Assembly (NCBI GenBank): GCA_903838415.1
Contig: CAILYI010000211.1
Coordinates: 1-64,000, forward strand
From: an uncultured Anaerolineae bacterium
GTDB lineage: Bacteria > Chloroflexota > Anaerolineae > Anaerolineales > Villigracilaceae
Direction of reading: 5' to 3'
DNA length: 64,000 nt
How positions within the stretch are numbered: position 1 is the stretch's first letter; each line of letters opens with the position of its first letter. A program made the translations under genes and the position numbers. Under the pieces are notes generated by a model that saw only the letters and a list, made by a program, of their open reading frames with translations, was not told where the DNA came from and made no database searches. Below, piece by piece: positions 1 to 64,000 of this stretch.

Positions 1-45
1 CGTAATATGTCTTTCCTACTGCGTCATATGTGCTTCCTACCGCGT
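1..45. repeat. 21-bp period direct repeat cut by window edge
   Basis: Two imperfect copies of a 21-bp unit are visible: ATATGTCTTTCCTAC begins at position 5 and ATATGTGCTTCCTAC at position 26, each followed by a GCGT. The array may continue upstream of the window. The period equals that of the repeat blocks near 16.6, 41.8 and 45-47 kb, although the sequence differs. Function unknown. Confidence 0.5.
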
Positions 46-173
46 GACCCGGAAGAGCAAAACCTTTTTCCGCGAAGGGATACTAAGGAAAACCACATCT
101 GTGCAAAACCGGGACGGTGAAAAACGGCAGGTTCTATGGCAGTTTGTGGTTTTGCCGTAAACCATCCACAGGT

Positions 174-1949
174 TTATAGATTGGTTGCTTCGGCGAATTT
201 GCGCTGGAAGTTGGGAACGGAGGCCAGCTCGATGTAGCCATCGCGCCGGGCGATTTCGGCGGCTTTGGCGCGCTGCGTGGTGGAGATGAGCGCCAGCCGC
301 GCGCCCGTCCCGGCAGCGTTGCCAACCTGCGAGAAACGGTCCAGCGGCAGGGGCGGGAGCATCCCAATCGTCACGGCGCTGCCCACGTCGATGAAGGTGC
401 CGAAGGCCCCGGCGATGATGACCTGCTCAATGTCGGTTTCGGTCAAGCCGACTGCCATCACCAGGGCCTGAATCCCGGCGCGGATGGCGGCCTTGGCAAG
501 CTGCAACTCGCGCACGTCTTTCTGTGAAATGGTGATGGGGTCCTGACCGGGGCGTTCGACCAGGATGAACTCGGTCACGGTTTCCTTGCGCACGCGCGGA
601 TGAGCGCCCATGCGCCCCGATTTGTCGATGATATTGTTTAAGCGCAGCTGGGCGACGATATCCAGCAGCCCGGAGCCGCAAATGCCAATTGGCGTTTCGC
701 CAGCAATGGTCTGGATTTCGAGCCGGTCATTTTCCAGGAGCACATGCTCAATGGCGCCGGGCGCGGCGCGCATGCCAAACTTGATGTGCGCCCCTTCGAA
801 GGCCGGGCCGGAGGCGCACGAGGCGCTGGTCAAATGGCCGTTATGGTTCAGGCACAGTTCAGTATTGGTGCCGATGTCAATGGCGAGGGTGGTTTGGGTG
901 GCGTCGGCGGTGCGGGTGGCGAGCAGCATGGCGACATGATCCGCGCCAACATAGCCAGCGACGTTGGGCAGCAGGTGCAGGTATGCCCCGGGAGCCAACT
1001 TCAGGCCGATTTCACGGGCTTTGATGTCAACTGCGGCGCGGGTGGCGGGGACGTAGGGGGCCAGGCCGAGTTGTTTAACCGGTAACTTCAGGAATAAGTG
1101 ATGAATGGCGGTATTCCCGACAACGACCGCTTCAACAATGTGATCTGTGCTCAAGCCGGTTTCGGCGCATAAATCGGCGGCGAGCTGGTTGAGCGCTTCC
1201 GTCAGCAGCGATTGCAGTTTGGCGGCGCCCTCTTCGTTTTTGCTGGCCGCCACAATGCGCGTCACCAGGTCTTCGCCATACGAGATTTGCGGGTTCATCT
1301 GGCCCCTGGAGGCCAGGGTTTTGCCGGTTTCCATCTCAACCAGGTAAGCGGCGATTTTGGTGGTGCCAATATCAACGGCCAGGCCGACCCATTTTGCGCC
1401 GGGCGCGGCCAGCGCGACGATTTCATCTCCGCGCAGGGCGACGGAAAGGTTCCAGTTCAAGTCGCGCAGCTGACGGGATAGATTCTGCTGCAGGTGGAAG
1501 TCAATGCTGCCATCAGGGATGCCGAGCGCCGTCAGCAGGTTGACGTCATCCGGGACGGGCGAGGCCAGCGTCGGGGCGGTCAGCTGGATTTCCAGCGCCC
1601 GAACGGGAGGCTCGGGAACGACATCCACTTCGAGGCCCTCGACTTGAGTGCGCTGGGGCGCCGTCAACGATTCGGGCGGAACATGCACTTTGACGTCACT
1701 CAGCGGGAAGGTCTGGCAGGCCAGGCGGTAGCCCTGCTCCTGCTCGCGGGCTGAGAGTTCGCCCTGCTCTTCGAACGTCAATTTGGAGACTTTGCCAGCG
1801 ATAATCTGGACTTTGCAGTGACCGCAGGTACCCACGCCCCCACAAATGCTGACGATATCGACGTTAAGTTCACGGGCACTTTCCAACAGGGATTGATCCG
1901 CTGAACATTGCCCGCGCCGTCCGATGGGTTCAAAGTCGATGTTGAACAT
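174..1949 (-). CDS. Reductive activator of corrinoid-dependent enzymes (RACE/RamA-like), 2Fe-2S plus ASKHA domain
   Basis: A 591-residue protein expected to reduce an inactive Co(II) corrinoid protein to Co(I) using ATP, which re-activates corrinoid methyl-transfer systems. The N-terminal ferredoxin-type [2Fe-2S] site is visible as Cys36, Cys42, Cys45 and Cys78. A linker of about 100 residues follows, then a C-terminal ASKHA ATPase domain with two phosphate-binding motifs, VDIGTTK and IDIGTNTE, and the DUF4445-type GICGSGLLD stretch. The length is about that of known [2Fe-2S] RACE proteins. The start has AGGAG eight bases upstream. It is the last gene of the minus-strand run that begins near 8.6 kb, 15 bases after the MFS transporter, so it most likely services the two corrinoid proteins encoded here. 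The family assignment is firm; the exact partner is inferred from the neighbours. Confidence 0.92.
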   Translation of the reverse strand: MFNIDFEPIGRRGQCSADQSLLESARELNVDIVSICGGVGTCGHCKVQIIAGKVSKLTFEEQGELSAREQEQGYRLACQTFPLSDVKVHVPPESLTAPQRTQVEGLEVDVVPEPPVRALEIQLTAPTLASPVPDDVNLLTALGIPDGSIDFHLQQNLSRQLRDLNWNLSVALRGDEIVALAAPGAKWVGLAVDIGTTKIAAYLVEMETGKTLASRGQMNPQISYGEDLVTRIVAASKNEEGAAKLQSLLTEALNQLAADLCAETGLSTDHIVEAVVVGNTAIHHLFLKLPVKQLGLAPYVPATRAAVDIKAREIGLKLAPGAYLHLLPNVAGYVGADHVAMLLATRTADATQTTLAIDIGTNTELCLNHNGHLTSASCASGPAFEGAHIKFGMRAAPGAIEHVLLENDRLEIQTIAGETPIGICGSGLLDIVAQLRLNNIIDKSGRMGAHPRVRKETVTEFILVERPGQDPITISQKDVRELQLAKAAIRAGIQALVMAVGLTETDIEQVIIAGAFGTFIDVGSAVTIGMLPPLPLDRFSQVGNAAGTGARLALISTTQRAKAAEIARRDGYIELASVPNFQRKFAEATNL

Positions 1950-1964
1950 TGGGAAATTCTCCTT

Positions 1965-3170
1965 CTAGCGGATTTTTATCATCCAACTGCTGAAAAACCC
2001 TATCAGGCAGAACGGAATCAGCAGGTAGCCAGCGTTGGCCCAACCGAAGCTGCTGACCATCTGGCTGAAATAGAGCGGGCCGAGCAATTGACCGAGGTTC
2101 TGGCCGATCAGCACGACAGCCAGCCCAAGCCCGGCCCATTCAGGTTTACGCATCACTTCGGGAGCGGCGGCAAAGGTGGCGGTTGGAATTGCGCCGAGCA
2201 GCATGCCCTGCAAAATCATCAAAACCGTGATCTGTCCGCCGGTCACCCGGAAGGGAAAAATCAGCCAGACAGCGGCCGCCAGGAATGGCAGCGCAAGAAT
2301 CAGGCGGCGGGAATGGATGCGATCTGACAACCAACCTGCGGCCGGAGCGGAGACCAAAATCACCAGTGAGGCCAGGCTGGCCAGAAAACCTGCCTGCCCC
2401 AGCGAATAGCCGCGCACCTCGCTTAGAAATGTGGGGTAATAAGTGGCCAGGGGCACCATGGCGAAGTTCATGCAGGCAAATTCGAGCGCAATCAGCCAGA
2501 TGTCGCGGTTTGCCAGCGCTTTTCGCAGATTCGGCGCAGCCGCGGGCTGACCCTGCGTTTGCAGCTGGCCCGGCGCAGCGATAATCAACCAGCCGCTCAG
2601 CAAGATCATCAAGACCGCAAAACCAGCTCCCAGCCACCAGATCGATGGCAGACCGAGCGAGACAGACATCATCGGTGCCAGGTTGTAGATGGCGACCGAG
2701 CCGATCGGCACCCAGGTTGCCCAAATGCCCATCGGTGTGCCCTGTTGTTCAGGTGGAAACCACATCGCAATCGTGGCGGGCGCAGCAACTCCCATCAAAC
2801 CCATGCCCAATCCTTCCACAACCCGGCTGCCCAGCAGGAGGGCGAAACTGTTCGAGAAAGCGCCCAGGCTGGCGCCGAGCGCCATGAGAGCTAGGGCAAT
2901 CAGCAGGGTGGTTTTCGTGCCCCAACGCTGCAAGAGGATTCCGGTTGGAAGGGCCAGCACCAGCCCGATCATGGCAATGATCGACATCAGCAGCCCGGCC
3001 TGCGTCAGATCAATGTGATAGGCCTGCATAAGCACAGGCATGATCGGCGGAATTTTGAATTGGTTAAATGGCGCAACAACGCTCGCAAAATAAATCACAG
3101 CCAGAATGACCCACGCATAAGGCGTGACATTCTCTTTTACAGGGGGTTTATCTGCTCGAAGATTTGTCAT
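1965..3170 (-). CDS. MFS transporter (CynX/oxalate-formate-antiporter-like)
   Basis: A 401-residue polytopic membrane protein with about 12 hydrophobic segments and typical major-facilitator features: the loop GILLQRWGTK after the second helix and the repeat-like LSDRIHSRR between the two halves. It resembles the CynX/NimT-type branch of the superfamily, which moves small anions or metabolites, but the substrate cannot be read from the sequence. Only 15 bases separate it from the RACE activator gene downstream. The location in a corrinoid methyltransferase locus suggests uptake of the methylated substrate or export of the demethylated product; this is inference. The start at 3170 has a weak GGAA ribosome-binding site. 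Confidence 0.85.
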   Translation of the reverse strand: MTNLRADKPPVKENVTPYAWVILAVIYFASVVAPFNQFKIPPIMPVLMQAYHIDLTQAGLLMSIIAMIGLVLALPTGILLQRWGTKTTLLIALALMALGASLGAFSNSFALLLGSRVVEGLGMGLMGVAAPATIAMWFPPEQQGTPMGIWATWVPIGSVAIYNLAPMMSVSLGLPSIWWLGAGFAVLMILLSGWLIIAAPGQLQTQGQPAAAPNLRKALANRDIWLIALEFACMNFAMVPLATYYPTFLSEVRGYSLGQAGFLASLASLVILVSAPAAGWLSDRIHSRRLILALPFLAAAVWLIFPFRVTGGQITVLMILQGMLLGAIPTATFAAAPEVMRKPEWAGLGLAVVLIGQNLGQLLGPLYFSQMVSSFGWANAGYLLIPFCLIGFFSSWMIKIR

Positions 3171-3287
3171 GTTCTATTCCAGGATGGTTCGGGAAACTGC
3201 GAAAAAATGCGTTTGCTGTCGGCGGTGGAAAAAAGTGAGGGGTTCAAGTGTTACCTTGAACCCCATTGTACAAGAAACGTTGCAGAA

Positions 3288-4706
3288 TTATTTGGCGGCT
3301 TTTTGGTCGGCCACTTCATTATCCATCGAAACTTCAGGAATAGTGATGACCAAAATCAATGAAGCAATCATGGTGACGGCACCAACCAGGAAGACCAGTT
3401 TCAGACCGGCTTCAAGGCTGGGGACGCTGTTCTGGGCCAGGCCCAGGATGGCAGGAGCGATAGCCATTCCCATCATCACGAAGAAGAAGATCGCGCCAAT
3501 CGCCACACCCATTAAACGCTTGGGAACCGCAAACTGAGCGACCAGGGTGTTGATGGTCGGCATGACGCCGTTGCTGAAGCCAACCAGGGCCGTAATCAGC
3601 ACAAACAACCAGGGCGGAGTATCTTTGGTGAAGGTCCACATAATGAACATGGCGGCGGTCAGAATGGCGTAACCGGCAATGTACATCCACTTGTATTTCT
3701 TGGTCTTTGCCAGGATAAAACCAGCCGGGATGCCCATGAAAGCGAACAACATGCTGAAGGGGGTCAACATCGAGCCGCTGACGGTGGGGCTGACGCCCAT
3801 CACGTTCTGCGCGAAGACCGGGGAATAAATCATCACACCCAGCAGGCCAAAGAAGGACATGAAGCCAGAGGCAGCGGCAGTGATGAATGTGCGATTAAAG
3901 AGCACTTGCGGGTCAAGGATGGGCGCTTCGGCCTTTTTCTCAACAGTGATGAAGACAGCCCAGGCGATGATGGAAACCACAATCAGGCCAATGCCCATCA
4001 TCTGTGTCGCGGGCGCACCCACCCAGGAGAAACCGAAGATCAACGCGGCGGAGGCAACCACCATGATCAGGATGCCCAGGAAATCCACTTGTTGCTTGAC
4101 TTTTTGCGTGTTACCGGGGATACCAATCGCAACCAGACCACCGGCAATCAACACCACCGGGGCGACCACCCAAAACAGACCACGCCAGCCCAAGGAGCTC
4201 TCCGTGATCATGCCGCCCAGGATGGGCGCAATCGTCGCGGCAATTCCGGCCGGCAGGTTGAGCATACCACTCCAGCGCGCGCGCTGTTCGGGCGGGAAGA
4301 GATCACCGATGACCGCGAAGCACAGCGGAGCCAAAGCGCCCTGGCCGAAGGCCAAAATCACGCGGGCTGCAATGACAATCGTCATCGAGGGGCTGATGGC
4401 GGCCAGCACACAGCCGACAAAAAATAAGCCCAGGGCGACCAGCAAAATGGAGCGCCGTCCGTACATATCGGACAATTTGCCAAACATCAACGTGGCAACC
4501 GCTGAGCCAAGCGCAGGCAGGGCGATCAGCCAGGAGAAGAGCGCCATGCCATTGAATTCCTCAACCGTTTTCGGTTGGGAAATATTGATGGCATTCATAA
4601 AAAACTGAGCGAGGAAATAGGTCACAAAGACGGCGGTAATGCCGAGCGCGATCTTTTTCTTGGCGGCCTGTTGTTGCTCGGCCGATAGTGCTTTAGTTTT
4701 TGCCAT
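3288..4706 (-). CDS. MFS transporter, DHA2/EmrB-QacA-like
   Basis: A 472-residue integral membrane protein with the length and about 14 hydrophobic segments of drug:H+ antiporter family 2 members. The signature loop GKLSDMYGRRS (motif A) lies near residue 80, followed by a GQGALAPLCFAVIGDLFPPEQRAR region (motif C/B area, residues about 120-145). Start supported by GGAG nine bases upstream of ATG. It is separated from the methyltransferase gene upstream by 241 bases with two hairpins, so it may have its own promoter. Two different MFS transporters in one demethylase locus would suit an importer plus exporter pair, but no substrate is shown. Confidence 0.85.
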   Translation of the reverse strand: MAKTKALSAEQQQAAKKKIALGITAVFVTYFLAQFFMNAINISQPKTVEEFNGMALFSWLIALPALGSAVATLMFGKLSDMYGRRSILLVALGLFFVGCVLAAISPSMTIVIAARVILAFGQGALAPLCFAVIGDLFPPEQRARWSGMLNLPAGIAATIAPILGGMITESSLGWRGLFWVVAPVVLIAGGLVAIGIPGNTQKVKQQVDFLGILIMVVASAALIFGFSWVGAPATQMMGIGLIVVSIIAWAVFITVEKKAEAPILDPQVLFNRTFITAAASGFMSFFGLLGVMIYSPVFAQNVMGVSPTVSGSMLTPFSMLFAFMGIPAGFILAKTKKYKWMYIAGYAILTAAMFIMWTFTKDTPPWLFVLITALVGFSNGVMPTINTLVAQFAVPKRLMGVAIGAIFFFVMMGMAIAPAILGLAQNSVPSLEAGLKLVFLVGAVTMIASLILVITIPEVSMDNEVADQKAAK

Positions 4707-4813
4707 TGTAATTCTCCTGATTTAAGGAACATGAATACATCACGCCAGCGTTACTGGCGGAAAACACAGGATCGTTTTTGTATTGGGGAATATCCCGTTT
4801 ATGGGAAAAGTGC

Positions 4814-4926
4814 GCCGCACCAGGCTATTGCGAAAATCCGGAAAACTGGTGCGGCTCACTTCCGCTGCATTACCAACCTGCCCTCTGCCGCCACCCAAAA
4901 CGGAAATTGGCAGAGGGACAGGTTGG
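4814..4926 (-). terminator. Two consecutive hairpins after the methyltransferase gene
   Basis: Hairpin one pairs GCCGCACCAG (4814-4823) with CTGGTGCGGC (4846-4855). Hairpin two pairs CCAACCTG-CCTCTGCC (from 4873) with GGCAGAGG-CAGGTTGG (to 4926) with one bulged position. They lie between the methyltransferase gene and the MFS gene, on the side where minus-strand transcription would end or be attenuated. No strong U tract is visible, so attenuation or mRNA processing is as likely as full termination. Confidence 0.5.
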
Positions 4927-4947
4927 AAGTGGGGTGGCTACGCAACG

Positions 4948-6276
4948 TTACTTTTTGACCGAATCCTGGAATGCGCGGAGTTTTTCTGCGGTGGTCATCT
5001 CGAAGCTGCAGCCGAAGGCCATGATGTAACCGGGGGCATCCTGATACATCTCAACCAGGTCATCGCAGTAGGCGCGCACTTCGTCAACTGTACCGGTGCT
5101 CATCATGGAGGCCGGCACGTTCCCGGCGATGGTGAACTTATCGCTCAAGACTTCCTTCGCCCGGCGCATATCCGTCTTGTCAAAGTGGCAGACCAGGGAT
5201 TTGTCGGGCATCTGGGCCAGGTTTTCCAGCCGGGTGTTGTAAGAGCCTTCAATAAATAGCTGGCAGATGATGCCTTCTTCGTAAAGCGCCATCATGACCT
5301 GTTTCCAGGTAGGCCAGTAGAACTTCTCGAACTGGGCCTGTGACATGAAGCCATCTGCGCCTTTGTGAAGCACATACATCGCTGCGGGTGCATTGCCGCG
5401 GTCGCTGGCATTAACAATGGCGTTGATCAGGACGGGCACATAGGCTTCGGTGGCCGCCAACAAATCCTTCGGATGACGGTACATATCCATCAGGATGCCC
5501 TTGGTGCCGCGCAGGGTGTCGCCAAGATAGTCAAACGGAGTCTTGACGATGTTCATGCCCATCCCGGGGAAGCCAGCGCCAGCAATCATGCCGCCCGTTT
5601 GGCCGACAACCGCCAGCATTCTCATCAGTTCGTCGCCAGCTTCCATCATTGTGCGGAGCATGGCCTGGAAAGGCGGCAGCCCAAACGGCACCATCATATC
5701 GATGATGTCTACATTTTCTGAGACGCGTGGGAATTCCGCCAGCATCGCCAGCGGCGCCAGGGTCGGCATGACGCGCGGCAGATATTTTTTCAACCAGAAG
5801 TTGGTCGGGTCGGCGGCGAAATCTTTATATTCATCGGCCGTCATGTATTCACCTTCCACAGCCTGGATGACCATATTATCGGGGAGTTTCTGCCCGCCCC
5901 AAATGTAGGTGTTATAACCGAGCATGTCCATCACCTTGCCGGGGTAAGGCAGCATCCCGACGGCCGTGTCGGGCTGGAATTCCTGGTGGAATTCCAGCAA
6001 GGGGCCGCGCAATTTTTCATGGTTGTAGACCATATCCTTGCCGGAAATCCCCTTGCGACGCAGGGCAAACTCGGCCGCGCCCATGCTGACATCCGCAATG
6101 ATGCGATCGGGATGTTCCATGTCGTAGGCTTTGCGCAAACGGGTGATGCGTTCTTTGTAATTTGCTTCCGCTTCCGGGCTGGCAAACTGCACCGGGGCAT
6201 TCTGCCAGGCATCCAGGCGCGCTTTGCGCCTTTCGAGCGGGGACATTGTGTTCCAATTATCGGGTCTGATAAACAT
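4948..6276 (-). CDS. Uroporphyrinogen decarboxylase (URO-D) family corrinoid methyltransferase
   Basis: A 442-residue protein of the URO-D/MtaA-type TIM-barrel family, which in corrinoid systems moves a methyl group between a substrate and a cobalamin protein, usually through a zinc site. The gene is 12 bases from the corrinoid protein gene and has a good AGGAGAG ribosome-binding site, so the two are co-transcribed. The C-terminal part keeps a Cys (Cys423 in AFGCSFE) where MtaA-type enzymes have their last zinc ligand. The preceding His-x-Cys pair is not evident; instead Cys363-His364 occurs in LVCHFD. It also differs from true heme-pathway HemE, both by length (HemE is nearer 350) and by context. 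The likely role is methyltransferase I of a demethylase, substrate unknown. Confidence 0.85.
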   Translation of the reverse strand: MFIRPDNWNTMSPLERRKARLDAWQNAPVQFASPEAEANYKERITRLRKAYDMEHPDRIIADVSMGAAEFALRRKGISGKDMVYNHEKLRGPLLEFHQEFQPDTAVGMLPYPGKVMDMLGYNTYIWGGQKLPDNMVIQAVEGEYMTADEYKDFAADPTNFWLKKYLPRVMPTLAPLAMLAEFPRVSENVDIIDMMVPFGLPPFQAMLRTMMEAGDELMRMLAVVGQTGGMIAGAGFPGMGMNIVKTPFDYLGDTLRGTKGILMDMYRHPKDLLAATEAYVPVLINAIVNASDRGNAPAAMYVLHKGADGFMSQAQFEKFYWPTWKQVMMALYEEGIICQLFIEGSYNTRLENLAQMPDKSLVCHFDKTDMRRAKEVLSDKFTIAGNVPASMMSTGTVDEVRAYCDDLVEMYQDAPGYIMAFGCSFEMTTAEKLRAFQDSVKK

Positions 6277-6287
6277 ACTGATCTCTC

Positions 6288-6908
6288 CTATGCCCAGCTT
6301 TTGGCAATGGCGACAGCGGCCATGGCATCTTTGCCATAGGCATCTGCGCCGGTGAACTGGCGAATGTTTTCGTCGATCTGTCCGCCGCCAATCATGATCT
6401 TGACATCGGTCAGCCCGGCATCTTTCAGCGCCTGGACGGTGAACTTCATCGGGTCGAAAGCCAGGGTCAGGAAGCCGCTCAGGCCGACGATCTTGGCGCC
6501 GGTCTGTTTGACCGCTTCGACGAACTTGGCGGGTGGCACATCCACGCCCAGGTCAGTGACTTCAAAGCCGTTGATATCGAGCATGAAGCCGACGATGTCT
6601 TTGGCGATATCATGGATGTCGCCCTGTACGGTGCCGAGCACGATCTTTCCAAGCTTTTTGCTCTCACCCGCCTGCAGCATGCGTGGTTTGAGAATGGCAG
6701 AAATCTGCCCGAGGATTTCTCCGGCCAGGATCAATTCCGGGATGAAGCTTTCCCCGGTTTCGAAACGCATGCCGATGATACCCATCGCTTCGCGACAGGC
6801 ATCCAGCACTTCCACCGGCTTGGCGCCTGCTTCGAGCATTTGGTTGGTGATGGCTACTGCATCTTCCTCACGCATTTCTGTGATGGCTTCGATCAGTTCT
6901 TTTGACAT
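6288..6908 (-). CDS. Corrinoid (B12-binding) methyl-carrier protein, MtaC/MtbC-like
   Basis: A 206-residue cobalamin-binding methyl carrier. Residues 1-85 form the helical cap-type B12-binding-2 domain, and residues about 88-206 the Rossmann-like B12-binding domain. The base-on/His-on motif is DIHDIA (Asp97, His99): the last Gly of the usual DxHxxG is Ala102. The rest of the pocket is normal (ITDLGVDVPP-like segment, GLSGFLT, IGGGQI). Start has AGGAG at good spacing. It sits between the methyl-THF methyltransferase and the URO-D-type methyltransferase, as expected for the shuttle between them. A second corrinoid protein with a canonical motif is encoded on the other strand at 9.6 kb. Confidence 0.93.
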   Translation of the reverse strand: MSKELIEAITEMREEDAVAITNQMLEAGAKPVEVLDACREAMGIIGMRFETGESFIPELILAGEILGQISAILKPRMLQAGESKKLGKIVLGTVQGDIHDIAKDIVGFMLDINGFEVTDLGVDVPPAKFVEAVKQTGAKIVGLSGFLTLAFDPMKFTVQALKDAGLTDVKIMIGGGQIDENIRQFTGADAYGKDAMAAVAIAKSWA

Positions 6909-7004
6909 ACTTGCTCCTTTAGATTAGGGTTCAGCAGTTTTAGAAACGCGAGATGAATATCGCGTTTGAATTCAAAGCAAGAGAATTCTGACGTTACAAC
7001 GGGA

Positions 7005-7808
7005 TTACTCAGGTTTGTCAAACAAACCCTTGCGCGAAGCACGGATATAGTTCAAACAGTGCTTGTCGCGCCCCAAAACCAGCTCGGTCGCCAGGATAGC
7101 AGCCTGGATTTCACGATCCAGCGGGTCGAGGATGGCCGAATCCAACCCGGCTTCGATGGCCAATCCCAGGAAATAGCGATTGACGAATGAACGTCCCGGC
7201 AGTCCGAACGAGATATTGCTCAGCCCGATGGTTAGGTGAGCTTCAGGGTATTCCTGTCTCACCCGCCGCATGACCTCGAAAGCGATCAGTCCGCTCTGGG
7301 TATTGGTGGAAATCGTCATTGCCAGCGGGTCGAAATACAGGTTCGAATCCGGCACACCATGCGCGCGGGCTGCAGTGATGATCTTGGTGACAACCTCGAA
7401 GCGTTTCTCGCTCGTTTCAGGGATTTTCTTCTCATCCATCGCGAGCGCAATCACCGGACAGCCGTGTTCCGCCACGATCGGCAGGATATTGGCCAAACGT
7501 TCCGGCTCGCCGCTGATGGAATTAATCATCGGCGTCTTCTTGACGGCTTTAATGGCAATTTGCAATGCCTTGGGGTTGGCGCTGTCAATCGAAAGCGGCG
7601 TCTCCACCACCGACTGAATGTTCTCGATCAGCCAGACCAAATCATCCGGTTCGCGGTCGGGGTGCGTTCCGGCGTTTACATCCAGCCAGGTGGCCCCGGC
7701 GGCAGCCTGTTTCTGCGCCAGGTCCTTGATAAATTCCGCGTCACGATCGGCAATCGCCTGGGACACACGCTTGCGGGTGCCATTGATTTTTTCACCAATG
7801 ATTTTCAA
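7005..7808 (-). CDS. Methyltetrahydrofolate:corrinoid methyltransferase (pterin-binding/DHPS family)
   Basis: A 267-residue pterin-binding TIM barrel of the AcsE/MtvA/MtrH-like group (methyltransferase II). It would pass the methyl group from the corrinoid protein to tetrahydrofolate, feeding the methyl branch of the Wood-Ljungdahl pathway. Visible features are the N-terminal GEKINGTRKRV, the LDVNAGTHPD strand-loop that holds the pterin, IDSANPKAL, NSISGE and the late GLSNISFGLPGR segment with the Asn that contacts N5. Length is normal. The start codon is TTG with GGAGAG six bases upstream. It lies 96 bases before the corrinoid protein gene and 53 after the DUF1638 gene. Confidence 0.93.
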   Translation of the reverse strand: MKIIGEKINGTRKRVSQAIADRDAEFIKDLAQKQAAAGATWLDVNAGTHPDREPDDLVWLIENIQSVVETPLSIDSANPKALQIAIKAVKKTPMINSISGEPERLANILPIVAEHGCPVIALAMDEKKIPETSEKRFEVVTKIITAARAHGVPDSNLYFDPLAMTISTNTQSGLIAFEVMRRVRQEYPEAHLTIGLSNISFGLPGRSFVNRYFLGLAIEAGLDSAILDPLDREIQAAILATELVLGRDKHCLNYIRASRKGLFDKPE

Positions 7809-7861
7809 ATATCACTCTCCAAAGTCGGATTAAAAACAAATCCCAAAGGTCTAAAAAACCT

Positions 7862-8569
7862 TCAGGATTTAGGGGTTGCAAAATCTGCATACGTTACGGT
7901 TTCACCGGGAGCCACTACCATGAACTCATCATCCCAGGGCCCATTGACCATCTTCTGCACCAGCGCAGGCGAACCATCAATCTCTTCAAAGTTCAAGTCA
8001 AACGATTTCGCCGTGGTTTGGGCATATTCGCGGAAACGCTCAATGTCGTATTGCCCGGTATTAATGAAGGCCAGCCGCCGGTAATTCTTCAAAATCAAGC
8101 TCGTCATACGTCGCGCCCTGGCTTCACCGTACTTTTCAACCAGTTGTAGATGTTCTTCAAACGGCGTATCGCCTGCTTCAATCCAGCCTTTGGTCAGATA
8201 ATAAGTGCCTGGCTCCTTCCTGGCCTGCTCTTTATAAGCGGCACACGAACCAAGGAAAATCGCGATACAATCATCCACGCGAGGGATAACCAGGTGGGCA
8301 TTTCGCGCCTGCAAGCCGACTATCGCCATTGAGCATAACCCATACCCGAGCAGAAGAACATCCGCGCTGGCACTAGACTCGTCAATTTTGGCCTGGAGCG
8401 CCTCCCGGAGTTTTTCCGGGCGCAGGTGCAGGCCAAAATCCAGCACTTCATGTTCCACATCCACTGGTAACCAGCCCAGCATTTCCTCGATGACGGTGGC
8501 GCAGGCAATCACGCGGCGTTTCGCCGTATACAGGGCAGCCCAGCGGTCATATTCGGCAGGAGAATTCAA
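7862..8569 (-). CDS. DUF1638 domain protein of corrinoid methyltransferase loci
   Basis: A protein of about 235 residues of the DUF1638 family, which recurs in methylamine/methoxy-compound methyltransferase operons; its biochemical role is not established. Recognisable stretches are RVIACATVIEEM near the N-terminus, LLLGYGLCSMAIVGL, IPRVDDCIAIFLGS and the C-terminal VVAPGETVTY. The reading frame stays open to a TTG at 8620, but a good minus-strand promoter (-10 at 8625-8630) would start the transcript at about 8618, so I place the start at the TTG at 8567-8569. An internal ATG in frame is lacking, so this start remains uncertain. First gene of the minus-strand demethylase operon. Confidence 0.78.
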   Translation of the reverse strand: MNSPAEYDRWAALYTAKRRVIACATVIEEMLGWLPVDVEHEVLDFGLHLRPEKLREALQAKIDESSASADVLLLGYGLCSMAIVGLQARNAHLVIPRVDDCIAIFLGSCAAYKEQARKEPGTYYLTKGWIEAGDTPFEEHLQLVEKYGEARARRMTSLILKNYRRLAFINTGQYDIERFREYAQTTAKSFDLNFEEIDGSPALVQKMVNGPWDDEFMVVAPGETVTYADFATPKS

Positions 8570-8624
8570 GGCATCGTTTCCATTCTCAATGGTAGAATCA
8601 ATCCAGGTTAGGTGATACAATCAT

Positions 8625-8668
8625 GTTATACACTTATATAGATAAGATGTCCAGTGACTTATGTCACT
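8625..8668 (-). promoter_or_regulatory. Promoter of the demethylase operon with operator-like palindrome
   Basis: On the minus strand TGGACA and TATAAC (8625-8630) are separated by 17 bases, a good sigma-70-type promoter. Just upstream lies a perfect inverted repeat, AGTGAC-TTAT-GTCACT, at 8653-8668. The neighbouring gene encodes a GntR/HutC-type regulator, so the palindrome is a plausible operator for it, placed to control both divergent units. The assignment to that regulator is inference. Confidence 0.6.
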
Positions 8669-8806
8669 TTTTCGACAATCTCCTATTTCAGGGTGCAACG
8701 CGCCAACTATTTTAGCCACATCCCGATTAATGGGTTCCCTTTGCTCTGAACACGCCCCGTCTGGCATGCCATAACGCAATACCAGGCCTCATTATGAGAT
8801 ACTTTT

Positions 8807-9571
8807 ATGACCCAGCGACCCAAGAATAAAGTCCTGCAAGAAACTGCCTCCATCGACCGGGATTCCTTCGAACCGGCTTATGCCCAGCTGGCCAATATCC
8901 TGCGTCAAAGCATGGCGGAGGGCCTGCTGCGCCCTGGCGACCAACTTCCCTCCGAAGCGCAGCTTGTCAAGCGATACGGCGTTAGCCCGATGACCGTGCG
9001 CCGCTCCATCAACATCCTGGTTGACCAGGGCGTGGTGATTGCCGAACAAGGGCGCGGTACTTTCGTCAAACCGGTGGCGATGAAAGCCGCCACCTTTCAT
9101 CTTGGACAGTTGGAAAACCTGTTTGGCGGCGCCACTGTCCAGTTGCTTGAAGCCCGCATCGTTGCCGCCGATGAGCGCGTGGCGCGCAAACTGGCAATTA
9201 AAGAAGGAAAACGCACGATTTATATCCGCCGCTTATTATGGAATAACGATGAACCCGCTTTTTATCACCGTGAATACCTGATCTACGACCCCACCCGCCC
9301 AATCGTTGAGGCGGAATTGGAAGTGACCGCCCTGCAACAATTATTCAGCGGAAGCAGCGAATCCCTGCTCAAGCATGGGGAAATCAACATTGAATCCACC
9401 CTGCTCGATGAGGAAGAAGCCTGCCTGCTCAAGACCCCTCAACCGATGGCCGCCTTCTGTTTCGAGCACCTTTTCTACGACTTCGACAACCATCCCGTCA
9501 GTTGGGGCTGGTTTATTGGCCGCGCCGACCGCATGCGCTTCACGACCCAGGTCGGATTATTGTTAGATTGA
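8807..9571 (+). CDS. GntR-family transcriptional regulator, HutC/UTRA subfamily
   Basis: A 254-residue one-component regulator. Residues about 20-90 form a winged helix-turn-helix of the GntR type (AYAQLANILRQSMAEG, LPSEAQLVKRYGVSPMTVRRS, then a wing ending in GRGTFVKP). Residues about 110-250 form a UTRA ligand-binding domain (RTIYIRRLLWNNDEPAFYHREYLIYDPT), which senses a small molecule. It is divergent from the demethylase operon, and its stop codon overlaps the next region by one base with an ATG, so it is co-transcribed with the second corrinoid protein. Likely role: substrate-responsive control of the locus, perhaps through the palindrome at 8653-8668. The ligand is unknown. Confidence 0.92.
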   Translation: MTQRPKNKVLQETASIDRDSFEPAYAQLANILRQSMAEGLLRPGDQLPSEAQLVKRYGVSPMTVRRSINILVDQGVVIAEQGRGTFVKPVAMKAATFHLGQLENLFGGATVQLLEARIVAADERVARKLAIKEGKRTIYIRRLLWNNDEPAFYHREYLIYDPTRPIVEAELEVTALQQLFSGSSESLLKHGEINIESTLLDEEEACLLKTPQPMAAFCFEHLFYDFDNHPVSWGWFIGRADRMRFTTQVGLLLD

Positions 9572-9585
9572 TGCCGGAGATGTCC

Positions 9586-10242
9586 ATGGAAAATCCCGAT
9601 TCCCCCAACCGCCTATCTGAACTGGTCGCCGCTCTTGACGAAGATGCCGTCCTTGCGCTTGTGCAGGAACGTCTTTCTGCTGGAAGCGACCCGTTCCAAA
9701 TTATCGAAGAATGCAACGCCGGAATGCGCGAAGTTGGCATTAAATACGAAACGGGTGAGTATTTTGTCTCCGGGCTGATCATGTCTGGGGAGATTTTCCG
9801 CGAGGTGGTCGAGCTTCTCCAGCCGCTGCTCGAAAAACGCGCTGACGGACACTCATTCGGCGTGGTCCTGATCGGTACAGTCTCCGGCGATATCCACGAT
9901 ATTGGCAAGAATATGTTGGGGATGCTGCTTTCCTGCTACGGGTTTACTGTAATCGACCTGGGCGTGGATGTCCCCCCCGCAAATTTTGCCGAAAAGGCGA
10001 TCGAAATCCATCCAGATATTGTTGGGTTATCGGGCTTAATCACCGCATCCTTCGAGAAAATGAAAGAAACCGTGACGGTCTTGCGTGAAAAAGCCACCGC
10101 AGCCAACGTCAGTTTCCCCATCCTGATTGGCGGCGGCATGATCGATGAACAAGTCTGCCAATACGTTGGGGCGGATTACTGGGAAAAAGACGCCATGCAA
10201 GGCGTTCGGGTGTGCCAGATGTTGATGAGTGGAAATAAATAA
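9586..10242 (+). CDS. Second corrinoid (B12-binding) methyl-carrier protein
   Basis: A 218-residue paralogue of the corrinoid protein at 6.3 kb with the canonical base-on motif Asp102-x-His104-x-x-Gly107 in GDIHDIGKN. A helical cap domain (residues 1-88) precedes the Rossmann-type B12 domain (about 92-218), which has DLGVDVPPANF, GLSGLIT and IGGGMI. Three in-frame ATG codons lie at 9571, 9580 and 9586; I chose 9586 because GGAG at 9575-9578 gives normal spacing. No methyltransferase gene follows it. It may therefore be charged by a methyltransferase encoded elsewhere, or be an alternative partner of the enzymes in the opposing operon. Confidence 0.92.
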   Translation: MENPDSPNRLSELVAALDEDAVLALVQERLSAGSDPFQIIEECNAGMREVGIKYETGEYFVSGLIMSGEIFREVVELLQPLLEKRADGHSFGVVLIGTVSGDIHDIGKNMLGMLLSCYGFTVIDLGVDVPPANFAEKAIEIHPDIVGLSGLITASFEKMKETVTVLREKATAANVSFPILIGGGMIDEQVCQYVGADYWEKDAMQGVRVCQMLMSGNK

Positions 10243-10298
10243 CCGGCGAGACCCCGGGATACTTTGAGCGGCTACCGAGACAAATTGATAAGTAAGTA

Positions 10299-10342
10299 CT
10301 ACCGGCTAAAGCCGGTAGCTTTGGGAAGCGGCTGAAAGCCGC
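10299..10342 (+). terminator. Tandem GC-rich hairpins after the corrinoid protein
   Basis: Two short perfect hairpins stand side by side: CTACCGGCT-AA-AGCCGGTAG (10299-10318) and GCGGCT-GAA-AGCCGC (10328-10342). A third, CCTGCCT-AA-AGGCAGG, follows at 10505-10520. No U tract is present, so these may stabilise the mRNA end or be a REP-like intergenic repeat rather than act as intrinsic terminators. I see no gene in 10243-10546. Confidence 0.45.
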
Positions 10343-10546
10343 CTAAAGCCCTTTGTGAAACATGGATAGGCATGGCCATGGCTTCTTCTCACAGTGGAAG
10401 TACTGATACATGACCAAGATGTACATCCTTTACCATGCCAAAAATGCAATTATTATGGGATAAGCAAGTTTTGCAAAATATCACTATTGTGGTGTTGAAA
10501 ACGGCCTGCCTAAAGGCAGGGGTTTTGAACCCAATATATAGACAAT

Positions 10547-10574
10547 AAAAAGCCACCCGCGCGGGTGGCTTTTT
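10547..10574 (-). terminator. Bidirectional intrinsic terminator
   Basis: A perfect 9-bp stem (GCCACCCGC/GCGGGTGGC) is flanked by five A on one side and five T on the other. It serves the minus-strand CDGSH gene that ends at 10599 and could also stop transcription coming from the corrinoid gene. Confidence 0.85.
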
Positions 10575-10598
10575 CTCTGAACCTGAGCCAGCAAACAA

Positions 10599-10799
10599 TC
10601 AGTCGGTCTTCTTTTCAGCGGAGGCCGCAATCTGAACGATGACCGGGCCGACTTCACCCTCACACTTAGCGTGGGAGAGGTCGCAGATGGGGAATTTTTC
10701 GGACTTATAGCAGCGGCAGAGCATGATCTTTTCGTCGGGTTCGATGGTGACGATGTGGCGAATGTGTCCGTTCTTTTCAGCAGAGGTTATTTCGGGCAT
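10599..10799 (-). CDS. Small CDGSH-type iron-sulfur protein, variant motif
   Basis: A 66-residue protein with the CDGSH iron-sulfur ligand set Cys28-x-Cys30, Cys39 and His43 in CRC-x8-C-DLSH: spacing and Pro-x-Cys-Asp match the CDGSH family (C-x-C-x2-S-x3-P-x-C-D-G-S-H), with Gly replaced by Leu. Such proteins hold a redox-active and often labile [2Fe-2S] cluster. An open frame continues upstream to 10865, but AGGAG eight bases before the ATG at 10797-10799 decides the start. It stands alone with its own terminator. Electron-transfer or cluster-sensing function is inferred from the family only. Confidence 0.75.
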   Translation of the reverse strand: MPEITSAEKNGHIRHIVTIEPDEKIMLCRCYKSEKFPICDLSHAKCEGEVGPVIVQIAASAEKKTD

Positions 10800-10988
10800 T
10801 AGGCACTCCTTGGTGCAAGATAATATCGAGTATTTCTGAAGGAAAATTATAATGTATCCCAGCAAAAAAATCGCCGTTTATTCGACAGAATTAACTCCGG
10901 AAATCAGTAGCACCTTGCACAACCCCCTGACTGCCTAACATACTTTCCAAACAATCAAAGATTGCCACCCAAGTGTAGAACTTGTTTC

Positions 10989-11021
10989 AAAAAACCGTTT
11001 TCTCAGTGAAAACGGTTTTTT
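10989..11021 (-). terminator. Intrinsic terminator of the SpoIIE-type gene
   Basis: Six A, a stem of AACCGTTTTC pairing with GAAAACGGTT around a TCAGT-like loop, and six T. It lies seven bases past the stop of the minus-strand gene at 11028. Confidence 0.85.
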
Positions 11022-11027
11022 GTTCCT

Positions 11028-14000
11028 TTACAGGCCGCGCCTGAGCGCGATCAAAGTAATGTCATCTGAAACGGGGGTATCCGCGACAAAGTGATCGACC
11101 GCCGCCTCAATCTCATCCAGGATAGCTTCGGTGGTCTCGACGGTTGAAGAGGTCAGCACATTCTGCAAACGTTCATCGCCAAACATGTCACCGGCAGCCG
11201 AAAAAGCTTCGGTAATGCCATCCGTGTAGAAAATGAGCCGGTCGCCGGGAGCCAGGTCAATGCTGCGTTCGAACATTTCAGCGTGTTCGATCACACCCAG
11301 GGCGATACCGGTGCGGGTGAGTAGTTCCGGCTTGAGCGCTTCGACAACGCCCGCGCGCAATAACATGGGCGGATTGTGACCGGCGTTGGCGTAGGTGAAA
11401 CGCCCGGTTTTCGGGTCCAATGCGCCGTAGACAGCGGTGACAAACATGCCCTGTTCGCAATCGGGATACAGCAGATCGTTGACCTGGCGCAAGGCTTCGG
11501 CGGGAGAATCGGTCTGCAAAACGGCAGCGCGGACGAGGGTGCGGGTCAGGGCCATGAAGAGCGCCGCCGGAATGCCCTTATCCGCCACATCGGCAATGAA
11601 CAGACCCAGGCGTCCATCCGCCAGATCGATCACGTCATAAAAGTCGCCGCCCATTTGCAGAGCAGTGCGCCAGCGCGCGGATAAGCCCCAACCGGCTGGC
11701 GCGACGATGTTTTTGGGGATGAACGTCTCCTGGATTTGCCGGGCAAGCTGCACCTCGGTCTCCAGGCGCTCGCGGCTGACCATTTCCTGGTGAAAGATGT
11801 CGTTTTGAATGGCAAGCGCAATCTGTTGGGCCACGCCGTTCAGGATTTCGAGCCGCCGGTTGCGGAAGCGGCGCCCTCCCATCGCTTCCTCGATCAGCAA
11901 AACGCCGAAAGTCTCTCCTTTGAGCATGAGCGGCAAAGCCACCAACAGCCGGTCATCACTATTGGTAACGGAATCAAGTTCTTCGGGAGTGCAGGGGCCA
12001 ACCGTCAGCCAATGTTCAGGCCCGAGGTGCGCATCCCGGCACATCACGATTTGCCCCAACTCCAACGCGCCATCCAAAAGCGGAAACTCGCCACGGTTGA
12101 AGGGCCGCCAGAGTGCCTCGCGCATCTCTATGGGCAAGCCATATTCCTGCGCCGGGCGCAGCAGCCCAACGGCGGCATCCCAGGTATAGATGGCGGCGCG
12201 CTCCACGCCGACCAGGATCGGCATGATGCGGACGATGGTCCCGAGAATCTCATCCAGCTCCGACAGGCTGACCACCGCCTGGGCCACCTGCAACAAGGCC
12301 GCCGAGGCATAAGCCTGTTCCTGCGAGGTATCATACAGACGGGCATTCTCAATCGCAACGGCGGCATAGCTGGCAAACGTGGTCGCCATGACGCGGGCCT
12401 CGTGACCGTAGCGCCCGGAAGTGTGGTGCGCAAGAGTCAGCACGCCCACCGACTGATCGCCGACACGCAGGGGCACGGCGATCGCCGAGTGGTCGGCGTC
12501 AAACCCGGCGGCCTGCGCGGAGGGGCCAAGGGGATCGGTTGGTTTGCGGATGAACGGCTGCCGTGAAAGCAAAGCGGTGCCCAGCATGCCGGTCGCTTCG
12601 GGGTAATCCTGGCGGGCACGTTCGAGCTCATCAGCGCGCGCGCCGTGCACCGCGGCGCAGTAGATATCTTCGTCATCGAGCAGCCAGATGGCGGCAATGT
12701 CGGAGGGCAGGTTGCGCTCCAGCTCAGTCAAAACCGCATCCAGCACCTGGTCAAGGCTGGCGCTGGCGGAAAGCAGCACAGCCACCTCGCGCAGACTGTC
12801 GCCGACCTGCCGCCGCCACTTTTCAGTAGTGTACAAATCCGCGTTGCGAATGGCCGCCGCAATTGAATCGCCCAAAGTCTCGATGATCAGCCGGTCCTGG
12901 TCGGAGAAAGCCTCCAACTGATCCGACTGCACATCCAGCACGCCGTTGACCTGTCCGTTGAAAATGAGCGGCACGCACAATTCGGAGCGCGTGTTGGCGG
13001 GCGGCAGCGGCGATGGAATGTAGCGCGGCTCTTCATCCACGTTATTGACCAGCAGCGTCTCGCCATGCCGGGCCGCCCAGGGGATGAGGCCTTCGGCATC
13101 ATCCAGATCAAAAATATAGCCCTCCAGCGCCGCGGAACGCGCGCCGGACCCGGCCTCGTAATGAATTTGGCGGCGATTGGGGTGGACGGTGAATAGGTGC
13201 ACATAGGGGAAATCAAAATGCGTGGTGATCAGCCCGGCCACTTCCTGCATCAGCTCGCGCAGGTTCAAAATAGAGGTGATTTGTTTACTGACTTCCCCCA
13301 CCACGCGCAGCTGGCTGGCCTGACGACGCAAGTCGTTGTACAGCTTCGCGCCATCAATCGCCATCGCCACGCTGTCGGCCAGGGCGCGCAGCACAAGCAT
13401 ATCATAAGGGTGGAAAGCATTCAGCATGTCAGACTGCACATCCAGCACACCCACCACGCGCTCCTCGATCTTGAGCGGCAGCGCCAGCTCGGCCTTGGTC
13501 TCGGGCAGGCAGTCCACCAGGCGGAAACGCTGATCGGCGCGCACATCATTCGCCAGCAGCTCTTCACCCGTCATTGCGGCATAACCCACCAGCCCCTGGC
13601 CCAACTTCACATCAAAAGCCAGTTCCTTCGGGCTGCCCTGGCGGCGCGTGGCGCCCCCGGTGCTGGAGCGAAAAGTGAGTCTGTTTTGTCCGGGTTCCAG
13701 CGTAAAGATGCCGACATAATAATATTTGAACATGGACTGAATCTGGCGCGTCACCTTGCGGGCCAATTCATCGAGATCGGGTTCGTTGGCAATTTGCGCC
13801 GAAACCTTGCGCACCAGGCCCAACTGCCCCAGGCGCCAGCGCTCCACGTTGACACGGTGCCAGGCAATCAGGGCGATGGAGGCCGTGCGAGTCAGGCCCA
13901 CCAAAAAGTCGATTTCGCGGCGCGAGAATTTCCTGCCGTCAAAGCGGCGGATTTCAACCACCCCGAGTCCGAAGTCCTCATGCCGCAGCGGAACAGCCAG

Positions 14001-14693
14001 CGTGGAGGTTTCTTCCACCTGCTTGCGGATGGTTTTTCCCATTTCGTGGGCCAACTGACTGTAGGGTGTGGGCGCTTCGGGGGGAAACAGGTTTTCGACC
14101 CAATCAGGCAGGCGAAAAGCGGATTCGTTCAACCAGAGTGTGACCTGCCCCGGGACGAGGTGCGCAGCCGTTTCGGCGATCAGGTCGCGTTGGGCGGCGA
14201 AGGTGGCGGCAGATATAATTTTCTCCCCCATGTCAAAGACATCCGCATAACCGGGCCGGGTCTTTTTGACAGGTTTTTGGCCGTGCGCGCGGCGTTTGAC
14301 CATCGTCAGCACATTGCCGCGCCCCGGCTGGGTCTCAAAACGGACTTCATCCATCAGCTTGCGCATGAAGAACAAGCCCAACCCGCCGATCGCGCGCTCA
14401 TCAAGCGGCGCTTCCAAGTCCGGGTCGACAATTTCATCCGCGTTGAAACGCTGGCCCTGGTCACACAGGGTAACCGTCAGCGCAGCGCGGGTGATCTCGA
14501 TCGTAATCTCAATTTTGCCGTCGGGGATGCCTTCGTAGGCATGTTCAATGATGTTGGAGGCGGCTTCATCCACGGCCAGTTGAAAGTTATAGATTTCTTT
14601 TTCATCCATAACAGCCAGCCGCGCGGCTTCAGCAGCGAAGTCACGCATGGCGTCAAGATATTCAAATTGAGCGGGGAAAACCTTTGTGGTCAT
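11028..14693 (-). CDS. Giant anti-sigma-kinase/GAF/SpoIIE (PP2C) phosphatase fusion
   Basis: A 1221-residue signalling protein. Residues 1-140 are an RsbW/SpoIIAB-type HATPase (VDEAASNIIEHAYEG N-box, DQGQRFN and GGLGLFFMRKLMD G-box). About five GAF-like sensor domains follow (roughly 150-290, 295-460, 465-630, 640-800 and 805-965). Residues about 985-1221 are a SpoIIE/RsbU PP2C phosphatase with MGGDFYDV, FIADVADKGIPAA, NAGHNPP and FYTDGITEA metal-site motifs. It therefore carries both a putative kinase and the opposing phosphatase for a STAS partner. That partner is encoded 138 bases upstream. Soluble, no membrane segment seen. No clear ribosome-binding site is visible before the ATG. The ligands of the GAF domains are unknown. 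Confidence 0.93.
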   Translation of the reverse strand: MTTKVFPAQFEYLDAMRDFAAEAARLAVMDEKEIYNFQLAVDEAASNIIEHAYEGIPDGKIEITIEITRAALTVTLCDQGQRFNADEIVDPDLEAPLDERAIGGLGLFFMRKLMDEVRFETQPGRGNVLTMVKRRAHGQKPVKKTRPGYADVFDMGEKIISAATFAAQRDLIAETAAHLVPGQVTLWLNESAFRLPDWVENLFPPEAPTPYSQLAHEMGKTIRKQVEETSTLAVPLRHEDFGLGVVEIRRFDGRKFSRREIDFLVGLTRTASIALIAWHRVNVERWRLGQLGLVRKVSAQIANEPDLDELARKVTRQIQSMFKYYYVGIFTLEPGQNRLTFRSSTGGATRRQGSPKELAFDVKLGQGLVGYAAMTGEELLANDVRADQRFRLVDCLPETKAELALPLKIEERVVGVLDVQSDMLNAFHPYDMLVLRALADSVAMAIDGAKLYNDLRRQASQLRVVGEVSKQITSILNLRELMQEVAGLITTHFDFPYVHLFTVHPNRRQIHYEAGSGARSAALEGYIFDLDDAEGLIPWAARHGETLLVNNVDEEPRYIPSPLPPANTRSELCVPLIFNGQVNGVLDVQSDQLEAFSDQDRLIIETLGDSIAAAIRNADLYTTEKWRRQVGDSLREVAVLLSASASLDQVLDAVLTELERNLPSDIAAIWLLDDEDIYCAAVHGARADELERARQDYPEATGMLGTALLSRQPFIRKPTDPLGPSAQAAGFDADHSAIAVPLRVGDQSVGVLTLAHHTSGRYGHEARVMATTFASYAAVAIENARLYDTSQEQAYASAALLQVAQAVVSLSELDEILGTIVRIMPILVGVERAAIYTWDAAVGLLRPAQEYGLPIEMREALWRPFNRGEFPLLDGALELGQIVMCRDAHLGPEHWLTVGPCTPEELDSVTNSDDRLLVALPLMLKGETFGVLLIEEAMGGRRFRNRRLEILNGVAQQIALAIQNDIFHQEMVSRERLETEVQLARQIQETFIPKNIVAPAGWGLSARWRTALQMGGDFYDVIDLADGRLGLFIADVADKGIPAALFMALTRTLVRAAVLQTDSPAEALRQVNDLLYPDCEQGMFVTAVYGALDPKTGRFTYANAGHNPPMLLRAGVVEALKPELLTRTGIALGVIEHAEMFERSIDLAPGDRLIFYTDGITEAFSAAGDMFGDERLQNVLTSSTVETTEAILDEIEAAVDHFVADTPVSDDITLIALRRGL

Positions 14694-14770
14694 GGGAGCA
14701 TGTTTTTAACGGTGGCCCGGCTGCGGGGCAGGGATCGAATGAGCCGTCCACGCGCGCCAAAAAAGAGAGA

Positions 14771-14802
14771 AAGCCGCCCAGACAGCGATGTCAGAGCGGC
14801 TT
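14771..14802 (-). terminator. Terminator/attenuator between STAS and SpoIIE-type genes
   Basis: A seven-bp stem AAGCCGC (14771-14777) with GCGGCTT (14796-14802) is followed, in the minus direction, by CTCTCTTTTTT. It should end much of the STAS transcript before the large downstream gene, so the two products may be made in different amounts. Confidence 0.65.
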
Positions 14803-14831
14803 ATTTTTGGAGAATGGCCTATCCGCGCGAA

Positions 14832-15167
14832 TTACAGATTGCCGACAGCCGTGGTGACATCCGGGAAAATCCGAAACAGGGCGGTGAAACCGGCCAGTTC
14901 GAGCGCGGAGTTGATATTGGCTGGCACGCTGGCGAGCACGATTTCTCCACGATTGTAGCGCTTGCAATTGCGCTGGGCGGCAATCAGGGTGCGGAAACCT
15001 GCGCTTGACATGTATTCCAGGGCGTTCATGTCGATGACCAGCTTGAATCGTCCTTCTGCGGCAATGGCTTCCAGGGCTGCGCCCAGTTTGGGTGAAGTGG
15101 CGCTGTCGACGCGGCCGCTAACCGCCACCAAATCGCAGTGCTTGAATTGCTTGGTCGTGACTTCCAT
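14832..15167 (-). CDS. STAS-domain anti-sigma factor antagonist (SpoIIAA/RsbV-like)
   Basis: A 111-residue single STAS domain. The phosphorylatable serine region is DMNALEYMSSAGFRTL (DxSG-like motif with Ser-Ser at the usual site, residues about 54-59). Family members bind an anti-sigma kinase when unphosphorylated, releasing a sigma factor or other target. GGAGG seven bases upstream selects the ATG at 15165-15167 over a longer open frame. The gene precedes the kinase-GAF-phosphatase gene, so the pair forms a compact partner-switching module. No sigma factor of the SigB/SigF type is in the window, so the output of the switch is unknown. Confidence 0.9.
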   Translation of the reverse strand: MEVTTKQFKHCDLVAVSGRVDSATSPKLGAALEAIAAEGRFKLVIDMNALEYMSSAGFRTLIAAQRNCKRYNRGEIVLASVPANINSALELAGFTALFRIFPDVTTAVGNL

Positions 15168-15213
15168 TGGGGCCTCCAGTAGATAAACGGATAAAAGTGT
15201 TATAAAAATTATA

Positions 15214-16512
15214 TCACAGGCCCAATCCAAAGTATTCGCCGCCCAGTTTGAACCCGGCCACTTCGAGGCGCGGGTTGAACATGGGACGAATGCCGGTGGG
15301 CTTGAGATCGCCGTACACTTTTCCATCGGGGCCGGTGCGGGTTGGGTAGAATTTATAGATGTCGGTCTGGGTGACCACGTCGCCTTCCATGCCGCCCACT
15401 TCGGTAATCTGCATCACCTTGCGCGTCCCATCCGCCATACGGTTCATGTGGACGATCAGGTCGAGGGCGGATGAAATCTGCTTGCGCAGCGCCGCGAGCG
15501 GCAGGTCAACCCCAGCCATCAACGACATGGTTTCGAGACGCGAGATGGCGTCGCGCGGTGAATTGGCGTGGACGGTGGTGATCGACCCCGCGTGCCCGGT
15601 GTTCATGGCCTGCAGCATATCCAGGGTTTCGGCGCCGCGCACTTCCCCGATCACGATGCGATCGGGGCGCATGCGCAGGGCGTTGCGCACCAAATCGCGG
15701 ATGCTGACCGCGCCGGAGCCATCGACGTTGGGCAGCTTGGTTTCGAGCCGCACGACATGGCGCTGCTTGATTTGCAACTCGACGGCATCTTCGATGGTAA
15801 CAATGCGCTCATGTTCGGGAATGTAGGTGGTCAGGATGTTGAGCATGGTGCTTTTGCCCGAACTGGTGTTGCCGGTGATGATGATGTTCAGGCGGGCCAC
15901 CACGCAGGCTTCGAGAAAACGCGCCATGATGGGCGTCAGCGTGCCGAGCGTGATGAAATCTTCGATGGTCATTTTGGTCTGCGGGAATTTTCGGATGGTG
16001 AGCACCGGGCCATCGACCGCCACCGGCTGGGCCACCACGTTGACGCGCGAGCCATCCGGCAGACGGGCATCGGCGGTGGGGTTATCGGCGTCGACGCGCC
16101 GCCCCAACGGGAGCAGGATGCGGTCGATGATGCGCATCAGGTGGGAAACATCCTCGAAATGGATATCCGTTTCAAAGAGTTCGCCGTTGCGTTCCACGAA
16201 GACCAACTGCGGGCCATTGACCATCACCTCGCTGATGGCCGGGTCGCTCAACAGCAGTTCCAGCGGCCCATATCCGATCAGGTCTGCCAGGGCGGCATCC
16301 ACCAACTGTTGGCGCACCGGAGTGGCCATCAACTGCACCGGGCTGAGATTATCAAGCGTTTTTTCCAGCCAGGCGCGCACGTTGGTGCGGGTCAGATCGC
16401 GGACCGGGACGTTTTGCAGTGAAGGGGCCAGGGTCTCGACCATGTTCAATTTTAAGCGCAAGACATCCGCGTCGCGCAACGCCGGTGGAATGACACTCAG
16501 ATATTGTTCCAT
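15214..16512 (-). CDS. CpaF/TadA-type secretion ATPase
   Basis: A 432-residue type II/IV secretion-family ATPase of the CpaF group, normally the motor of Flp/Tad pili. Residues about 60-190 form the N-terminal domain (ALADLIGYGPLELLLSDPAISEVMVN). The ATPase core has Walker A GNTSSGKST, the Asp box VTIEDAVELQ, Walker B region PDRIVIGEVRGAETLDML and the His box TGHAGSITTVHAN. The ATG at 16512 has GGAGG six bases upstream, so I prefer it to an ATG seven codons earlier. No pilin, TadB/TadC or other Tad gene is near. It lies 46 bases before the STAS gene and could share its transcript. Confidence 0.92.
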   Translation of the reverse strand: MEQYLSVIPPALRDADVLRLKLNMVETLAPSLQNVPVRDLTRTNVRAWLEKTLDNLSPVQLMATPVRQQLVDAALADLIGYGPLELLLSDPAISEVMVNGPQLVFVERNGELFETDIHFEDVSHLMRIIDRILLPLGRRVDADNPTADARLPDGSRVNVVAQPVAVDGPVLTIRKFPQTKMTIEDFITLGTLTPIMARFLEACVVARLNIIITGNTSSGKSTMLNILTTYIPEHERIVTIEDAVELQIKQRHVVRLETKLPNVDGSGAVSIRDLVRNALRMRPDRIVIGEVRGAETLDMLQAMNTGHAGSITTVHANSPRDAISRLETMSLMAGVDLPLAALRKQISSALDLIVHMNRMADGTRKVMQITEVGGMEGDVVTQTDIYKFYPTRTGPDGKVYGDLKPTGIRPMFNPRLEVAGFKLGGEYFGLGL

Positions 16513-16609
16513 CACACGCCTCCGATTTCCCAAAGTATATCAGAATGGGGCAAAATGGCGCTATTTTTCCCCACACGCGCGGATTGTAAGCAGGCTGGAA
16601 AGCGTTATG

Positions 16610-16826
16610 GTTCGTCATTGAAGCATTACGGCGCATCATTGAAGCATTATGATCGATCATTGAAGCATTCTGGTCGGTCATTGAAGCATTAATGCCGGTC
16701 ACTGAGGGATTATAAGCGGTCGTTGAAGCATTCTGGTCGGTCAGTGAAGCATTATGGTTCGTCGTTGATGGTTCATGGTACTTGTTTCACCAACAAAACA
16801 TTCTGGTCGATCATTGAAGCATTCAG
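16610..16826 (-). repeat. 21-bp degenerate tandem repeat block (about 9 units)
   Basis: Eight contiguous 21-bp units run from 16610 to 16777 and a ninth follows an interruption at 16806-16826. On the plus strand the core is TCATTGAAGCATTATG, so the minus strand reads CATAATGCTTCAATGA, the same core as the block at 41.75 kb. The block lies about 100 bases upstream of the CpaF gene and in the same relative orientation as the copies that precede plus-strand genes at 41-47 kb. Function unknown. Confidence 0.85.
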
Positions 16827-16961
16827 ATCATCCGCGCTATTCGTGGCAAAACGGGCTATTAAAAAACTTGGCGACCTTGACGCTTTTCTTGGTTTCTTGG
16901 CGGTTCTCATCCTCCAAAAAACAGGGTATCCGCTAAAAACCACGCGAGCGCAAAATTGCGG

Positions 16962-16990
16962 TTGACACAACTCCGGCCTTCGAGTATCCT
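16962..16990 (+). promoter_or_regulatory. Promoter of SRP RNA
   Basis: TTGACA at 16962-16967 and TATCCT at 16985-16990 are 17 bases apart. The predicted start, about seven bases past the -10, falls at the 5' end of the SRP RNA stem. Confidence 0.8.
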
Positions 16991-16999
16991 TACGCACGT

Positions 17000-17099
17000 C
17001 CGGGCAGGCCCGGCGCGGCAGAACTCTACGAACCCCGCCAGGGCCGAAAGGCAGCAACGGTAAGAAGACGTTTCTGGGTGCCGCCGGTATCCTGCCCGG
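17000..17099 (+). ncRNA. ffs: Bacterial small signal recognition particle RNA (4.5S type)
   Basis: A hairpin RNA of about 100 nt that binds Ffh and directs membrane-protein targeting. The ends pair perfectly (CCGGGCAGG with CCTGCCCGG). The middle holds the conserved helix-8 core: CCAGGGCCGAAAGGCAGCA, with the GGCCGAAAGGC tetraloop cap and symmetric/asymmetric loop bases of the Ffh site. A consensus promoter lies immediately upstream. Length and core fit the short SRP RNA class without an Alu domain. Confidence 0.93.
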
Positions 17100-17112
17100 A
17101 TCTTGATCCCCC

Positions 17113-17142
17113 CTGACAAGCAACGGCTTCATCCCTTATAAT
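17113..17142 (+). promoter_or_regulatory. Promoter giving a probably leaderless mRNA
   Basis: CTGACA (17113-17118) and TATAAT (17137-17142) are 18 bases apart. The next ATG begins at 17149, exactly where transcription should start, and no ribosome-binding site fits in between. Confidence 0.6.
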
Positions 17143-17148
17143 CTCCCC

Positions 17149-17523
17149 ATGTCCCCACAACGCTGGCTCCTGTTTGCGCTATCGATCGTCATTGGCATCA
17201 GCCTGGGCCTGTATTACGGCTGGGAAGTCAGCCCGGTGCAATATATCGACACCACCCCATCCACCCTGCGCGCCGACTTCCGCACCGATTACACCCTGAT
17301 GGTGGCCGAAACCTTCCAGAGTGAGCAAAACATCGAAAACGCCGCCCGCCGACTCGCCACCCTCGGCAGCCAGCCGCCCGCCCAAATCGCCACCGCCGCG
17401 CTCAACTACGCCCAACAAGCCGGTTACACCCCCGCCGACATCTCCCTGCTACAAAATCTCACCATTGCCCTGCAAGTCTGGCAGCCCGGCGCAGTCGCGC
17501 CAGGCGCCGGGAGCCAGCCATGA
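17149..17523 (+). CDS. Membrane-anchored hypothetical protein, paralogue of next gene
   Basis: A 124-residue protein of unknown function. Residues 5-25 form one hydrophobic N-terminal segment, probably a membrane anchor, leaving a helical extracytoplasmic part. The segment SPVQYIDTTPSTLRADF and what follows it match the N-terminal region of the next gene, so the two are tandem paralogues. The stop overlaps the next start by four bases (ATGA). Translation is probably leaderless from the promoter at 17113-17142. I do not recognise a named family. Confidence 0.7.
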   Translation: MSPQRWLLFALSIVIGISLGLYYGWEVSPVQYIDTTPSTLRADFRTDYTLMVAETFQSEQNIENAARRLATLGSQPPAQIATAALNYAQQAGYTPADISLLQNLTIALQVWQPGAVAPGAGSQP

Positions 17524-18425
17524 GTCCCAAACGCGGCTACTGGTTCCTGTTCACCGGACTGGTGCTTGGCCTGGGCCTCGGCCTGCTGACCGCTTGGGTC
17601 TTTGCGCCGGTCCAATACACCGATACCACCCCCGCCAGCCTGCGCGCCGACTTCAAAGACGAATACCGCGCCATGATCGCCTCGGCCTACAGCGCCACCG
17701 GCAACCTGCAGCGCGCCCAAGCGCGCCTTGCCAACCTGGGCGACGTTGATCCGCTCAAAGCATTGGGCGAACAGGCCCAACGCATGATGGCCAACAACGC
17801 ACCCATGGAAATGACTCAGCGCTTGGCGGATCTGTCCGAAGCGCTGCAGGCGCAAGCTGCAGCCGTTCCCGGCCCAACCGTAGGACAAAACTCCCCGACA
17901 CCTGCCACGCCGTCAAATCTGGCGAATGCCACTCCGGGCGACCAACCCACTCCCAGCGCCACACCCAGCGGCCCGGTCAGCGCCACCTCCGCGCCAGAGA
18001 ACCTCCCCAGCCCCGAGGCGACCTCCGTTTCGCTGCCTTCCCCGGTTTTTACCTTTGCCCCGCGCCCCACACGGACATCCACCCCCACGCCGGGCAAGCC
18101 CTTTGAGCTTGCCAACCAGTCCACCTTCTGTGAAACCAGCCAGCCCGGCCTGCTGCAAGTCAATATCAGCAACAACGCCAACCAGCCCGCCGCAGGGATT
18201 GAACTGATCATCACCTGGTTTGGCGGCGAAGAACACTTCTTCACCGGTCTCAAGCCCGAACTGGGCAATGGCTACGCCGATTTCGTCATGACCGACAAGG
18301 TCGAATACGCGCTCAGCCTGTCCGCGGGCGGTACACGCATCACCGGTCTTACCGCTCCGCTCTGCATCGATGCGGGCGGCAGCGCCTACTCCGGCGGCAT
18401 CCGACTCGAATTCAAGCAACCCTAA
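17520..18425 (+). CDS. Membrane-anchored hypothetical protein with Pro/Thr linker and C-terminal beta domain
   Basis: A 301-residue protein. Residues 1-110 repeat the architecture of the preceding gene: N-terminal hydrophobic anchor (about 8-28), then APVQYTDTTPASLRADF and an Ala-rich helical part. Residues about 118-190 are a low-complexity Pro/Thr/Ser spacer typical of surface proteins. The last 110 residues look like a beta-sandwich (GLLQVNISNNANQPAAGIEL onward). Translationally coupled to its paralogue. Likely faces the cell exterior; function unknown. Confidence 0.75.
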   Translation: MSPKRGYWFLFTGLVLGLGLGLLTAWVFAPVQYTDTTPASLRADFKDEYRAMIASAYSATGNLQRAQARLANLGDVDPLKALGEQAQRMMANNAPMEMTQRLADLSEALQAQAAAVPGPTVGQNSPTPATPSNLANATPGDQPTPSATPSGPVSATSAPENLPSPEATSVSLPSPVFTFAPRPTRTSTPTPGKPFELANQSTFCETSQPGLLQVNISNNANQPAAGIELIITWFGGEEHFFTGLKPELGNGYADFVMTDKVEYALSLSAGGTRITGLTAPLCIDAGGSAYSGGIRLEFKQP

Positions 18426-18466
18426 CCCGAATGGGGAAACCACTTTTATCCACCAAGGGCACGAAG

Positions 18467-18834
18467 GAACACGAATATTTTCTTTACGGCTGCTTCGGCG
18501 AACTTGATTCGCTTGCCACAGAAATTAAGGCGCGCCACAGATCAACGCCGCGCAATTGCATGAAAAGTTCGGGAAAATTCGAGCTATTCGTAGCTGATCT
18601 TGGGTTTTGCGCTGGAGCGAATAGCTTTTTGTCATTCATAAACGATCAAGTGATTGTTGAAATACATTTGCCACGAATATCACGAACAAATCCGAATATA
18701 TTTTTTACGACTCCCCCGGCGAACTTGATTCGCTTGCCACAGAAATTAAGGCGCACATCAGATCAACACAGATGAACGAAGATGTTTTAAAAAAATCCGC
18801 TTTTATCTGCGTTGATCTGTGGTTGAAATAATCC
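18467..18834. repeat. Gene-free stretch with duplicated and CCACAGAT-type intergenic repeats
   Basis: No gene is seen between 18426 and 18983. A 38-bp sequence containing GAACTTGATTCGCTTGCC is perfectly repeated at 18496-18533 and 18717-18754. Around 18756-18831 an imperfect inverted repeat (ATCAACACAGATGAACGAA against GCGTTGATCTGTGG) resembles the element at 49541-49606. These look like dispersed non-coding repeats. Confidence 0.6.
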
Positions 18835-18890
18835 CAGCCTTCACAACCAGACAATTTCGCTTGCCATCTGGTCTGATACCAGTGCAGACA

Positions 18891-18930
18891 AAAACCTGGC
18901 CGACTCGCAAAATTGAGTCGGCCAGGTTTT
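18891..18930 (-). terminator. Intrinsic terminator of the envelope operon
   Basis: A perfect 16-bp stem, AAAACCTGGCCGACTC (18891-18906) with GAGTCGGCCAGGTTTT (18915-18930), and an 8-base loop. It lies downstream of the minus-strand LCP gene that ends at 18984. Confidence 0.88.
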
Positions 18931-18983
18931 GTTATTCCGTGAAATCCACGGCAAAAGGTTTCAGGGTCAGTTTTTTAACGCGC

Positions 18984-20402
18984 CTACGGCATCGGGTTTT
19001 TGTAGGCCCAATCATCCGCCAAAATAAGTTCAATATCCGCCGGGGCTGCCGCATCATATTTATTGCTGATTTGCACACCGCTGGTCAGGTTAAATAGCTG
19101 CTTGAAATACTTGACCAAATATAACCTGCCGCGATGATCGATGACCTGCGTGGCGGCGGGTTGGTAACTGGCGTTATCAACGGCCACCACGTTCAACCCC
19201 TGCGATTTCAGGTAATCAGCCGTGCGTTGGGCCATGCCCGCCACAGAACTTCCATTATAGACGGCGATCGTCGCGCCTTCCTGCTTGGCCAACTCAAGGG
19301 GATCACCGGCTGCCAGCGGACTGAGCGCGCCACTCGAGCTGAAAATTTCGTCACGCAGTTCGCGGATCTTATCCGGAATCGGCTTGAAAATGCTCTGATT
19401 TTCGCCTTTGACCACCACGTTATCGAGCTGCACCATGGTGTAGTCGATCACGCCGCGTTTGATATTCTCCGGCGAAATGTCCTTGGCCAGCATTCCCAGG
19501 CGCATGATCTCGTCAAAGGTCAGGTTGGTTTTCACACCGGTCTGAATATCAGCATAGATGGATGGCGCATTGGCCAACATCGTTGAAAAATTGGCCGGAT
19601 CGAGTACCTTATCGCGCACTGCCAGGATGACTGCCTGCTGACGCTTGGATCGGTCGACATCGCCTCCGTCGGTATGGCGCTGGCGGACATATCCGAGCGC
19701 TTCCACGCCGCCCAACAGATGCGGTCCGGCTGAAAGCATGATCTTATCCGCGCCGGGGCCCATCGGGTCGATGATGATTTTCTTTTCCACAAAGACATTG
19801 ACCTTGCCGATTTCATCAATCAGCTGGGTAAAGGCCCAAAACTCAACCTGGGCATAATACTGCACCGGCACGCCCACCACCTGCTCCACCGTGCGCATGG
19901 CCAGTTCAGGGCCGCCGCCGGGGATTTTGTAAGCTTCGCCGTTATAGTAAGCCGTATTAATCTTGGCATAATTGAATCCGGGAATATTCACCCACAAATC
20001 GCGCGGAACGGACATCATCCCGGCGGTTTTGCTGACCGGATCAATGGTCAGCAGGATCATGGTATCGGAGCGGGCCGGGCCAACACGGTCGGGGCTGACC
20101 TTGCCATTCGGATCAATGACGAGTTCCGTATCCACGCCCATCAGCAGGATGGTAACACGGCTGGCGCCGTCCCAGGTGGGAGGCAGGGCGATATCCGGGG
20201 CTTCGGGGATGGGGGTGGGCAAGCCAGCAGGCGCTTCGGAAGTGGGCGACGTATCGCCGCTGAGGCTGACGCCGGGGATACCGGCGACCGCTTGCATGGT
20301 GACGGTGATGTAACGTACCAGCGCAAAGGCTCCGGCGAAGAAAGCAATCGCCAGAACTGCTACTATTATCGTTTTAATGGAAAGTTTGAATCTAGTTTTC
20401 AT
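18984..20402 (-). CDS. LytR-CpsA-Psr (LCP) family cell-wall ligase with LytR_C domain
   Basis: A 472-residue membrane-anchored protein that in this family transfers lipid-linked glycopolymers to peptidoglycan. Residues about 9-32 are an N-terminal membrane segment. The LCP core (about 80-330) shows ILLMGVD, RSDTMILLTIDP, SVPRDLWVNIPGF with the catalytic Arg, KINTAYYNG and GYVRQRHTDGGDVDRSKRQQ. Residues about 375-465 form a LytR_C domain (IAVYNGSSVAGMAQRTADYLKSQG). It is the last gene of a minus-strand operon and is followed by a strong terminator. Confidence 0.93.
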   Translation of the reverse strand: MKTRFKLSIKTIIVAVLAIAFFAGAFALVRYITVTMQAVAGIPGVSLSGDTSPTSEAPAGLPTPIPEAPDIALPPTWDGASRVTILLMGVDTELVIDPNGKVSPDRVGPARSDTMILLTIDPVSKTAGMMSVPRDLWVNIPGFNYAKINTAYYNGEAYKIPGGGPELAMRTVEQVVGVPVQYYAQVEFWAFTQLIDEIGKVNVFVEKKIIIDPMGPGADKIMLSAGPHLLGGVEALGYVRQRHTDGGDVDRSKRQQAVILAVRDKVLDPANFSTMLANAPSIYADIQTGVKTNLTFDEIMRLGMLAKDISPENIKRGVIDYTMVQLDNVVVKGENQSIFKPIPDKIRELRDEIFSSSGALSPLAAGDPLELAKQEGATIAVYNGSSVAGMAQRTADYLKSQGLNVVAVDNASYQPAATQVIDHRGRLYLVKYFKQLFNLTSGVQISNKYDAAAPADIELILADDWAYKNPMP

Positions 20403-20437
20403 AGTTTTTCTTGGGAGCGGCGCAAGTGAGGGACGGA

Positions 20438-21019
20438 TTATTCGGGCTTGAGATAGACCATCCCAACGCCGAGTTTTTCAAGGCCGAGACTGGCCCAGTA
20501 TTGCATTAACGCGGAATCAGTTTCAAGGGCTTTCATCAAGCCGGGAATGGCGTTTGGATCTTTGATTTCAGCCAAAGCGCGGACAGCTTCCAACTTGGCG
20601 GAACTTTGTCCGTTTTTTAGCATATCCAGCAGCGCAGAAGTAGCCGGTATGCCAATCAAAATGAGTGCATTGGAAGCCAGCTTGGCGGTCAACGAGTCCG
20701 GGTCTGACAGCACCCGGATGAGCGGCGAAACGGCGGCAGGGACGGGGTGGTGACAGAAAGCCATTGCAGCGGCCTGACGCACTTCGTCAGATTCATCTCG
20801 CAGCGCGGCGATCAAGTCAGGGATGATTTCATCCACATTGGCAAACCCGGCCAGCGCCCGGATGGCCCACCAGCGCACATCGTCAATTTCTGTTTTTAAC
20901 AGGGGTCGCAGAGCGTCGAGCCCGGCCTGCCCAAGTTCTGGCAGGCGAAGCGCGGCTTGTTCGGAACGCGCATCATCGCCGCTGACCAGCTCGGCGCACA
21001 GGTATTCCAGTTCGGTCAT
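20438..21019 (-). CDS. HEAT-repeat protein
   Basis: A 193-residue protein made of four to five HEAT repeats, for example DDVRWWAIRALAGFANVDEIIPDLIAALRD and DSLTAKLASNALILIGIPATSALLDMLKNG. Such solenoids bind partner proteins. The ATG at 21017-21019 follows the stop of the Trm112-like gene by one base (TAGCATG), so translation is coupled. An open frame reaches further up but lies inside the preceding gene. Specific role unknown. Confidence 0.85.
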   Translation of the reverse strand: MTELEYLCAELVSGDDARSEQAALRLPELGQAGLDALRPLLKTEIDDVRWWAIRALAGFANVDEIIPDLIAALRDESDEVRQAAAMAFCHHPVPAAVSPLIRVLSDPDSLTAKLASNALILIGIPATSALLDMLKNGQSSAKLEAVRALAEIKDPNAIPGLMKALETDSALMQYWASLGLEKLGVGMVYLKPE

Positions 21020-21020
21020 G

Positions 21021-21239
21021 CTAACGGGCAGGCGGGGGAACGGGCAGGTTTTCAGCCGCAGTTTTGACCCATTTATCGCCCTCGTCAATCAACATCACCG
21101 GGATGTCATCGACAATCGGGTATTTGCGGCCACAATCCTGGCACACCAGCCAGGTTTCATGCGTCAGGCTGAGCAATCCATCTTTTTCACGCACACATGC
21201 CGGGCAGCGCAGGATTTCGAGAAGTTCTTGAGAGACCAT
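21021..21239 (-). CDS. Trm112/YcaR-like zinc-ribbon protein
   Basis: A 72-residue protein of the Trm112p-like (UPF0434) family. Zinc-ribbon cysteines are CPAC near residue 12 and CQDCG near residue 37, followed by RKYPIVDDIPVMLID, the family hallmark. Eukaryotic and archaeal relatives activate methyltransferases; bacterial partners are not settled. The ATG at 21237-21239 with GGAG upstream is preferred to a longer frame. It is coupled to the HEAT gene. Confidence 0.9.
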   Translation of the reverse strand: MVSQELLEILRCPACVREKDGLLSLTHETWLVCQDCGRKYPIVDDIPVMLIDEGDKWVKTAAENLPVPPPAR

Positions 21240-21317
21240 ATATTTCTCCTTAATTTTGCAGGGACGGTGTCCGTCTCTGCCACGATGAGGCAAGATCGGC
21301 AAAAATTGTACCACGCA

Positions 21318-23228
21318 TCAAGGGTTCTGCTGACACCAGCCCTTCTTCTTCAGGATTTTCTCAGGGTCTTTGACGTCCGGGCCGTATTCACAGGCGTCCG
21401 CCCAGGGTTGGTATTGGGTCATGAATTTATCCACAAACCAGATTTTGTTGTCGCGCATGACGATGCGGTTGAGGGTCACGTCCGCGCCCTCCGAAGCGTA
21501 GTCAACATGCTTGACCGAGCCCGGTTCGGCATCAGGGTTGAAGGTGATGGTGGGCGGCAACGCTGGGACAATATTCGTCGGGCCGGTGGTATCCCATTGC
21601 ACGGTGCGGCCATCGGGCGTGGAAAAGAGCTTCCAGGTCAGGGAGCGCGTTTCCAGGTCGAAGAACGTTTCCATCAACAACCAGTAGGGCGTGTCATTGA
21701 TGAATTTGAAATCGATCAGCGGGAAATAGACGGTGGCGTCAAACCCGGCCAGAGACGGATCGTCGCTGCCGCCCGGGCGTTGTTCATAATAAAATACGCG
21801 GTAAGCATGCGCATGGCGCTCCACAACCGGAAAGCCGCCGAAGAAAACGGTGCGGAACAGGGTGGTACTGACCTGGCAGACACCGCCGCCGACGCCCTTG
21901 ATGGTCTTGCCATTGTAAATAATTAGCGCCTCGGCAAAACCGTTATCCAGGCTGACATCGCCCATGTATTGGCCCATCGAAAAAGTCGCGCCAGGCGCAA
22001 CCAGCAGTCCCTGGAATTTGGAAGCAGCCGTCTCGATATTTTTCAAACGCGCTTCGCTCGAGCCCCAAAAGTACGTTGTCTGGGAACTGACCAGCTGCGT
22101 GATGCCCAACTGCTGACTGGTGGCCGTATCCGCCACTTTGGGCTGGGTGGTGTTGACACGCAAAAGCGCCGAGGATTGGCCGGTGCCAATCGCCTGCAGA
22201 ATGTCATCCAGCGAACCATCGATATCCGTTTGCAGGCCGATCAAAGAGGCCTGGATGGGCTGCAGTTGGCCGGTTTCTTCATTAAATGTGAAACGCGCAT
22301 CGGCTTCAGCGCGATTTACCTGCTTGGAAATGGATTCCAACAACGTCCGGAGTTGATTCCGATCCAACTGGACAACGTACTGTGACCCGGGGCCGGTTCC
22401 GAGGCGCCCGACCTGCAGCATGGGCGCCAATTCTGACGGCTGTATCTGCCAGGGACCGGGATCGCCGCTGCGCGCATCGGGCAGCGAAATGGTAAAAGGC
22501 CCAGAAAGCAGGCGCCGGGCGTCTTCCGCCTGCACGGACGCATCCATGACCTGCGGTTCCTGGTCTTGAATCGCCAGCGGCACTTCCCCATCCCGGAAGG
22601 CGCGCATTTGGGCGTGCAGGGCCACCAGTGTGGCTTCCAGATTCAGATGGCGACCCACCTGTCCGGGTTGGGATGCAACGTCCACGCCATTGATCACCAG
22701 GCTGGCTTCAACCACAGGTTTATCCACCTGTTGCGCCAGGCTTTGCAGATATAAATAGGCAATGCGCTGGTCAAACAAAATGACCGGCGGCAAGACCACT
22801 CCAACTTGCGCGGCATTCAACTGGTTGTTGAGATTCTCAAACCAGCCGCCCTCGCGTCCAAAGTCAAAAGCGAGCTGCGCCGAAGCCGCCGGATCGAGCG
22901 TCATGCCCAGTTGGGATGGAGTCTCGATCTTCACGTTTTGCCCATCGCGGAAAACGATCCGTCCGCTGGATGGGAAAGTCAGCGCCGCTTTGAGCGTGAT
23001 CGCGGCAGCATCGCGTTTCATGCCTGAAACATCCACCCCGGCCACATTGACGCCGGGAAAAATGCGTCCGGAATAAATCACGCGGTAGCCCAGCGACAGG
23101 ATAAAAACGACCAGCAGGAAAAACGAGACTCCCCCCAGCAAAGCGACAGCCATTTGAATCGCAACAGCACCGGTTTCACGGCGTTTTCTGGGAGCGCGGA
23201 CAAAACGAACTGGGGTGGTGATGGACAT
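21318..23228 (-). CDS. VanW family protein with peptidoglycan-binding-like repeats
   Basis: A 636-residue envelope protein. One membrane segment near residues 25-50 anchors it. Residues about 60-380 hold two YoaR/PG_binding_4-type domains (PGVNVAGVDVSGMKRDAAAITL). The VanW domain (about 400-530) has the family signature GVGGGVCQVSTTLFRTVFFGGFPVVERHAH. The C-terminus may be a G5-like beta tail. VanW proteins occur with glycopeptide-resistance genes and in many Gram-positive-type envelopes, but their biochemical role is not known. In an operon with NnrU-like, Trm112-like, HEAT and LCP genes. Confidence 0.93.
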   Translation of the reverse strand: MSITTPVRFVRAPRKRRETGAVAIQMAVALLGGVSFFLLVVFILSLGYRVIYSGRIFPGVNVAGVDVSGMKRDAAAITLKAALTFPSSGRIVFRDGQNVKIETPSQLGMTLDPAASAQLAFDFGREGGWFENLNNQLNAAQVGVVLPPVILFDQRIAYLYLQSLAQQVDKPVVEASLVINGVDVASQPGQVGRHLNLEATLVALHAQMRAFRDGEVPLAIQDQEPQVMDASVQAEDARRLLSGPFTISLPDARSGDPGPWQIQPSELAPMLQVGRLGTGPGSQYVVQLDRNQLRTLLESISKQVNRAEADARFTFNEETGQLQPIQASLIGLQTDIDGSLDDILQAIGTGQSSALLRVNTTQPKVADTATSQQLGITQLVSSQTTYFWGSSEARLKNIETAASKFQGLLVAPGATFSMGQYMGDVSLDNGFAEALIIYNGKTIKGVGGGVCQVSTTLFRTVFFGGFPVVERHAHAYRVFYYEQRPGGSDDPSLAGFDATVYFPLIDFKFINDTPYWLLMETFFDLETRSLTWKLFSTPDGRTVQWDTTGPTNIVPALPPTITFNPDAEPGSVKHVDYASEGADVTLNRIVMRDNKIWFVDKFMTQYQPWADACEYGPDVKDPEKILKKKGWCQQNP

Positions 23229-23240
23229 AGGATTTTTTCT

Positions 23241-23843
23241 TTAACGCTGCCAGCGTGGCAGCAGCATCGGCGTTTTGGCTTTATAGTCGGCATAGGCTGC
23301 GCCGAAATCTCTCAGCAGCTTGCGCTCCTCAAAGTATGCGCCAATCACAATATAAATGGAGAAAATAATCCACAAAGCCAGGCGGTTGAGCGTCATTTCG
23401 GGCGAGAACCAGATAAAAATCAACCCGGCTGTATATAACGGGTGGCGGACGTAAGCATATAATCCGCCTGTGACCAGCTCGCCCGCTTTGGCGTCTTCAT
23501 AATAAGGGGATAACTGCGCCAACCCGGCAAATTCCATCGGCCCGGTCTGCATCACCCCGGCGATCAGGGCGAAGACGGCCAAACCCTGCACAACCGTCAT
23601 CAGATATACCCAAGGCGCCGGGAGGCTGTAAAGCACCCGGTCTGGAAACGTAACCAGCATCAGGAAAACCGGTCCCAGGCTGGCAATCGCAAAAACGTTA
23701 TAGGAAAACCGATACAACCGGTAAAAAGCCGCCGCGCCAAAGAGAGAACGGACCGAATGCTTAAATCCATGCGAGGCAAGGATGGAATGCACCAGTCCCC
23801 ACAAGACAGACGCGCCTATCAAATAGATTGTTCCCGTCATCAT
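23241..23843 (-). CDS. NnrU/isoprenylcysteine methyltransferase-like membrane protein
   Basis: A 200-residue integral membrane protein with five to six hydrophobic segments. The C-terminal YVRHPLYTAGLIFIW, followed by EERKLLRDFGAAYADYKAKTP, is the conserved active-site pattern of the ICMT/PEMT/NnrU superfamily, whose characterised members methylate lipids or protein C-termini with SAM. The substrate here is unknown. The frame opens at an ATG at 23864; I chose the double ATG at 23838-23843, which has AGG upstream and matches the usual N-terminus better. It is 12 bases from the VanW gene. Confidence 0.8.
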   Translation of the reverse strand: MMTGTIYLIGASVLWGLVHSILASHGFKHSVRSLFGAAAFYRLYRFSYNVFAIASLGPVFLMLVTFPDRVLYSLPAPWVYLMTVVQGLAVFALIAGVMQTGPMEFAGLAQLSPYYEDAKAGELVTGGLYAYVRHPLYTAGLIFIWFSPEMTLNRLALWIIFSIYIVIGAYFEERKLLRDFGAAYADYKAKTPMLLPRWQR

Positions 23844-23896
23844 AACACACCTGTTTTCGAGCAATATGAGTCTCGCAACCCCCTCACTCCCCCGGA

Positions 23897-26488
23897 TTAT
23901 TCCGCACCAAAAGCCGGGAGCTCGTAAACATCTCCGCCGCCGCGAATCAGATAAAACGGCTGCCAGGCCACGCCAAAAACCTGCACATAAACGTCGCTTT
24001 TCTTGGCCACAATCGGGATGTCGCTGACCTGGTTGACCACCGCCGACCAGCGCTCGGTGGCATCCTGAATTGCCTGCGCGCGTTTCTGTTGAAGTTCCTG
24101 CAGTTGCGCCTGGAATTGCTGGATCGCATCGAGTGATTCGTCCACATCCGCCTTGGCTTGCTCAGTCAGGCGGCGCTTGGTGATTTGCGTGGTCAGGCTT
24201 TTCTTGCGTCCAAAACCGAGCAGCCCGGCGCCCAGTTCGGCCAGGTTGCCGCCTTCTTCCAGCTTGCGCTGGCTGAGAACGACCTGATCCTGATTCAATT
24301 CGCGCTGTTCGCGGCTGAGCTTATCATTTAACGCGGCAATCTGCCGGTCGATGGCTGCCGTCAGTTTGGCAATCTCGGCGTCGCGGCCCTGGCGGGCGGC
24401 ATCCGAACAGGCGGTGCGAAATTCCGCGGGAGAAATATCCGGCCCGGCGTACACTTTGAGCGCTTCATTGGCGCGCACCGTCACCTGCGTGGTGCGGAAA
24501 ACCCAGTCGGTGAAATCTTTTTCTAGCGCGGTCAACAATTTGGCATCGCCAAAGGGCGCATCCGGCGTGACAAAACGGGCCTGCGGCGAGGGTTGACTGT
24601 CCAATTTTTCCATGCCCGGCCCATCATACGGGAAATTTTCCCAGCGCACCATGCCACGTTTATCGAGCGTATCCACCAGCGCATCGCGCACAATTTCGTT
24701 GTCAAGCCCATAGCGCCGGTCAAAGAAACGCACCTTCGCCGAAGCCAGCAAAGTCGGGCGGTAGAGCACCGCTTCAAGACGCGAATCGACCGGCATGGGT
24801 TCGCCCGCGGTCTTGAAAGACTGCGTCAGGCTGTAGTTGACAGGCAAAAAATATTCAGAAATCCCGGCTGGAAGATCGGGCCGGGTCTGGCTGCCTTCCA
24901 GGTCGGGCGGCGCAGCTTGACGGTTGACCGCTGGAGTCTGACTCGCTTCCAGACTCTTCTCCGCCACGATAACGGGAACCGCTTGAAAGTGGGATAAGTC
25001 GGACTCAGCCGGGGCCGGTTGGACCGTTTCGGGGGCGGAATCCAACCCAAAAGCGACGGATTCGTCTGGCGCTTTTTCCGGATTCTTTGGCGCACTCGCC
25101 CCCGCCAGCTGATTCAGCGCCGGTATCTGTGGACGAGTCAGCGGCCCGGCCAGAAAATTCATCGTCCAGCGCGTCTGGAACAAGACCGGGCCGCTGGAGT
25201 GGATGTTATGCAGCAGAAAAACGCGCTTCCCAAGCGCCGAGATGATGTCGCTGTAGGCGTTGCGGTCGAGATCGGCGCTGGCCGCCTGCAGCCCATCGAG
25301 CAGACGGTTTTTGTCATATTCCGTTTGAAGCTTGCCGATAAACCACGACCCGGCATTGGAGAGCGCCTTGTAATCGACATCGATCGGGTTTTGCGTGGCA
25401 AGCACCAGCCCCACGCCAAAAGCGCGGGCCTGCTTCAGCATTCGCAGCAGCGGCGCTTTGCTGGATGGCATGCCCTTGGGCGGCAGATAGCCGAAAAGTT
25501 CATCAAAATAAAGCAGCGAACGCAGCGACGTTGAGCCGCTCTGCGTGCGCATCCAGGTTTCGATTGAAACGAGCAGCAGCGTGACGAAAAACATGCGCTC
25601 GCCTTCGCTCAAATGCGCGATATAGAAAACACTGTGGCGTGGACGACCATCCGCGGCAAACAGCAGCGATTTAATATCCATCGGCGCGCCTTCGCGCCAG
25701 GCCTGAAAAGAAGGCGATGCCAGGATGTTATTGAGCGTCATCGCCAGCACGGTGCGATCTTTGGACGAAAAAAAATTTTCCACCGGGAAGGCACCCAGTT
25801 TTTCAAAAGGCGGCGTCTGCACCTGCAGAATGAGTTCGGTCAGGTCGAGGCTTTTGCCGTGGCTCCAGGCATATTCAAAGATGTTGGAGATGAGAATGTG
25901 CTCGCGTGAGCGCAGCGGATCGATATCGTCATAGCCCACCAGGCCCAGCAAGGCGGTCACCGTGCTGGAGATTTTCTCGCGCAAAATTTCCTTGTTGCCT
26001 TCCCACGGCAGCTGCGGCGATTCGAGCGAAGACAGCACGCTGATTTGCAATCCGGCATCCGAGCCGGGCGTATAAACGGCATACTGGGCGGCATTCGCCA
26101 GCGCGCGCATACGTTCCTGATCGATGCCCCAATCAGCCAGGCCCTGTTTCCATTGGGCGGCGGTTTCAGCGGCGGCAGTTTCCACCGCTTTGCCCTGCCG
26201 CCGGATGGTATCGGCGTCCAACCAGGGCTGGAAATCTTGCGGAGCCAGGTCGGGAAAATGTAAAAGTAGATTGGTCAGGTCGCCTTTGGGATCAATCAAA
26301 ATGGCGGGGATGCCCTGTAAAGCGGCTTCTTCCATCAGCCCGAGGCACAGGCCGGTTTTGCCGGACCCGGTCATGCCGGTGATGACGGCGTGGGTGGTCA
26401 GGTCAGTGGGATCATAAAATAAGGAATCATCGCTCGCGCGGGAATTTTTAAGATCATATTTGCGCCCAAGATAAAACTGATCTGTCAT
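23897..26488 (-). CDS. HerA-like/DUF87 ATP-binding protein
   Basis: An 863-residue ATPase of the HerA-FtsK class. Residues about 1-400 hold the motor with Walker A ITGMTGSGKTGLC, Walker B ALLYFDELFGYLPP and a sensor-like VLATQNPIDVDYKAL, the last being typical of HerA/VirB4-like proteins. The C-terminal third is charged and helical (SREQRELNQDQVVLSQRKLEEG), probably coiled coil, and ends in a short beta segment. The ATG at 26486-26488 is chosen on GGAG. It heads a minus-strand operon of envelope genes. Related proteins move DNA or proteins; no partner NurA nuclease gene is nearby. Confidence 0.85.
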   Translation of the reverse strand: MTDQFYLGRKYDLKNSRASDDSLFYDPTDLTTHAVITGMTGSGKTGLCLGLMEEAALQGIPAILIDPKGDLTNLLLHFPDLAPQDFQPWLDADTIRRQGKAVETAAAETAAQWKQGLADWGIDQERMRALANAAQYAVYTPGSDAGLQISVLSSLESPQLPWEGNKEILREKISSTVTALLGLVGYDDIDPLRSREHILISNIFEYAWSHGKSLDLTELILQVQTPPFEKLGAFPVENFFSSKDRTVLAMTLNNILASPSFQAWREGAPMDIKSLLFAADGRPRHSVFYIAHLSEGERMFFVTLLLVSIETWMRTQSGSTSLRSLLYFDELFGYLPPKGMPSSKAPLLRMLKQARAFGVGLVLATQNPIDVDYKALSNAGSWFIGKLQTEYDKNRLLDGLQAASADLDRNAYSDIISALGKRVFLLHNIHSSGPVLFQTRWTMNFLAGPLTRPQIPALNQLAGASAPKNPEKAPDESVAFGLDSAPETVQPAPAESDLSHFQAVPVIVAEKSLEASQTPAVNRQAAPPDLEGSQTRPDLPAGISEYFLPVNYSLTQSFKTAGEPMPVDSRLEAVLYRPTLLASAKVRFFDRRYGLDNEIVRDALVDTLDKRGMVRWENFPYDGPGMEKLDSQPSPQARFVTPDAPFGDAKLLTALEKDFTDWVFRTTQVTVRANEALKVYAGPDISPAEFRTACSDAARQGRDAEIAKLTAAIDRQIAALNDKLSREQRELNQDQVVLSQRKLEEGGNLAELGAGLLGFGRKKSLTTQITKRRLTEQAKADVDESLDAIQQFQAQLQELQQKRAQAIQDATERWSAVVNQVSDIPIVAKKSDVYVQVFGVAWQPFYLIRGGGDVYELPAFGAE

Positions 26489-26611
26489 GGCAGGCTCCTG
26501 ATAAAACAAGAAACGCAAAACGAAATGGGGCCGCGTTTTACGTTTTATTTAGTACGAATTTACTCTGATTCGCTTAAAAATGCAAGCAGTGTAGAACATT
26601 TGAACGAAAAA

Positions 26612-26638
26612 GCGGGGCGACTGTAAAAGTCGCCCCGC
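26612..26638 (-). terminator. Intrinsic terminator of the sigma factor operon
   Basis: An 11-bp stem GCGGGGCGACT (26612-26622) with AGTCGCCCCGC (26628-26638) is followed in the minus direction by a U-rich run. It follows the DUF5667 gene. Confidence 0.85.
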
Positions 26639-26655
26639 CGCTGATCTGCGTTCAA

Positions 26656-27777
26656 CTAGCCATCGTGGTCATCACTAGAGGATGATCCCCCATCATCTTG
26701 ATGGCTGGAATCAGAACCACTACCGCCCGAATCGGAGCCGCTGTTGGAATCAGAGCCACCGCCGCCCGAATCAGAACCGCCACCTGAATTGGAATCGCTG
26801 CCCCCATCGTTGGAACCGGAATTGAAGTGCTCCGCACGAGGTGTTGCGGCACTATCGAAATAAGATTCGTTTCCATCTCCGGATTTTTCGGAGCCGTTGT
26901 CATCTTTCGTTCTTACGCCGCTGGAGCCGCTTGAATCTTCCCCGGCTTCGGAGGACTGCGATTGCCCGGCCTCGGGCGTCTCTTTCTCATCAGACCCGTC
27001 GCCCGGCAAAGCCTGTGGAACCGGCGTAACAATCAGCGCAGACGTGGGCGTAGCCTGTGGCGCAGAAATCAGGATAATTTGACTGGCCTTAATAATGCCA
27101 TCATCCGTCTCACCGACAACTTGAACGGTGGCGCCAAGCATAATTTCGCCTGTAAAAACGGTTTCGCCTTCAATCGCAATGCTCAACCCGTCAATCACCA
27201 GAATACCGTTTTGCTGACTCTGCACAACCCCTTGAAAGTTGACCAATTCCATGCGCTTTTCGGAGTAAAGTTCTTCAATTTCCTGCACGCGCTCGTGCTC
27301 GAATTTTTGCTCCAGCTCGACCTTGGTTTGCGGGTTAAAAACAAACACCAGTTGCACTCCTTCCCAGCTGCGCTTGACCGGGTAAAGCTTGTCGCCGGGC
27401 AGCGCCCCATTCGAGGCATTCACCAAACCGGTACCACCCGTCAACAAGAAGGAAATCATCAAAGCAGTCGTCACTGCCAGACGGTAAAAACGGGTTCGCG
27501 AATAACCTTTTTTGAGCCAGAACGGCAAAATAGGCGCGGCGTTGCGCTGTTCGCGCATTTCCGCGGCAGCCTGCAAAACACGCGCCTTGCCGCGCTGCGC
27601 CACACCGGCAGGGACTTCCGTCACCGCCAAGCTGCGCGCGCGAACAGCCGCAATCAGGATGGGACGAAGTTCCTCCGCCAGGGCAGGATAGCGCACCAGG
27701 CAGGATTCTACATCCAGCCCCTGATCGAGGGCTTGCAGGGAATTTTCGAGGGCGTCAATAAAGGTATCAGTTGTCAT
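26656..27777 (-). CDS. DUF5667 protein, putative anti-sigma partner of the ECF sigma factor
   Basis: A 373-residue membrane protein. Residues 1-90 are cytoplasmic and helical with the family-like YPALAEELRPILIAAVRAR. A membrane segment lies at about 100-125. The DUF5667 part (GALPGDKLYPVKRSWEGVQLVF) follows, then a short beta domain with DUF5666-like sequence (GVVQSQQNGILVIDGLSI), then a long Ser/Gly/Asp-rich tail, probably extracytoplasmic. Its start overlaps the sigma factor stop by four bases. Such coupling usually marks an anti-sigma or sigma-controlled envelope protein; the regulatory role is inferred. Confidence 0.8.
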   Translation of the reverse strand: MTTDTFIDALENSLQALDQGLDVESCLVRYPALAEELRPILIAAVRARSLAVTEVPAGVAQRGKARVLQAAAEMREQRNAAPILPFWLKKGYSRTRFYRLAVTTALMISFLLTGGTGLVNASNGALPGDKLYPVKRSWEGVQLVFVFNPQTKVELEQKFEHERVQEIEELYSEKRMELVNFQGVVQSQQNGILVIDGLSIAIEGETVFTGEIMLGATVQVVGETDDGIIKASQIILISAPQATPTSALIVTPVPQALPGDGSDEKETPEAGQSQSSEAGEDSSGSSGVRTKDDNGSEKSGDGNESYFDSAATPRAEHFNSGSNDGGSDSNSGGGSDSGGGGSDSNSGSDSGGSGSDSSHQDDGGSSSSDDHDG

Positions 27778-28313
27778 AGTGCTTCTCCCAACGCGCGATT
27801 GAGCGCGGCGAGGGCACGAAATTGAAGTTGCTTCACAGAATTAACATTTTTTTTCATCAGACCGGCTGTTTCTTCAAGGGAATAACCCTGACCGAAACGC
27901 AGTGTCACCACATATTGTTGTTCATCAGTCAGCATGGACATGGCCTTTTTCAAGTGCTTGTCACGCTCTATTCTTTCATAATCCTGCGACAGGTGTGGAG
28001 CTTCATCGGGCAGAGTCTCAGGTAATTCGCTCTCAGGTCGACGATATGCTTTCCGCAGGTGGTCTGTCACAATATGAGAAGCTGTCGCCAACAACCAGGC
28101 TTTCAGGTTGGTCTGCGGGCCGCGCCCGGATTTGGTCGCTTCGAGCAGCCTCACAAACACGTCGCTGGCAATATCTTCGGCAAGATGTTCATCATTAAGG
28201 CGATAACGTACAAACCGATAAACTTCTGAGAAGTAGCGGTCGTATACAGCGCTGATGGTTTGTTGGTCCAGGCGCTGTAAGCCTTCGAGTTCGTTCTGGT
28301 CTGGGATTGGCAT
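27774..28313 (-). CDS. ECF-type RNA polymerase sigma factor
   Basis: A 179-residue extracytoplasmic-function sigma factor. Region 2 (residues about 22-90) has YDRYFSEVYRFVRYRL, AEDIASDVFVRLLEA and LKAWLLATASHIVTDHLR. Region 4 (about 120-175) has LTDEQQYVVTLRFGQGYSLEETAGLM followed by a helix that binds the -35 element. The family fits sigma factors paired with DUF5667 proteins, which is exactly the next gene. It probably controls an envelope response that may include the neighbouring DUF5666 lipoprotein. Confidence 0.93.
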   Translation of the reverse strand: MPIPDQNELEGLQRLDQQTISAVYDRYFSEVYRFVRYRLNDEHLAEDIASDVFVRLLEATKSGRGPQTNLKAWLLATASHIVTDHLRKAYRRPESELPETLPDEAPHLSQDYERIERDKHLKKAMSMLTDEQQYVVTLRFGQGYSLEETAGLMKKNVNSVKQLQFRALAALNRALGEAL

Positions 28314-28373
28314 GAAATGCGATAATATCGATTCCGTTTATGGATTTGTCAAGTATACCATCGCATCTTTCCT

Positions 28374-28411
28374 GCTTTCTCCCTGCCAAATTGCTGCGGC
28401 AGGGAGAAAGC
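28374..28411 (-). terminator. Terminator-like hairpin after the DUF5666 lipoprotein gene
   Basis: A 14-bp stem GCTTTCTCCCTGCC with GGCAGGGAGAAAGC encloses a ten-base loop. It lies about 50 bases past the stop of the minus-strand gene at 28461. Confidence 0.75.
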
Positions 28412-28460
28412 GGATATCCTTTAATTAGTTGCCACTGCCAGACGAACTGCTATCACCTTA

Positions 28461-29573
28461 CTAATGATCTTCGCCACCAGATGAACTGCTATCGCCATGA
28501 TCTTCACCGCCAGAGCTGCCGCCGCTCCCGGAGTTGTCATCCGGTTTGCTGTCGCCAGATTTTTGGTTATCTTCGCCGGAGCTATTATTGCTCCCGGAAT
28601 TATCATTGGATTGGTGGTTATCATCAGACTTTGCGCTGCTGGCGGAGCTGGAAAAACCGCTTGAAGATGAGGCGCCGCCAGCACTCTGGGATGAAGACGA
28701 ACTGCTCGATGAGCTATTATCCCAACCCAGCGTGGCGCCCGCCGGAGCAACTTTCATTTCACGGATAGTGAAGGTGCCATCAGGGTTGGGGATCAATTCC
28801 ACTTTTACCAGGTCGCCAACCACCAGGCTGGCGCTAAACTCACTGGCATTGGTCACGATAAAGGTCTGTCCGCCAATCGTCCACTGATTGCCGCTGATGG
28901 CTTCCACCGCACCGACAAATTCCGGCCCGGATTGAGAAGAATTGGAAGATGAGGCGCCGCCAGCACTCTGACCGGAAGAGGCGCTGCTCGACAAGCTATT
29001 ATCCCAGCCCAGCGTGGCGCCCACCGGAGCAACTTTCATTTCACGGATGGTAAAGGTACCGTCCGGATTGGGGATCAATTCCACTTTTACCAGGTCGCCA
29101 ACCACCAGACTCTTGCTAAACTCACTGGCATTGGTCACGATAAAGGTTTGCCCGCCAATCGTCCACTGATTGCCGCTGATCGCTTCCACCGCACCAACAA
29201 ATCCCGGCCCGGACTGAGAAGAACTGGAAGAACCTTCTGATTCCGAGCTATTTGACTCACTGGACGAGGCTTGAAAGGCTTCAACCCCTTCCAATTTAAC
29301 CAGGCCATCAGCGCCGACAGTGGCGCTGAATTGCACAGAATCGCCAACCGCGAAACCAGCCAGCAAGCTGGCGTCAGTCACTTCAAAAGTCTTCCCATCG
29401 ACGGTGATCTGATTACCATTGATCGCTTCGATGGTTCCGGCAAATTCCACCTGGGTGGAGCCATCACTCTGGGCGTTGGCTTCTGCCCCGGCAGGGAGCG
29501 CAGCTCCACACCCTGATAACAGAATGCTGATAACAATAAGTACTGCTACAAAGATGTTCCGCGAGTTTTTCAT
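28461..29573 (-). CDS. Lipoprotein with three DUF5666-like domains and acidic Ser/Gly tail
   Basis: A 370-residue secreted lipoprotein (signal peptide residues 1-22 with lipobox LLSGC). Three DUF5666-like beta domains follow; the first is divergent (GTIEAINGNQITVDGKTF), and the second and third (VGAVEAISGNQWTIGGQTF) are nearly identical. The last 80 residues are a Ser/Asp/Gly/Asn low-complexity tail. At DNA level a unit of about 282 bp is tandemly duplicated (28721-29002 and from 29003). The neighbouring sigma factor partner carries a similar beta domain and tail, so the two products may act together at the cell surface. Function unknown. Confidence 0.85.
   Translation of the reverse strand: MKNSRNIFVAVLIVISILLSGCGAALPAGAEANAQSDGSTQVEFAGTIEAINGNQITVDGKTFEVTDASLLAGFAVGDSVQFSATVGADGLVKLEGVEAFQASSSESNSSESEGSSSSSQSGPGFVGAVEAISGNQWTIGGQTFIVTNASEFSKSLVVGDLVKVELIPNPDGTFTIREMKVAPVGATLGWDNSLSSSASSGQSAGGASSSNSSQSGPEFVGAVEAISGNQWTIGGQTFIVTNASEFSASLVVGDLVKVELIPNPDGTFTIREMKVAPAGATLGWDNSSSSSSSSSQSAGGASSSSGFSSSASSAKSDDNHQSNDNSGSNNSSGEDNQKSGDSKPDDNSGSGGSSGGEDHGDSSSSGGEDH
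28721..29225 (-). repeat. Tandem duplication of about 282 bp inside the DUF5666 gene
   Basis: Two copies, starting at 28721 and 29003, each encode one GAVEAISGNQWTIGGQTF domain plus the following serine-rich linker. Few substitutions separate them, so the duplication is recent or homogenised. Confidence 0.8.
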
Positions 29574-29708
29574 TCCCTGTCTCCTGAAAATAAAATTAGA
29601 TTTGATAGTACCGGGGTACCAAACTCTTGTTACACCCTATTAGTCGAAGATATACGCTAAAAGTTACGGAAATGTCTAAATTGCTTTTCGAAACCTGATT
29701 AAATGAAA

Positions 29709-29739
29709 ACGGGATACGCGCCACTGGCGCATATCCCGT
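29709..29739 (-). terminator. Terminator of the phospholipase D-like gene
   Basis: Stem ACGGGATACGCGCC with GGCGCATATCCCGT around a three-base loop, followed in the minus direction by TTTTCATTT. Confidence 0.8.
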
Positions 29740-29761
29740 CAAAGACTGGTTTCAGTCAAAC

Positions 29762-30925
29762 TTATTTCTGCGCTTCAGCATCCACGCGGCGGAATTCGGC
29801 CAGATATTGTGAGGCGATTTGCCGGTCAAAGAAAATGGTCACATTCTCATCATTGGTTTTCTCGGCGCTGGCGCTGAAGTTGTACGAACCGGTGACGACA
29901 ATTTCCTCATCAATAATGAAGACCTTATGGTGCATCTGCCCGGAATTTCCATCCATGTAGACCGGTAAACCTGCCGCGCTAAATGGATCAAATTCGGTGC
30001 CCTTGTTTGATTTAACCTGGGCTTCCTCCATCACGCCCGCCACGGTCAGGCCGTCCTGGGCTTTTTGGCGCAGAATTTCGCCGAAATCATCAGCGGTAAA
30101 GGAGTATGCCAAAAAGTAGACGCTTTTCTGCGCGCCGCGCAGCAGTTCAGCCACCCGTTTGGCAACGTGGTCGTCGGGAGAAAAATAGACTTCCAGTGGA
30201 ACACCGTCAATCGTCAGGCGCGGATTGGGCGTAGCGGCGACCGCATCCGGGCCGAAAAAGTCTTCCGTGAACATTTCTTCAAATTCAACGGTGTAATCTT
30301 CAGCCACTTTGGTCGAGCGAATACGGACCAGGTTGTTATTGTCATTATAGGCGCCCGAGGTCGTGAAATTCATCGAACCCATCCACACTTCAGCGCGATC
30401 AATGATGACGAATTTATCGTGCATCAAGCCTTCGCGCCGGTCACCAATCATCGGAATCCCAGCATCCTGAACCGCTTGTGGCACGGAATTATCCATATTG
30501 CTGCTTTCCATGACCATCCGCACCTGCACCCCACGGTCATGCGCACGGATTAACGCATATTCCACCGATGTCAAGCTCAGGCTGTAGGCTGCCATATCCA
30601 CCGAAACGCGCGCAGCGTCAATCGCCGCAACCAGCGGCACATCCGGTCCGCCCTCCTCGCGAGCGCTTTCCGGGTTGAAGGGATCGGTAAAATAAAGCTC
30701 GTAGAACGGACCACGCACGCCATATCCCACCTGCATGGGGATTTCGCTCAAGCCGTCCTGGGCGGGAGCGCCGGAACTGGAAGCGGAGCCCGCTTCCGTG
30801 GGCGCTGCCACGGTGACGAGACCGGGCAAAGTTGACGGGTCAGACTCACAGGCCAGGACGGCCAGAACAAGCGCTGTCAGCGCCAGGGAATTGGCCAAAA
30901 GCGCTTTGTTGTGAAAAATTTTCAT
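29762..30925 (-). CDS. Phospholipase D-like lipoprotein
   Basis: A 387-residue lipoprotein (signal peptide with lipobox VLAC, residues about 22-26). It has two PLD catalytic repeats: MHDKFVIIDRAEVWMGSMNF near residue 165 and MHHKVFIIDEEIVVTGSYNF near residue 335, each with His-x-Lys-x4-Asp and the following Gly-Ser-x-Asn. The two HKD motifs form one active site that cleaves phosphodiesters, in lipid or nucleic acid. Anchoring outside the membrane suggests an extracellular substrate. Monocistronic, with its own terminator. Exact substrate unknown. Confidence 0.92.
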   Translation of the reverse strand: MKIFHNKALLANSLALTALVLAVLACESDPSTLPGLVTVAAPTEAGSASSSGAPAQDGLSEIPMQVGYGVRGPFYELYFTDPFNPESAREEGGPDVPLVAAIDAARVSVDMAAYSLSLTSVEYALIRAHDRGVQVRMVMESSNMDNSVPQAVQDAGIPMIGDRREGLMHDKFVIIDRAEVWMGSMNFTTSGAYNDNNNLVRIRSTKVAEDYTVEFEEMFTEDFFGPDAVAATPNPRLTIDGVPLEVYFSPDDHVAKRVAELLRGAQKSVYFLAYSFTADDFGEILRQKAQDGLTVAGVMEEAQVKSNKGTEFDPFSAAGLPVYMDGNSGQMHHKVFIIDEEIVVTGSYNFSASAEKTNDENVTIFFDRQIASQYLAEFRRVDAEAQK

Positions 30926-31069
30926 TTTCTCTCCTCAGAATACCAAGACCGGGATTTGCTCCCGTCATTTTATCAGAATGTATGTTCTAAGGGTATGGCC
31001 GCGGCAGAAGCCGTGGAAATTGTCCACTGGGAGCAAGCCAGCGCAATAGACGGAGTATAATCTCCCCCC

Positions 31070-32656
31070 ATGACCACCAACGCTTCCGCCGCCAACCGTC
31101 AGATCGCCCGCGCCGCCGGGACTGTGATGCTGGCCTTCGTGCTGAGCAATCTCGTCGGGCTGATACGCCAGGTGCTTGTTTCGCGCGCCTTTGGCACCAG
31201 CAGCAGCATGGATGCCTTCACCGCGGCTGTCCAAATTCCCGATGTGCTTTTTAACCTGCTGGCTGCGGGCGCCCTCTCCTCGGCTTTTATCCCCACTTTT
31301 GCAGGCCTGTTGGCCAAAAATGAGCGCGATTCAGCCTGGAAGCTGGCCTCGGCAGTCACCAACCAGGTGATTCTGGCGCTGACGCTTGTCAGCGGGCTGG
31401 CGGCAGTTTTTTCACCGCAAATTGTGCGCCATGTTATTTACGTCTTCAAACCCGAACTCGACCCGGCCCTCCAAACCCTGACCAGCGACCTGCTGCGCAT
31501 CACCTTAATCGCCCCGACCATTTTCGGTGTCAGCGGGATCCTGATGGGCATCCTGAACACCCATCAGAAATTCTGGATGCCAGCGCTGGCGCCGGTTTTC
31601 TACTGGCTGGGCTGGATTTTGGGGTTGATTTTCCTGGTGCCAACCCTGGGCATCTCCGGCCTGGCCTGGGGCTACATTATTGGGGCGCTGCTCCATCTGG
31701 GGATTCAAATTCCGGGGCTTTTGCAGCTCGAAGGGCGGCGCTATACTCCCGCCCTGGACCTGGGAAACCCGTCCGTGCGTGAAGTCGGCCGCCTGATGGC
31801 GCCGCGCCTGCTGGGAGTAGCCGCCGTCCAGATCAACTTTGTCATCAACACGATGATCGCCGCCGGGCAGGGCGAGGGCAGCCTGACCGCCATCAGCCTG
31901 GCGCGCATGGTGATGACCATGCCGCTCTTTGTCATCGCCCAGGCGATTGCCACCGCCGCCCTGCCGACTTTTTCGGCGCAGGTGGCGCGCGGAGAACAGA
32001 ACGAGATGCGCACTTCGCTGGCGGCTACGCTGCGCGGGGTGCTGCTGCTCTCCATCCCGGCCACGGTTGGGCTGATTCTGCTGCGCCAGCCGGTGACGGC
32101 CATGCTCTTCCAACGCGGCGCCTTCAGCGCTGAATCGACTGAAATGGTTGCCTGGGCGCTGCTCTGGTATACGGCCGGACTGGTGGGCCACGCCATCGTT
32201 GAGATTCTCTCGCGGGCTTTTTATGCCCTGCACGATACGAAAACCCCCGTCAGCGTGGGCATGGCAGCGATGGGACTGAATGCCGTTTTCAGTTTCGGAT
32301 TCGCGGCGTTATTCTCGTCAATTGGCTGGAGGCCGCACGGCGGGTTGGCCCTGGCCAATTCGCTGGCAACCGCCCTCGAAGCGGTGATCCTATTCGCGCT
32401 GATGCGCCGCCGCCTGCAGGGTATCGACGGCGCCAACATCGCCCGCGGCGTAGGCCAGTTTGGGCTGGCGGCGCTGGGAATGGCAATCGGCATCTTGTTC
32501 TGGATGAAGTTGGCGGGGAGTCTGAATCCGTGGCTGATCGGCCTGGGCGGAGTAGCGGTTGGGGGCGTCGTGTATGGCCTGGGCGTGGTCTTGCTCAAAG
32601 TCCCCGAAATACAGAGCGTTTTTTCATTGATCAGAAATAAAATCTCCGGCAGTTGA
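31070..32656 (+). CDS. murJ: Lipid II flippase MurJ (MviN)
   Basis: A 528-residue MATE/MOP-fold membrane protein with about 14 transmembrane helices, expected to flip lipid II for peptidoglycan synthesis. Typical sequence: LGLIRQVLVSRAFGTSSSMDAFTAAVQIPDVLFNLLAAGALSSAFIP type N-terminus (abbreviated GASSAMDAF region at about 45) and a later LSRAFYALHDTKTPV. ATG at 31070 lies eight bases after a TATAAT at 31056-31061, so the mRNA is probably leaderless. The stop codon lies inside the terminator hairpin that follows. Divergent from the phospholipase D-like gene. Confidence 0.95.
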   Translation: MTTNASAANRQIARAAGTVMLAFVLSNLVGLIRQVLVSRAFGTSSSMDAFTAAVQIPDVLFNLLAAGALSSAFIPTFAGLLAKNERDSAWKLASAVTNQVILALTLVSGLAAVFSPQIVRHVIYVFKPELDPALQTLTSDLLRITLIAPTIFGVSGILMGILNTHQKFWMPALAPVFYWLGWILGLIFLVPTLGISGLAWGYIIGALLHLGIQIPGLLQLEGRRYTPALDLGNPSVREVGRLMAPRLLGVAAVQINFVINTMIAAGQGEGSLTAISLARMVMTMPLFVIAQAIATAALPTFSAQVARGEQNEMRTSLAATLRGVLLLSIPATVGLILLRQPVTAMLFQRGAFSAESTEMVAWALLWYTAGLVGHAIVEILSRAFYALHDTKTPVSVGMAAMGLNAVFSFGFAALFSSIGWRPHGGLALANSLATALEAVILFALMRRRLQGIDGANIARGVGQFGLAALGMAIGILFWMKLAGSLNPWLIGLGGVAVGGVVYGLGVVLLKVPEIQSVFSLIRNKISGS

Positions 32657-32669
32657 ACTGCCGGAGATT
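32641..32669 (+). terminator. Bidirectional terminator overlapping the murJ stop codon
   Basis: Perfect 14-bp stem AATCTCCGGCAGTT with AACTGCCGGAGATT and a single-base G loop, T-rich on both flanks. The murJ stop TGA spans the loop, so translation runs into the hairpin. Confidence 0.85.
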
Positions 32670-32682
32670 TTTCTAAATTTGA

Positions 32683-32928
32683 CTATTTTCTGCCGCCGAA
32701 CAAATCACCAAGCATATTGGCCGCGTCATTGGCATCCAGTTTGCCGTCATCGAGAGCGTTGGCGACCGCGCCCATGGTGCCCTTGCCGCTCAAAACCGCT
32801 TCCACCTGGGCAGCGATTGGCGCGGGCAGTTTCTTTTTGAGAAAGTCAATCACCGTATCAACCGCCGCATTGGCCTGTGCTTTCGGCAGGCCGGTTTTCT
32901 TGGCAACCAGTGCATAAAGTTCTTCCAT
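32683..32928 (-). CDS. Small helical protein, DUF2267-like
   Basis: An 81-residue soluble protein with two regions: a helical N-terminal half (LVAKKTGLPKAQANAAVDTVIDFLKKKLP) that resembles DUF2267-type proteins, and a short C-terminal helix pair (ALDDGKLDANDAANMLGDLFGG). ATG has GGAGAG upstream. Convergent with murJ and about 60 bases from the DUF212 gene. No function is established. Confidence 0.75.
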   Translation of the reverse strand: MEELYALVAKKTGLPKAQANAAVDTVIDFLKKKLPAPIAAQVEAVLSGKGTMGAVANALDDGKLDANDAANMLGDLFGGRK

Positions 32929-32988
32929 TGTTCTCTCCTTTGATAAAAATGGTTTTGACGTGACGATATTCCTCGCGGATCGGCAATT

Positions 32989-33441
32989 TCAGCCAATCCA
33001 CATCCGATAAAGAATGCCCACCACCAGCCCCAGGAAAATACCACCGACCACTTCCATGGGCGTGTGACCGAGCACTTCGCGCAGCTGCTTGTCAGAAATC
33101 GGGTGACCCGCCAGCAGCTCGTTAAACAAGATATTGATTTTTTCGGCATGCCGTCCGGCCTCGCGGCGCACCCCGGCGGCGTCGTAGATCACAATCATGG
33201 TCATGGCAATCGCCAGCGCAAAAATGGCCGAATTGAAGCCTTCGTGCAGGCCAATGCCCATCGTCACACCCACCATCAACGATGAATGGGAACTAGGCAT
33301 GCCGCCCGCGCTAAACAGGTAGCCCCAATTCCAAACTCCACGGCGTAAATATTCCAACGGTGGTTTTAAGATTTGAGCCAAAAGCCAGGCCACCACGGCA
33401 GTCATCAGCGCATGATTATTAAATATTTCAGAAAATGACAT
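32989..33441 (-). CDS. Divergent PAP2 family (DUF212) membrane protein
   Basis: A 150-residue membrane protein of the DUF212 group, distantly related to PAP2 acid phosphatases. Recognisable motifs are SAGGMPSSHSSLMVGV, YDAAGVRREAGRHA and the C-terminal LGHTPMEVVGGIFLG, which hold the putative phosphatase residues. Four or five hydrophobic segments. ATG at 33439-33441 is one base past the xseB stop with GAGG upstream, so it is coupled to xseB. Substrate unknown. Confidence 0.9.
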   Translation of the reverse strand: MSFSEIFNNHALMTAVVAWLLAQILKPPLEYLRRGVWNWGYLFSAGGMPSSHSSLMVGVTMGIGLHEGFNSAIFALAIAMTMIVIYDAAGVRREAGRHAEKINILFNELLAGHPISDKQLREVLGHTPMEVVGGIFLGLVVGILYRMWIG

Positions 33442-33442
33442 C

Positions 33443-33676
33443 TCAAGCCTCGCCTTCAAAATCCGCCAGGTCATCACCATTCAGCTGGCGCACTTTCAGC
33501 TCGGCCTTTTGCAGCAACGTGGAGCAATACTTCGCCAGCGCCTGCCCACGCTCAAATAATCCGATCGACTCATCCAACGGGCGGCTTTCGCCTTCGAGCG
33601 CCGCCACAATTGACTCCAACTCGGTGAAAGCGGCTTCATAAGTCAATTCTTCCATTATTTTTGATGATGGCGACAT
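33443..33676 (-). CDS. xseB: Exodeoxyribonuclease VII small subunit
   Basis: A 77-residue helical protein with the family core YEAAFTELESIVAALE and PLDESIGLFERGQALAKYCSTLLQKAELKV. It assembles with several copies around the large subunit XseA. Its ATG overlaps the xseA stop by one base (TAATG). Confidence 0.95.
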   Translation of the reverse strand: MSPSSKIMEELTYEAAFTELESIVAALEGESRPLDESIGLFERGQALAKYCSTLLQKAELKVRQLNGDDLADFEGEA

Positions 33677-34914
33677 TAGGACTCCTCTATGAATGATTCC
33701 TGGACTTTGACATTTAACGAACCTGCGGCCAAGCGCACGCGCAAATCAGAACCACCCGGAGCCTGTCTGGCCGTTTCGACAATTTTTCCATCTTTCAGGC
33801 GCATCACCACGGCATACCCGCGACTTAATACCGCAAGCGGACTGAGTGACTCCAAGCGACGGGTTATGCCCGCCAGGTGAGCGGAGGCGAGCGCGAGGCG
33901 CTGAGTCAGCGCCCGAGCGGCGCGGCGCGTAAGTTCATCCAACCGTTGAGATTCGGTCTGTAAACGGCGCGCTGGCGAGTAAAAACGCAGCCCAGCATTG
34001 AGAGATTCTAACCCCGCGCGGCGCTCTTCGATTTCACGATTCAAGACTTCATTCAGCCGCAATCTGTCGGCGCGCAGCGCACCGGCCAGATCGAGAATGG
34101 TGATCGGTGTGGCGAGTTCAGCGGCGGCGGTGGGCGTGGGCGCGCGCAAATCGGAAGCGAAATCGACCAGGGTAAAGTCAGTTTCGTGGCCGACGCCGGT
34201 AATAATCGGGCTTTTGGAGGCAGCCACGGCGCGCACGACGCGCTCATCATTGAACGCCCACAAATCTTCAATCGAGCCGCCGCCGCGCGCCAGCAGAATC
34301 ACGTCAGGTTTGACGAGGGTATTTAGTTTTTGCAGGGCCAGCACCAGCGCGGGCGGGGCTTCCGTTCCTTGCACGGGAGAAGCCGCCAGAACCACTTCCG
34401 CCAATGGCAGGCGTCGCCGCAAAACGTTGAGCATATCCCGCAAGGCCGCGCCCGTGGATGATGTGACAATCCCGATTTTGCGCGGAAAGTTGGTCAGCGG
34501 ACGCTTGCGCGCAGAGTCAAACAGGCCTTCCGCTTCGAGCACAGCCTTCAAGCGCATGAATTCGGCATACAGCGCGCCTTCGCCCGCCGGTCGCAGCAGA
34601 TCGACAATCAGCTGGTATTGACCACTGGGCTCATACACGCCAATTTTGCCATGCACTTCAATCGACAGGCCATCCTGCAGGGGCATACCGCGTACCCGCA
34701 GAGCGTCCCCTTTCCACATCACACATCGTAGGGACGCTCCGGCGTCTTTAAGCGTAAAATAAAGGTGACCGGATGCTGGTCGTGAAAAATTGGAGATTTC
34801 GCCCTGCACCCAAACGTCCTGCAAGGCCGCGTCGCCTTCGAGCAGGCGGCGCACGCGGCGGGTCACTTCGGTGACAGTGAGACGTGGAATTTCGAACAGG
34901 GCGATCTGGCTCAT
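33676..34914 (-). CDS. xseA: Exodeoxyribonuclease VII large subunit
   Basis: A 412-residue catalytic subunit of exonuclease VII, which degrades single-stranded DNA from both ends. An N-terminal OB-fold (residues about 8-105, VWVQGEISNFSRPASGHLYFTLKD) binds DNA. The catalytic part (about 125-320) shows RKIGIVTSSTGAALRDMLNVLRRR, LLARGGGSIEDLWAFNDE and GVGHETDFTLVDFASD. A C-terminal coiled region binds XseB. First gene of xseA-xseB-DUF212. Confidence 0.96.
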   Translation of the reverse strand: MSQIALFEIPRLTVTEVTRRVRRLLEGDAALQDVWVQGEISNFSRPASGHLYFTLKDAGASLRCVMWKGDALRVRGMPLQDGLSIEVHGKIGVYEPSGQYQLIVDLLRPAGEGALYAEFMRLKAVLEAEGLFDSARKRPLTNFPRKIGIVTSSTGAALRDMLNVLRRRLPLAEVVLAASPVQGTEAPPALVLALQKLNTLVKPDVILLARGGGSIEDLWAFNDERVVRAVAASKSPIITGVGHETDFTLVDFASDLRAPTPTAAAELATPITILDLAGALRADRLRLNEVLNREIEERRAGLESLNAGLRFYSPARRLQTESQRLDELTRRAARALTQRLALASAHLAGITRRLESLSPLAVLSRGYAVVMRLKDGKIVETARQAPGGSDLRVRLAAGSLNVKVQESFIEES

Positions 34915-35016
34915 GGTATGATTTCCTTAGGCGTACGTTATCAGTAGCATACCTTTAATGAATATTTGTGTCAATTGTATTCGCGAGAAAAATTTCAACG
35001 ATGAAAGGATATGAAA

Positions 35017-36030
35017 ATGAAAACCAACTCGAAACTTATCTCAATTCTGACAGGCCTGCTCGTTGCTTTGGCAGTCTTGTTGAGCGCCTGCAGCCCGGCC
35101 ACAGCGCCAGTCCCCACCACGGACGTGAACGCAATCTCCACCCAGGCCGCCCTGACGGTGGTCGCCGGGATTACTCAAACGGCTGAGGCTATGCCCAGCA
35201 ACACCGTGGTGCCGACGGCGACAATTTCGTTTACTTCCACGCCCGATGCGGCGGCGACCGCCACGGCCGCGCCGACCATGCCACCCGTGGCAACCCTGCC
35301 CGGCTCCAGCCCTTCGCCCATCCCGGTCAACCCGGCCACAGCTTTTGGCTGTTATAACGCTGCGTACATGGCTGATGTGACCATTTTGTATGCCCCGGCG
35401 TTTAATCCGGGCGATAAGTTTACCAAAACCTGGCGTGTCAAAAATTCCGGCAGCTGCGATTGGCCGAGGGGTTTTCAGATCATGTTCGTCGGCGGCGACC
35501 GGTTCGGAGCGAACACCACCACGATCAATCAAAAAGTCAAAGCCGGGGGTGTGGTCGAAATTTCCATCCCGATGACGGCGCCTTATCTGGCTGGAGTAGT
35601 CAACAGCAACTGGCAGTTGGCAACGGATATCGGCAAACCGTTTGGACAGGTGCTTTCAGCAGTCATTACGCTGCCAGAATCGGTCGTGGCCAGCGGCGGA
35701 TGTTTGAACGCGGTCCTGATTTCAGACGAAACCATTCCCAGCGGCACGGTACTGAGTCCAGGTGAAAAATTCACCAAGACGTGGCTGATTAAAAATACCG
35801 GCACCTGCACCTGGACCGGCGATTTTAAGATTACCTTTGCCGGAAGCGACATGCTGAGTTCCGATACGACCAAAATTCGTCAAAATGTCGGTCCGGGCTC
35901 CAACGGACAGATTTCTCTCGCTATGGCCGCGCCCGGGTCCTCCGGAACGTATTCCAGCGCCTGGCAGTTGGCCTCCGATGATGGCACGCGGTTCGGCCAG
36001 ATATTCTCATTTACCATCATCGTGAAATAG
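35017..36030 (+). CDS. Lipoprotein with two NBR1-type Ig-like domains
   Basis: A 337-residue secreted lipoprotein. Signal peptide residues 1-24 with lipobox LLSAC. A Thr/Pro-rich linker (about 30-105) follows, then two Ig-like domains of the NBR1 (next to BRCA1) type, each with FTKTWxxKNxGxCxW: PGDKFTKTWRVKNSGSCDW near 130 and PGEKFTKTWLIKNTGTCTW near 240. Such domains are common in Chloroflexota surface lipoproteins and presumably bind proteins or polymers. Two ATG codons lie at 35011 and 35017; the second has AGG at better spacing. Confidence 0.9.
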   Translation: MKTNSKLISILTGLLVALAVLLSACSPATAPVPTTDVNAISTQAALTVVAGITQTAEAMPSNTVVPTATISFTSTPDAAATATAAPTMPPVATLPGSSPSPIPVNPATAFGCYNAAYMADVTILYAPAFNPGDKFTKTWRVKNSGSCDWPRGFQIMFVGGDRFGANTTTINQKVKAGGVVEISIPMTAPYLAGVVNSNWQLATDIGKPFGQVLSAVITLPESVVASGGCLNAVLISDETIPSGTVLSPGEKFTKTWLIKNTGTCTWTGDFKITFAGSDMLSSDTTKIRQNVGPGSNGQISLAMAAPGSSGTYSSAWQLASDDGTRFGQIFSFTIIVK

Positions 36031-36054
36031 ACCTTTCCACCCCGGAGGAAATCC

Positions 36055-36537
36055 ATGAAGCGACTTTGGGCCGCTTGGCGCATGAAATATATTACCAATG
36101 CAACCAAAGAAACCGGCTGCATTTTTTGCAACGCTCTGGCAAAAGCCGACAACAATGTCAACCTGATTGTGATGCGCGGCCAGCACGCCTTTGTGATCCT
36201 GAACAAATTCCCCTACACCAGCGGACATGTCATGGTCGCTCCGCTGGCTCATCAGGCCACGCTCGAAGATCTGACGCCGGAAATCCGCGCGGAAATGATG
36301 GAATTATCGACGCGCTGCATGACGGTTTTACGGCAGGTCTATCAGCCGCAGGCTTTCAACCTAGGCGCGAATATCGGCGAGGCCGCCGGGGCGGGCATCC
36401 CGGGACACGTTCACATCCATATTGTGCCGCGCTGGAACGGCGACACCAATTTTATGTCAGCCGTGGGCGATGTGCGGGTTTTGCCCGAGTCGCTCGAAGA
36501 TAGTTATCAGCGCATCAAAGCAGCCTGGAAGGCATAA
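36055..36537 (+). CDS. HIT family hydrolase/phosphorylase
   Basis: A 160-residue histidine-triad protein. The catalytic HVHIHIVPRW motif lies near residue 120, and the N-terminal CIFCNAL resembles the zinc-binding pair in Ap4A-phosphorylase-like HIT proteins. Members hydrolyse or phosphorolyse dinucleoside polyphosphates or nucleoside phosphoramidates. Start with GGAGG nine bases upstream. It is 25 bases downstream of the lipoprotein gene. Substrate is not known. Confidence 0.93.
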   Translation: MKRLWAAWRMKYITNATKETGCIFCNALAKADNNVNLIVMRGQHAFVILNKFPYTSGHVMVAPLAHQATLEDLTPEIRAEMMELSTRCMTVLRQVYQPQAFNLGANIGEAAGAGIPGHVHIHIVPRWNGDTNFMSAVGDVRVLPESLEDSYQRIKAAWKA

Positions 36538-36555
36538 AGCTCATCAACTTCAAAA

Positions 36556-36586
36556 AAACTGCCCGGACGATTTGTCTGGGCAGTTT
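36556..36586 (+). terminator. Bidirectional terminator between HIT gene and glycosyltransferase
   Basis: AAACTGCCCGGA (36556-36567) pairs with TCTGGGCAGTTT (36575-36586) including one G-U pair, flanked by A on the left and T on the right. Confidence 0.82.
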
Positions 36587-36615
36587 TGCTTTCCGGGGTT
36601 ATTCGCCAAGAAATA

Positions 36616-37863
36616 TCAGCGTTTGTGTTGGAAGACTCCGGCGGGCGAAGAGTGCAAATTGCTTCTGGCTGGGTCGGCAATGCTGGAAAAATTCTCCGCC
36701 AGCAAGGCATTATAAATGGTCTCGTACTGTTTGATGGTATTCTCCAGGCCATGATAACGCGCCGTTTTCTGGCTGACGAGTCCCATCGCCTGCCAACGCT
36801 CGGGGTGATCGGCGAGCAGTTCCATGTAACGGGCCGCTTCCGCATCGTCGCCGGGCGTGAACAGATAGCCATTCAGCCCTTCAGCGACCAATTCGGGCAA
36901 AGCCACGGCATTGGCCAGCAAAATCGGCTTTCCACAGGCCATGGCTTCCAGGGAGGCGATACTCAACAGTTCCGCTTCGCTGGGCATGGTGAATATGTCG
37001 ACGCTGTTCAGCAGCGCGGGCAAATCCTCGATCGGGATGTAGCTGGTAAAGCGGACGCTTACGCCCAGATTTAATTTCCGGGCAAGTTCTTCCAGTTTTT
37101 GCTGCGCGGCGCCTTTCCCGGCAATGACCAGCTGCACATCCGGGCGGTTGAGCCGCTGCATGGCGCGCAGCAAAACATCGATGCGCTTTTCGCTGTCAAC
37201 CCGGCCTACGAACAGGAATATCTTCTTATCGAGTGCAATGCCATAGCGCTGGCGCATGGCATTGCGATCTACGCCCGGATCGGGATGGAAACGCTTCAGG
37301 TCAATGCCACAGGAGGCGGGGAAGATGGGGATGCGCAGTCCTTGCGCGCGCACCAGGGCAGCAGACGCGGCAGATTGTGCGGTGGCAATATCCAGGCGAT
37401 TATAGACTCCCAGCATCCACTGCCACATGATCCACTGATAAACCGGCTTAAGGTTCGAGATGAGCGGGACATACGCAGCCAGGTTTTCGGGCATGAAATG
37501 ATTGGTGCCGATCAACTTGACATGGTTGCGGCGGGCCACTTGAATGACGTCACGGCTGAGCGGGAAATGATCCTGGACGTGCACCACATCCGGCTGGAAA
37601 TCGTCAAAAATCTGTTGCACGGCATTTTCAGAGAACAGGGAAAAATACGCATCCGGGTGAATCCAGTTCAGGTTGGCAGACCAGATGGCTTCAATGCGAA
37701 CGTTATTCGCTGAATGCGCCTGATAGGCCTGTCCCTTTTCAGAAGGGAAAATGGATAAGACTTCGTGCCCGCGCCTGGCCAGGCCTTCGGCCAGATTTTC
37801 AGTAAAGATCGCCTGTCCGTTTAGCGCAGGATAATTAACTGTGCCTGCTATCAGTATTTTCAT
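36616..37863 (-). CDS. Glycosyltransferase family 4 protein (GT-B fold)
   Basis: A 415-residue GT-B glycosyltransferase. The N-terminal acceptor domain has GQAIFTENLAEGLARRGHEV. The donor domain has the nucleotide-sugar site FVGRVDSEKRIDVLLRAM near residue 220 and the E-x7-E motif as PSEAELLSIASLEAMACGKPIL near 300. It resembles enzymes that add mannose or glucose to membrane lipids (PimB/diacylglycerol-type). One base separates its ATG from the stop of the upstream DedA gene. Likely works on membrane glycolipid; substrate unproven. Confidence 0.9.
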   Translation of the reverse strand: MKILIAGTVNYPALNGQAIFTENLAEGLARRGHEVLSIFPSEKGQAYQAHSANNVRIEAIWSANLNWIHPDAYFSLFSENAVQQIFDDFQPDVVHVQDHFPLSRDVIQVARRNHVKLIGTNHFMPENLAAYVPLISNLKPVYQWIMWQWMLGVYNRLDIATAQSAASAALVRAQGLRIPIFPASCGIDLKRFHPDPGVDRNAMRQRYGIALDKKIFLFVGRVDSEKRIDVLLRAMQRLNRPDVQLVIAGKGAAQQKLEELARKLNLGVSVRFTSYIPIEDLPALLNSVDIFTMPSEAELLSIASLEAMACGKPILLANAVALPELVAEGLNGYLFTPGDDAEAARYMELLADHPERWQAMGLVSQKTARYHGLENTIKQYETIYNALLAENFSSIADPARSNLHSSPAGVFQHKR

Positions 37864-37864
37864 A

Positions 37865-38533
37865 TTAAATCGCTCCTTTCTTCGTCATTGGACTGACGCC
37901 AATTTTAGAAGGTTTGCCGTCCGGTGCGCTTTGGCGCAAAATGCGACGGCTGATCCAAAAAACGAAGATGATAAACAAAACTGTTGCGGCAAGGATGACA
38001 TATTCCAGGCCTTGTTCAACGCGCTTGATGGCCTCGGTGGCAAAATAACCAATCAACACCAATGAGCCGGTCCAGATGACTTCACCGCCAAAGACCGCCG
38101 GGAACCAGCGCCGCCAGGGCGCTTTGACCAATCCTGCCGCAATCAGGGATGGAATCATCAGACTCATCGAGAGTTTGGCAAGAAACAGGATTTTGGTGGC
38201 ATGTTCGCGCATCACAGACTGCAGCCGCTCCAATTTTTCACGGCTGATGCCTGTCCGCCGTCCAATGCGCAGGAACCACTCGATTTTCCCGACATAGCCA
38301 AGGGCGTACCAAAGCGAATCTGCGGTGAGATTCCCGACAGAGGCTGCCAGAAAAACCAATCCGGGACGCATCACGCCAGCCGAAGCTGCCGCCGCACCCA
38401 GCAGTGTGGCGATCGGACCTTCAACAGCAACCATCAAGGCTAGTGCTAAATAACTCCAAGACCCCCATTCAGGGATTTGACCACTCTTCCAAGCAACACT
38501 AAAATTTTGCAAAATATCAAACAATGTATTCAA
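37865..38533 (-). CDS. DedA family (SNARE-associated) membrane protein
   Basis: A protein of about 222 residues with four to five membrane segments and family motifs VEGPIATLLGAAAASAGVM, GNLTADSLWYALGY and FLAKLSMSLMIPSLIAAGLVKAPWRRWFPAVFGGEVIW. DedA proteins act as lipid scramblases/transporters, including undecaprenyl-phosphate recycling. The frame stays open to 38695, but the first 54 residues do not look like protein (many Cys, no family match), so I place the start at a TTG at 38531-38533. That choice is uncertain. Co-transcribed with the glycosyltransferase. Confidence 0.8.
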   Translation of the reverse strand: MNTLFDILQNFSVAWKSGQIPEWGSWSYLALALMVAVEGPIATLLGAAAASAGVMRPGLVFLAASVGNLTADSLWYALGYVGKIEWFLRIGRRTGISREKLERLQSVMREHATKILFLAKLSMSLMIPSLIAAGLVKAPWRRWFPAVFGGEVIWTGSLVLIGYFATEAIKRVEQGLEYVILAATVLFIIFVFWISRRILRQSAPDGKPSKIGVSPMTKKGAI

Positions 38534-38777
38534 TCGCTCGCAATTCCCTTTCTTTTTGGTACAAAGAGATACATTTATCAGTCTATCAGATATGCAAGCT
38601 GGCGCACATAAGTCTCCACACTTCTCCACATATTGACAACAATTCATCCATGCATGGCTAACTTCTATTTCTTTGACTAATACCAATACATGCAATTATT
38701 TACAGAAACGCAAGAAGTACCTTTGGGTAGCTCCCATCCGTTTAGAATCGTGGCATGATAGAGATAAGTGAGGTGCC

Positions 38778-40031
38778 ATGAATATAAAAACCATCCTGTT
38801 TCCCGTGCTCATTCTTGCGCTCGTGTCGAGCGCATGCTCCGCCGTCATCACGCAAGCTGACCAACCGGTCGTTGAAAACCTTCAGGCCGCGGCCACCGTC
38901 GTCCCGACGGCGCTGCCCACCGCAACTGCGGAGCCTGCGCCCATCATGCAATCCGTCGAACAAAGCCAACCGGCTCAATTAATCTCCGCGCCGCTGACAG
39001 TCGGTCCCAACCCATCTGACGTGCCCGCCGGGTACAACCCGCTGACCGGCTTACCCGTCAGCGATCCGTCCACCCTGGAATTGCCCGCGGTGCTGATTTC
39101 GATTACCAACTTCCCGCCTTCGTCGCGCCCGCAGGCCGGATTATCCTTCTCGCCCTGGGTCTTTGAGATTTATATCGCCGAGGGCATGACGCGTTACTTG
39201 GCCGCCTTCTACGGCGATTTCCCCAAAACCATCAGCGCGGATGGCCAACAGGATGCCAACCAGCCGCCAACCGCCGAAGTCGGCCCGGTGCGCTCGGGAC
39301 GCCTGCCCTACGTTTACATCCGCGATTTCTTCCAGAATTCATGCCTGGTCTACGCGGGCGCCACCTACCAGATTCGCGCCCGCCTGCGCGGCTGCGCCAT
39401 GGTCTTCGGGGATGACTCCAGCAACATCAACAGCGCCATGCTAGACGTGACCCGCCTGCAAAAAATCGCTGAGCAAAACAAACGCCCCAGCGACGCTTTC
39501 AACTACACCGGTAACCTTTTCAACGCCACGCCCTCGGAGCAGGGCGCGCCCGCCAGCCTGATCAATGTCTATTACAGCCTGCTCAACCAGGGACAGTGGC
39601 AATATGATACGGCTTCCGGCGCTTACCTGAAACTAACCGACTTCGCCGATGGCTCCGGCAAGTTCACCCCCGCCACCGACCGGCTGACCGGCAAACAGCT
39701 GGCCTTCGCCAACGTCGTTGTGCTGCACACCGAACACACCGTCCTCAATCCCTACATCATCGACGTCAAAATGGGCCCCGGCGAAACCGGCAAGGCCACC
39801 ATCTTCCGCGACGGGCAAAAGTTCGAGGCCTTCTGGACAACCATCAACGGCGAATACGAACAAACCACCGGCCTGCGCCGTCCGCTGCGCTTTGTCGACG
39901 CCAACGGCAAGCCCTTCGCCCTCAAACCCGGCCAAACCTGGGTGCACATCGTCACCAATCCCTCCGAAGTGCAGGATCAAGGCTCCGGGCAGTGGAAGCT
40001 GCGCTTCTACGCCCCGGCGGGCGCCAAGTAA
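38778..40031 (+). CDS. DUF3048 domain lipoprotein
   Basis: A 417-residue lipoprotein (lipobox SSAC at about residue 20, signal peptide MNIKTILFPVLILALVS). A Pro/Thr/Ala linker leads to a DUF3048 N domain (GYNPLTGLPVSDPSTLELPAVLISITN near 85; GPVRSGRLPYVYIRDFFQ near 175) and a DUF3048_C domain (NVVVLHTEHT onward). YerB-type proteins of this family are cell-surface or spore-coat associated in Firmicutes; activity unknown. GAGG ribosome-binding site. Followed by a strong terminator and a paralogue. Confidence 0.92.
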   Translation: MNIKTILFPVLILALVSSACSAVITQADQPVVENLQAAATVVPTALPTATAEPAPIMQSVEQSQPAQLISAPLTVGPNPSDVPAGYNPLTGLPVSDPSTLELPAVLISITNFPPSSRPQAGLSFSPWVFEIYIAEGMTRYLAAFYGDFPKTISADGQQDANQPPTAEVGPVRSGRLPYVYIRDFFQNSCLVYAGATYQIRARLRGCAMVFGDDSSNINSAMLDVTRLQKIAEQNKRPSDAFNYTGNLFNATPSEQGAPASLINVYYSLLNQGQWQYDTASGAYLKLTDFADGSGKFTPATDRLTGKQLAFANVVVLHTEHTVLNPYIIDVKMGPGETGKATIFRDGQKFEAFWTTINGEYEQTTGLRRPLRFVDANGKPFALKPGQTWVHIVTNPSEVQDQGSGQWKLRFYAPAGAK

Positions 40032-40035
40032 TCTC

Positions 40036-40065
40036 AAACCCCTCTCCACACGGAGAGGGGTTTTT
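40036..40065 (+). terminator. Intrinsic terminator between the two DUF3048 genes
   Basis: AAACCCCTCTCC (40036-40047) pairs with GGAGAGGGGTTT (40052-40063) around a four-base loop, followed by a T run. It separates the two paralogues transcriptionally. Confidence 0.9.
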
Positions 40066-40068
40066 CTA

Positions 40069-40074
40069 TATAAT
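40069..40074 (+). promoter_or_regulatory. -10 element just upstream of the second DUF3048 gene
   Basis: TATAAT ends six bases before the ATG at 40081, so transcription would start at or next to the start codon. GGAGAA lies in between, but too close to act as a normal ribosome-binding site on a leadered mRNA. Confidence 0.5.
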
Positions 40075-40080
40075 GGAGAA

Positions 40081-41727
40081 ATGAAACGACTCATTCTGCC
40101 CTGGCTGATCCTGGGACTATTGGCCTGTGCCTGCGCCCCAACCGTCCCCACGCGCGAAACCGCCCCACTGACTGCTTCTCCCACGCCATCCGCCAGCGCC
40201 ACGCTGACACCTGCCCCCACCCCAACCGCCACCCTGACTCCCACGCCGCAGCCGCGTCTGACGGCGCTGCCCTCCGGCCCGGACGCGGAAAACTTAGCCC
40301 CCGGCTTCAACCCGCTGACAGGACTGCGCCAGCAAGACCCATCCATGTTGGAACTGCCCGCCGTGCTGGTTTCGATCAGCAACAGCCCGGTCACCGCCCG
40401 CCCGCAGGCCGGGACCAGTTTCGCGGCCTGGATTTACGAAATGTTCATCGGCGAGGGCGCCACACGTTTCATGGGCGTGTTCTACGGCGACCTGCCGCGC
40501 CGCATCCCCAACGCCAGCGGTGATTGCGCGCCCGCCAGCGCGCCCTTCCAGCCCAGCAGCGCATGGATTGGCAATCGCGTCTGGTTGGACGAGAACGGGG
40601 ATGGCCGCCAGGATCCGTGGGAGGCGGGCGTTGGCGGGATTTGCGTCAGCCTGCTGGAGGCCGCCAGCGGTAGCGTCCAGGCCAGCAGCGGCACGGACTC
40701 GAACGGGTATTTCGCTTTCGACGCGGCAACGCTCTCAGCAGACAAGGCCTACCAGCTTGAGTTCAAACTTCCAGCGGCTTTCAGCTTCACCAGCCCCAAC
40801 CTGGGCAACGATGACGAAGACAGCGACGCCGACCCCGTCACCGGGCGCAGCGCGCTCATCCATAACGGCGAGACCGGCCCCGGCTGGGATGCCGGTCTGA
40901 TCCTGGTCAACCCTCCGCCGCCGGCCTTTTCCCCCTCCGATATCGCCCCAGATCGAACCTACGTCGGCCCGATTCGCTCGGGACGCCTGACGTACAACGA
41001 CTTTGTGCGCCTGTTCCCGGCCAGCTGCCTGGTCTACGCCAGCGCCGGGGATGGCATCCGCCAGCAGCTGCAGGGCTGTGAGATCATTTTCGGCGAGCAG
41101 CCCGGGCAAAGCCCAAACACGGCCCTGCTGGATGTGGATCATTTGAAGGAGCTGGCGCAGAACAGCAAAATCGCCCGCCAGCCGGTCAATTATTCCGGGC
41201 ATCTGTTTGACCCCGCGCCGCCCACCGGGGGCCAGCCCGCCGCCTCGTTGTGGACGTTTTTCCACGCCTTCGCGCAGTCTTTCTGGCAGTATGATGCGGT
41301 TTCGGGCACCTACCTGCGCCAGACGGATGACGTGGATGGCCTGGGCAACTTCCACGCGGATAGCGACCGCCTGACCGGGCGGCAGCTGGCCTTTGAGAAT
41401 GTGGTCGTGCTGTTAGCCGATTACCAGGTCTTTCGACACGGGCAATATGACATTGACCTGTGCTGTGGCTTTGAAGGCTACGCTTTCCTGTTCCGCGACG
41501 GGCAGATGTACAAAATTCGCTGGTCGACCACCAACCGCGCCTGGGAACAGCAGACCGGCCTGCTGCGCCCAATCCACTTTGCCGGTGCGGACCGCCAGCC
41601 TTTCCCGCTCAAACCGGGTCGCACCTTTGTCAGCATTATGACGATCAATTCGGTTTTGAAAGACCTGAAGGATGGCAAGTGGCAGGCCTTTTTCGTCATG
41701 CCCGATGACCTGGCGCCGCAGAAGTAA
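40081..41727 (+). CDS. DUF3048 lipoprotein with inserted SdrD-B/Cna-B-like domain
   Basis: A 548-residue lipoprotein (lipobox LACAC, residues about 13-18). It has the same plan as the preceding gene: Pro/Thr linker, DUF3048 N motifs (FNPLTGLRQQDPSMLELPAVLVSISN; GPIRSGRLTYNDFVRLFP) and C domain (NVVVLLADYQ). Between the first N-domain strands and RSGRLTY an extra block of about 130 residues is inserted: WIGNRVWLDENGDGRQDPWEAGVGG starts a calcium-binding SdrD-B-type prealbumin-like domain (residues about 160-290), as in Gram-positive adhesins. The longer open frame upstream of 40081 lies inside the preceding gene and terminator. ATG start has the -10 element six bases upstream. Confidence 0.9.
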   Translation: MKRLILPWLILGLLACACAPTVPTRETAPLTASPTPSASATLTPAPTPTATLTPTPQPRLTALPSGPDAENLAPGFNPLTGLRQQDPSMLELPAVLVSISNSPVTARPQAGTSFAAWIYEMFIGEGATRFMGVFYGDLPRRIPNASGDCAPASAPFQPSSAWIGNRVWLDENGDGRQDPWEAGVGGICVSLLEAASGSVQASSGTDSNGYFAFDAATLSADKAYQLEFKLPAAFSFTSPNLGNDDEDSDADPVTGRSALIHNGETGPGWDAGLILVNPPPPAFSPSDIAPDRTYVGPIRSGRLTYNDFVRLFPASCLVYASAGDGIRQQLQGCEIIFGEQPGQSPNTALLDVDHLKELAQNSKIARQPVNYSGHLFDPAPPTGGQPAASLWTFFHAFAQSFWQYDAVSGTYLRQTDDVDGLGNFHADSDRLTGRQLAFENVVVLLADYQVFRHGQYDIDLCCGFEGYAFLFRDGQMYKIRWSTTNRAWEQQTGLLRPIHFAGADRQPFPLKPGRTFVSIMTINSVLKDLKDGKWQAFFVMPDDLAPQK

Positions 41728-41749
41728 GCGGTTGAACCCTGACACAGCT

Positions 41750-41896
41750 CATAATCCTTCACAGATGGACCATGATACATCAACGACGAACCATGAACCA
41801 TCAACGATGGACCATAATGCTTCAATGATGCATCGTAATGCTTCAACGACGCGCCATAATGCTTCAATGATGAACTATGATGCTTCAATGGCGCAG
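41750..41896 (+). repeat. 21-bp degenerate tandem repeat block (7 units)
   Basis: Seven contiguous 21-bp units, starting at 41750, 41771, 41792, 41813, 41834, 41855 and 41876. Consensus core CATAATGCTTCAATGAT plus four variable bases; internal steps of 7 bp are evident (CATAATG, CTTCAAT, GATGAAC). Same family as the block at 16.6 kb in reverse. The region 41728-42333 contains no gene. Confidence 0.88.
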
Positions 41897-42042
41897 GCGC
41901 ATGGGTTTGTTCTGATGTAAAAGGTTGCGGTTTGGTTTTTGCGGGCCAGGCCAGGTCATATATGCAGGCAAACGCCCAACAGCGCTGAATTTATCCGATT
42001 TTGCGATAATTCGTAACGCCGTCTCCGAGGCGATGTTTGCTA

Positions 42043-42176
42043 TATAATCTTCCCTTTAGTGGTGGGCAGTGATTTTCGCCGGGGTTCTCCGGCAGCGGTC
42101 TGGGTGGATTAGCTTTATTTCCCGATAAGTAGTTTTGTCTAAAATTCAATTATTTAAGCAGCGTTCGATGACGCTC
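42043..42176 (+). promoter_or_regulatory. Dispersed promoter/leader module, copy A
   Basis: TATAAT at 42043-42048 is followed by GGTGGGCAGTGATTTTC, a hairpin CGCCGG-GGTTCT-CCGGCA, GCGGTCTGGGTGGATTAG and TTTATTTCCCGATAAGTAG. The last part shares GCGTTCGATGACGC-like sequence with copies B and D (45.4 and 47.3 kb). The -35 element seen in other copies is not conserved here. It stands about 170 bases upstream of the broken Spo0M-like gene. Confidence 0.65.
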
Positions 42177-42333
42177 AGTGCTTGCGGTATTTGGAATACC
42201 CTTATTCCTATCGCTACTCCGGTAATTTTTCTGGACGCTGGGCAAGTCTGCGAACGCAAACTGCGATGGCGCTAAAATACAAAACTGGTAGTGAATAACC
42301 AAGGAAAAAATTCATCAAATCAGGAGATTTATC

Positions 42334-42833
42334 ATGTCCTTCATTTCGAAAATCAAACAGCAGCTTGGCATAGGTACAGTAAAAATAAAACTCGATGCAC
42401 CTAATTTCATTACACTCCCCGATTTTAATAAGAAAGGAATAAATGGCAAGGTTATCCTGGAAGAACAAAGCAGCTAAACAGTGAAATCCATCAAGATTAA
42501 TCTCCTTGAAAAAAGAAGATTGAAAGCAGTGCTGATAATAGCAGCTCAAGTAGTTCATACACAGGTCAATCAGTGGGCGGGGAACAAATTAAATTAATAT
42601 GCTGGACAAAAATCGATGAGTCTTTTGAAATCAAACAGGGTGAAAAAAGAACTATCAAATTCACATTGAATCCACCCGCTGTACAATTAAGGCCTGATCC
42701 ATTTTCACAAAACCATGTGATTTCAGCCGGAGAAATAGATTCTCCGATATGGTATGAAATTCAAGCAATCGCCGACCTCGACCATGTAACGCTAGATCCG
42801 ACAGCCGCTGCAGGAATCATGATCCAATTTTAA
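42334..42833 (+). pseudogene. Broken Spo0M-like (SpoOM/arrestin-fold) gene
   Basis: AGGAG seven bases upstream of ATG 42334 opens a frame that matches the Spo0M N-terminus (MSFISKIKQQLGIGTVKIKL, GINGKVIL). It stops after 47 codons at TAA 42475-42477, where a CAA to TAA change would restore reading into VKSIKINLLEK. A further shift of one base is needed at the A6 run 42509-42514 to reach the C-terminal part, which reads GGEQIKLICWTKIDESFEIKQGEKRTIKFTL and ends at TAA 42833 in SPIWYEIQAIADLDHVTLDP. Both halves therefore belong to one Spo0M-like protein of about 165 residues, disabled by one nonsense change and one frameshift. Spo0M regulates sporulation or cytokinesis in Bacillus; role here unknown. 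Confidence 0.78.
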
Positions 42834-42922
42834 ATTGGGTTTTTTAGCCAAATGCAAAATTTCATGCGACTTTTTATCGAGTTGCAACAGTGCCTTTGTT
42901 AGAGTTATGCATCTGGCGTTCA

Positions 42923-42973
42923 TCACAGCCGCCCAACCCAGCGTCCAGTATACGCTGGGTTGGGCGGCTGTGA
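42923..42973 (+). terminator. Exceptionally long perfect hairpin (22-bp stem)
   Basis: A 22-bp perfect inverted repeat at 42923-42944 and 42952-42973, with seven-base loop CCAGTAT, followed by GTTTTTCC. It lies 90 bases past the broken Spo0M-like gene, so it could be its terminator. The stem is longer than usual for terminators, so it may also be a trace of a mobile repeat. The rest of 42834-43351 shows no gene. Confidence 0.65.
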
Positions 42974-43351
42974 GTTTTTCCTGCTTCCAAACTGAATCCA
43001 CGCCCACCCTGCACCACTCAACATAAACCGTTGGGACAAAGATATAATGCATCCAGTCACGAATTGCGATTTTCATTTTTTCAATAAAAAAGCGCAATTT
43101 GTGAGTGACCGCGTGAGGTATCGTCATGGGGCGCTTACAATGCGTTCGTTGAGTAGGCAGGTTTCTCTGGCTACTGTTTCAAAACCAACAAGTGGCAACA
43201 TCTGCTTGGGAAAATAGTTCTGACAGCGAACTGCCTTCGGTATAATAATATTATTCGGAGCTACTCAACCTTCTGGCATTTTAGAGCGCAGTGGCAATAG
43301 AATGTTTTGACATCTTTTATCCATAGTTTACCCATAAAAAGGAACCCTGCC

Positions 43352-43633
43352 ATGTCTTTTCAAGCTTATCTCGACAACATCGAAGAAAAAACCGGCAAAA
43401 CCCCCAATGATTTTATTGCGATGGCAAAAGAAAAGGGCTTTGACAACCCGAAGACAAAAGCAGGGGACATCGTTGCATGGCTTAAAGAAGAATACGGTCT
43501 GGGCCGTGGTCATGCCATGGCGATTGTTTACGTTATCAAGAATGGCGCAGAAATCGGGGATAAACACGTCGGGGCGGATGGAGTTCATCGTGACGAGTCG
43601 AAGGTTTTGAAGTTGGATGGGAAAAAGAAATAA
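43352..43633 (+). CDS. DUF4287 domain protein
   Basis: A 93-residue protein with a DUF4287 domain (SFQAYLDNIEEKTGKTPNDFIAMAKEKGF, then DIVAWLKEEYGLGRGHAMAIVYVIK). This is a small helix-rich fold common in bacteria, function unknown; it sometimes stands next to DUF5655. The ATG at 43352 with GGA upstream is preferred to a longer frame. It stands alone between non-coding stretches. Confidence 0.88.
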   Translation: MSFQAYLDNIEEKTGKTPNDFIAMAKEKGFDNPKTKAGDIVAWLKEEYGLGRGHAMAIVYVIKNGAEIGDKHVGADGVHRDESKVLKLDGKKK

Positions 43634-43808
43634 TAGCATTCGCCGGACAAGTGCGGGGCGTTGCCCACACTTGCGGAGAAGCGACCCCAAGCAGCGGATT
43701 CGGCGTCTGGCGGCTTTATCTGCCAGGTCCCGCTCTTGCCAGTACCGCCTGCCGTTAGCCTGCTCCTTATAAATTATTGATAAAACCAAGAGCGATAGAT
43801 AAGTGAAT

Positions 43809-45269
43809 ATGAGAGAAAATGCCACTATGCCAAAGCATACCAATCAACTACGCAATCAAATGGAAGAGAAGGAAAAACGGGCGGCAGAATTAATCCTTGC
43901 CAACAAAGAACTCGCCTTTCAGAATGAAGAGAAAGAAAAACGGGCAGCAGAATTAATCCTCGCCAACAAAGAACTCGCCTTTCAGAATGAAGAAAAAGAA
44001 AAACGGGCGGCAGAATTAATCCTTGCCAATAAAGAACTCGCCTTTCAGAATGAAGAAAAAGAAAAACGGGCGGCAGAATTAATCCTCGCCAACAAAGAAC
44101 TCGCCTTTCAGAATGAAGAGAAAGAAAAACGGGCGGCGGAATTAATCCTCGCCAACGAAGATATTGTTCGCCGCCTGCAAAACATTCATGCGCTGCATAA
44201 AATTGATCAAGCCATCGTAGGCAGCCTGGACTTGAATCTGACCTTACACGTTGTCCTTGAACAAGCTATGGCCGAGTTACATGTAAGCGCCGCGGCCATC
44301 TTGCTTTTAAATCCATATTCCCCAATATTAGAATTCGCCGCTGGTATTGGCTTTCGGAGTAAAGCGATTGAGCGTTCACGCCTGCGGCTGGGTGAGGGAC
44401 TCGGCGGGCGCGCCGCGTTGGAAGAAAGGACAACGAGCATCATCAATCTGCCTGAGAACCGCGATCAATTTGTCCGCGCCCCGCTTCTGGCAAATGAAGA
44501 ATTCATCACTTACTTTAGTACACCGCTCATTGTCAAAGGTCAAGTCAAGGGTGTTTTAGAAGTCTTTCATCGCTCCCCGTTTATACCCGATCAGGATTGG
44601 CTGAATTTTCTTGAGGTTCTGGCTGGACAAACCGCCATTGCCGTAGATAGCGCCACTCTTCTTTCTAAATTACAACGTTCCAATAGAGAGTTATTCAATG
44701 CATATGATTCCACGATTGAAGGCTGGTCACATGCACTGGATTTGCGCGACAAAGAGACTGAAGGTCACACACAGCGCGTTACGGAAATGACAATGCGACT
44801 TGCACGCGCTGCAGAAATCACCGAAGAAGAATTGGTACACATTCGACGTGGTGCGCTCTTGCACGATATTGGGAAGATGGGCGTACCCGACTACATCCTT
44901 CTCAAGCCAGATAAACTGACCAACGAAGAATGGATTTCCATGCGCAAACATCCCATTTTTGCCTTTGAATTACTGTCGCCTATTGCGTACTTACGCCCTG
45001 CGCTAGATATTCCATATTGTCACCACGAAAAATGGGATGGGAGCGGTTATCCACGCGGGCTAAAGGGCGAGCAAATCCCACTGGTGGCGCGTCTTTTCTC
45101 GATAATAGATGTATGGGACGCTCTTCGCTCTGACCGCCCCTATCGTCAAAGTTGGTCAAAGGAGAAAGTAATAGAACACATCCAATCACTCTCTGGAACT
45201 CACTTTGATCCGAAGGCGGTAGATTTGTTCTTGAAGATGATCAACGAAGATGATTCCGACTCGTTGTAA
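43809..45269 (+). CDS. GAF and HD-GYP domain protein with five 21-residue coiled-coil repeats
   Basis: A 486-residue signalling protein. Residues about 18-120 are five copies of the 21-residue EEKEKRAAELILANKELAFQN unit (abbreviated), a heptad-rich coiled coil. A GAF domain (about 130-290) follows, then an HD-GYP domain (about 305-480) with HALDLRDKETEGHTQRV, LLHDIGKMGVPD and HHEKWDGSGYPRGLKG, the residues expected of an active c-di-GMP phosphodiesterase. Other starts at 43803 (GTG) and 43827 (ATG) are possible; no strong ribosome-binding site decides. It sits in the repeat-rich accessory region. Confidence 0.9.
   Translation: MRENATMPKHTNQLRNQMEEKEKRAAELILANKELAFQNEEKEKRAAELILANKELAFQNEEKEKRAAELILANKELAFQNEEKEKRAAELILANKELAFQNEEKEKRAAELILANEDIVRRLQNIHALHKIDQAIVGSLDLNLTLHVVLEQAMAELHVSAAAILLLNPYSPILEFAAGIGFRSKAIERSRLRLGEGLGGRAALEERTTSIINLPENRDQFVRAPLLANEEFITYFSTPLIVKGQVKGVLEVFHRSPFIPDQDWLNFLEVLAGQTAIAVDSATLLSKLQRSNRELFNAYDSTIEGWSHALDLRDKETEGHTQRVTEMTMRLARAAEITEEELVHIRRGALLHDIGKMGVPDYILLKPDKLTNEEWISMRKHPIFAFELLSPIAYLRPALDIPYCHHEKWDGSGYPRGLKGEQIPLVARLFSIIDVWDALRSDRPYRQSWSKEKVIEHIQSLSGTHFDPKAVDLFLKMINEDDSDSL
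43863..44160 (+). repeat. 63-bp tandem repeat, five units, inside the HD-GYP gene
   Basis: Each unit encodes EEKEKRAAELILANKEL plus AFQN. Copies differ by a few silent changes such as ctcgcc/cttgcc, so the array is recent or homogenised and could vary in length between strains. Confidence 0.85.
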
Positions 45270-45311
45270 AATCAAAAGCGGCTTTCCTCGTACGATTGTC
45301 CAATGACTGAC

Positions 45312-45374
45312 CAGAATGCTTTACTGATGAACCAGGATTCATCAACGATGGACCATAATGCTTCGTTGGCCTGG
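45312..45374 (+). repeat. 21-bp repeat block (3 units) before module B
   Basis: Units start at 45312, 45333 and 45354: CAGAATGCTTTACTGATG, CAGGATTCATCAACGATG and CATAATGCTTCGTTGGCC. Same family as at 41750-41896 and 16.6 kb. Confidence 0.75.
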
Positions 45375-45397
45375 CGGCCAGCGGCCCTTCGGGAACC

Positions 45398-45572
45398 TTT
45401 GATTTTGCTTGCATTGGGGGTGGCGTTCGTTGTAAAATAATCTCATTAACGGTGGGCAGTGAGTTTGCCGGGTTTTCCGGCAGCGGTCTGGGCGGATTAG
45501 TTTTATTTCACGATATGTAATTTTGGTTAAACGGATTCGATTACTTGAGCAGATGCGATAACGCGTAGATGT
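45398..45572 (+). promoter_or_regulatory. Dispersed promoter/leader module, copy B
   Basis: TTGCAT (45409-45414), 18 bases, TAAAAT (45433-45438), then GGTGGGCAGTGA, a GCCGG-GTTTT-CCGGC hairpin, GCGGTCTGGGCGGATTAG, and a tail TTGAGCAGATGCGATAACGC. It is nearly identical to copies C and D. It lies about 150 bases upstream of the HXXEE membrane protein gene. I see no gene in 45270-45724. Confidence 0.72.
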
Positions 45573-45724
45573 ACGCCAGGTCGGTTGTTTCGCGGAAATA
45601 TTTCCAACCGGATGCTTTTCGACGGTAGCACCTGCAAGGATACACATTCGCCGCGTCCCTTTCAAGCACATGCTATTAACGTCAGCCGTTTGCCTATCAA
45701 TGATAGAAACAGGAGTGTAAAACT

Positions 45725-46324
45725 ATGACTACTGGCTTAAATAATGAAAAGGGAATCTCAAATACTTTTTCGCATTTTAACAGCCAAATACCTTTGCAAA
45801 TAGCACTACTTTTCGCCCCACTCGCTTATTGTTTTCACCAGATAGAAGAAAGTACTGGCTCGTTCAGAACCTGGAGACTCAGGCATTTTCCAAACAACAA
45901 TTCCCTGCCAGTTGAATATGTTTTTGTTATCGTAACGGCACTGACGCTTTTTCTAATTATTTTGTTCTCAATCCGAAAGAGCAAACCCACTGCCCAATTC
46001 GTTGTATTATTTCTCATGGCTACGCAAGTTCAAAACGCGCTTTATCATGTTAGCGCAGGGGTTTATTTCACGGATTATAGCCCAGGCACAATAACTGCTT
46101 TATTGCTGTATCTGCCCGTCAATTTCTATATTGTTACAAAAGCAATCAGTGAAGGTTGGCTCACCAAGTCAACCATTTTGGCTATTTTTATTTTGGCCGG
46201 GATCATGTTTTGGGCTTTCGAGTTATTGGGTCCTGCCTTGATAGCGATATTTTTCGGATTGGGGCTGGTATATGTAATTGCTTCAGAATTAAGAACGAAT
46301 TCCCAGAAACAGAGGCCGCTTTAA
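45725..46324 (+). CDS. HXXEE-type integral membrane protein
   Basis: A 199-residue membrane protein with about six hydrophobic segments. The family pattern His-x-x-Glu-Glu appears as FHQIEES near residue 38, and a second conserved stretch QNALYHV lies near residue 100. Members are membrane proteins with a putative metal or substrate site; function unknown. Base composition is visibly more AT-rich than the flanking core genes. Translated from the ATG at 45725; the TAA at 46324 is followed by a hairpin at 46376-46406. Confidence 0.75.
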   Translation: MTTGLNNEKGISNTFSHFNSQIPLQIALLFAPLAYCFHQIEESTGSFRTWRLRHFPNNNSLPVEYVFVIVTALTLFLIILFSIRKSKPTAQFVVLFLMATQVQNALYHVSAGVYFTDYSPGTITALLLYLPVNFYIVTKAISEGWLTKSTILAIFILAGIMFWAFELLGPALIAIFFGLGLVYVIASELRTNSQKQRPL

Positions 46325-46375
46325 CATCTTTTTTGGCATGCTTGATTTATACGGACAAGTCCCGTTTGTTAAAAA

Positions 46376-46406
46376 GGTGCCAGTCATCTTTAAGATGACT
46401 GGCACC
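46376..46406 (+). terminator. Hairpin after the HXXEE gene
   Basis: A 13-bp perfect stem GGTGCCAGTCATC with GATGACTGGCACC around a five-base loop. The U tract is weak, so termination strength is uncertain. Confidence 0.6.
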
Positions 46407-46424
46407 TGGCTTTCGCGGCGCGCG

Positions 46425-46480
46425 CGTAATGCTTTGTTGGTGAATGGTGGACGATGAACAATAATGCTTCACTGATCGAC
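46425..46480 (+). repeat. 21-bp repeat remnants before module C
   Basis: CGTAATGCTTTGTTGGTGAA (46425-46445) and AATAATGCTTCACTGATC (46460-46480) match the 21-bp family. The 14 bases between them are two-thirds of a unit, showing 7-bp steps. Confidence 0.65.
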
Positions 46481-46580
46481 CTTTGATTTTGCTTGCACCG
46501 GGGGTGGCGTTCGTTGTACAATAATTTCATCAGTGGTGGGCAGTGATTTGGGGGGGACGGTTTTATTTCCCAGTAAATGG
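46481..46580 (+). promoter_or_regulatory. Dispersed promoter/leader module, copy C (shortened)
   Basis: TTGCAC (46493-46498), 18 bases, TACAAT (46517-46522), then GGTGGGCAGTGAT. The hairpin and GCGGTCTGGG core present in the other copies are missing, and the sequence resumes at GGTTTTATTTCCCAG. So the hairpin segment can be lost while the promoter stays. About 150 bases upstream of the next lipoprotein gene. Confidence 0.65.
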
Positions 46581-46727
46581 ATAGACACCCAAGGCTGGGA
46601 CGCTGTGCTCCAGCCCTTGCTTTTCGTCTTGCCCCCCGCATCAAACCTTATGTCATTGGACAACGAGAAAATCTTAGCAGAATTCAGACTGGCACATTCA
46701 AGCTTTTCTTACCCAAAGGAGCATAAA

Positions 46728-47153
46728 ATGAAGAAAGTCTTGATTTTATGGGTAGCAGGCATCTTGCTCTTGACCGCCTGCGCAGCCCCTGTTTCCTCCA
46801 GGATGGTAATCACATTTACTGTTGACGAAAAATGCACAATGCAGGGACCAACTACAATCGCAGCCGATAAGGTTATCCCCGTGGACATCGTTGGAAATAT
46901 CAAGGAACGCGGCAATATCGGTTTGGCAATTTTAACCCTTGACCCAGGCAAAACAATAAAAGATCTTCAGGCCCTGCAATCTGCGGACCAACCATCCTGG
47001 TCGCAAAAAATAGCTTTCTACAGCTTTCCATCAGACGACAAACCCTATTCAATAGATTTAAGCGTATCTCACGGTCCGATCTACTTCGTATGTTTTTATG
47101 ATTCTCCCGTAACGAAGATAGGGGCTTTGGGACCGGTGGAAGTAAAAGAATAG
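46728..47153 (+). CDS. Small lipoprotein of unknown function
   Basis: A 141-residue lipoprotein: signal peptide MKKVLILWVAGILLLTAC with lipobox LLTAC, then a compact domain rich in beta strands with two Cys (residues about 42 and 125). AAGGAG seven bases upstream fixes the ATG; a longer open frame is ignored. Other parts, such as VITFTVDEKCTMQGPTTIAAD, recall cupredoxin-like surface proteins, but I cannot confirm a family. It lies downstream of module C. Confidence 0.75.
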   Translation: MKKVLILWVAGILLLTACAAPVSSRMVITFTVDEKCTMQGPTTIAADKVIPVDIVGNIKERGNIGLAILTLDPGKTIKDLQALQSADQPSWSQKIAFYSFPSDDKPYSIDLSVSHGPIYFVCFYDSPVTKIGALGPVEVKE

Positions 47154-47207
47154 TCGCGGCAAGGTTTCTGTGTTGAAGCCTGCGGTTTGGATTATTGTTT
47201 GATGGAT

Positions 47208-47277
47208 CATAGTGCTTTACCGCCAAACCGTGAACCATGAACGATGAACGGTGGACGATAGTGCTTCATTGATCGAC
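47208..47277 (+). repeat. 21-bp repeat block before module D
   Basis: Units at 47208-47228, 47229-47249 and 47257-47277; the first and last keep the core AGTGCTT. The seven bases GGTGGAC (47250-47256) between the second and third equal one-third of a unit. Confidence 0.7.
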
Positions 47278-47452
47278 TTTTGATTTTGCTTGCATGGGGG
47301 GCGGCGTTCGTTGTACAATAATCTCATTAGCGGTGGGTAGGGTTTTTGCCGGGTCTTCCGGCAGCGGTCTGGGTGGATTGGTTTTATTTCCCGATATGTG
47401 GTTTTTGTTATTCAATTCGATGATTTGAGCAGATTCGATAACGCGCAGATGG
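47278..47452 (+). promoter_or_regulatory. Dispersed promoter/leader module, copy D
   Basis: TTGCAT (47290-47295), 18 bases, TACAAT (47314-47319), GGTGGGTAGG, hairpin TGCCGG-GTCT-TCCGGCA, GCGGTCTGGGTGGATTGG, TTTATTTCCCGATATG, and TTGAGCAGATTCGATAACGC. This is the most complete copy. It lies about 125 bases before the unrecognised gene at 47577. No gene is seen in 47154-47576. Confidence 0.72.
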
Positions 47453-47576
47453 ATTCATTTTGTTTTGAACAGGATGGTATGCGGGGTCTGCTCGGTAACG
47501 GGCAGCTCTATCGCGATGGCGGCTGAATGCAGTATAGTTTTCCGATTTTTGTTAATCGAAAGTTAAAGGAGAAACA

Positions 47577-48746
47577 ATGACCACAGTCAATGCAACTTTT
47601 CACATTCCAAAACTTATCGAACAAGGTTTATCAAATGGAACTTATGAACGAATAGGCGGGGTAATACGTGAAGCAAATTCTAAACAGATTGTTGCTTGGT
47701 TGCGTGAAGGGAGTGATGCGGGCAAGGTATTAGAGTCAGTTTTGCCGAATGTGGGGGCTGTGTCCGGCATTCTTAATCTGGCAGTTTCAACAATTGGCTT
47801 TGCTGTCGTTCTAAAACGCTTAGGAGTCATTGAACTACAACTTCAACAAGCTCAAGAAGTTCTCCAAACAATTGGTTATAAGATTGATTTATCTTTTTAT
47901 GCTAACTTTCGTTCCGCGCTCGATTTAGCAATCAATGCTTTTACAATGGACAACTCTGAAAACCGCAAAATGAGTGCAATACAAGCGATTAATCGTTTTT
48001 TGGAAGCAGAACATCACTATACCAACCTCACAGATATAGAAATTAGCAATGGCAGTCAGGTGGCTGATGAATACTTATCAACATTGTGCTTAGCCTATGT
48101 TACTGAAGTGCGTTGCTATTTGGAATTAGAGGAGATTAATACTGCACGCCGTCGTTTGCAAGAAGGTATCGCTATACTTCGACCACGTTTTGAAAAGTAT
48201 ATCAGCACTTTATTGACATCAAACCCAGCTGCCTATTTGCACCCAAGCCTAAAGGAACAGGTAGGGCTAAAACGCTTGACTAAAGTTTATCAATGGTTAG
48301 AACCAAAGTTAGATGAGAGCGATGTGTTTGAATTGCAACGAGAAAATTTATTCAAATTAGCTCAAAACCCCAGTGAGTGGACAAATTCACTCCCACAAGC
48401 GATTAGTATACCGAAAGAAAGTAGTACAGCATTGGCAAATGTGTTTAATGGTTTAGCCAAACAATCGAAAAAGCTTATAGAGACCTTACCATCAAAGTCG
48501 AAAACGCACGTTAGTACTTCTAAAGCAGTAACGTCATCTTTCGAAACAGATATTTATGGTCGTTTGCCAGCAATAATTGAATTAATAGAAACGCTGGTTG
48601 AAGATGATAATCGTTTGGCGATGTATGAATCAGAAATAGAGGCAATACATCGGGTAGGAATGAGTTTTCAAGAGTGGCGGCAATTGACGCCTTCGTCTAC
48701 TACCCAAGAAAATGGAGCGGATTTAATTTACATCACTATCTCATAG
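47577..48746 (+). CDS. Unrecognised 389-residue protein with a hydrophobic helical segment
   Basis: A predicted soluble or membrane-touching protein of unknown family. A hydrophobic stretch rich in Gly and Val (VGAVSGILNLAVSTIGFAVVL) occupies about residues 58-80, followed by a helical heptad region (LGVIELQLQQAQEVLQTIG), suggesting membrane insertion or oligomerisation. The rest is helical and charged, with no cysteine-rich or catalytic motif that I can see. ATG at 47577 has AAAGGAG upstream. Codon use and base composition are much more AT-rich than the core genes, which points to recent transfer. Directly downstream of repeat and module D. Confidence 0.8.
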   Translation: MTTVNATFHIPKLIEQGLSNGTYERIGGVIREANSKQIVAWLREGSDAGKVLESVLPNVGAVSGILNLAVSTIGFAVVLKRLGVIELQLQQAQEVLQTIGYKIDLSFYANFRSALDLAINAFTMDNSENRKMSAIQAINRFLEAEHHYTNLTDIEISNGSQVADEYLSTLCLAYVTEVRCYLELEEINTARRRLQEGIAILRPRFEKYISTLLTSNPAAYLHPSLKEQVGLKRLTKVYQWLEPKLDESDVFELQRENLFKLAQNPSEWTNSLPQAISIPKESSTALANVFNGLAKQSKKLIETLPSKSKTHVSTSKAVTSSFETDIYGRLPAIIELIETLVEDDNRLAMYESEIEAIHRVGMSFQEWRQLTPSSTTQENGADLIYITIS

Positions 48747-48818
48747 TCGAATTAAAACGCGCCCAATTATGGCCCGCTGGACAATTGCTCACCCTACCGC
48801 ATAGCCCGCACTGGTGAG

Positions 48819-48894
48819 TGCATCGTATGTAATGGCGATTACATCGTATGTAATTGACATTACATACGATGTAACGGTCATTACATACGATGCA
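48819..48894. promoter_or_regulatory. 76-bp inverted array of four operator-like sites
   Basis: Four copies of TTACAT-cgt/acg-ATGTAA or close variants, themselves palindromic, with centres near 48825, 48845, 48867 and 48888, i.e. 20-22 bp apart. The first two and last two are inverted around a four-base centre (48855-48858), so the whole segment can fold into a long hairpin. This could be a cooperative operator array, a terminator-like hairpin of the preceding gene, or a replication/transfer site. It lies 80 bases past the 389-residue gene. Confidence 0.7.
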
Positions 48895-48987
48895 ATGACG
48901 ATTGCAAAGCATGCTACGACGTGGGAAACGTGTCAATCAGGCCAAAATGCCTGAATATCAACCCCAAACGCCAAAAAAGGAGAGGAA

Positions 48988-49344
48988 ATGGCGAAGAATC
49001 AGTCAATCCGCATCCGTCCTTTCGTTCTGCAAAACGACATGGAAGCCTTCATCGCCCTGCAAGCCATCCCCAATTACACCCCCGCCAATACTGCCTACAC
49101 CCAATCCACCCTGCAAACCAACCTCGATGCCATGAACGCTGCCCGGCAGTTGGAAATCAACACGCAAAACGCGCTGGATGCCGCGCGCGACGCCGCAGCC
49201 GCCGCAGAGTGGAATTTCCATAACGGCATGCTGGGGGCCAAAGACCAGGTCATCGCGCAGTTTGGCGACGACTCGAACGAGGTGCAGGCCATGGGGCTTA
49301 AGAAGAAGTCCGAGCGCGCCCGGCCCACCCGCAAGAGCGCGTAA
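48988..49344 (+). CDS. Small Ala-rich helical protein, hypothetical
   Basis: A 118-residue protein, long helices with repeated Ala (DAARDAAAAAEWNF), ending in GDDSNEVQAMGLKKKSERARPTRKSA. The end matches a small hypothetical family known from Chloroflexota, Cyanobacteria and other environmental phyla, function unknown. ATG at 48988 has AAGGAGAGG at good spacing. Its base composition is back to the GC-rich norm, so it marks the right edge of the AT-rich accessory region. Confidence 0.72.
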   Translation: MAKNQSIRIRPFVLQNDMEAFIALQAIPNYTPANTAYTQSTLQTNLDAMNAARQLEINTQNALDAARDAAAAAEWNFHNGMLGAKDQVIAQFGDDSNEVQAMGLKKKSERARPTRKSA

Positions 49345-49540
49345 ACAGCTCAACACAAAATCCCGGTCTGCCAACACAGGCCGGGGTTTTCCTTTTTCGG
49401 GCCAGGTTTGACGCTACTGCAAAAACCTTCTTACCCACAAAGGGTGCGAAGGAATACCAAGAAAAATCTTTAATGCCTTTCCTTTGTGTCACTTGTGTTT
49501 AATAAAACCGCGATAATCCGTGGCGAAAAAAGCAATTGCA

Positions 49541-49606
49541 CCACAGATAAGAGCAGATGAACGAAGATGTTTTTCAAAATCTGCTTTTATCCGCGTTCAT
49601 CTGTGG
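49541..49606. repeat. CCACAGAT...ATCTGTGG imperfect inverted repeat
   Basis: CCACAGATAAGAGCAGATGA pairs imperfectly with the segment ending GCGTTCATCTGTGG. The element resembles the one around 18756-18831. The stretch 49345-49806 holds this and no gene I can support; a TATAAT at 49755-49760 may be the thiolase promoter. Confidence 0.6.
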
Positions 49607-49806
49607 TGAATAATCCCAATCGCATCACACATCAACACCAATGAACGCCGCGTTATTCGTGGCTGATTTGGGTTTCGCTCGTAGCCCAGGCCGCAAAACC
49701 CTTGCCCCGCAGAAGATATCTGAGCAGTATTAAGAAAGTTGTGAGTGCCCCGATTATAATTAGGAGGCCAAAGCAAGTCTCGTAACCCAACACCAGAGGA
49801 GAAGCC

Positions 49807-51012
49807 ATGTCAAAAGAAACCGAAGCGGTTATCCTTTCCGCTGCGCGTACGCCCATTGGCAAGTTTCAGGGCGCACTGAGCGGAATCCCGGCCCCCAAAC
49901 TGGGGGCACTCGCCGTCAAAGCGGCGGTCGAACGCGCCGGGTTGCAAAACCCCGCCGAAATCGACGAAGTCTTGATGGGCAACGTCATCCAGGCCGGGGA
50001 GGGCCAGGCCCCAGCCCGTCAGGCCATGATCTTCGCCGGGCTGCCCGCCAGCGTCAGCGCCACCACGCTCAACAAAGTGTGCGGCTCCGGGCTAAAAGCT
50101 GCCATGTTTGCCGCGCAGGCCATCCGCGCGGGCGACGGGCAGCTTTTTGTGGCGGGCGGCATGGAAAGCATGTCGCGCGCGCCCTACCTGATCAACGGAC
50201 GCAGCGGCGAACTGCGCTATGGGCACACCCAGCTGACCGACGCCCTGCTGACCGACGGCCTGTGGGATCCCTTCGAAGATTGGGGCATGGGCAACTCCGC
50301 CGATTTCATCGCCGAGGAATACCAGGTGACGCGCGAGGCCATGGATCGCTTCGCGCTGGAAAGCCATCAGAAAGCGGTGGCGGCCCAGGATGCGGGCAAA
50401 TTCAAAGCGGAGATTGCGCCGGTTGAATTGAAGGGGCGCAAGGGCGAGATTTCGCTGCTGGATACGGATGAAGGCCCGCGCCGCGACGCCTCGTTGGAAG
50501 GACTGGCCCGGCTCAAACCGGCCTTCCGTCCGGATGGGCGCGTCACCGCCGGGAACGCCTCCACGCTCAACGACGGGGCGGCGGCCGCCGTCATCGCCAG
50601 CCGCGCCTACGCTGAAGCGCACGGACTCAAACCCCTGGCGCGCATCGTGGCCTACGGGCAGGCCGCGCTCGAATCCAAGCGGCTGTTCGCCGCCCCGGCC
50701 CAGGCCATCCCCAAAGTGCTCGCCAAAGCCGGTTGGACGCTGGCCGAGGTGGATTTGATCGAACTGAACGAGGCCTTCGCCGCGCAAGTGCTGTCCAATG
50801 GCTACGAACTGGCCGATCAGGGCTGGGATTGGGCCAAAGTCAACGTCAACGGGGGCGGCATCTCGCTCGGGCATCCGATCGGCGCCAGCGGCGCGCGGCT
50901 GATTGCCACGCTCGTCTACGCCCTGCAAGATCGCGGCCTGCGGCGCGGAGTGGCCAGTCTGTGCCTGGGCGGCGGCGAAGCCGTGGCCATGGCCATCGAA
51001 ATCGAATCATAA
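49807..51012 (+). CDS. Acetyl-CoA acetyltransferase (thiolase)
   Basis: A 401-residue thiolase that condenses or cleaves acyl-CoA units. Catalytic sites are visible: [10 protein letters not shown] (Cys near 90), [10 protein letters not shown] (His near 356) and the last Cys-Leu-Gly-Gly-Gly (near 386). Length is standard for acetyl-CoA acetyltransferase (AtoB/PhaA-like) and degradative thiolases. GAGGAG ribosome-binding site. It heads a plus-strand operon with a DinB-like protein, GMC oxidoreductase and cytochrome-b5-like protein, which fits lipid or steroid metabolism. Confidence 0.95.
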
Positions 51013-51043
51013 CGACCTTGCACCGTCAAATAGGAGCAACCCA

Positions 51044-51532
51044 TTGACCCCCGAAGAACGCAAACTCAAAATTGAACAGTATGGCGCCGGTTTCGCCCTG
51101 CTCGAAGAAACCCTGCAAAGCATTCCACGCCAGGCCTGGCAGTTCAAACCCGCCCCAACCGAATGGAGCATCCACGAAATCATCATCCACATCGCGGATA
51201 GCGAAACCAACGCCGCTTTGCGCGCGCGCCTGCTGGCGGCAGAACTAGGCCGCCCGCTGATGGCCTACGATCAGGATAAATGGGCCGTGGAACTCAATTA
51301 TCCCCAACAGGATGTGGAGGACGCCCTGCAATTGACCAAATACGCCCGGCTGACGACCTACAAATGGCTAAAAACGCTGCCCGAGGCGGTCTTTGACCAC
51401 AGCGCCCTGCACCCTGAATATGACAAACCCTACACCTTCAACCTGTGGTTGAACATCTACGCCGGGCACATCCCCGGGCACGTCGAACAGATCAAGGGCA
51501 ATTACGCCGCCTGGAAACAAGCCAACGGCTAA
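51044..51532 (+). CDS. DinB-like (DUF664/YfiT fold) protein
   Basis: A 162-residue four-helix protein of the DinB/YfiT superfamily, whose members bind a divalent metal and include thiol-dependent enzymes. Putative metal ligands are His51 and His55-like residues in HEIIIHIADSE and the C-terminal HIPGHVEQI. The start codon is TTG at 51044 with AGGAG eight bases upstream; a longer open frame overlaps the thiolase and is ignored. Operon position links it to lipid-type metabolism; reaction unknown. Confidence 0.88.
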   Translation: MTPEERKLKIEQYGAGFALLEETLQSIPRQAWQFKPAPTEWSIHEIIIHIADSETNAALRARLLAAELGRPLMAYDQDKWAVELNYPQQDVEDALQLTKYARLTTYKWLKTLPEAVFDHSALHPEYDKPYTFNLWLNIYAGHIPGHVEQIKGNYAAWKQANG

Positions 51533-51586
51533 CTGGCCTGGCTCTCAACCACCGTCCGCTCCAGCACGAGAAAGGTTGGTAATCTG

Positions 51587-53185
51587 ATGTCTGAAGTTTT
51601 TGACTATGTCATTATTGGTTCGGGGTTTGGCGGCAGCGTTTCGGCGATGCGCCTGTCTGAAAAAGGCTACAAGGTGCTGATCCTTGAAAAAGGCAAGCGC
51701 TTCCGCGACCAGGATTTTGCCAAACGCAACTGGCAGTTCTGGCGCTACGTCTGGATCCCGGCCATACGCGCCTATGGGATTCTGCAAATCGGGATTCTAA
51801 AAGGCGTGATGGTGCTGCATGGGGCGGGTGTGGGCGGCGGTAGCCTGGGTTACGCCAACGTACTGGAAGTGCCCACCCCTGAGACCTTCGCCACCCCCGC
51901 CTGGAATCAAACGCTTGCCTGGGGACAGGCGCTCGCGCCGCACTACGAAACCGCCCGCAAGATGCTCGGCGTGGCGCGCAACCCCAAGCTGTGGACAGCG
52001 GATAACGTTCTCCAAAAAATGTCAGAGGGACTCGGCATGGGGCACACCTTCCGCGCCACCGATGTGGGCATTTATTTTGGTGAGGAAGGCAAAACCGCCC
52101 CCGATCCGTTCTTTGGCGGAGAAGGGCCGGAGCGGGCGGGCTGTCAGCACTGCGGCGGCTGCATGGTGGGCTGTCGCAACAACGCCAAGAACACCCTGCC
52201 CAAAAATTATCTCTATTTCGCCGAGAAACGCGGCGCGCAGGTGCTGGCGGAAGTCGAAGTGGTGGACGTGCGTCCAGTTGACGGCGCTCAAAGCAACGGG
52301 GCGCGGTACCAGGTCACCTGTCAGCCTTCGACCCGCCTGTTGAAACCGAAGCAGGTCATCGCGGCGAAAAATGTCATTTTTTCCGCGGGCGTGATGGGTA
52401 GCATGAAACTGCTGCTGAACCTGCGCGATGTCAAAAAGTCGCTACCCCGGCTCTCTGAAAAACTCGGCAACATGGTTCGAACCAACAGCGAGGCGCTGCT
52501 AGGCGCGATTGCGCGCAAGTCGGATATTAATTACTCGCAGGGCGTCTCGATTTCGTCCATTTTCAACGCGGACGAAATCACCCGCATTGAACCGGTGCGC
52601 TACCCCGATGGCTCCAGCCTGATGCGTTTCATCTCCGCCCCGCTGATTGACCTGGAAGCCGGGATTTTTCGCCGCCTGGTCGATACACTAGCCTGGATTG
52701 TGCGCCACCCGATCGATTACGCCCGCACGATGATTCTGCCGGGCTGGGCGCACAACGCCACAATTTTGCTGGTGATGCAGCACGCCGATAACCGTCTGCG
52801 CCTGCGGGTGGGGCGCAGCGCCTGGACGTTGTGGCGCAAGGGCCTGGTGACTGAACCGGAGCCGGGCTATGAGATCAGCGCGCAGGTCAAGGGTTCGCAC
52901 GAACTGACGCGTGACTTCGCGGCGCGCACCAACAGCGTCCCAATGGGCTCGCTGGGCGAAAATCTGCTCAACCTGCCGACGACGGCCCACATTTTGGGCG
53001 GCGCGCCGGTGGGCAAAGACGCCAGCACGGGCGTGGTGGACGACAAGTTCGAAATCCACAATTACCCCGGCCTGTTCATCATCGATGGCTCGGTGGTGCC
53101 CGCCAATCCTGGCGTCAACCCGTCGCTGACGATTACAGCGCTGGCCGAATACGCCATGTCCAAAATCGAGCCGAAGCTGGCCTGA
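51587..53185 (+). CDS. GMC family FAD oxidoreductase (cholesterol-oxidase-like)
   Basis: A 532-residue flavoprotein. N-terminal FAD site VIIGSGFGGSVSAMRLSEKG (residues 8-28); GVGGGSLGYANV (about 80-92) typical of GMC enzymes that oxidise sterols or long alcohols; C-terminal GMC_oxred_C part with LYVVDGS-like sequence LFIIDGSVVPANPGVNPSLTITALAE. Cys186, Cys189, Cys192 and Cys196 form CxxCGGCxxxC, present in a subset of cholesterol-oxidase-like proteins and possibly binding an iron-sulfur cluster. No signal peptide. Second-to-last gene of the operon, three bases before the cytochrome-b5-like gene. Confidence 0.92.
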   Translation: MSEVFDYVIIGSGFGGSVSAMRLSEKGYKVLILEKGKRFRDQDFAKRNWQFWRYVWIPAIRAYGILQIGILKGVMVLHGAGVGGGSLGYANVLEVPTPETFATPAWNQTLAWGQALAPHYETARKMLGVARNPKLWTADNVLQKMSEGLGMGHTFRATDVGIYFGEEGKTAPDPFFGGEGPERAGCQHCGGCMVGCRNNAKNTLPKNYLYFAEKRGAQVLAEVEVVDVRPVDGAQSNGARYQVTCQPSTRLLKPKQVIAAKNVIFSAGVMGSMKLLLNLRDVKKSLPRLSEKLGNMVRTNSEALLGAIARKSDINYSQGVSISSIFNADEITRIEPVRYPDGSSLMRFISAPLIDLEAGIFRRLVDTLAWIVRHPIDYARTMILPGWAHNATILLVMQHADNRLRLRVGRSAWTLWRKGLVTEPEPGYEISAQVKGSHELTRDFAARTNSVPMGSLGENLLNLPTTAHILGGAPVGKDASTGVVDDKFEIHNYPGLFIIDGSVVPANPGVNPSLTITALAEYAMSKIEPKLA

Positions 53186-53188
53186 AAG

Positions 53189-53443
53189 ATGGACATCCCC
53201 GATCTCATCATCACCGAAAGTCAACTGCGCCGCAACAACGGTGATCGCGGCGCGCCCAAATGGATCGCGCACAACGGCATTGTCTACGACGTGAGCGACT
53301 GCGCGCGCTGGCGCAAGGAGATGCACGAAAACCTGCACTTCCCCGGCCAGGACCTGACTTCCGAGTTCCCGGATGCGCCGCATAATGAGATCGTGTTCAA
53401 GAATCCCTGCGTCAAAACTGTCGGACGGCTGAAAAGCCAGTAG
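53189..53443 (+). CDS. Cytochrome b5-like heme/steroid-binding domain protein
   Basis: An 84-residue single-domain protein: ITESQLRRNNG, KWIAHNGIVYDVSD and HENLHFPGQDLTSEFPDAPH match the cytochrome-b5-like fold, with two His at the positions expected for heme axial ligands (the HENLH and DAPH segments). It starts three bases past the GMC oxidoreductase stop, so it is probably its electron-transfer partner; this link is inferred. Confidence 0.88.
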   Translation: MDIPDLIITESQLRRNNGDRGAPKWIAHNGIVYDVSDCARWRKEMHENLHFPGQDLTSEFPDAPHNEIVFKNPCVKTVGRLKSQ

Positions 53444-53451
53444 CAAGCCAT

Positions 53452-53497
53452 AGAATCAAACAGCGCTCCGGGTTTCCCCGGAGCGCTGTTTGATTCT
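53452..53497. terminator. Strong bidirectional terminator between convergent operons
   Basis: A 21-bp perfect stem, including AATCAAACAGCGCTCCGGG and its complement, with a four-base loop. It lies between the plus-strand lipid operon and the minus-strand conflict-system cluster. Confidence 0.9.
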
Positions 53498-53505
53498 GAC
53501 GGATT

Positions 53506-53829
53506 TTACGCACCCTGCAAAAGACTCAATAATTTTTCCAGCATTTCGGAGCGGTAATCGATGGCGGCCTGCACGTTTTCCTGGTGCATTTCGTTGACAA
53601 CGGTATCGACCACCAACACGCCATCTGGGCCGGGTTTCATCGGCAAAATGGATTCGCAATCGCCATCGAGCTTGATGATGGTGCGCGCCGCCAGTTTGGA
53701 TTGGTCAGGGCCGGAGCCGAGTTCTACATAGCGAGTTTCCACCGTCATGGTGGCGACATCTTCGACATACTGCGCAACTTTATCGGCTGCGTTTTTGAGA
53801 GCTTCTTTTAGTTCGGGGCTGGTTGCCAT
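53506..53829 (-). CDS. Small protein at the end of the conflict-type cluster, unrecognised
   Basis: A 107-residue soluble protein: a helical N-terminus (LKEALKNAADKVAQYVEDVATM), a central beta stretch (ETRYVELGSGPD, AARTIIKLDGDC) and a helical C-terminus (EMHQENVQAAIDYRSEMLEKLLSLL). No membrane segment. GGAG ribosome-binding site. It is the last gene of the minus-strand cluster, followed by a strong terminator, so it is likely part of the same unit. Could be an adaptor or regulator; no family recognised. Confidence 0.75.
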   Translation of the reverse strand: MATSPELKEALKNAADKVAQYVEDVATMTVETRYVELGSGPDQSKLAARTIIKLDGDCESILPMKPGPDGVLVVDTVVNEMHQENVQAAIDYRSEMLEKLLSLLQGA

Positions 53830-53851
53830 ATCGTTCTCCTATAGCGTTTGA

Positions 53852-53899
53852 ATGGTGCCCGGTTTCTGCACGGGCATGGTGCCCGGTTTCTGCGATAGT
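53852..53899. repeat. 24-bp direct repeat
   Basis: ATGGTGCCCGGTTTCTGC occurs at 53852 and 53876, period 24. It lies in the short gap between the last two genes of the cluster. Confidence 0.6.
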
Positions 53900-53906
53900 G
53901 CCGGTT

Positions 53907-54707
53907 CTAGCACGGCCCGGGCATGGATTGTAGTTCTTTGGTTTGTTTCAGGATTTTTATCACATACTGGTACATCGCGGGGAGCGCCAGCACCGCCCCG
54001 CCCGGTGTTGCCATCAGCACCGCCATCTTGGCCGCGCCGCTCGTTACCGTTACGAACAGGCGCAAACGCAGGTTGCGCGTCTGCGTGGTGATGTAGAGCG
54101 CGCGCTGGTGCAGCGCAATCTGCTGGTCATTCACACTTTCCGTCCAGACAGTCTGCGCGTCACCGCTCCAATCCACGGTGGTGCGCGCAATCAGTTGATT
54201 GGAAATATTGGTCTCGACCCAGGCAAAGTGCAGCACGTCGCGGTCAATCTGCGCGATGAGCGCCTCAAACTGGGATTCTGCCGCCCGCCACGCCCCGCTG
54301 AGATCCTCCGTTAAGCCGAAGCTGACGCTTTCTCCTGCTGCGCCCCGGTCAATATCCGCCAGGGATGCAAGCAGATCGCCCTCGGGACCGGGCTCGGGCG
54401 ACAGGCTGGCCACGTCAAAGGAGACGCCGGAGGCCTGCTTTTGGCGGCTTTCCTGCGTGCGGACGGTCAAATCATCCAAACGGGATGGGACGGACTGCAG
54501 CGCGGCGTTCGCCGTTTCGATGGCCGCTTCGCTGCTGCGGAAGGCGGCGCTCGAAGCCTCGAAATCTGCGGGGAGATTCAGCCGGTAGACCGTTCCGGCA
54601 GGCGGCGGGGAGTCAAGTTCGGCGTCGCCAATTCCAAAAGAAACGGTTTGCGGAGCAGATTCCCACAATCCGAACGGGTCATTAGCGGAGGCTTCAAAAA
54701 TCGGCAT
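53907..54707 (-). CDS. Unrecognised cluster protein with a C-terminal hydrophobic hairpin
   Basis: A 266-residue protein. Residues about 40-110 are helical and Ala-rich (EASSAAFRSSEAAIETANAALQSV). The middle is mixed (residues about 135-205). The C-terminal 45 residues contain two adjacent hydrophobic segments (MAVLMATPGGAVLALPAMY) with a Gly-Gly turn, which could insert in a membrane. Start at 54707 is 12 bases past the C25-like gene stop, without a clear ribosome-binding site. A membrane-perturbing partner of the proteases is possible, but this is speculation. Confidence 0.72.
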   Translation of the reverse strand: MPIFEASANDPFGLWESAPQTVSFGIGDAELDSPPPAGTVYRLNLPADFEASSAAFRSSEAAIETANAALQSVPSRLDDLTVRTQESRQKQASGVSFDVASLSPEPGPEGDLLASLADIDRGAAGESVSFGLTEDLSGAWRAAESQFEALIAQIDRDVLHFAWVETNISNQLIARTTVDWSGDAQTVWTESVNDQQIALHQRALYITTQTRNLRLRLFVTVTSGAAKMAVLMATPGGAVLALPAMYQYVIKILKQTKELQSMPGPC

Positions 54708-54719
54708 CGGTGTCAGCGC

Positions 54720-56726
54720 TTACTTGACAATATTGGCGATGCTGGCGGCGGCGCTGACCAGGGTTTTCATCAGCTCTGCGCGGTTGGCCTGCGCCGATTT
54801 GACCATGTCAACGTGGATATTCCAGATGGCGGTATCCACTTCGCCGTCTTTTTCCGGCACACAGACCAGTGTGTCGCCATCGATGGAGATGCGGGTGAGC
54901 GCGCGCAGTTGTGCGCCGGTGAATTTTCCGGTTTCGTATTGGACGCTGCTCATGTCCCCGGCCACATAGGTTGAGATTTCGAGACTGGTGGCATCGTCGA
55001 GGGCCTTGGACATGTAGTCGCCGAGCTTGTCGACGAATTTTTTCAGGGCATCGCCAGTACTTCCGCTGGCGGCTGGCGCGGCGCCCTCCGCCGCGGGAGT
55101 TTCATCCTTCTTGAACAGATCGCCAATCCCATAGTTGGTACTGGTCGCGCCGGAGGCGGCCTTGGCAGCCGGAGCGCGGTCAACAACATCGGGTTGGAAA
55201 CCGGCTGAAGCGCCGGTCACCGTGGCGGGCGCCTTGGAGACCAATGCGCCCAGGCTGGCGCGCTCGGCCTTGGGGGTTTCTTTTCCGCTCACCGGCAGGC
55301 GCACCGCCGGGTCACCGATGAAGGTGTAGTTGCGGGCGTCGTTGTTCGAAGTCCACATCCCGGCCACTTTGACGTCATCCTGCGTTTCGGGCGTGGTGCT
55401 ATCCAATTCTTCTGTCAGCATGGTGGAGATTTCGCCGTAGCGTTCGTTGAAGTATTCGGTGGCAACCCCGGCGGGTTTGCCGTTCAACAGGGCATCGACG
55501 GTCGAGTCGAAAGTTTCGACGTCGTTTTGCGTGCCATCCCATTGAATCGATTGGCCCCAGGCGCGTTCGACGTGCGCGAAGACACCCAGCGCGCCGCCTT
55601 TGGGATGCGAGAGCAGCCGCAGCGGCAGCTGCGAGACAAACGCGTAGGGCGCGATATCCTTAGGCTGGCCAAAAGCCTGGCGATAGAAGTTATCGCCCTT
55701 GGGAATACCGCCGCCATAGCAGGCAAAGATGAACGCGATCATGCCAAAGACATCCGCATCGGCGCTGATGTCATCGGCGGAGAAATAGAATTTGTCGGTG
55801 ATCGGCACGCGCGCCTTCATGCCCGGCCAATCCTGGCACAGAATGGCGCCCGTGTGACGCAGCTGGCGCGGATCTGCCATCGGGAAGCTCATGCCGTGGC
55901 TGGCGGTAAACAACAGCGACGGAGTCTGCGCGCCGCCCATGTAATTGGCCAGGTTGGCCTTGGTGGATTTGGCCGGATCGACCATGTCCACCGCCCAATC
56001 CTTATATTGGGCTTTCATCTGCGCGGCCAGCGGCTGGAGCAAACCGCTGGAGCTCATGCGGGTGGCGGCGTCATCCGGGTTGGATGGACCGAAGAAAGCG
56101 GCAGTTTTGGCGCGGGAAAGTTTTTTCGTCTCCGCGGCGACGACGCTGGTGGCATACTGGTAATAATCTTCCAATCGGTCAAAATAAATGCGCCCGACGG
56201 CATACTGCACATCCAGTTGATACTGGAAGGAGAAGGAAATGGTCTCCGGCGAGCCAACAATCATGGCGTAATAGGGGAATTTCTCAGGATCAGCGGGGCC
56301 GGGGCCGCGCCCAAAGCGTTTGAGAAAATCATTTTTCGACTCACCGTTCTTATAGCCCAACTCCGGCCCGATGACTTCCTTATAAAAAGCCGGAGATTTG
56401 GCCGCCGCCTGCGATTTGCGCAAGTCGAGCAGCGGTTTGAGCGCTTCCTTAAGCGCATCCACCGATTTTTTCGGCAGGCTGGCCGGGAAAATGACCGACC
56501 AGCCGGTCTGCGCCAGATCGGTATCATCGATGCCTTCGGCCACGCCAAAATGATCTGACTTGGCCTGATCGAGGGCTTTGCGCATCTTGGCATCTTTTAG
56601 ATCTTCCGGGGTAATTTTTTGCCCGCGCGCAACCTTGGCAATCATATCGGTGGTAATCGTAATTTCACCATCAAGCGGACCACCGGTGGCGGCATCAACT
56701 CCATTAAGAAAGAGTTCTTGTGACAT
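54720..56726 (-). CDS. Gingipain/C25-like caspase-fold cysteine peptidase (putative)
   Basis: A 668-residue protein. The caspase-haemoglobinase pair is visible: strand plus His277 in LLFTASHGMS and strand plus Cys336 in IAFIFACYGGG. Later, FIGDPAVRLP is the kind of stretch seen in C25 peptidases (gingipain-like GDPxxR). There is no signal peptide, so a cytoplasmic role is likely, unlike secreted gingipains. An N-terminal domain of about 200 residues precedes the peptidase domain, and residues about 530-600 form an Ala/Pro-rich linker. AGGAG start. It follows the STAND-WD40 gene and would be the candidate executor protease. Confidence 0.8.
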   Translation of the reverse strand: MSQELFLNGVDAATGGPLDGEITITTDMIAKVARGQKITPEDLKDAKMRKALDQAKSDHFGVAEGIDDTDLAQTGWSVIFPASLPKKSVDALKEALKPLLDLRKSQAAAKSPAFYKEVIGPELGYKNGESKNDFLKRFGRGPGPADPEKFPYYAMIVGSPETISFSFQYQLDVQYAVGRIYFDRLEDYYQYATSVVAAETKKLSRAKTAAFFGPSNPDDAATRMSSSGLLQPLAAQMKAQYKDWAVDMVDPAKSTKANLANYMGGAQTPSLLFTASHGMSFPMADPRQLRHTGAILCQDWPGMKARVPITDKFYFSADDISADADVFGMIAFIFACYGGGIPKGDNFYRQAFGQPKDIAPYAFVSQLPLRLLSHPKGGALGVFAHVERAWGQSIQWDGTQNDVETFDSTVDALLNGKPAGVATEYFNERYGEISTMLTEELDSTTPETQDDVKVAGMWTSNNDARNYTFIGDPAVRLPVSGKETPKAERASLGALVSKAPATVTGASAGFQPDVVDRAPAAKAASGATSTNYGIGDLFKKDETPAAEGAAPAASGSTGDALKKFVDKLGDYMSKALDDATSLEISTYVAGDMSSVQYETGKFTGAQLRALTRISIDGDTLVCVPEKDGEVDTAIWNIHVDMVKSAQANRAELMKTLVSAAASIANIVK

Positions 56727-56782
56727 AAATTTCTCCTTTTGACTTTGCTCTGTTGAAAATCGGATGACTCTCGTTGTTTGGG

Positions 56783-59700
56783 TTAGCGATCGATATTAAA
56801 CAGATCGGCGAGATAGATGGTCAATTCGTCCAACCAGTTGGTTTGTTGAAATTCTGCGCAGGTTGAGTCGAAGAACTCCTGACATTCAGCCTCGTTCATC
56901 GATCGGGTCAGGCGGCTGCGGGCTTGCTCAACCAATTCGGCCGCATCCAGGGTAAAAACCCTGATGGTGCCATCCGTGCCGCTACTGACGATATGCCAAT
57001 CTTCAGAATCAGTGTCCAGGCTCTGGACACGATCCGTAAACCCATAGAAGGTCTGCGCCAGGCGCGGGGCTTCCGGAAGGCTGATATCACGCTCATGGAT
57101 CAGGCCATCCGCTCCACCAGTAATGACATACGTGTCATCATGGGAAAAAGCCACAGCGTAGATTGTGCCGCGATGAGCGGACGTCCTGGAAAGCAAGGCC
57201 GGGGGTGTTGCCGTCATATCCCACAGCAGCAGGGTGCCATCGTCACTGACGGAGGCCAACAGGCTGCCATCATGGCTAAAGCGCACACTCTCCACATAAT
57301 CGGTGTGTCCACTCAGCGGGAACGCCGGCTTTCCGGTGGCAAGATCCCAAATGACGATTGTTTTCTGCTCATACCCGGCCGCCAGCCACTTCTGGTCGGG
57401 GCTGATATCCACCGAGAGGGCTGAACCGTATTCACCCTGCAAGGTCTGGATTACCCGTCCGGTGACCGGATCCCAAATGTAAACAATACCACTGCCATAT
57501 CCGCTGGCGGCTAGGGAACCATCCGCCGAGACGACCACATCCCAAATTTCCTTTTTATGCTGGTCAAAAACCAGGCGCTGCGTACCGCTGGCAACATCCC
57601 AAACAATGGCGGTGCCATCGCGGCTGCCAGAGACCAGCCATTTTCCATCGGGGCCCCAGGACAGGCCCTCGACCACCCCAGTGTGACCGGTAAGGGTATT
57701 TAGCAAGGTTCCCTGATGGGCATCCCATATTTTGACCTTCTGGCTGTAACCCCCAGAAGCCAGCAGACTGCCATCCGGGCTGGAGGCCACCGTATTGACG
57801 CGGTTCACATCAACCAGCGTGTGGATTTCGCGGCTGCCATCCGGGGCGATATTCCAGATGCGCACGGTGGCATCATCGCTGGCAGAGGCAAGGCGCTGTC
57901 CATCAGCACTGATGCCGATATCAAAAATCTGACCGGTGTGCCCCGGCAGGCTGGCTTGCAAGCGGCCGTAGGTGGTATCCCAGATGCGGATGATGCGATC
58001 AGCGCCAGCGGTAATCAGCTTTTGCCCGTCAGAGGTATAGGCCACGGCGTAGACCCAATCTGAATTACCGGTAATATTCATCACCCAATTGTGAGATTCA
58101 ACATCCCAAATTTTAATCAGGCGATCGGCGCCGCTGCTCGCCAGCTGCTTGCCATCCGGGCTGAAGGCCAGCATCAAGACACCATCTCCAGTATGAGAAT
58201 TTGCGCCGTTGAATGTGAAAGCGGATTTTTTAGCCGCCACATCCCAAACGCGGATGACGTTATCGTCACCGGCGGAGGCCAGCAGTTTGCCATCCGGGCT
58301 GAAGGTCAGGGTATTGATTTTGGCGGTATGACCCTGTCCGCAAGCCGCGGAATCGGAGCAATTCTCAGCGCCGAAAGTGGCCAGCGCGGCACCGCTGTGA
58401 GCATCCCATAATTTGACGGTGGTGTCTTCTGCGCCAGTGGCCAAAAGGCTGCCATCCGGGCTGTAAGCCATGCCCCAGATAATCGAATCATGCGCGGAGA
58501 AACTGCGCATCACCTGCCAAGAAGTGGAGCCATAAAACAGCACAGTCCCAGCCTGGGTGCTGACAGCCAGGGTTTTCCCGTCCGGGCTGTAGGCCACGTT
58601 TGTCACACCCTGGCCATTATCCGAAGGATCAACCACCTGCAGGCTGTTCAACTCCTGCCCTGAAACACTATCCCAGATTTTGACCGATCCATCCTGGCTG
58701 CCTGACGCCAGGGTTTTCGAATCCGGGCTAAAAGAGACTGCATAGACATATTTTGTATGCCCATTGAGCGTATGCTCCACCCGTACAGCCGGAAGAGCGC
58801 GGTGCAAGGCTTGGATATTCTCCATGCTCATATCACCGGTAGCTTCCTGACTGGAAAGCGCCAGCATGATACTCAGTTCGGGATCAATCGTAAGATTACT
58901 GAGCGAAGCCGCAGCCAGTTCACGCGCCACAGCGCGTTGCTCGGCAATCCGCGCGCGAAAGAACAGGACAATCGTGACCATGAAACCAATCGCCGCGGCC
59001 ACAAACATCCAGCGGATAATGAGATTGTTGCGGCGCTCGCGCAGCTCGGCCTGGTGAGCATTCTTCGACTCATTGAAGAAATCGACCTCGGTTTGCGACA
59101 TATCGGCACGATTGGCGTCAGCCCAAGCCTGCATTTTAAGAAAATCGGGGCCGGTGACCAGCATGCCATGAGGGCGCGCTTCCTGATTCCAAACATCGGC
59201 CTGGCGTTGGAGAACGCTCAGGTGCTTTTCAAACCAATCGGCGTTGTTCTTGATGATCGGGGCAAGCAAGCGATCGTGGGCCAGCTCAAACCAGGTCGAC
59301 CCGCCGCGTTTTTCAGAACGGATCAGGTAGGTTTTCTCCAGTTCATCAATGGCCGTATTTTCCAGGCCATCGCTGCGGGTTGGAGCGAGCAAAACCTGTC
59401 CACGAATGCCCTGGGGCGTAATCAGTTTGCGATCAAACCAGGCGCGGATGAAACGCTCCTGCACACCCACTTTTGCGGCGACAGTCATCACTTGCAGAGA
59501 GTAATAATCCGCCAGGGCCGCGTTGACATCACCGATTTTTTCGAGGTCATCAATGCCAATTTCGTTGTCGGTGCGCTCCAGCGAGGTCCACAAACGGCGA
59601 CAAACCACCTGCAACTGGACCGGCTCAACATACAGCCCCGCTTCCGTTACGTTGGTGCCGTCAGCTTGCTGAACCTGCATCATGCGCAAGTCATTCGATA

Positions 59701-60445
59701 GTTTTTGGGCAGCCTCGTCGGTAAAGACAACGCCCTGTGATTCTGACGGTTTTTGGATCGCCGAAAGGGCGGCATCAGCCTGCAACAAGCGCAGACGGTA
59801 ACGGGTGGCAAATCCGGTTGGGATCGGTTTAATGTACGAATCCATGCGGGCGACATAGTCTTCACGCATGGCATACAAAATCCACATACTGCGATCGCGC
59901 AACAGCTCGCCAAGTTGATTGAAAAACGCCTGCTTTTGGAGTCGTTCCGAGGGGGCAATCGTGATAACTTCTTCGCCCTGATCCACCACCAGCAAAATGG
60001 CCTGTGCCAGATCGTGATCCGGGTCAAGCTGTTTGGCGCGCTCGCGGTAGCGGGCCAGGTAATCTTTCAAGCGCAGGCTGCACAATTCTTCAGCCGAAAA
60101 ACGCTGTTCAGCTGCCACATCTTCTTCCAGGCACATCAGCACGCTAAAAACATAACGATTAAACTCTGCCGGCAGCGCCGCATTCGAAGGCGGTTCATGG
60201 TTAATGCGCACAACCGGCAGGACTTTGAAACCGTTCTCTTCCATTTTGGGCAAAATTGCCGCGTTTAAAATGGAGCTTTTGCCCGCACCGGATGGGGAAT
60301 AGAGCATGACAATCCGCTCGGCAATCAGCAAATCGAGCAGTTCCGACGTTTCTCGCTCGCGCCCATACAGGATTTCTCCCTTTTCATAGGGACGCGTGCC
60401 GACATAAGGATTCAGGCGGGATGAAATCGTTTCAGGCAAAGACAT
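56783..60445 (-). CDS. STAND NTPase (nSTAND1-type) with 14 WD40 repeats
   Basis: A 1220-residue signal-transduction NTPase. Residues about 12-330 form the NTPase module with Walker A YSPSGAGKSSIL (about 49-60) and Walker B LLVVDQGEEVI (about 151-161). A helical/winged part with FELAHDRLLAPI follows. A transmembrane helix (WMFVAAAIGFMVTIVLFF, about 480-500) then precedes 14 WD40 repeats ending in patterns such as VKIWD and IRVWD, enough for two seven-bladed propellers. STAND proteins oligomerise on signal binding. The ATG at 60443-60445 has AGGAAG upstream. It lies 12 bases after the CHAT-SIR2 gene and would be the sensor-switch of the cluster. Confidence 0.93.
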   Translation of the reverse strand: MSLPETISSRLNPYVGTRPYEKGEILYGRERETSELLDLLIAERIVMLYSPSGAGKSSILNAAILPKMEENGFKVLPVVRINHEPPSNAALPAEFNRYVFSVLMCLEEDVAAEQRFSAEELCSLRLKDYLARYRERAKQLDPDHDLAQAILLVVDQGEEVITIAPSERLQKQAFFNQLGELLRDRSMWILYAMREDYVARMDSYIKPIPTGFATRYRLRLLQADAALSAIQKPSESQGVVFTDEAAQKLSNDLRMMQVQQADGTNVTEAGLYVEPVQLQVVCRRLWTSLERTDNEIGIDDLEKIGDVNAALADYYSLQVMTVAAKVGVQERFIRAWFDRKLITPQGIRGQVLLAPTRSDGLENTAIDELEKTYLIRSEKRGGSTWFELAHDRLLAPIIKNNADWFEKHLSVLQRQADVWNQEARPHGMLVTGPDFLKMQAWADANRADMSQTEVDFFNESKNAHQAELRERRNNLIIRWMFVAAAIGFMVTIVLFFRARIAEQRAVARELAAASLSNLTIDPELSIMLALSSQEATGDMSMENIQALHRALPAVRVEHTLNGHTKYVYAVSFSPDSKTLASGSQDGSVKIWDSVSGQELNSLQVVDPSDNGQGVTNVAYSPDGKTLAVSTQAGTVLFYGSTSWQVMRSFSAHDSIIWGMAYSPDGSLLATGAEDTTVKLWDAHSGAALATFGAENCSDSAACGQGHTAKINTLTFSPDGKLLASAGDDNVIRVWDVAAKKSAFTFNGANSHTGDGVLMLAFSPDGKQLASSGADRLIKIWDVESHNWVMNITGNSDWVYAVAYTSDGQKLITAGADRIIRIWDTTYGRLQASLPGHTGQIFDIGISADGQRLASASDDATVRIWNIAPDGSREIHTLVDVNRVNTVASSPDGSLLASGGYSQKVKIWDAHQGTLLNTLTGHTGVVEGLSWGPDGKWLVSGSRDGTAIVWDVASGTQRLVFDQHKKEIWDVVVSADGSLAASGYGSGIVYIWDPVTGRVIQTLQGEYGSALSVDISPDQKWLAAGYEQKTIVIWDLATGKPAFPLSGHTDYVESVRFSHDGSLLASVSDDGTLLLWDMTATPPALLSRTSAHRGTIYAVAFSHDDTYVITGGADGLIHERDISLPEAPRLAQTFYGFTDRVQSLDTDSEDWHIVSSGTDGTIRVFTLDAAELVEQARSRLTRSMNEAECQEFFDSTCAEFQQTNWLDELTIYLADLFNIDR

Positions 60446-60456
60446 AGGTTTTCTTC

Positions 60457-62514
60457 CTACACTGGCTTCCACTGGCGCGCCAGTTCACTTAAAAAGTCCG
60501 AAGACTTTCCCCAATACAGATTGATTTCGGCCTGTCCGAAGTATTTTTCCAAATACTTGCGGGCGCGCGTCGGATTCTGGTTGCGCCCATCTTCCGGCTC
60601 CAATTGCACGCCGACATGCGAATAGCGCGCCCGGCGGCCACCGCCCTGTTGGATCATCACCGTGCGGAACATGGCGCGGAAAGCCCAGTCATCCAGGTGA
60701 AATCCCAGTACGAGCAGCGCGGAATCGGTGAAAGCGCGCAAAACCGCCGGAGGAATGACCTGCGGTGTGCGCTTTTTGTTCGCCGTAAAACCGATCATGA
60801 ACTCGAAATAATCATCTTCGGTCAGCACCATCGAATCCGGCAGGCTGAGATGTCCGAACAGATGGTAAACCAGCGGCCTTTCTTTGGATGGAATGTAGCC
60901 CGGTTCACGATCATAAACCGACTCGTCCAGCATCAGGCCATCCCGCCAGGGACAGATGACCACTTCCGGCGCTTTTCCGGCTTCCTTGAGCGCATCCGCC
61001 ATCATGTTGTCAAAATTGGTCGTGATGTAAATCCGGATGGGCAGATTCGCCAAAACCCTGTGCTGTTCGCTGACATCCCGCTCACGGGCTTTGGCTCCGG
61101 CCAGCGCAAACAGGTCAGGCAGGCTGGCAGATTGCGATTTGAGCGAGTCCGGCAAGTCTGCGGCAAAACGCTTCTGCAGCGAGGTGCGGAACATGGTGTC
61201 AACCTGGGTAAACAGGGTGTTTAAATCCTGATTGACCGAAATATATTGCGTGACATTCGGCAAAGAGTCGCGCAAAAAAGTGGAGAACGGGAAGTTGAAT
61301 TGCTCCGAAAGCGCTGCGGCCATTTCGGACCAGGAACCGGTCAGCGGTTCGTACATTCCGGGACCCAAAATGGGGGTGCATTGCTCACCCTTGATGGATG
61401 AAACGATGGTCGGCCATTTATCGAACTCTGCGCCGCCCTCCCCGATACCCGGCACATACCAAACTTTGCCGCTTTTCAAACGCATGAACAAAACCGGCAT
61501 CCAAAAATCATGCGCCTCGCGGATCGTGCCGCGCGCCACGGCCAGGGCGCGATCGATTTGGCCGTCTTTGTATAATTCGGCGAAAAAGACCGGCATGAAT
61601 TTCTTAATGCTTTCCATACTGACATTGCCCTGCATGGCGATAACCGCCGGGACACCGGCCTGCGCCAGCCTGGGGCCGAAAGCCTGGAGCACATCCCCGT
61701 TGCCTTTCCCGGCGCTCTGACAGGAGGCCAGCACGATCAGGCGCGGTTGGTTCTGCAATTCTTTGATGCGCATGACGATGTCTTCGGCGCTGGTGATGGC
61801 TGCTTTGCCATCCTCACCTTGCAGCCAAATGCGCGGCTCTCCGCCCGCACCGGCTGTGCCGTGCGCCGCCAGGTAAAGGATATCCACACCATCGCGCAAT
61901 TTATCCATCAAGGCGTTGAGCGTGCAAGGTTCAGCGCTGCCAAGCTCCGCAACCGGAACGGCGCCCAACGATTCTTTCGCGCGCGCCAGTTCGCTGGCCA
62001 CATCAACCTCCGCCAGTTTGTAACTTTCCAAGTCGGACGGATTCGAGGCCGCAGCCAGGGTTTTCAGATCGCCCTTCGAGCGCAGTTGAACCGAACGCCA
62101 ATCCGTGCTGGCCAGGTAGCGCGAAAATAAAACATTTTCATTCGTGGATAACTGCGTTTTCTTATCCCCCGGATCCAGCAAGGTTTCCCAGTAAATCGTA
62201 TTTAATTCCTGCGCGCCCGGCCCCACCAACAGGCGCACGCGCAGAGAAGTATCCGCTGCGCTGGTGCGGGCCTGGGCGAAACCCGTGCGCAGCTTCTCAT
62301 CGGCAAACAGACTTTCAGTCAGCATTTTGCCATGCTCAAGCGGATCTGCAATCATCACTTGCAGCGTGGGCAGGTCAAATTCAACGGTGATCGGCTCGTC
62401 AGCCCCGATGCGCGTATCGGCATCACTTTTAGGCTGGGTAAAACGCATTTCTACGCTGTATTTACCGCCATCCGCTTTGTTCAGGCTAATTTCAAGATCG
62501 GCGAAGTCAGTCAA
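60457..62514 (-). CDS. CHAT-SIR2 fusion protein
   Basis: A 685-residue protein joining two known effector domains. Residues about 170-345 are a CHAT (caspase-HetF-associated) peptidase domain with His218 in LYLAAHGTAG and Cys265 in VLASCQSAGKG. Residues about 365-680 are a SIR2-like domain with GPGM at the nucleotide loop, TTNFD (Asn500, Asp502), His551 in VYHLFG and LTEDDYFEFM, the pattern of NADase-type SIR2 in defence. The N-terminal 150 residues are beta-rich. TTG start codon with AGGAAG upstream. First gene after the C39-SH3 gene, tightly coupled to the STAND gene. Confidence 0.9.
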   Translation of the reverse strand: MTDFADLEISLNKADGGKYSVEMRFTQPKSDADTRIGADEPITVEFDLPTLQVMIADPLEHGKMLTESLFADEKLRTGFAQARTSAADTSLRVRLLVGPGAQELNTIYWETLLDPGDKKTQLSTNENVLFSRYLASTDWRSVQLRSKGDLKTLAAASNPSDLESYKLAEVDVASELARAKESLGAVPVAELGSAEPCTLNALMDKLRDGVDILYLAAHGTAGAGGEPRIWLQGEDGKAAITSAEDIVMRIKELQNQPRLIVLASCQSAGKGNGDVLQAFGPRLAQAGVPAVIAMQGNVSMESIKKFMPVFFAELYKDGQIDRALAVARGTIREAHDFWMPVLFMRLKSGKVWYVPGIGEGGAEFDKWPTIVSSIKGEQCTPILGPGMYEPLTGSWSEMAAALSEQFNFPFSTFLRDSLPNVTQYISVNQDLNTLFTQVDTMFRTSLQKRFAADLPDSLKSQSASLPDLFALAGAKARERDVSEQHRVLANLPIRIYITTNFDNMMADALKEAGKAPEVVICPWRDGLMLDESVYDREPGYIPSKERPLVYHLFGHLSLPDSMVLTEDDYFEFMIGFTANKKRTPQVIPPAVLRAFTDSALLVLGFHLDDWAFRAMFRTVMIQQGGGRRARYSHVGVQLEPEDGRNQNPTRARKYLEKYFGQAEINLYWGKSSDFLSELARQWKPV

Positions 62515-62618
62515 AGCACACTTCCTGTTCCGGCGCCAACACTCTATTAAAATAATTAAAAAATCGGGAATAAGTTGTCATGTTCTGTAGAAAGAGCACT
62601 TCCAACCTATAGAGACAA

Positions 62619-62649
62619 CTTCCCGCCAGTTCCTTGAACAGGCGGGAAG
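62619..62649 (-). terminator. Hairpin between the peptidase and CHAT-SIR2 genes
   Basis: CTTCCCGCC (62619-62627) pairs with GGCGGGAAG (62641-62649), extended by TTC/GAA. No good U tract in the minus direction, so read-through into the CHAT-SIR2 gene is possible. Confidence 0.5.
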
Positions 62650-62664
62650 CGGAATACACACTTT

Positions 62665-64000
62665 TTAGCAGTCTTTGGGGCTTACTTGCGGCACCGGGGC
62701 TTCCGGGCGCTCTTTGAGCAGCCAGGCCGCCACATAACCCTTGTTACCCTTCACATCCTGCGCGCGGATCCATTTGCCACTTTTGCCAACTTTTTTGGCG
62801 GCTGCGGCTGGCTTTCCAAGCACAATTAACTCAGTTCCCTTTGGAATGCGTTGAATAAGCGTGTGCTTGGAAATGAAAGGCTTGCTGCGCATGGCCACAT
62901 TCTCTTCAGTGGTGCGCAAAATCATTGCAGGAATTTCCTCAATGCTGAAGTTGGGGCCGGTCGTCTGGCGCTGCGCTTCTGGACCGAAAGCTCCCAGGCT
63001 GACAACGGCCACGTACCAGGCCGCCACCACCCCTTGCTTGCCTTCCACATCTGAAACTTTCAGCCACTCGAAGTTGGTTCCGACCTTGCGCTTGACTTCT
63101 GCGGCCGTTTCGAGGCATTTTAACTCGGTGCCGATGGTATACACCTTAAGAATGGTGGCATCCGTACTATCGGGCTTGGAGCGCAGTTTGAGCGCATCCA
63201 CGTTGGTTTTGACAACCGGGGCATCCTTGGGCACCGGCACAGTCGCAGGTGGTGTGCCGGGAGCAGGCGCAGCGCTGTTTTTGGCTTTGGACACCAGCCA
63301 GGCGGCCACATATCCCTGCGGTCCATCCGCCGCTTTGACGGGTAACCACACATTTTGTTGACCAACCTTGGGCGAGGCGGTGGCATCAGCCTCGAGGATT
63401 TTGAACTCGGTATTGGCCGGATAACGTTTCAGCAGGGTGTAATCTGCGATGACGGTTTGTGAGCGCAGGGCCAGGTCGTCGGCGCTGGCGAAAACGCTGA
63501 AAGAGGCCGAGACACCCTTATCCAATTGCGGCGGCGCGGGCGGAGTGACCTGCATCGGGCCGCGCGTGAAAAACACGCCGTTGATGATTTTGGCCGGGTC
63601 TTTGGAACCCGCCACCTGGGCGTACTTGGAAGCTGACAGCTTGATCTGGCCATTGGTAACGGGGAACGGATAGGGGTCGTAAACCAAATAATCCGCGCCC
63701 TCTTTGGCATAAGCCACCATGTAGTGAGTCTGCACCCCCGCTTGTGGCGACCAATCGACTTCGATAATGACCGGGCGTCCCTGGGCCAGGTTGGCATCGA
63801 TTTCAGCCAGCGGCGCAGGCGCACCCGAACAGGCGCGATAATCCAGGCCCATGCCGGGAACAATATTTCCAACCAACCAGCCTACGATGAACGCCGTCCC
63901 GGCCTGAAAACCACCAATCGCCTTCATTTTGTCGTTGAGCGCCGCGGGCGTCAGATCGGGTGCGCCATAATGCGTGGCGCACATCGTCATACTGGTCAGG
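62665..64000 (-). CDS. C39-like peptidase with three SH3 repeats (5' end beyond window)
   Basis: The last 445 residues of a protein cut by the window edge; the frame is open at 64000 and the catalytic Cys of a C39-like peptidase is expected just upstream. A conserved helix MTMCATHYGAPDLTPAALNDKM and VDWSPQAGVQTHYMVAYA with the active-site His lie near the visible start. Then come three SH3-type domains with WLPVKAADGPQGYVAAWLV, WLKVSDVEGKQGVVAAWYV and WIRAQDVKGNKGYVAAWLL. Such proteins cleave peptides or bind cell wall. It may be the first gene of the conflict-type cluster, or a separate neighbour. Confidence 0.85.
   Translation of the reverse strand, partial: LTSMTMCATHYGAPDLTPAALNDKMKAIGGFQAGTAFIVGWLVGNIVPGMGLDYRACSGAPAPLAEIDANLAQGRPVIIEVDWSPQAGVQTHYMVAYAKEGADYLVYDPYPFPVTNGQIKLSASKYAQVAGSKDPAKIINGVFFTRGPMQVTPPAPPQLDKGVSASFSVFASADDLALRSQTVIADYTLLKRYPANTEFKILEADATASPKVGQQNVWLPVKAADGPQGYVAAWLVSKAKNSAAPAPGTPPATVPVPKDAPVVKTNVDALKLRSKPDSTDATILKVYTIGTELKCLETAAEVKRKVGTNFEWLKVSDVEGKQGVVAAWYVAVVSLGAFGPEAQRQTTGPNFSIEEIPAMILRTTEENVAMRSKPFISKHTLIQRIPKGTELIVLGKPAAAAKKVGKSGKWIRAQDVKGNKGYVAAWLLKERPEAPVPQVSPKDC

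What the first reader, a model, noticed from the sequence alone, without database searches (positions are those of the whole stretch)
42043..47452. A promoter plus hairpin leader cassette repeated four times in front of unrelated genes
At 42.0, 45.4, 46.5 and 47.3 kb nearly the same 100-175 bp recur. Three copies carry a -35-like TTGCAN, 18 bases and -10 TANAAT, then GGTGGGCAGTGA, a GCCGG hairpin, GCGGTCTGGG and TTTATTTCC. Each lies about 125-300 bases upstream of a different plus-strand gene. One copy lost the hairpin but kept the promoter. The pattern suggests a mobile or gene-converted regulatory element, perhaps with a structured RNA leader.
Basis: seen in the sequence. Interest (0 to 1): 0.78.

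Follow-up and report, generated by a model that had tools for sequence, protein, structure and literature searches.

The report
Repeated promoter platforms for captured genes
The same short promoter-and-leader stretch occurs at least 16 times in this bacterial genome, each in front of a different gene, and it looks like a ready-made start switch at places where an integron-type gene-capture system drops in foreign genes, rather than an RNA sensor.

Summary
The four copies (c1-c4) belong to a family of 16 strong copies in the bin, 12 of them on 12 other contigs, plus one in sister species G002. A same-strand reading frame follows in 16 of 17; in C188 the contig ends first. The constant part is a -10 element, a variable spacer of near-constant length and roughly 35-75 transcribed bases. 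The GCCGG hairpin occurs only in c1, c2, c4 and G002, and RNA structure is not supported.

The window copies sit in an island (41739-49753) whose flanks are 93-94% identical to G002, while the genes inside differ and a copy stays beside the left flank. Sister species carry true integron integrases; G002 has canonical attC sites. Some leaders end in the cassette junction GTTRGGY, and one resembles G002's attI. Some arrays hold group II intron ends at attC-like R'' boxes.

Best reading (0.5): integrase-less Pc-attI-like platforms, copied many times. Against: c1-c4 show no junction, G000 shows no IntI or attC, and intI-linked attI regions lack the element. A merely dispersed promoter leader remains possible.

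The parts
42034..42135 (+). copy c1 of the element (-10 TATAAT at 42043-42048); first copy after the DUF3048 gene
   Evidence: model hit R1 72.5 bits, R2 63.8 bits
45423..45522 (+). copy c2 (TTGCAT-18-TAAAAT; -10 at 45433-45438)
   Evidence: R1 74.1 bits, R2 65.6 bits
46507..46582 (+). copy c3, short form without the hairpin (-10 TACAAT at 46517-46522)
   Evidence: R1 59 bits, R2 55.2 bits
47304..47404 (+). copy c4 (-10 TACAAT at 47314-47319)
   Evidence: R1 76.8 bits, R2 70 bits
42078..42093 (+). GCCGG hairpin of c1 (also 45467-45481 in c2, 47348-47362 in c4); found only in the C211/G002 type
   Evidence: sequence; absent from 13 of 16 G000 copies in alignment A4
47472..47521 (+). probable relic of the 3' end (domain VI) of a group II intron, between c4 and its gene; same relic at cassette starts elsewhere
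   Evidence: 91% to the C152 repeat; intron|exon ...CGCGAT|GGC, 97%; domain assignment by eye from C126
41739..49753 (.). gene island between the DUF3048 gene and the thiolase gene
   Evidence: flanks 93-94% identical to G002, inside differs; the two genes adjacent or one gene apart in G001, G004, G006 and G008
42334..42833 (+). apparently broken gene downstream of c1 (47-codon ORF, then out-of-frame 86-codon ORF)
   Evidence: Pfam only a sub-threshold DUF7428 match
45725..46324 (+). gene downstream of c2, HXXEE protein
   Evidence: PF13787 56.1 bits, cut-off 25
46728..47153 (+). gene downstream of c3, lipoprotein-like by eye, no Pfam family
47577..48746 (+). gene downstream of c4, 389 aa, no Pfam family
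41739..41907 (+). 21-base tandem repeat upstream of c1; related stretches 45301-45364, about 46441-46480 and 47238-47275 precede c2, c3 and c4

Best explanation
The element is the expression part of an integron-type gene-capture platform: a promoter (Pc-like) plus a conserved leader, followed in several copies by a site at which gene cassettes are joined (GTTRGGY, as at attI and attC). Inferred mechanism: an IntI integrase, encoded elsewhere or lost from this bin, joins incoming cassettes at such sites, so each captured gene sits behind a promoter whatever it encodes. In the window, platform and gene alternate (c1-genes-c2-gene-c3-gene-c4-gene), like the published cassettes that carry an attI piece instead of attC. 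Shown: the repeated element, its orientation and position, different genes at the same locus in two close lineages with an element kept at the left end, integrases and canonical attC in sister species, group II intron relics at attC-like boxes in arrays behind other copies. Inferred: promoter activity, recombination at these leaders, integrase in trans. The window copies have lost or never had a recognisable junction.
For: 16 strong copies in G000 and one in G002. Same flanks, different genes, element beside the left flank in both lineages. IntI over the curated cut-off in G002, G003, G009 and, in a split frame, G004; the first three named integron integrase by NCBIfam; best PDB relative of G002's is IntI4, 2a3v. 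Three 129-130 bp canonical attC next to G002's intI. GTTRGGY on the gene strand in 7 of 21 leaders, 0 of 21 on the other strand, shuffle mean 1.25, reached in 0 of 2000 shuffles. C60 leader vs G002 intI-linked attI region: score 69, 0 of 2000 shuffles reach it. Group II intron domains V-VI antisense to cassette genes (RF00029 60.3 and 47.7 bits, gathering 40), with RYYYA at the exon side in 8 of 14 rows against 1 in 64 by chance, the R'' position that passages of PMC7923331 give for attC-targeting introns.
Against: No IntI over cut-off in G000 (nearest, on C249, 201 of 265 bits) and no IntI remnant beside the elements. No element match in the fetched parts of the four intI contigs, so the intI-linked attI regions seen in the genus lack it. 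No canonical attC in the scanned element-bearing regions, by a scan that finds all three in G002; an earlier scan gave 2 rows in 104 kb of arrays and 6 in 139 kb of chromosome. c1-c4 have no GTTRGGY, and GTTRRRY is only weakly enriched (9 of 21, mean 4.6, P 0.025; reverse strand 6 of 21). GTTRGGY was chosen after looking; with the 17 strong copies it is 5, P 0.0014, and after dropping near-copies 3 of 15, P 0.048. Of 84 leader-attI comparisons only C60 is strong; C173, C164 and C111 against G003 are reached by 8, 18 and 16 of 2000, uncorrected. No similarity to class 1 attI1 (pooled 205 of 500 shuffles). The element promoters are not in the sigma-70 consensus list. 14 of 21 leader tails folded as DNA: z -3.2 to +1.8.
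Confidence: 0.5

Rival explanations
1. Dispersed promoter-leader repeat: a favourable promoter region was duplicated by ordinary recombination between repeats in variable islands, and selection keeps it in front of incoming genes. It is no recombination site; GTTRGGY and attI likeness belong to neighbouring cassettes.
For: The conserved part covers about -10 to +75 only; upstream and downstream parts are mosaics shared by subsets of copies. c1-c4 have no junction. The fetched intI contigs hold no element match.
Against: 7 of 21 leaders hold GTTRGGY and C60 is similar to attI along the whole leader. By gene content, copies lie at chromosome-to-array borders in C60, C152, C173, window c1 and G002 C9.
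Confidence: 0.28
2. The element is a conserved end of an unrelated mobile element (a non-autonomous transposon, or one-ended rolling-circle transposition that drags adjacent genes).
For: Several copies near contig ends and mosaic neighbours; an IS91-like transposase (by eye) next to a tyrosine recombinase on C249; a serine-recombinase-like gene (by eye) about 4.5 kb from the G008 copy and an IS630-like gene (by eye) about 6 kb from the C204 copy.
Against: No sharp common boundary on either side in the alignments and no transposase noticed directly beside a copy; no dedicated search for terminal repeats or transposase families was made.
Confidence: 0.12
3. Structured cis-regulatory RNA leader (riboswitch-like) controlling a regulon.
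For: Conserved 5' transcribed region in front of many genes; a short GTG frame (VGSDFALVYGR-like, read by eye) runs through several copies (sequences).
Against: No stable fold and one pair of five with compensatory change, no Rfam match to the element, no shared pathway among downstream genes examined, hairpin absent from most copies, GTG frame not kept in the window copies.
Confidence: 0.05

Closest known systems
Integron platform (intI - Pc - attI)
   Same: promoter-like part facing cassettes, leader with GTTRGGY in some copies, varied same-strand genes behind it; sister species hold true integrons
   Different: no integrase next to the element, 16 strong copies in one bin, constant leader not found in the fetched intI contigs; no canonical attC found in G000 regions scanned
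Delta-attI-type gene cassettes (PMC12901181: abstract, first part of the introduction and section 5 read)
   Same: attI-like site and gene alternate, as platform and gene do in the window
   Different: published ones are in class 1 and 2 integrons, mostly with short attI pieces; here a promoter-bearing leader and, in the window, no intact junction
CALIN (cassette clusters without integrase; passages of PMC7923331 read)
   Same: cassette-like genes and attC-type intron relics without IntI
   Different: no canonical attC detected here; a repeated promoter-like element at array starts
Vibrio cholerae superintegron Pc (PMC3948777, abstract read)
   Same: cassette transcript starts upstream of the integration site
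   Different: a Pc overlapping the integrase promoter there

Membership tests
Integron (complete) | IntI integrase adjacent | tested here: not met
   none over cut-off in G000, no remnant beside elements; present in G002, G003, G009 and broken in G004
Integron (complete) | canonical attC (RYYYAAC ... GTTRRRY with paired L boxes) | tested here: not met
   0 in the element-bearing regions scanned (27 regions, 110 kb, several contigs only in part); all 3 sites of G002 C16 found as positive control; 1 row in 120 kb of chromosome
Integron attI | GTTRRRY junction before the first cassette gene | tested here: inconclusive
   GTTRGGY in 7 of 21 leaders, none of c1-c4
Integron attI | similarity to an intI-linked attI | tested here: inconclusive
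   C60 strong; C173, C164 and C111 weak; the rest none
Integron Pc | promoter facing the cassettes | tested here: inconclusive
   conserved TANAAT, variable 6-7 base discriminator, then CATTAG in most; not called by the consensus scan
Integron | integrase-mediated recombination at the site | not testable with these tools
   needs an assay
Delta-attI-type cassette | attI fragment with intact junction replacing attC | tested here: not met
   no GTTRGGY between any window copy and its gene
Structured RNA leader | conserved fold with covariation | tested here: not met
Group IIC-attC intron (array relics) | domains V-VI, antisense to the cassette genes | tested here: met
   RF00029 above gathering score in C134 and C60, opposite strand to the genes
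Group IIC-attC intron (array relics) | insertion at R'' of attC (TTGT/T) | tested here: inconclusive
   RYYYA at the exon side in 8 of 14 rows, one of the 14 a spurious reverse match
Group IIC-attC intron (array relics) | class IIC intron protein | not tested
   only the other intron type, on C126, has its protein here; class not determined

The most novel reading that the evidence does not exclude
A distributed integron: instead of one attI next to intI, the chromosome carries more than a dozen integrase-less Pc-attI-like platforms scattered over many loci, including chains of platform-gene-platform-gene, so captured cassettes are expressed at many places rather than only at the start of one array, with attC-targeting group II introns reshaping the sites.
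Probability: 0.33. Interest if true: 0.78.

Novelty: new variant of a known kind. Interest (0 to 1): 0.56.

Why it matters
Integron cassettes are mostly promoterless (abstract of PMC3948777), so expression of a long array depends on one Pc. A lineage that places the same promoter-like leader in front of many captured genes at many loci would be a different answer to the expression problem and would make integration in trans directly testable. Literature searches (PubMed Central, open licences; listings of at most 12 papers each) showed no title or abstract start describing such multiplied platforms; full texts were not checked beyond the passages named.

Tried and rejected
Structured RNA: rejected. 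GTG mini-frame (VGSDFALVYGR-like in C173, C164, C188 and others): read by eye, not kept in window copies, not pursued. Class 1 attI1 likeness: seen by eye, then chance in a pooled test. First attC scan demanded 6 of 7 R-box pairs and had no positive control; the second missed even G002's attC and was replaced. Two viral-contig pattern scans gave nothing; a genome-contig pattern gave one record, from a Magnetovibrio MAG, not looked at further. The upstream region shared by C173, C111, C152 and C60 gave no IntI match. Weak model hits in G007, G010, C64 and G170 were read and not accepted; weak hits in G048, G060 and G063 and G050 were not inspected; C39:2757 (24.7 bits) is unclear and left out of all counts. 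The four distant copies C114, G001, G008 and G005 (16.7-21.5 bits) were accepted by eye.
Full report
1. Observation. The four copies exist, on the plus strand, with -10 hexamers starting at 42043, 45433, 46517 and 47314 and ATGs 291, 292, 211 and 263 bases downstream.

2. Copy number. The window is contig C211 of a 5.67 Mb bin in 311 contigs, 98.99% complete and 8.63% contaminated. A sequence-only model of 9 copies (R1) gave 17 rows in G000 at E<=0.01, 16 of them at E<=3e-5. These 16 and the G002 copy make the 17 sequences of alignment A4: c1-c4, C173, C164, C188, C282, C111, C134, C39, C204, C257, C152, C60, C247 and G002 C9. Of 121 relatives searched, G000 included, 5 had any match and only G000 and G002 strong ones; of 152 family genomes 5 had a match at E<=0.005, again strong only in G000 and G002 (strict filters). 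In the genus, 7 of 11 genomes had a match at E<=0.05 with the 17-copy model R2. I accept G001, G008, G005 and G000:C114 as distant copies by eye, not G007, G010 and C64.

3. Anatomy. Aligned on the -10, the nearly invariant letters are TTnGnT(G/A)TAnAAT (the G is A in c1); the next 6-7 bases vary at near-constant length and are followed by CATTAG(C/T)GGTGGG(C/T)AGTGATTTT in most copies. A hexamer, a discriminator and a CA start is what a promoter gives (inference); upstream, a TnG(A/C) at 18 bases is weakly kept. The consensus scan does not list these promoters, and its 13 hits are near the 9.9 (sd 4.2) expected. After about +35 there are two types: an insertion of roughly 13-18 bases with the GCCGG hairpin in c1, c2, c4 and G002, and a short form in the other G000 copies; c3 lacks still more. 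This split fits a mixed bin: C211 is 94% identical to G002 at the thiolase gene, whereas a MurJ-like protein (by eye) on C152 is 67% to G002 and 75-79% to G010, G005 and G001.

4. RNA structure. Nine copies fold no better than shuffles; RNAalifold on A4 gives -0.72 kcal/mol and 5 pairs, one with a compensatory change; no Rfam family matches the element.

5. What lies behind the copies. In 16 of 17 A4 loci a same-strand reading frame follows (for C39 the 86-codon frame 8533-8793); C188 meets the contig end. Genes are unrelated as far as examined: HXXEE protein, short-chain dehydrogenase, F420-type reductase further on, and by eye lipoproteins, a LuxR-type HTH in G002 and unknowns. By gene content, C60, C152, C173, window c1 and G002 C9 lie where chromosomal genes end and cassette-like genes begin.

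6. The island. In G002 the DUF3048 flank (C9) and thiolase flank (C3) match the window at 93-94%; between them no similarity was found except the element, which stands beside the left flank in both. Both G002 contigs end inside the island, so its middle is unseen. In G001, G004, G006 and G008 the two genes are adjacent or one gene apart; G010 has further small frames between them, and in G003 and G005 the DUF3048 gene has other neighbours.

7. Integron context. G000 has no integron integrase over the cut-off; its best candidate, on C249, reaches 201 of 265 bits and lies beside an IS91-like transposase (by eye). G002, G003 and G009 have full-length IntI and G004 a broken one; the element model finds nothing in the fetched parts of those four contigs. 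G002's array has three 129-130 base attC sites, found by a scan that found none in the other 26 regions (110 kb in all) and 1 row in 120 kb of chromosome; attC sites with weaker R-box pairing would be missed. Arrays in G000 (C60, C134, C152 and others) have instead a repeat of about 150-170 bases, or parts of it, between small genes. One half is the antisense domain V-VI of a group II intron (RF00029, 60.3 and 47.7 bits against 40; a third copy 33.1, below it). In 8 of 14 rows the exon side reads RYYYA; one of the 14 rows is a spurious reverse match. This is the R'' position of attC that passages of PMC7923331 describe. The other half resembles, by eye, the 3' end of a second group II intron, whose reverse transcriptase gene is on C126 (RVT_1 and GIIM domains; D1D4-6 48.6 bits, just under the gathering 49); 14 of 17 such ends precede GGC. 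One relic lies in the window at 47472-47521, between c4 and its gene.

8. Do leaders contain an integration site? GTTRGGY occurs on the gene strand in 7 of 21 leaders (17 strong + 4 distant), none on the reverse (shuffle mean 1.25; 0 of 2000). Without two near-copies it is 5 of 19, P 0.004. With only the 17 strong copies it is 5, P 0.0014, and 3 of 15 after dropping near-copies, P 0.048. GTTRGGY was picked after seeing the sequences; GTTRRRY gives 9 of 21, P 0.025, with 6 of 21 on the reverse strand. The C60 leader aligns with G002's intI-linked attI region (score 69; best of 2000 shuffles 52); C173, C164 and C111 against G003 are reached by 8, 18 and 16 of 2000; for comparison the two attI regions with each other score 55, reached by 2 of 2000. 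None of c1-c4 shows the junction or the likeness. Resemblance to attI1 is chance.

9. Verdict. A repeated promoter-like leader at gene-insertion points in an integron-bearing genus is well supported. That the leader is, or was, an integration platform used by IntI in trans is my best explanation at 0.5. For c1-c4 themselves the site part is either decayed or was never there.

Noticed in passing
L078 (G000:C282) 4201-11726: Possible diversity-generating retroelement: RT gene (RVT_1) between two NACHT + FGE-sulfatase proteins with repeated stretches at about 6820-7049, 8554-8667 and 11509-11726; an element copy lies on the same contig. Adenine-specific changes were not tested.
   Followed up: partly
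L079 6318-8422, L080 4732-4900, L073 1772-3986: Inter-gene repeats that seem built from two group II intron 3' ends facing the neighbouring genes, one antisense at RYYYA and one sense before GGC; they may replace attC sites. L117 (C264) has the sense ends.
   Followed up: partly
L121 (G000:C126) 2803-4582: Group II intron with reverse transcriptase gene, source type of the sense intron relics.
   Followed up: partly
L180 (G008:C33) 3127-4782: Serine-recombinase-like gene (by eye) about 4.5 kb from the distant G008 copy, at the far side of a three-gene unit.
   Followed up: no
window 41739-41907, 16600-16823, 45301-45364: 21-base tandem repeats (AATGCTTCAATGATGGACCAT-like), also before each element copy in the island.
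   Followed up: no
window 43841-44155: 63-base tandem repeat in the GAF/HD-domain gene 43803-45269.
   Followed up: no
window 48808-48905: Long imperfect palindrome, 47-base arms, 85% complementary.
   Followed up: no
G000 as a whole: The bin seems to mix lineages: C211 is close to G002, C152 is not.
   Followed up: partly
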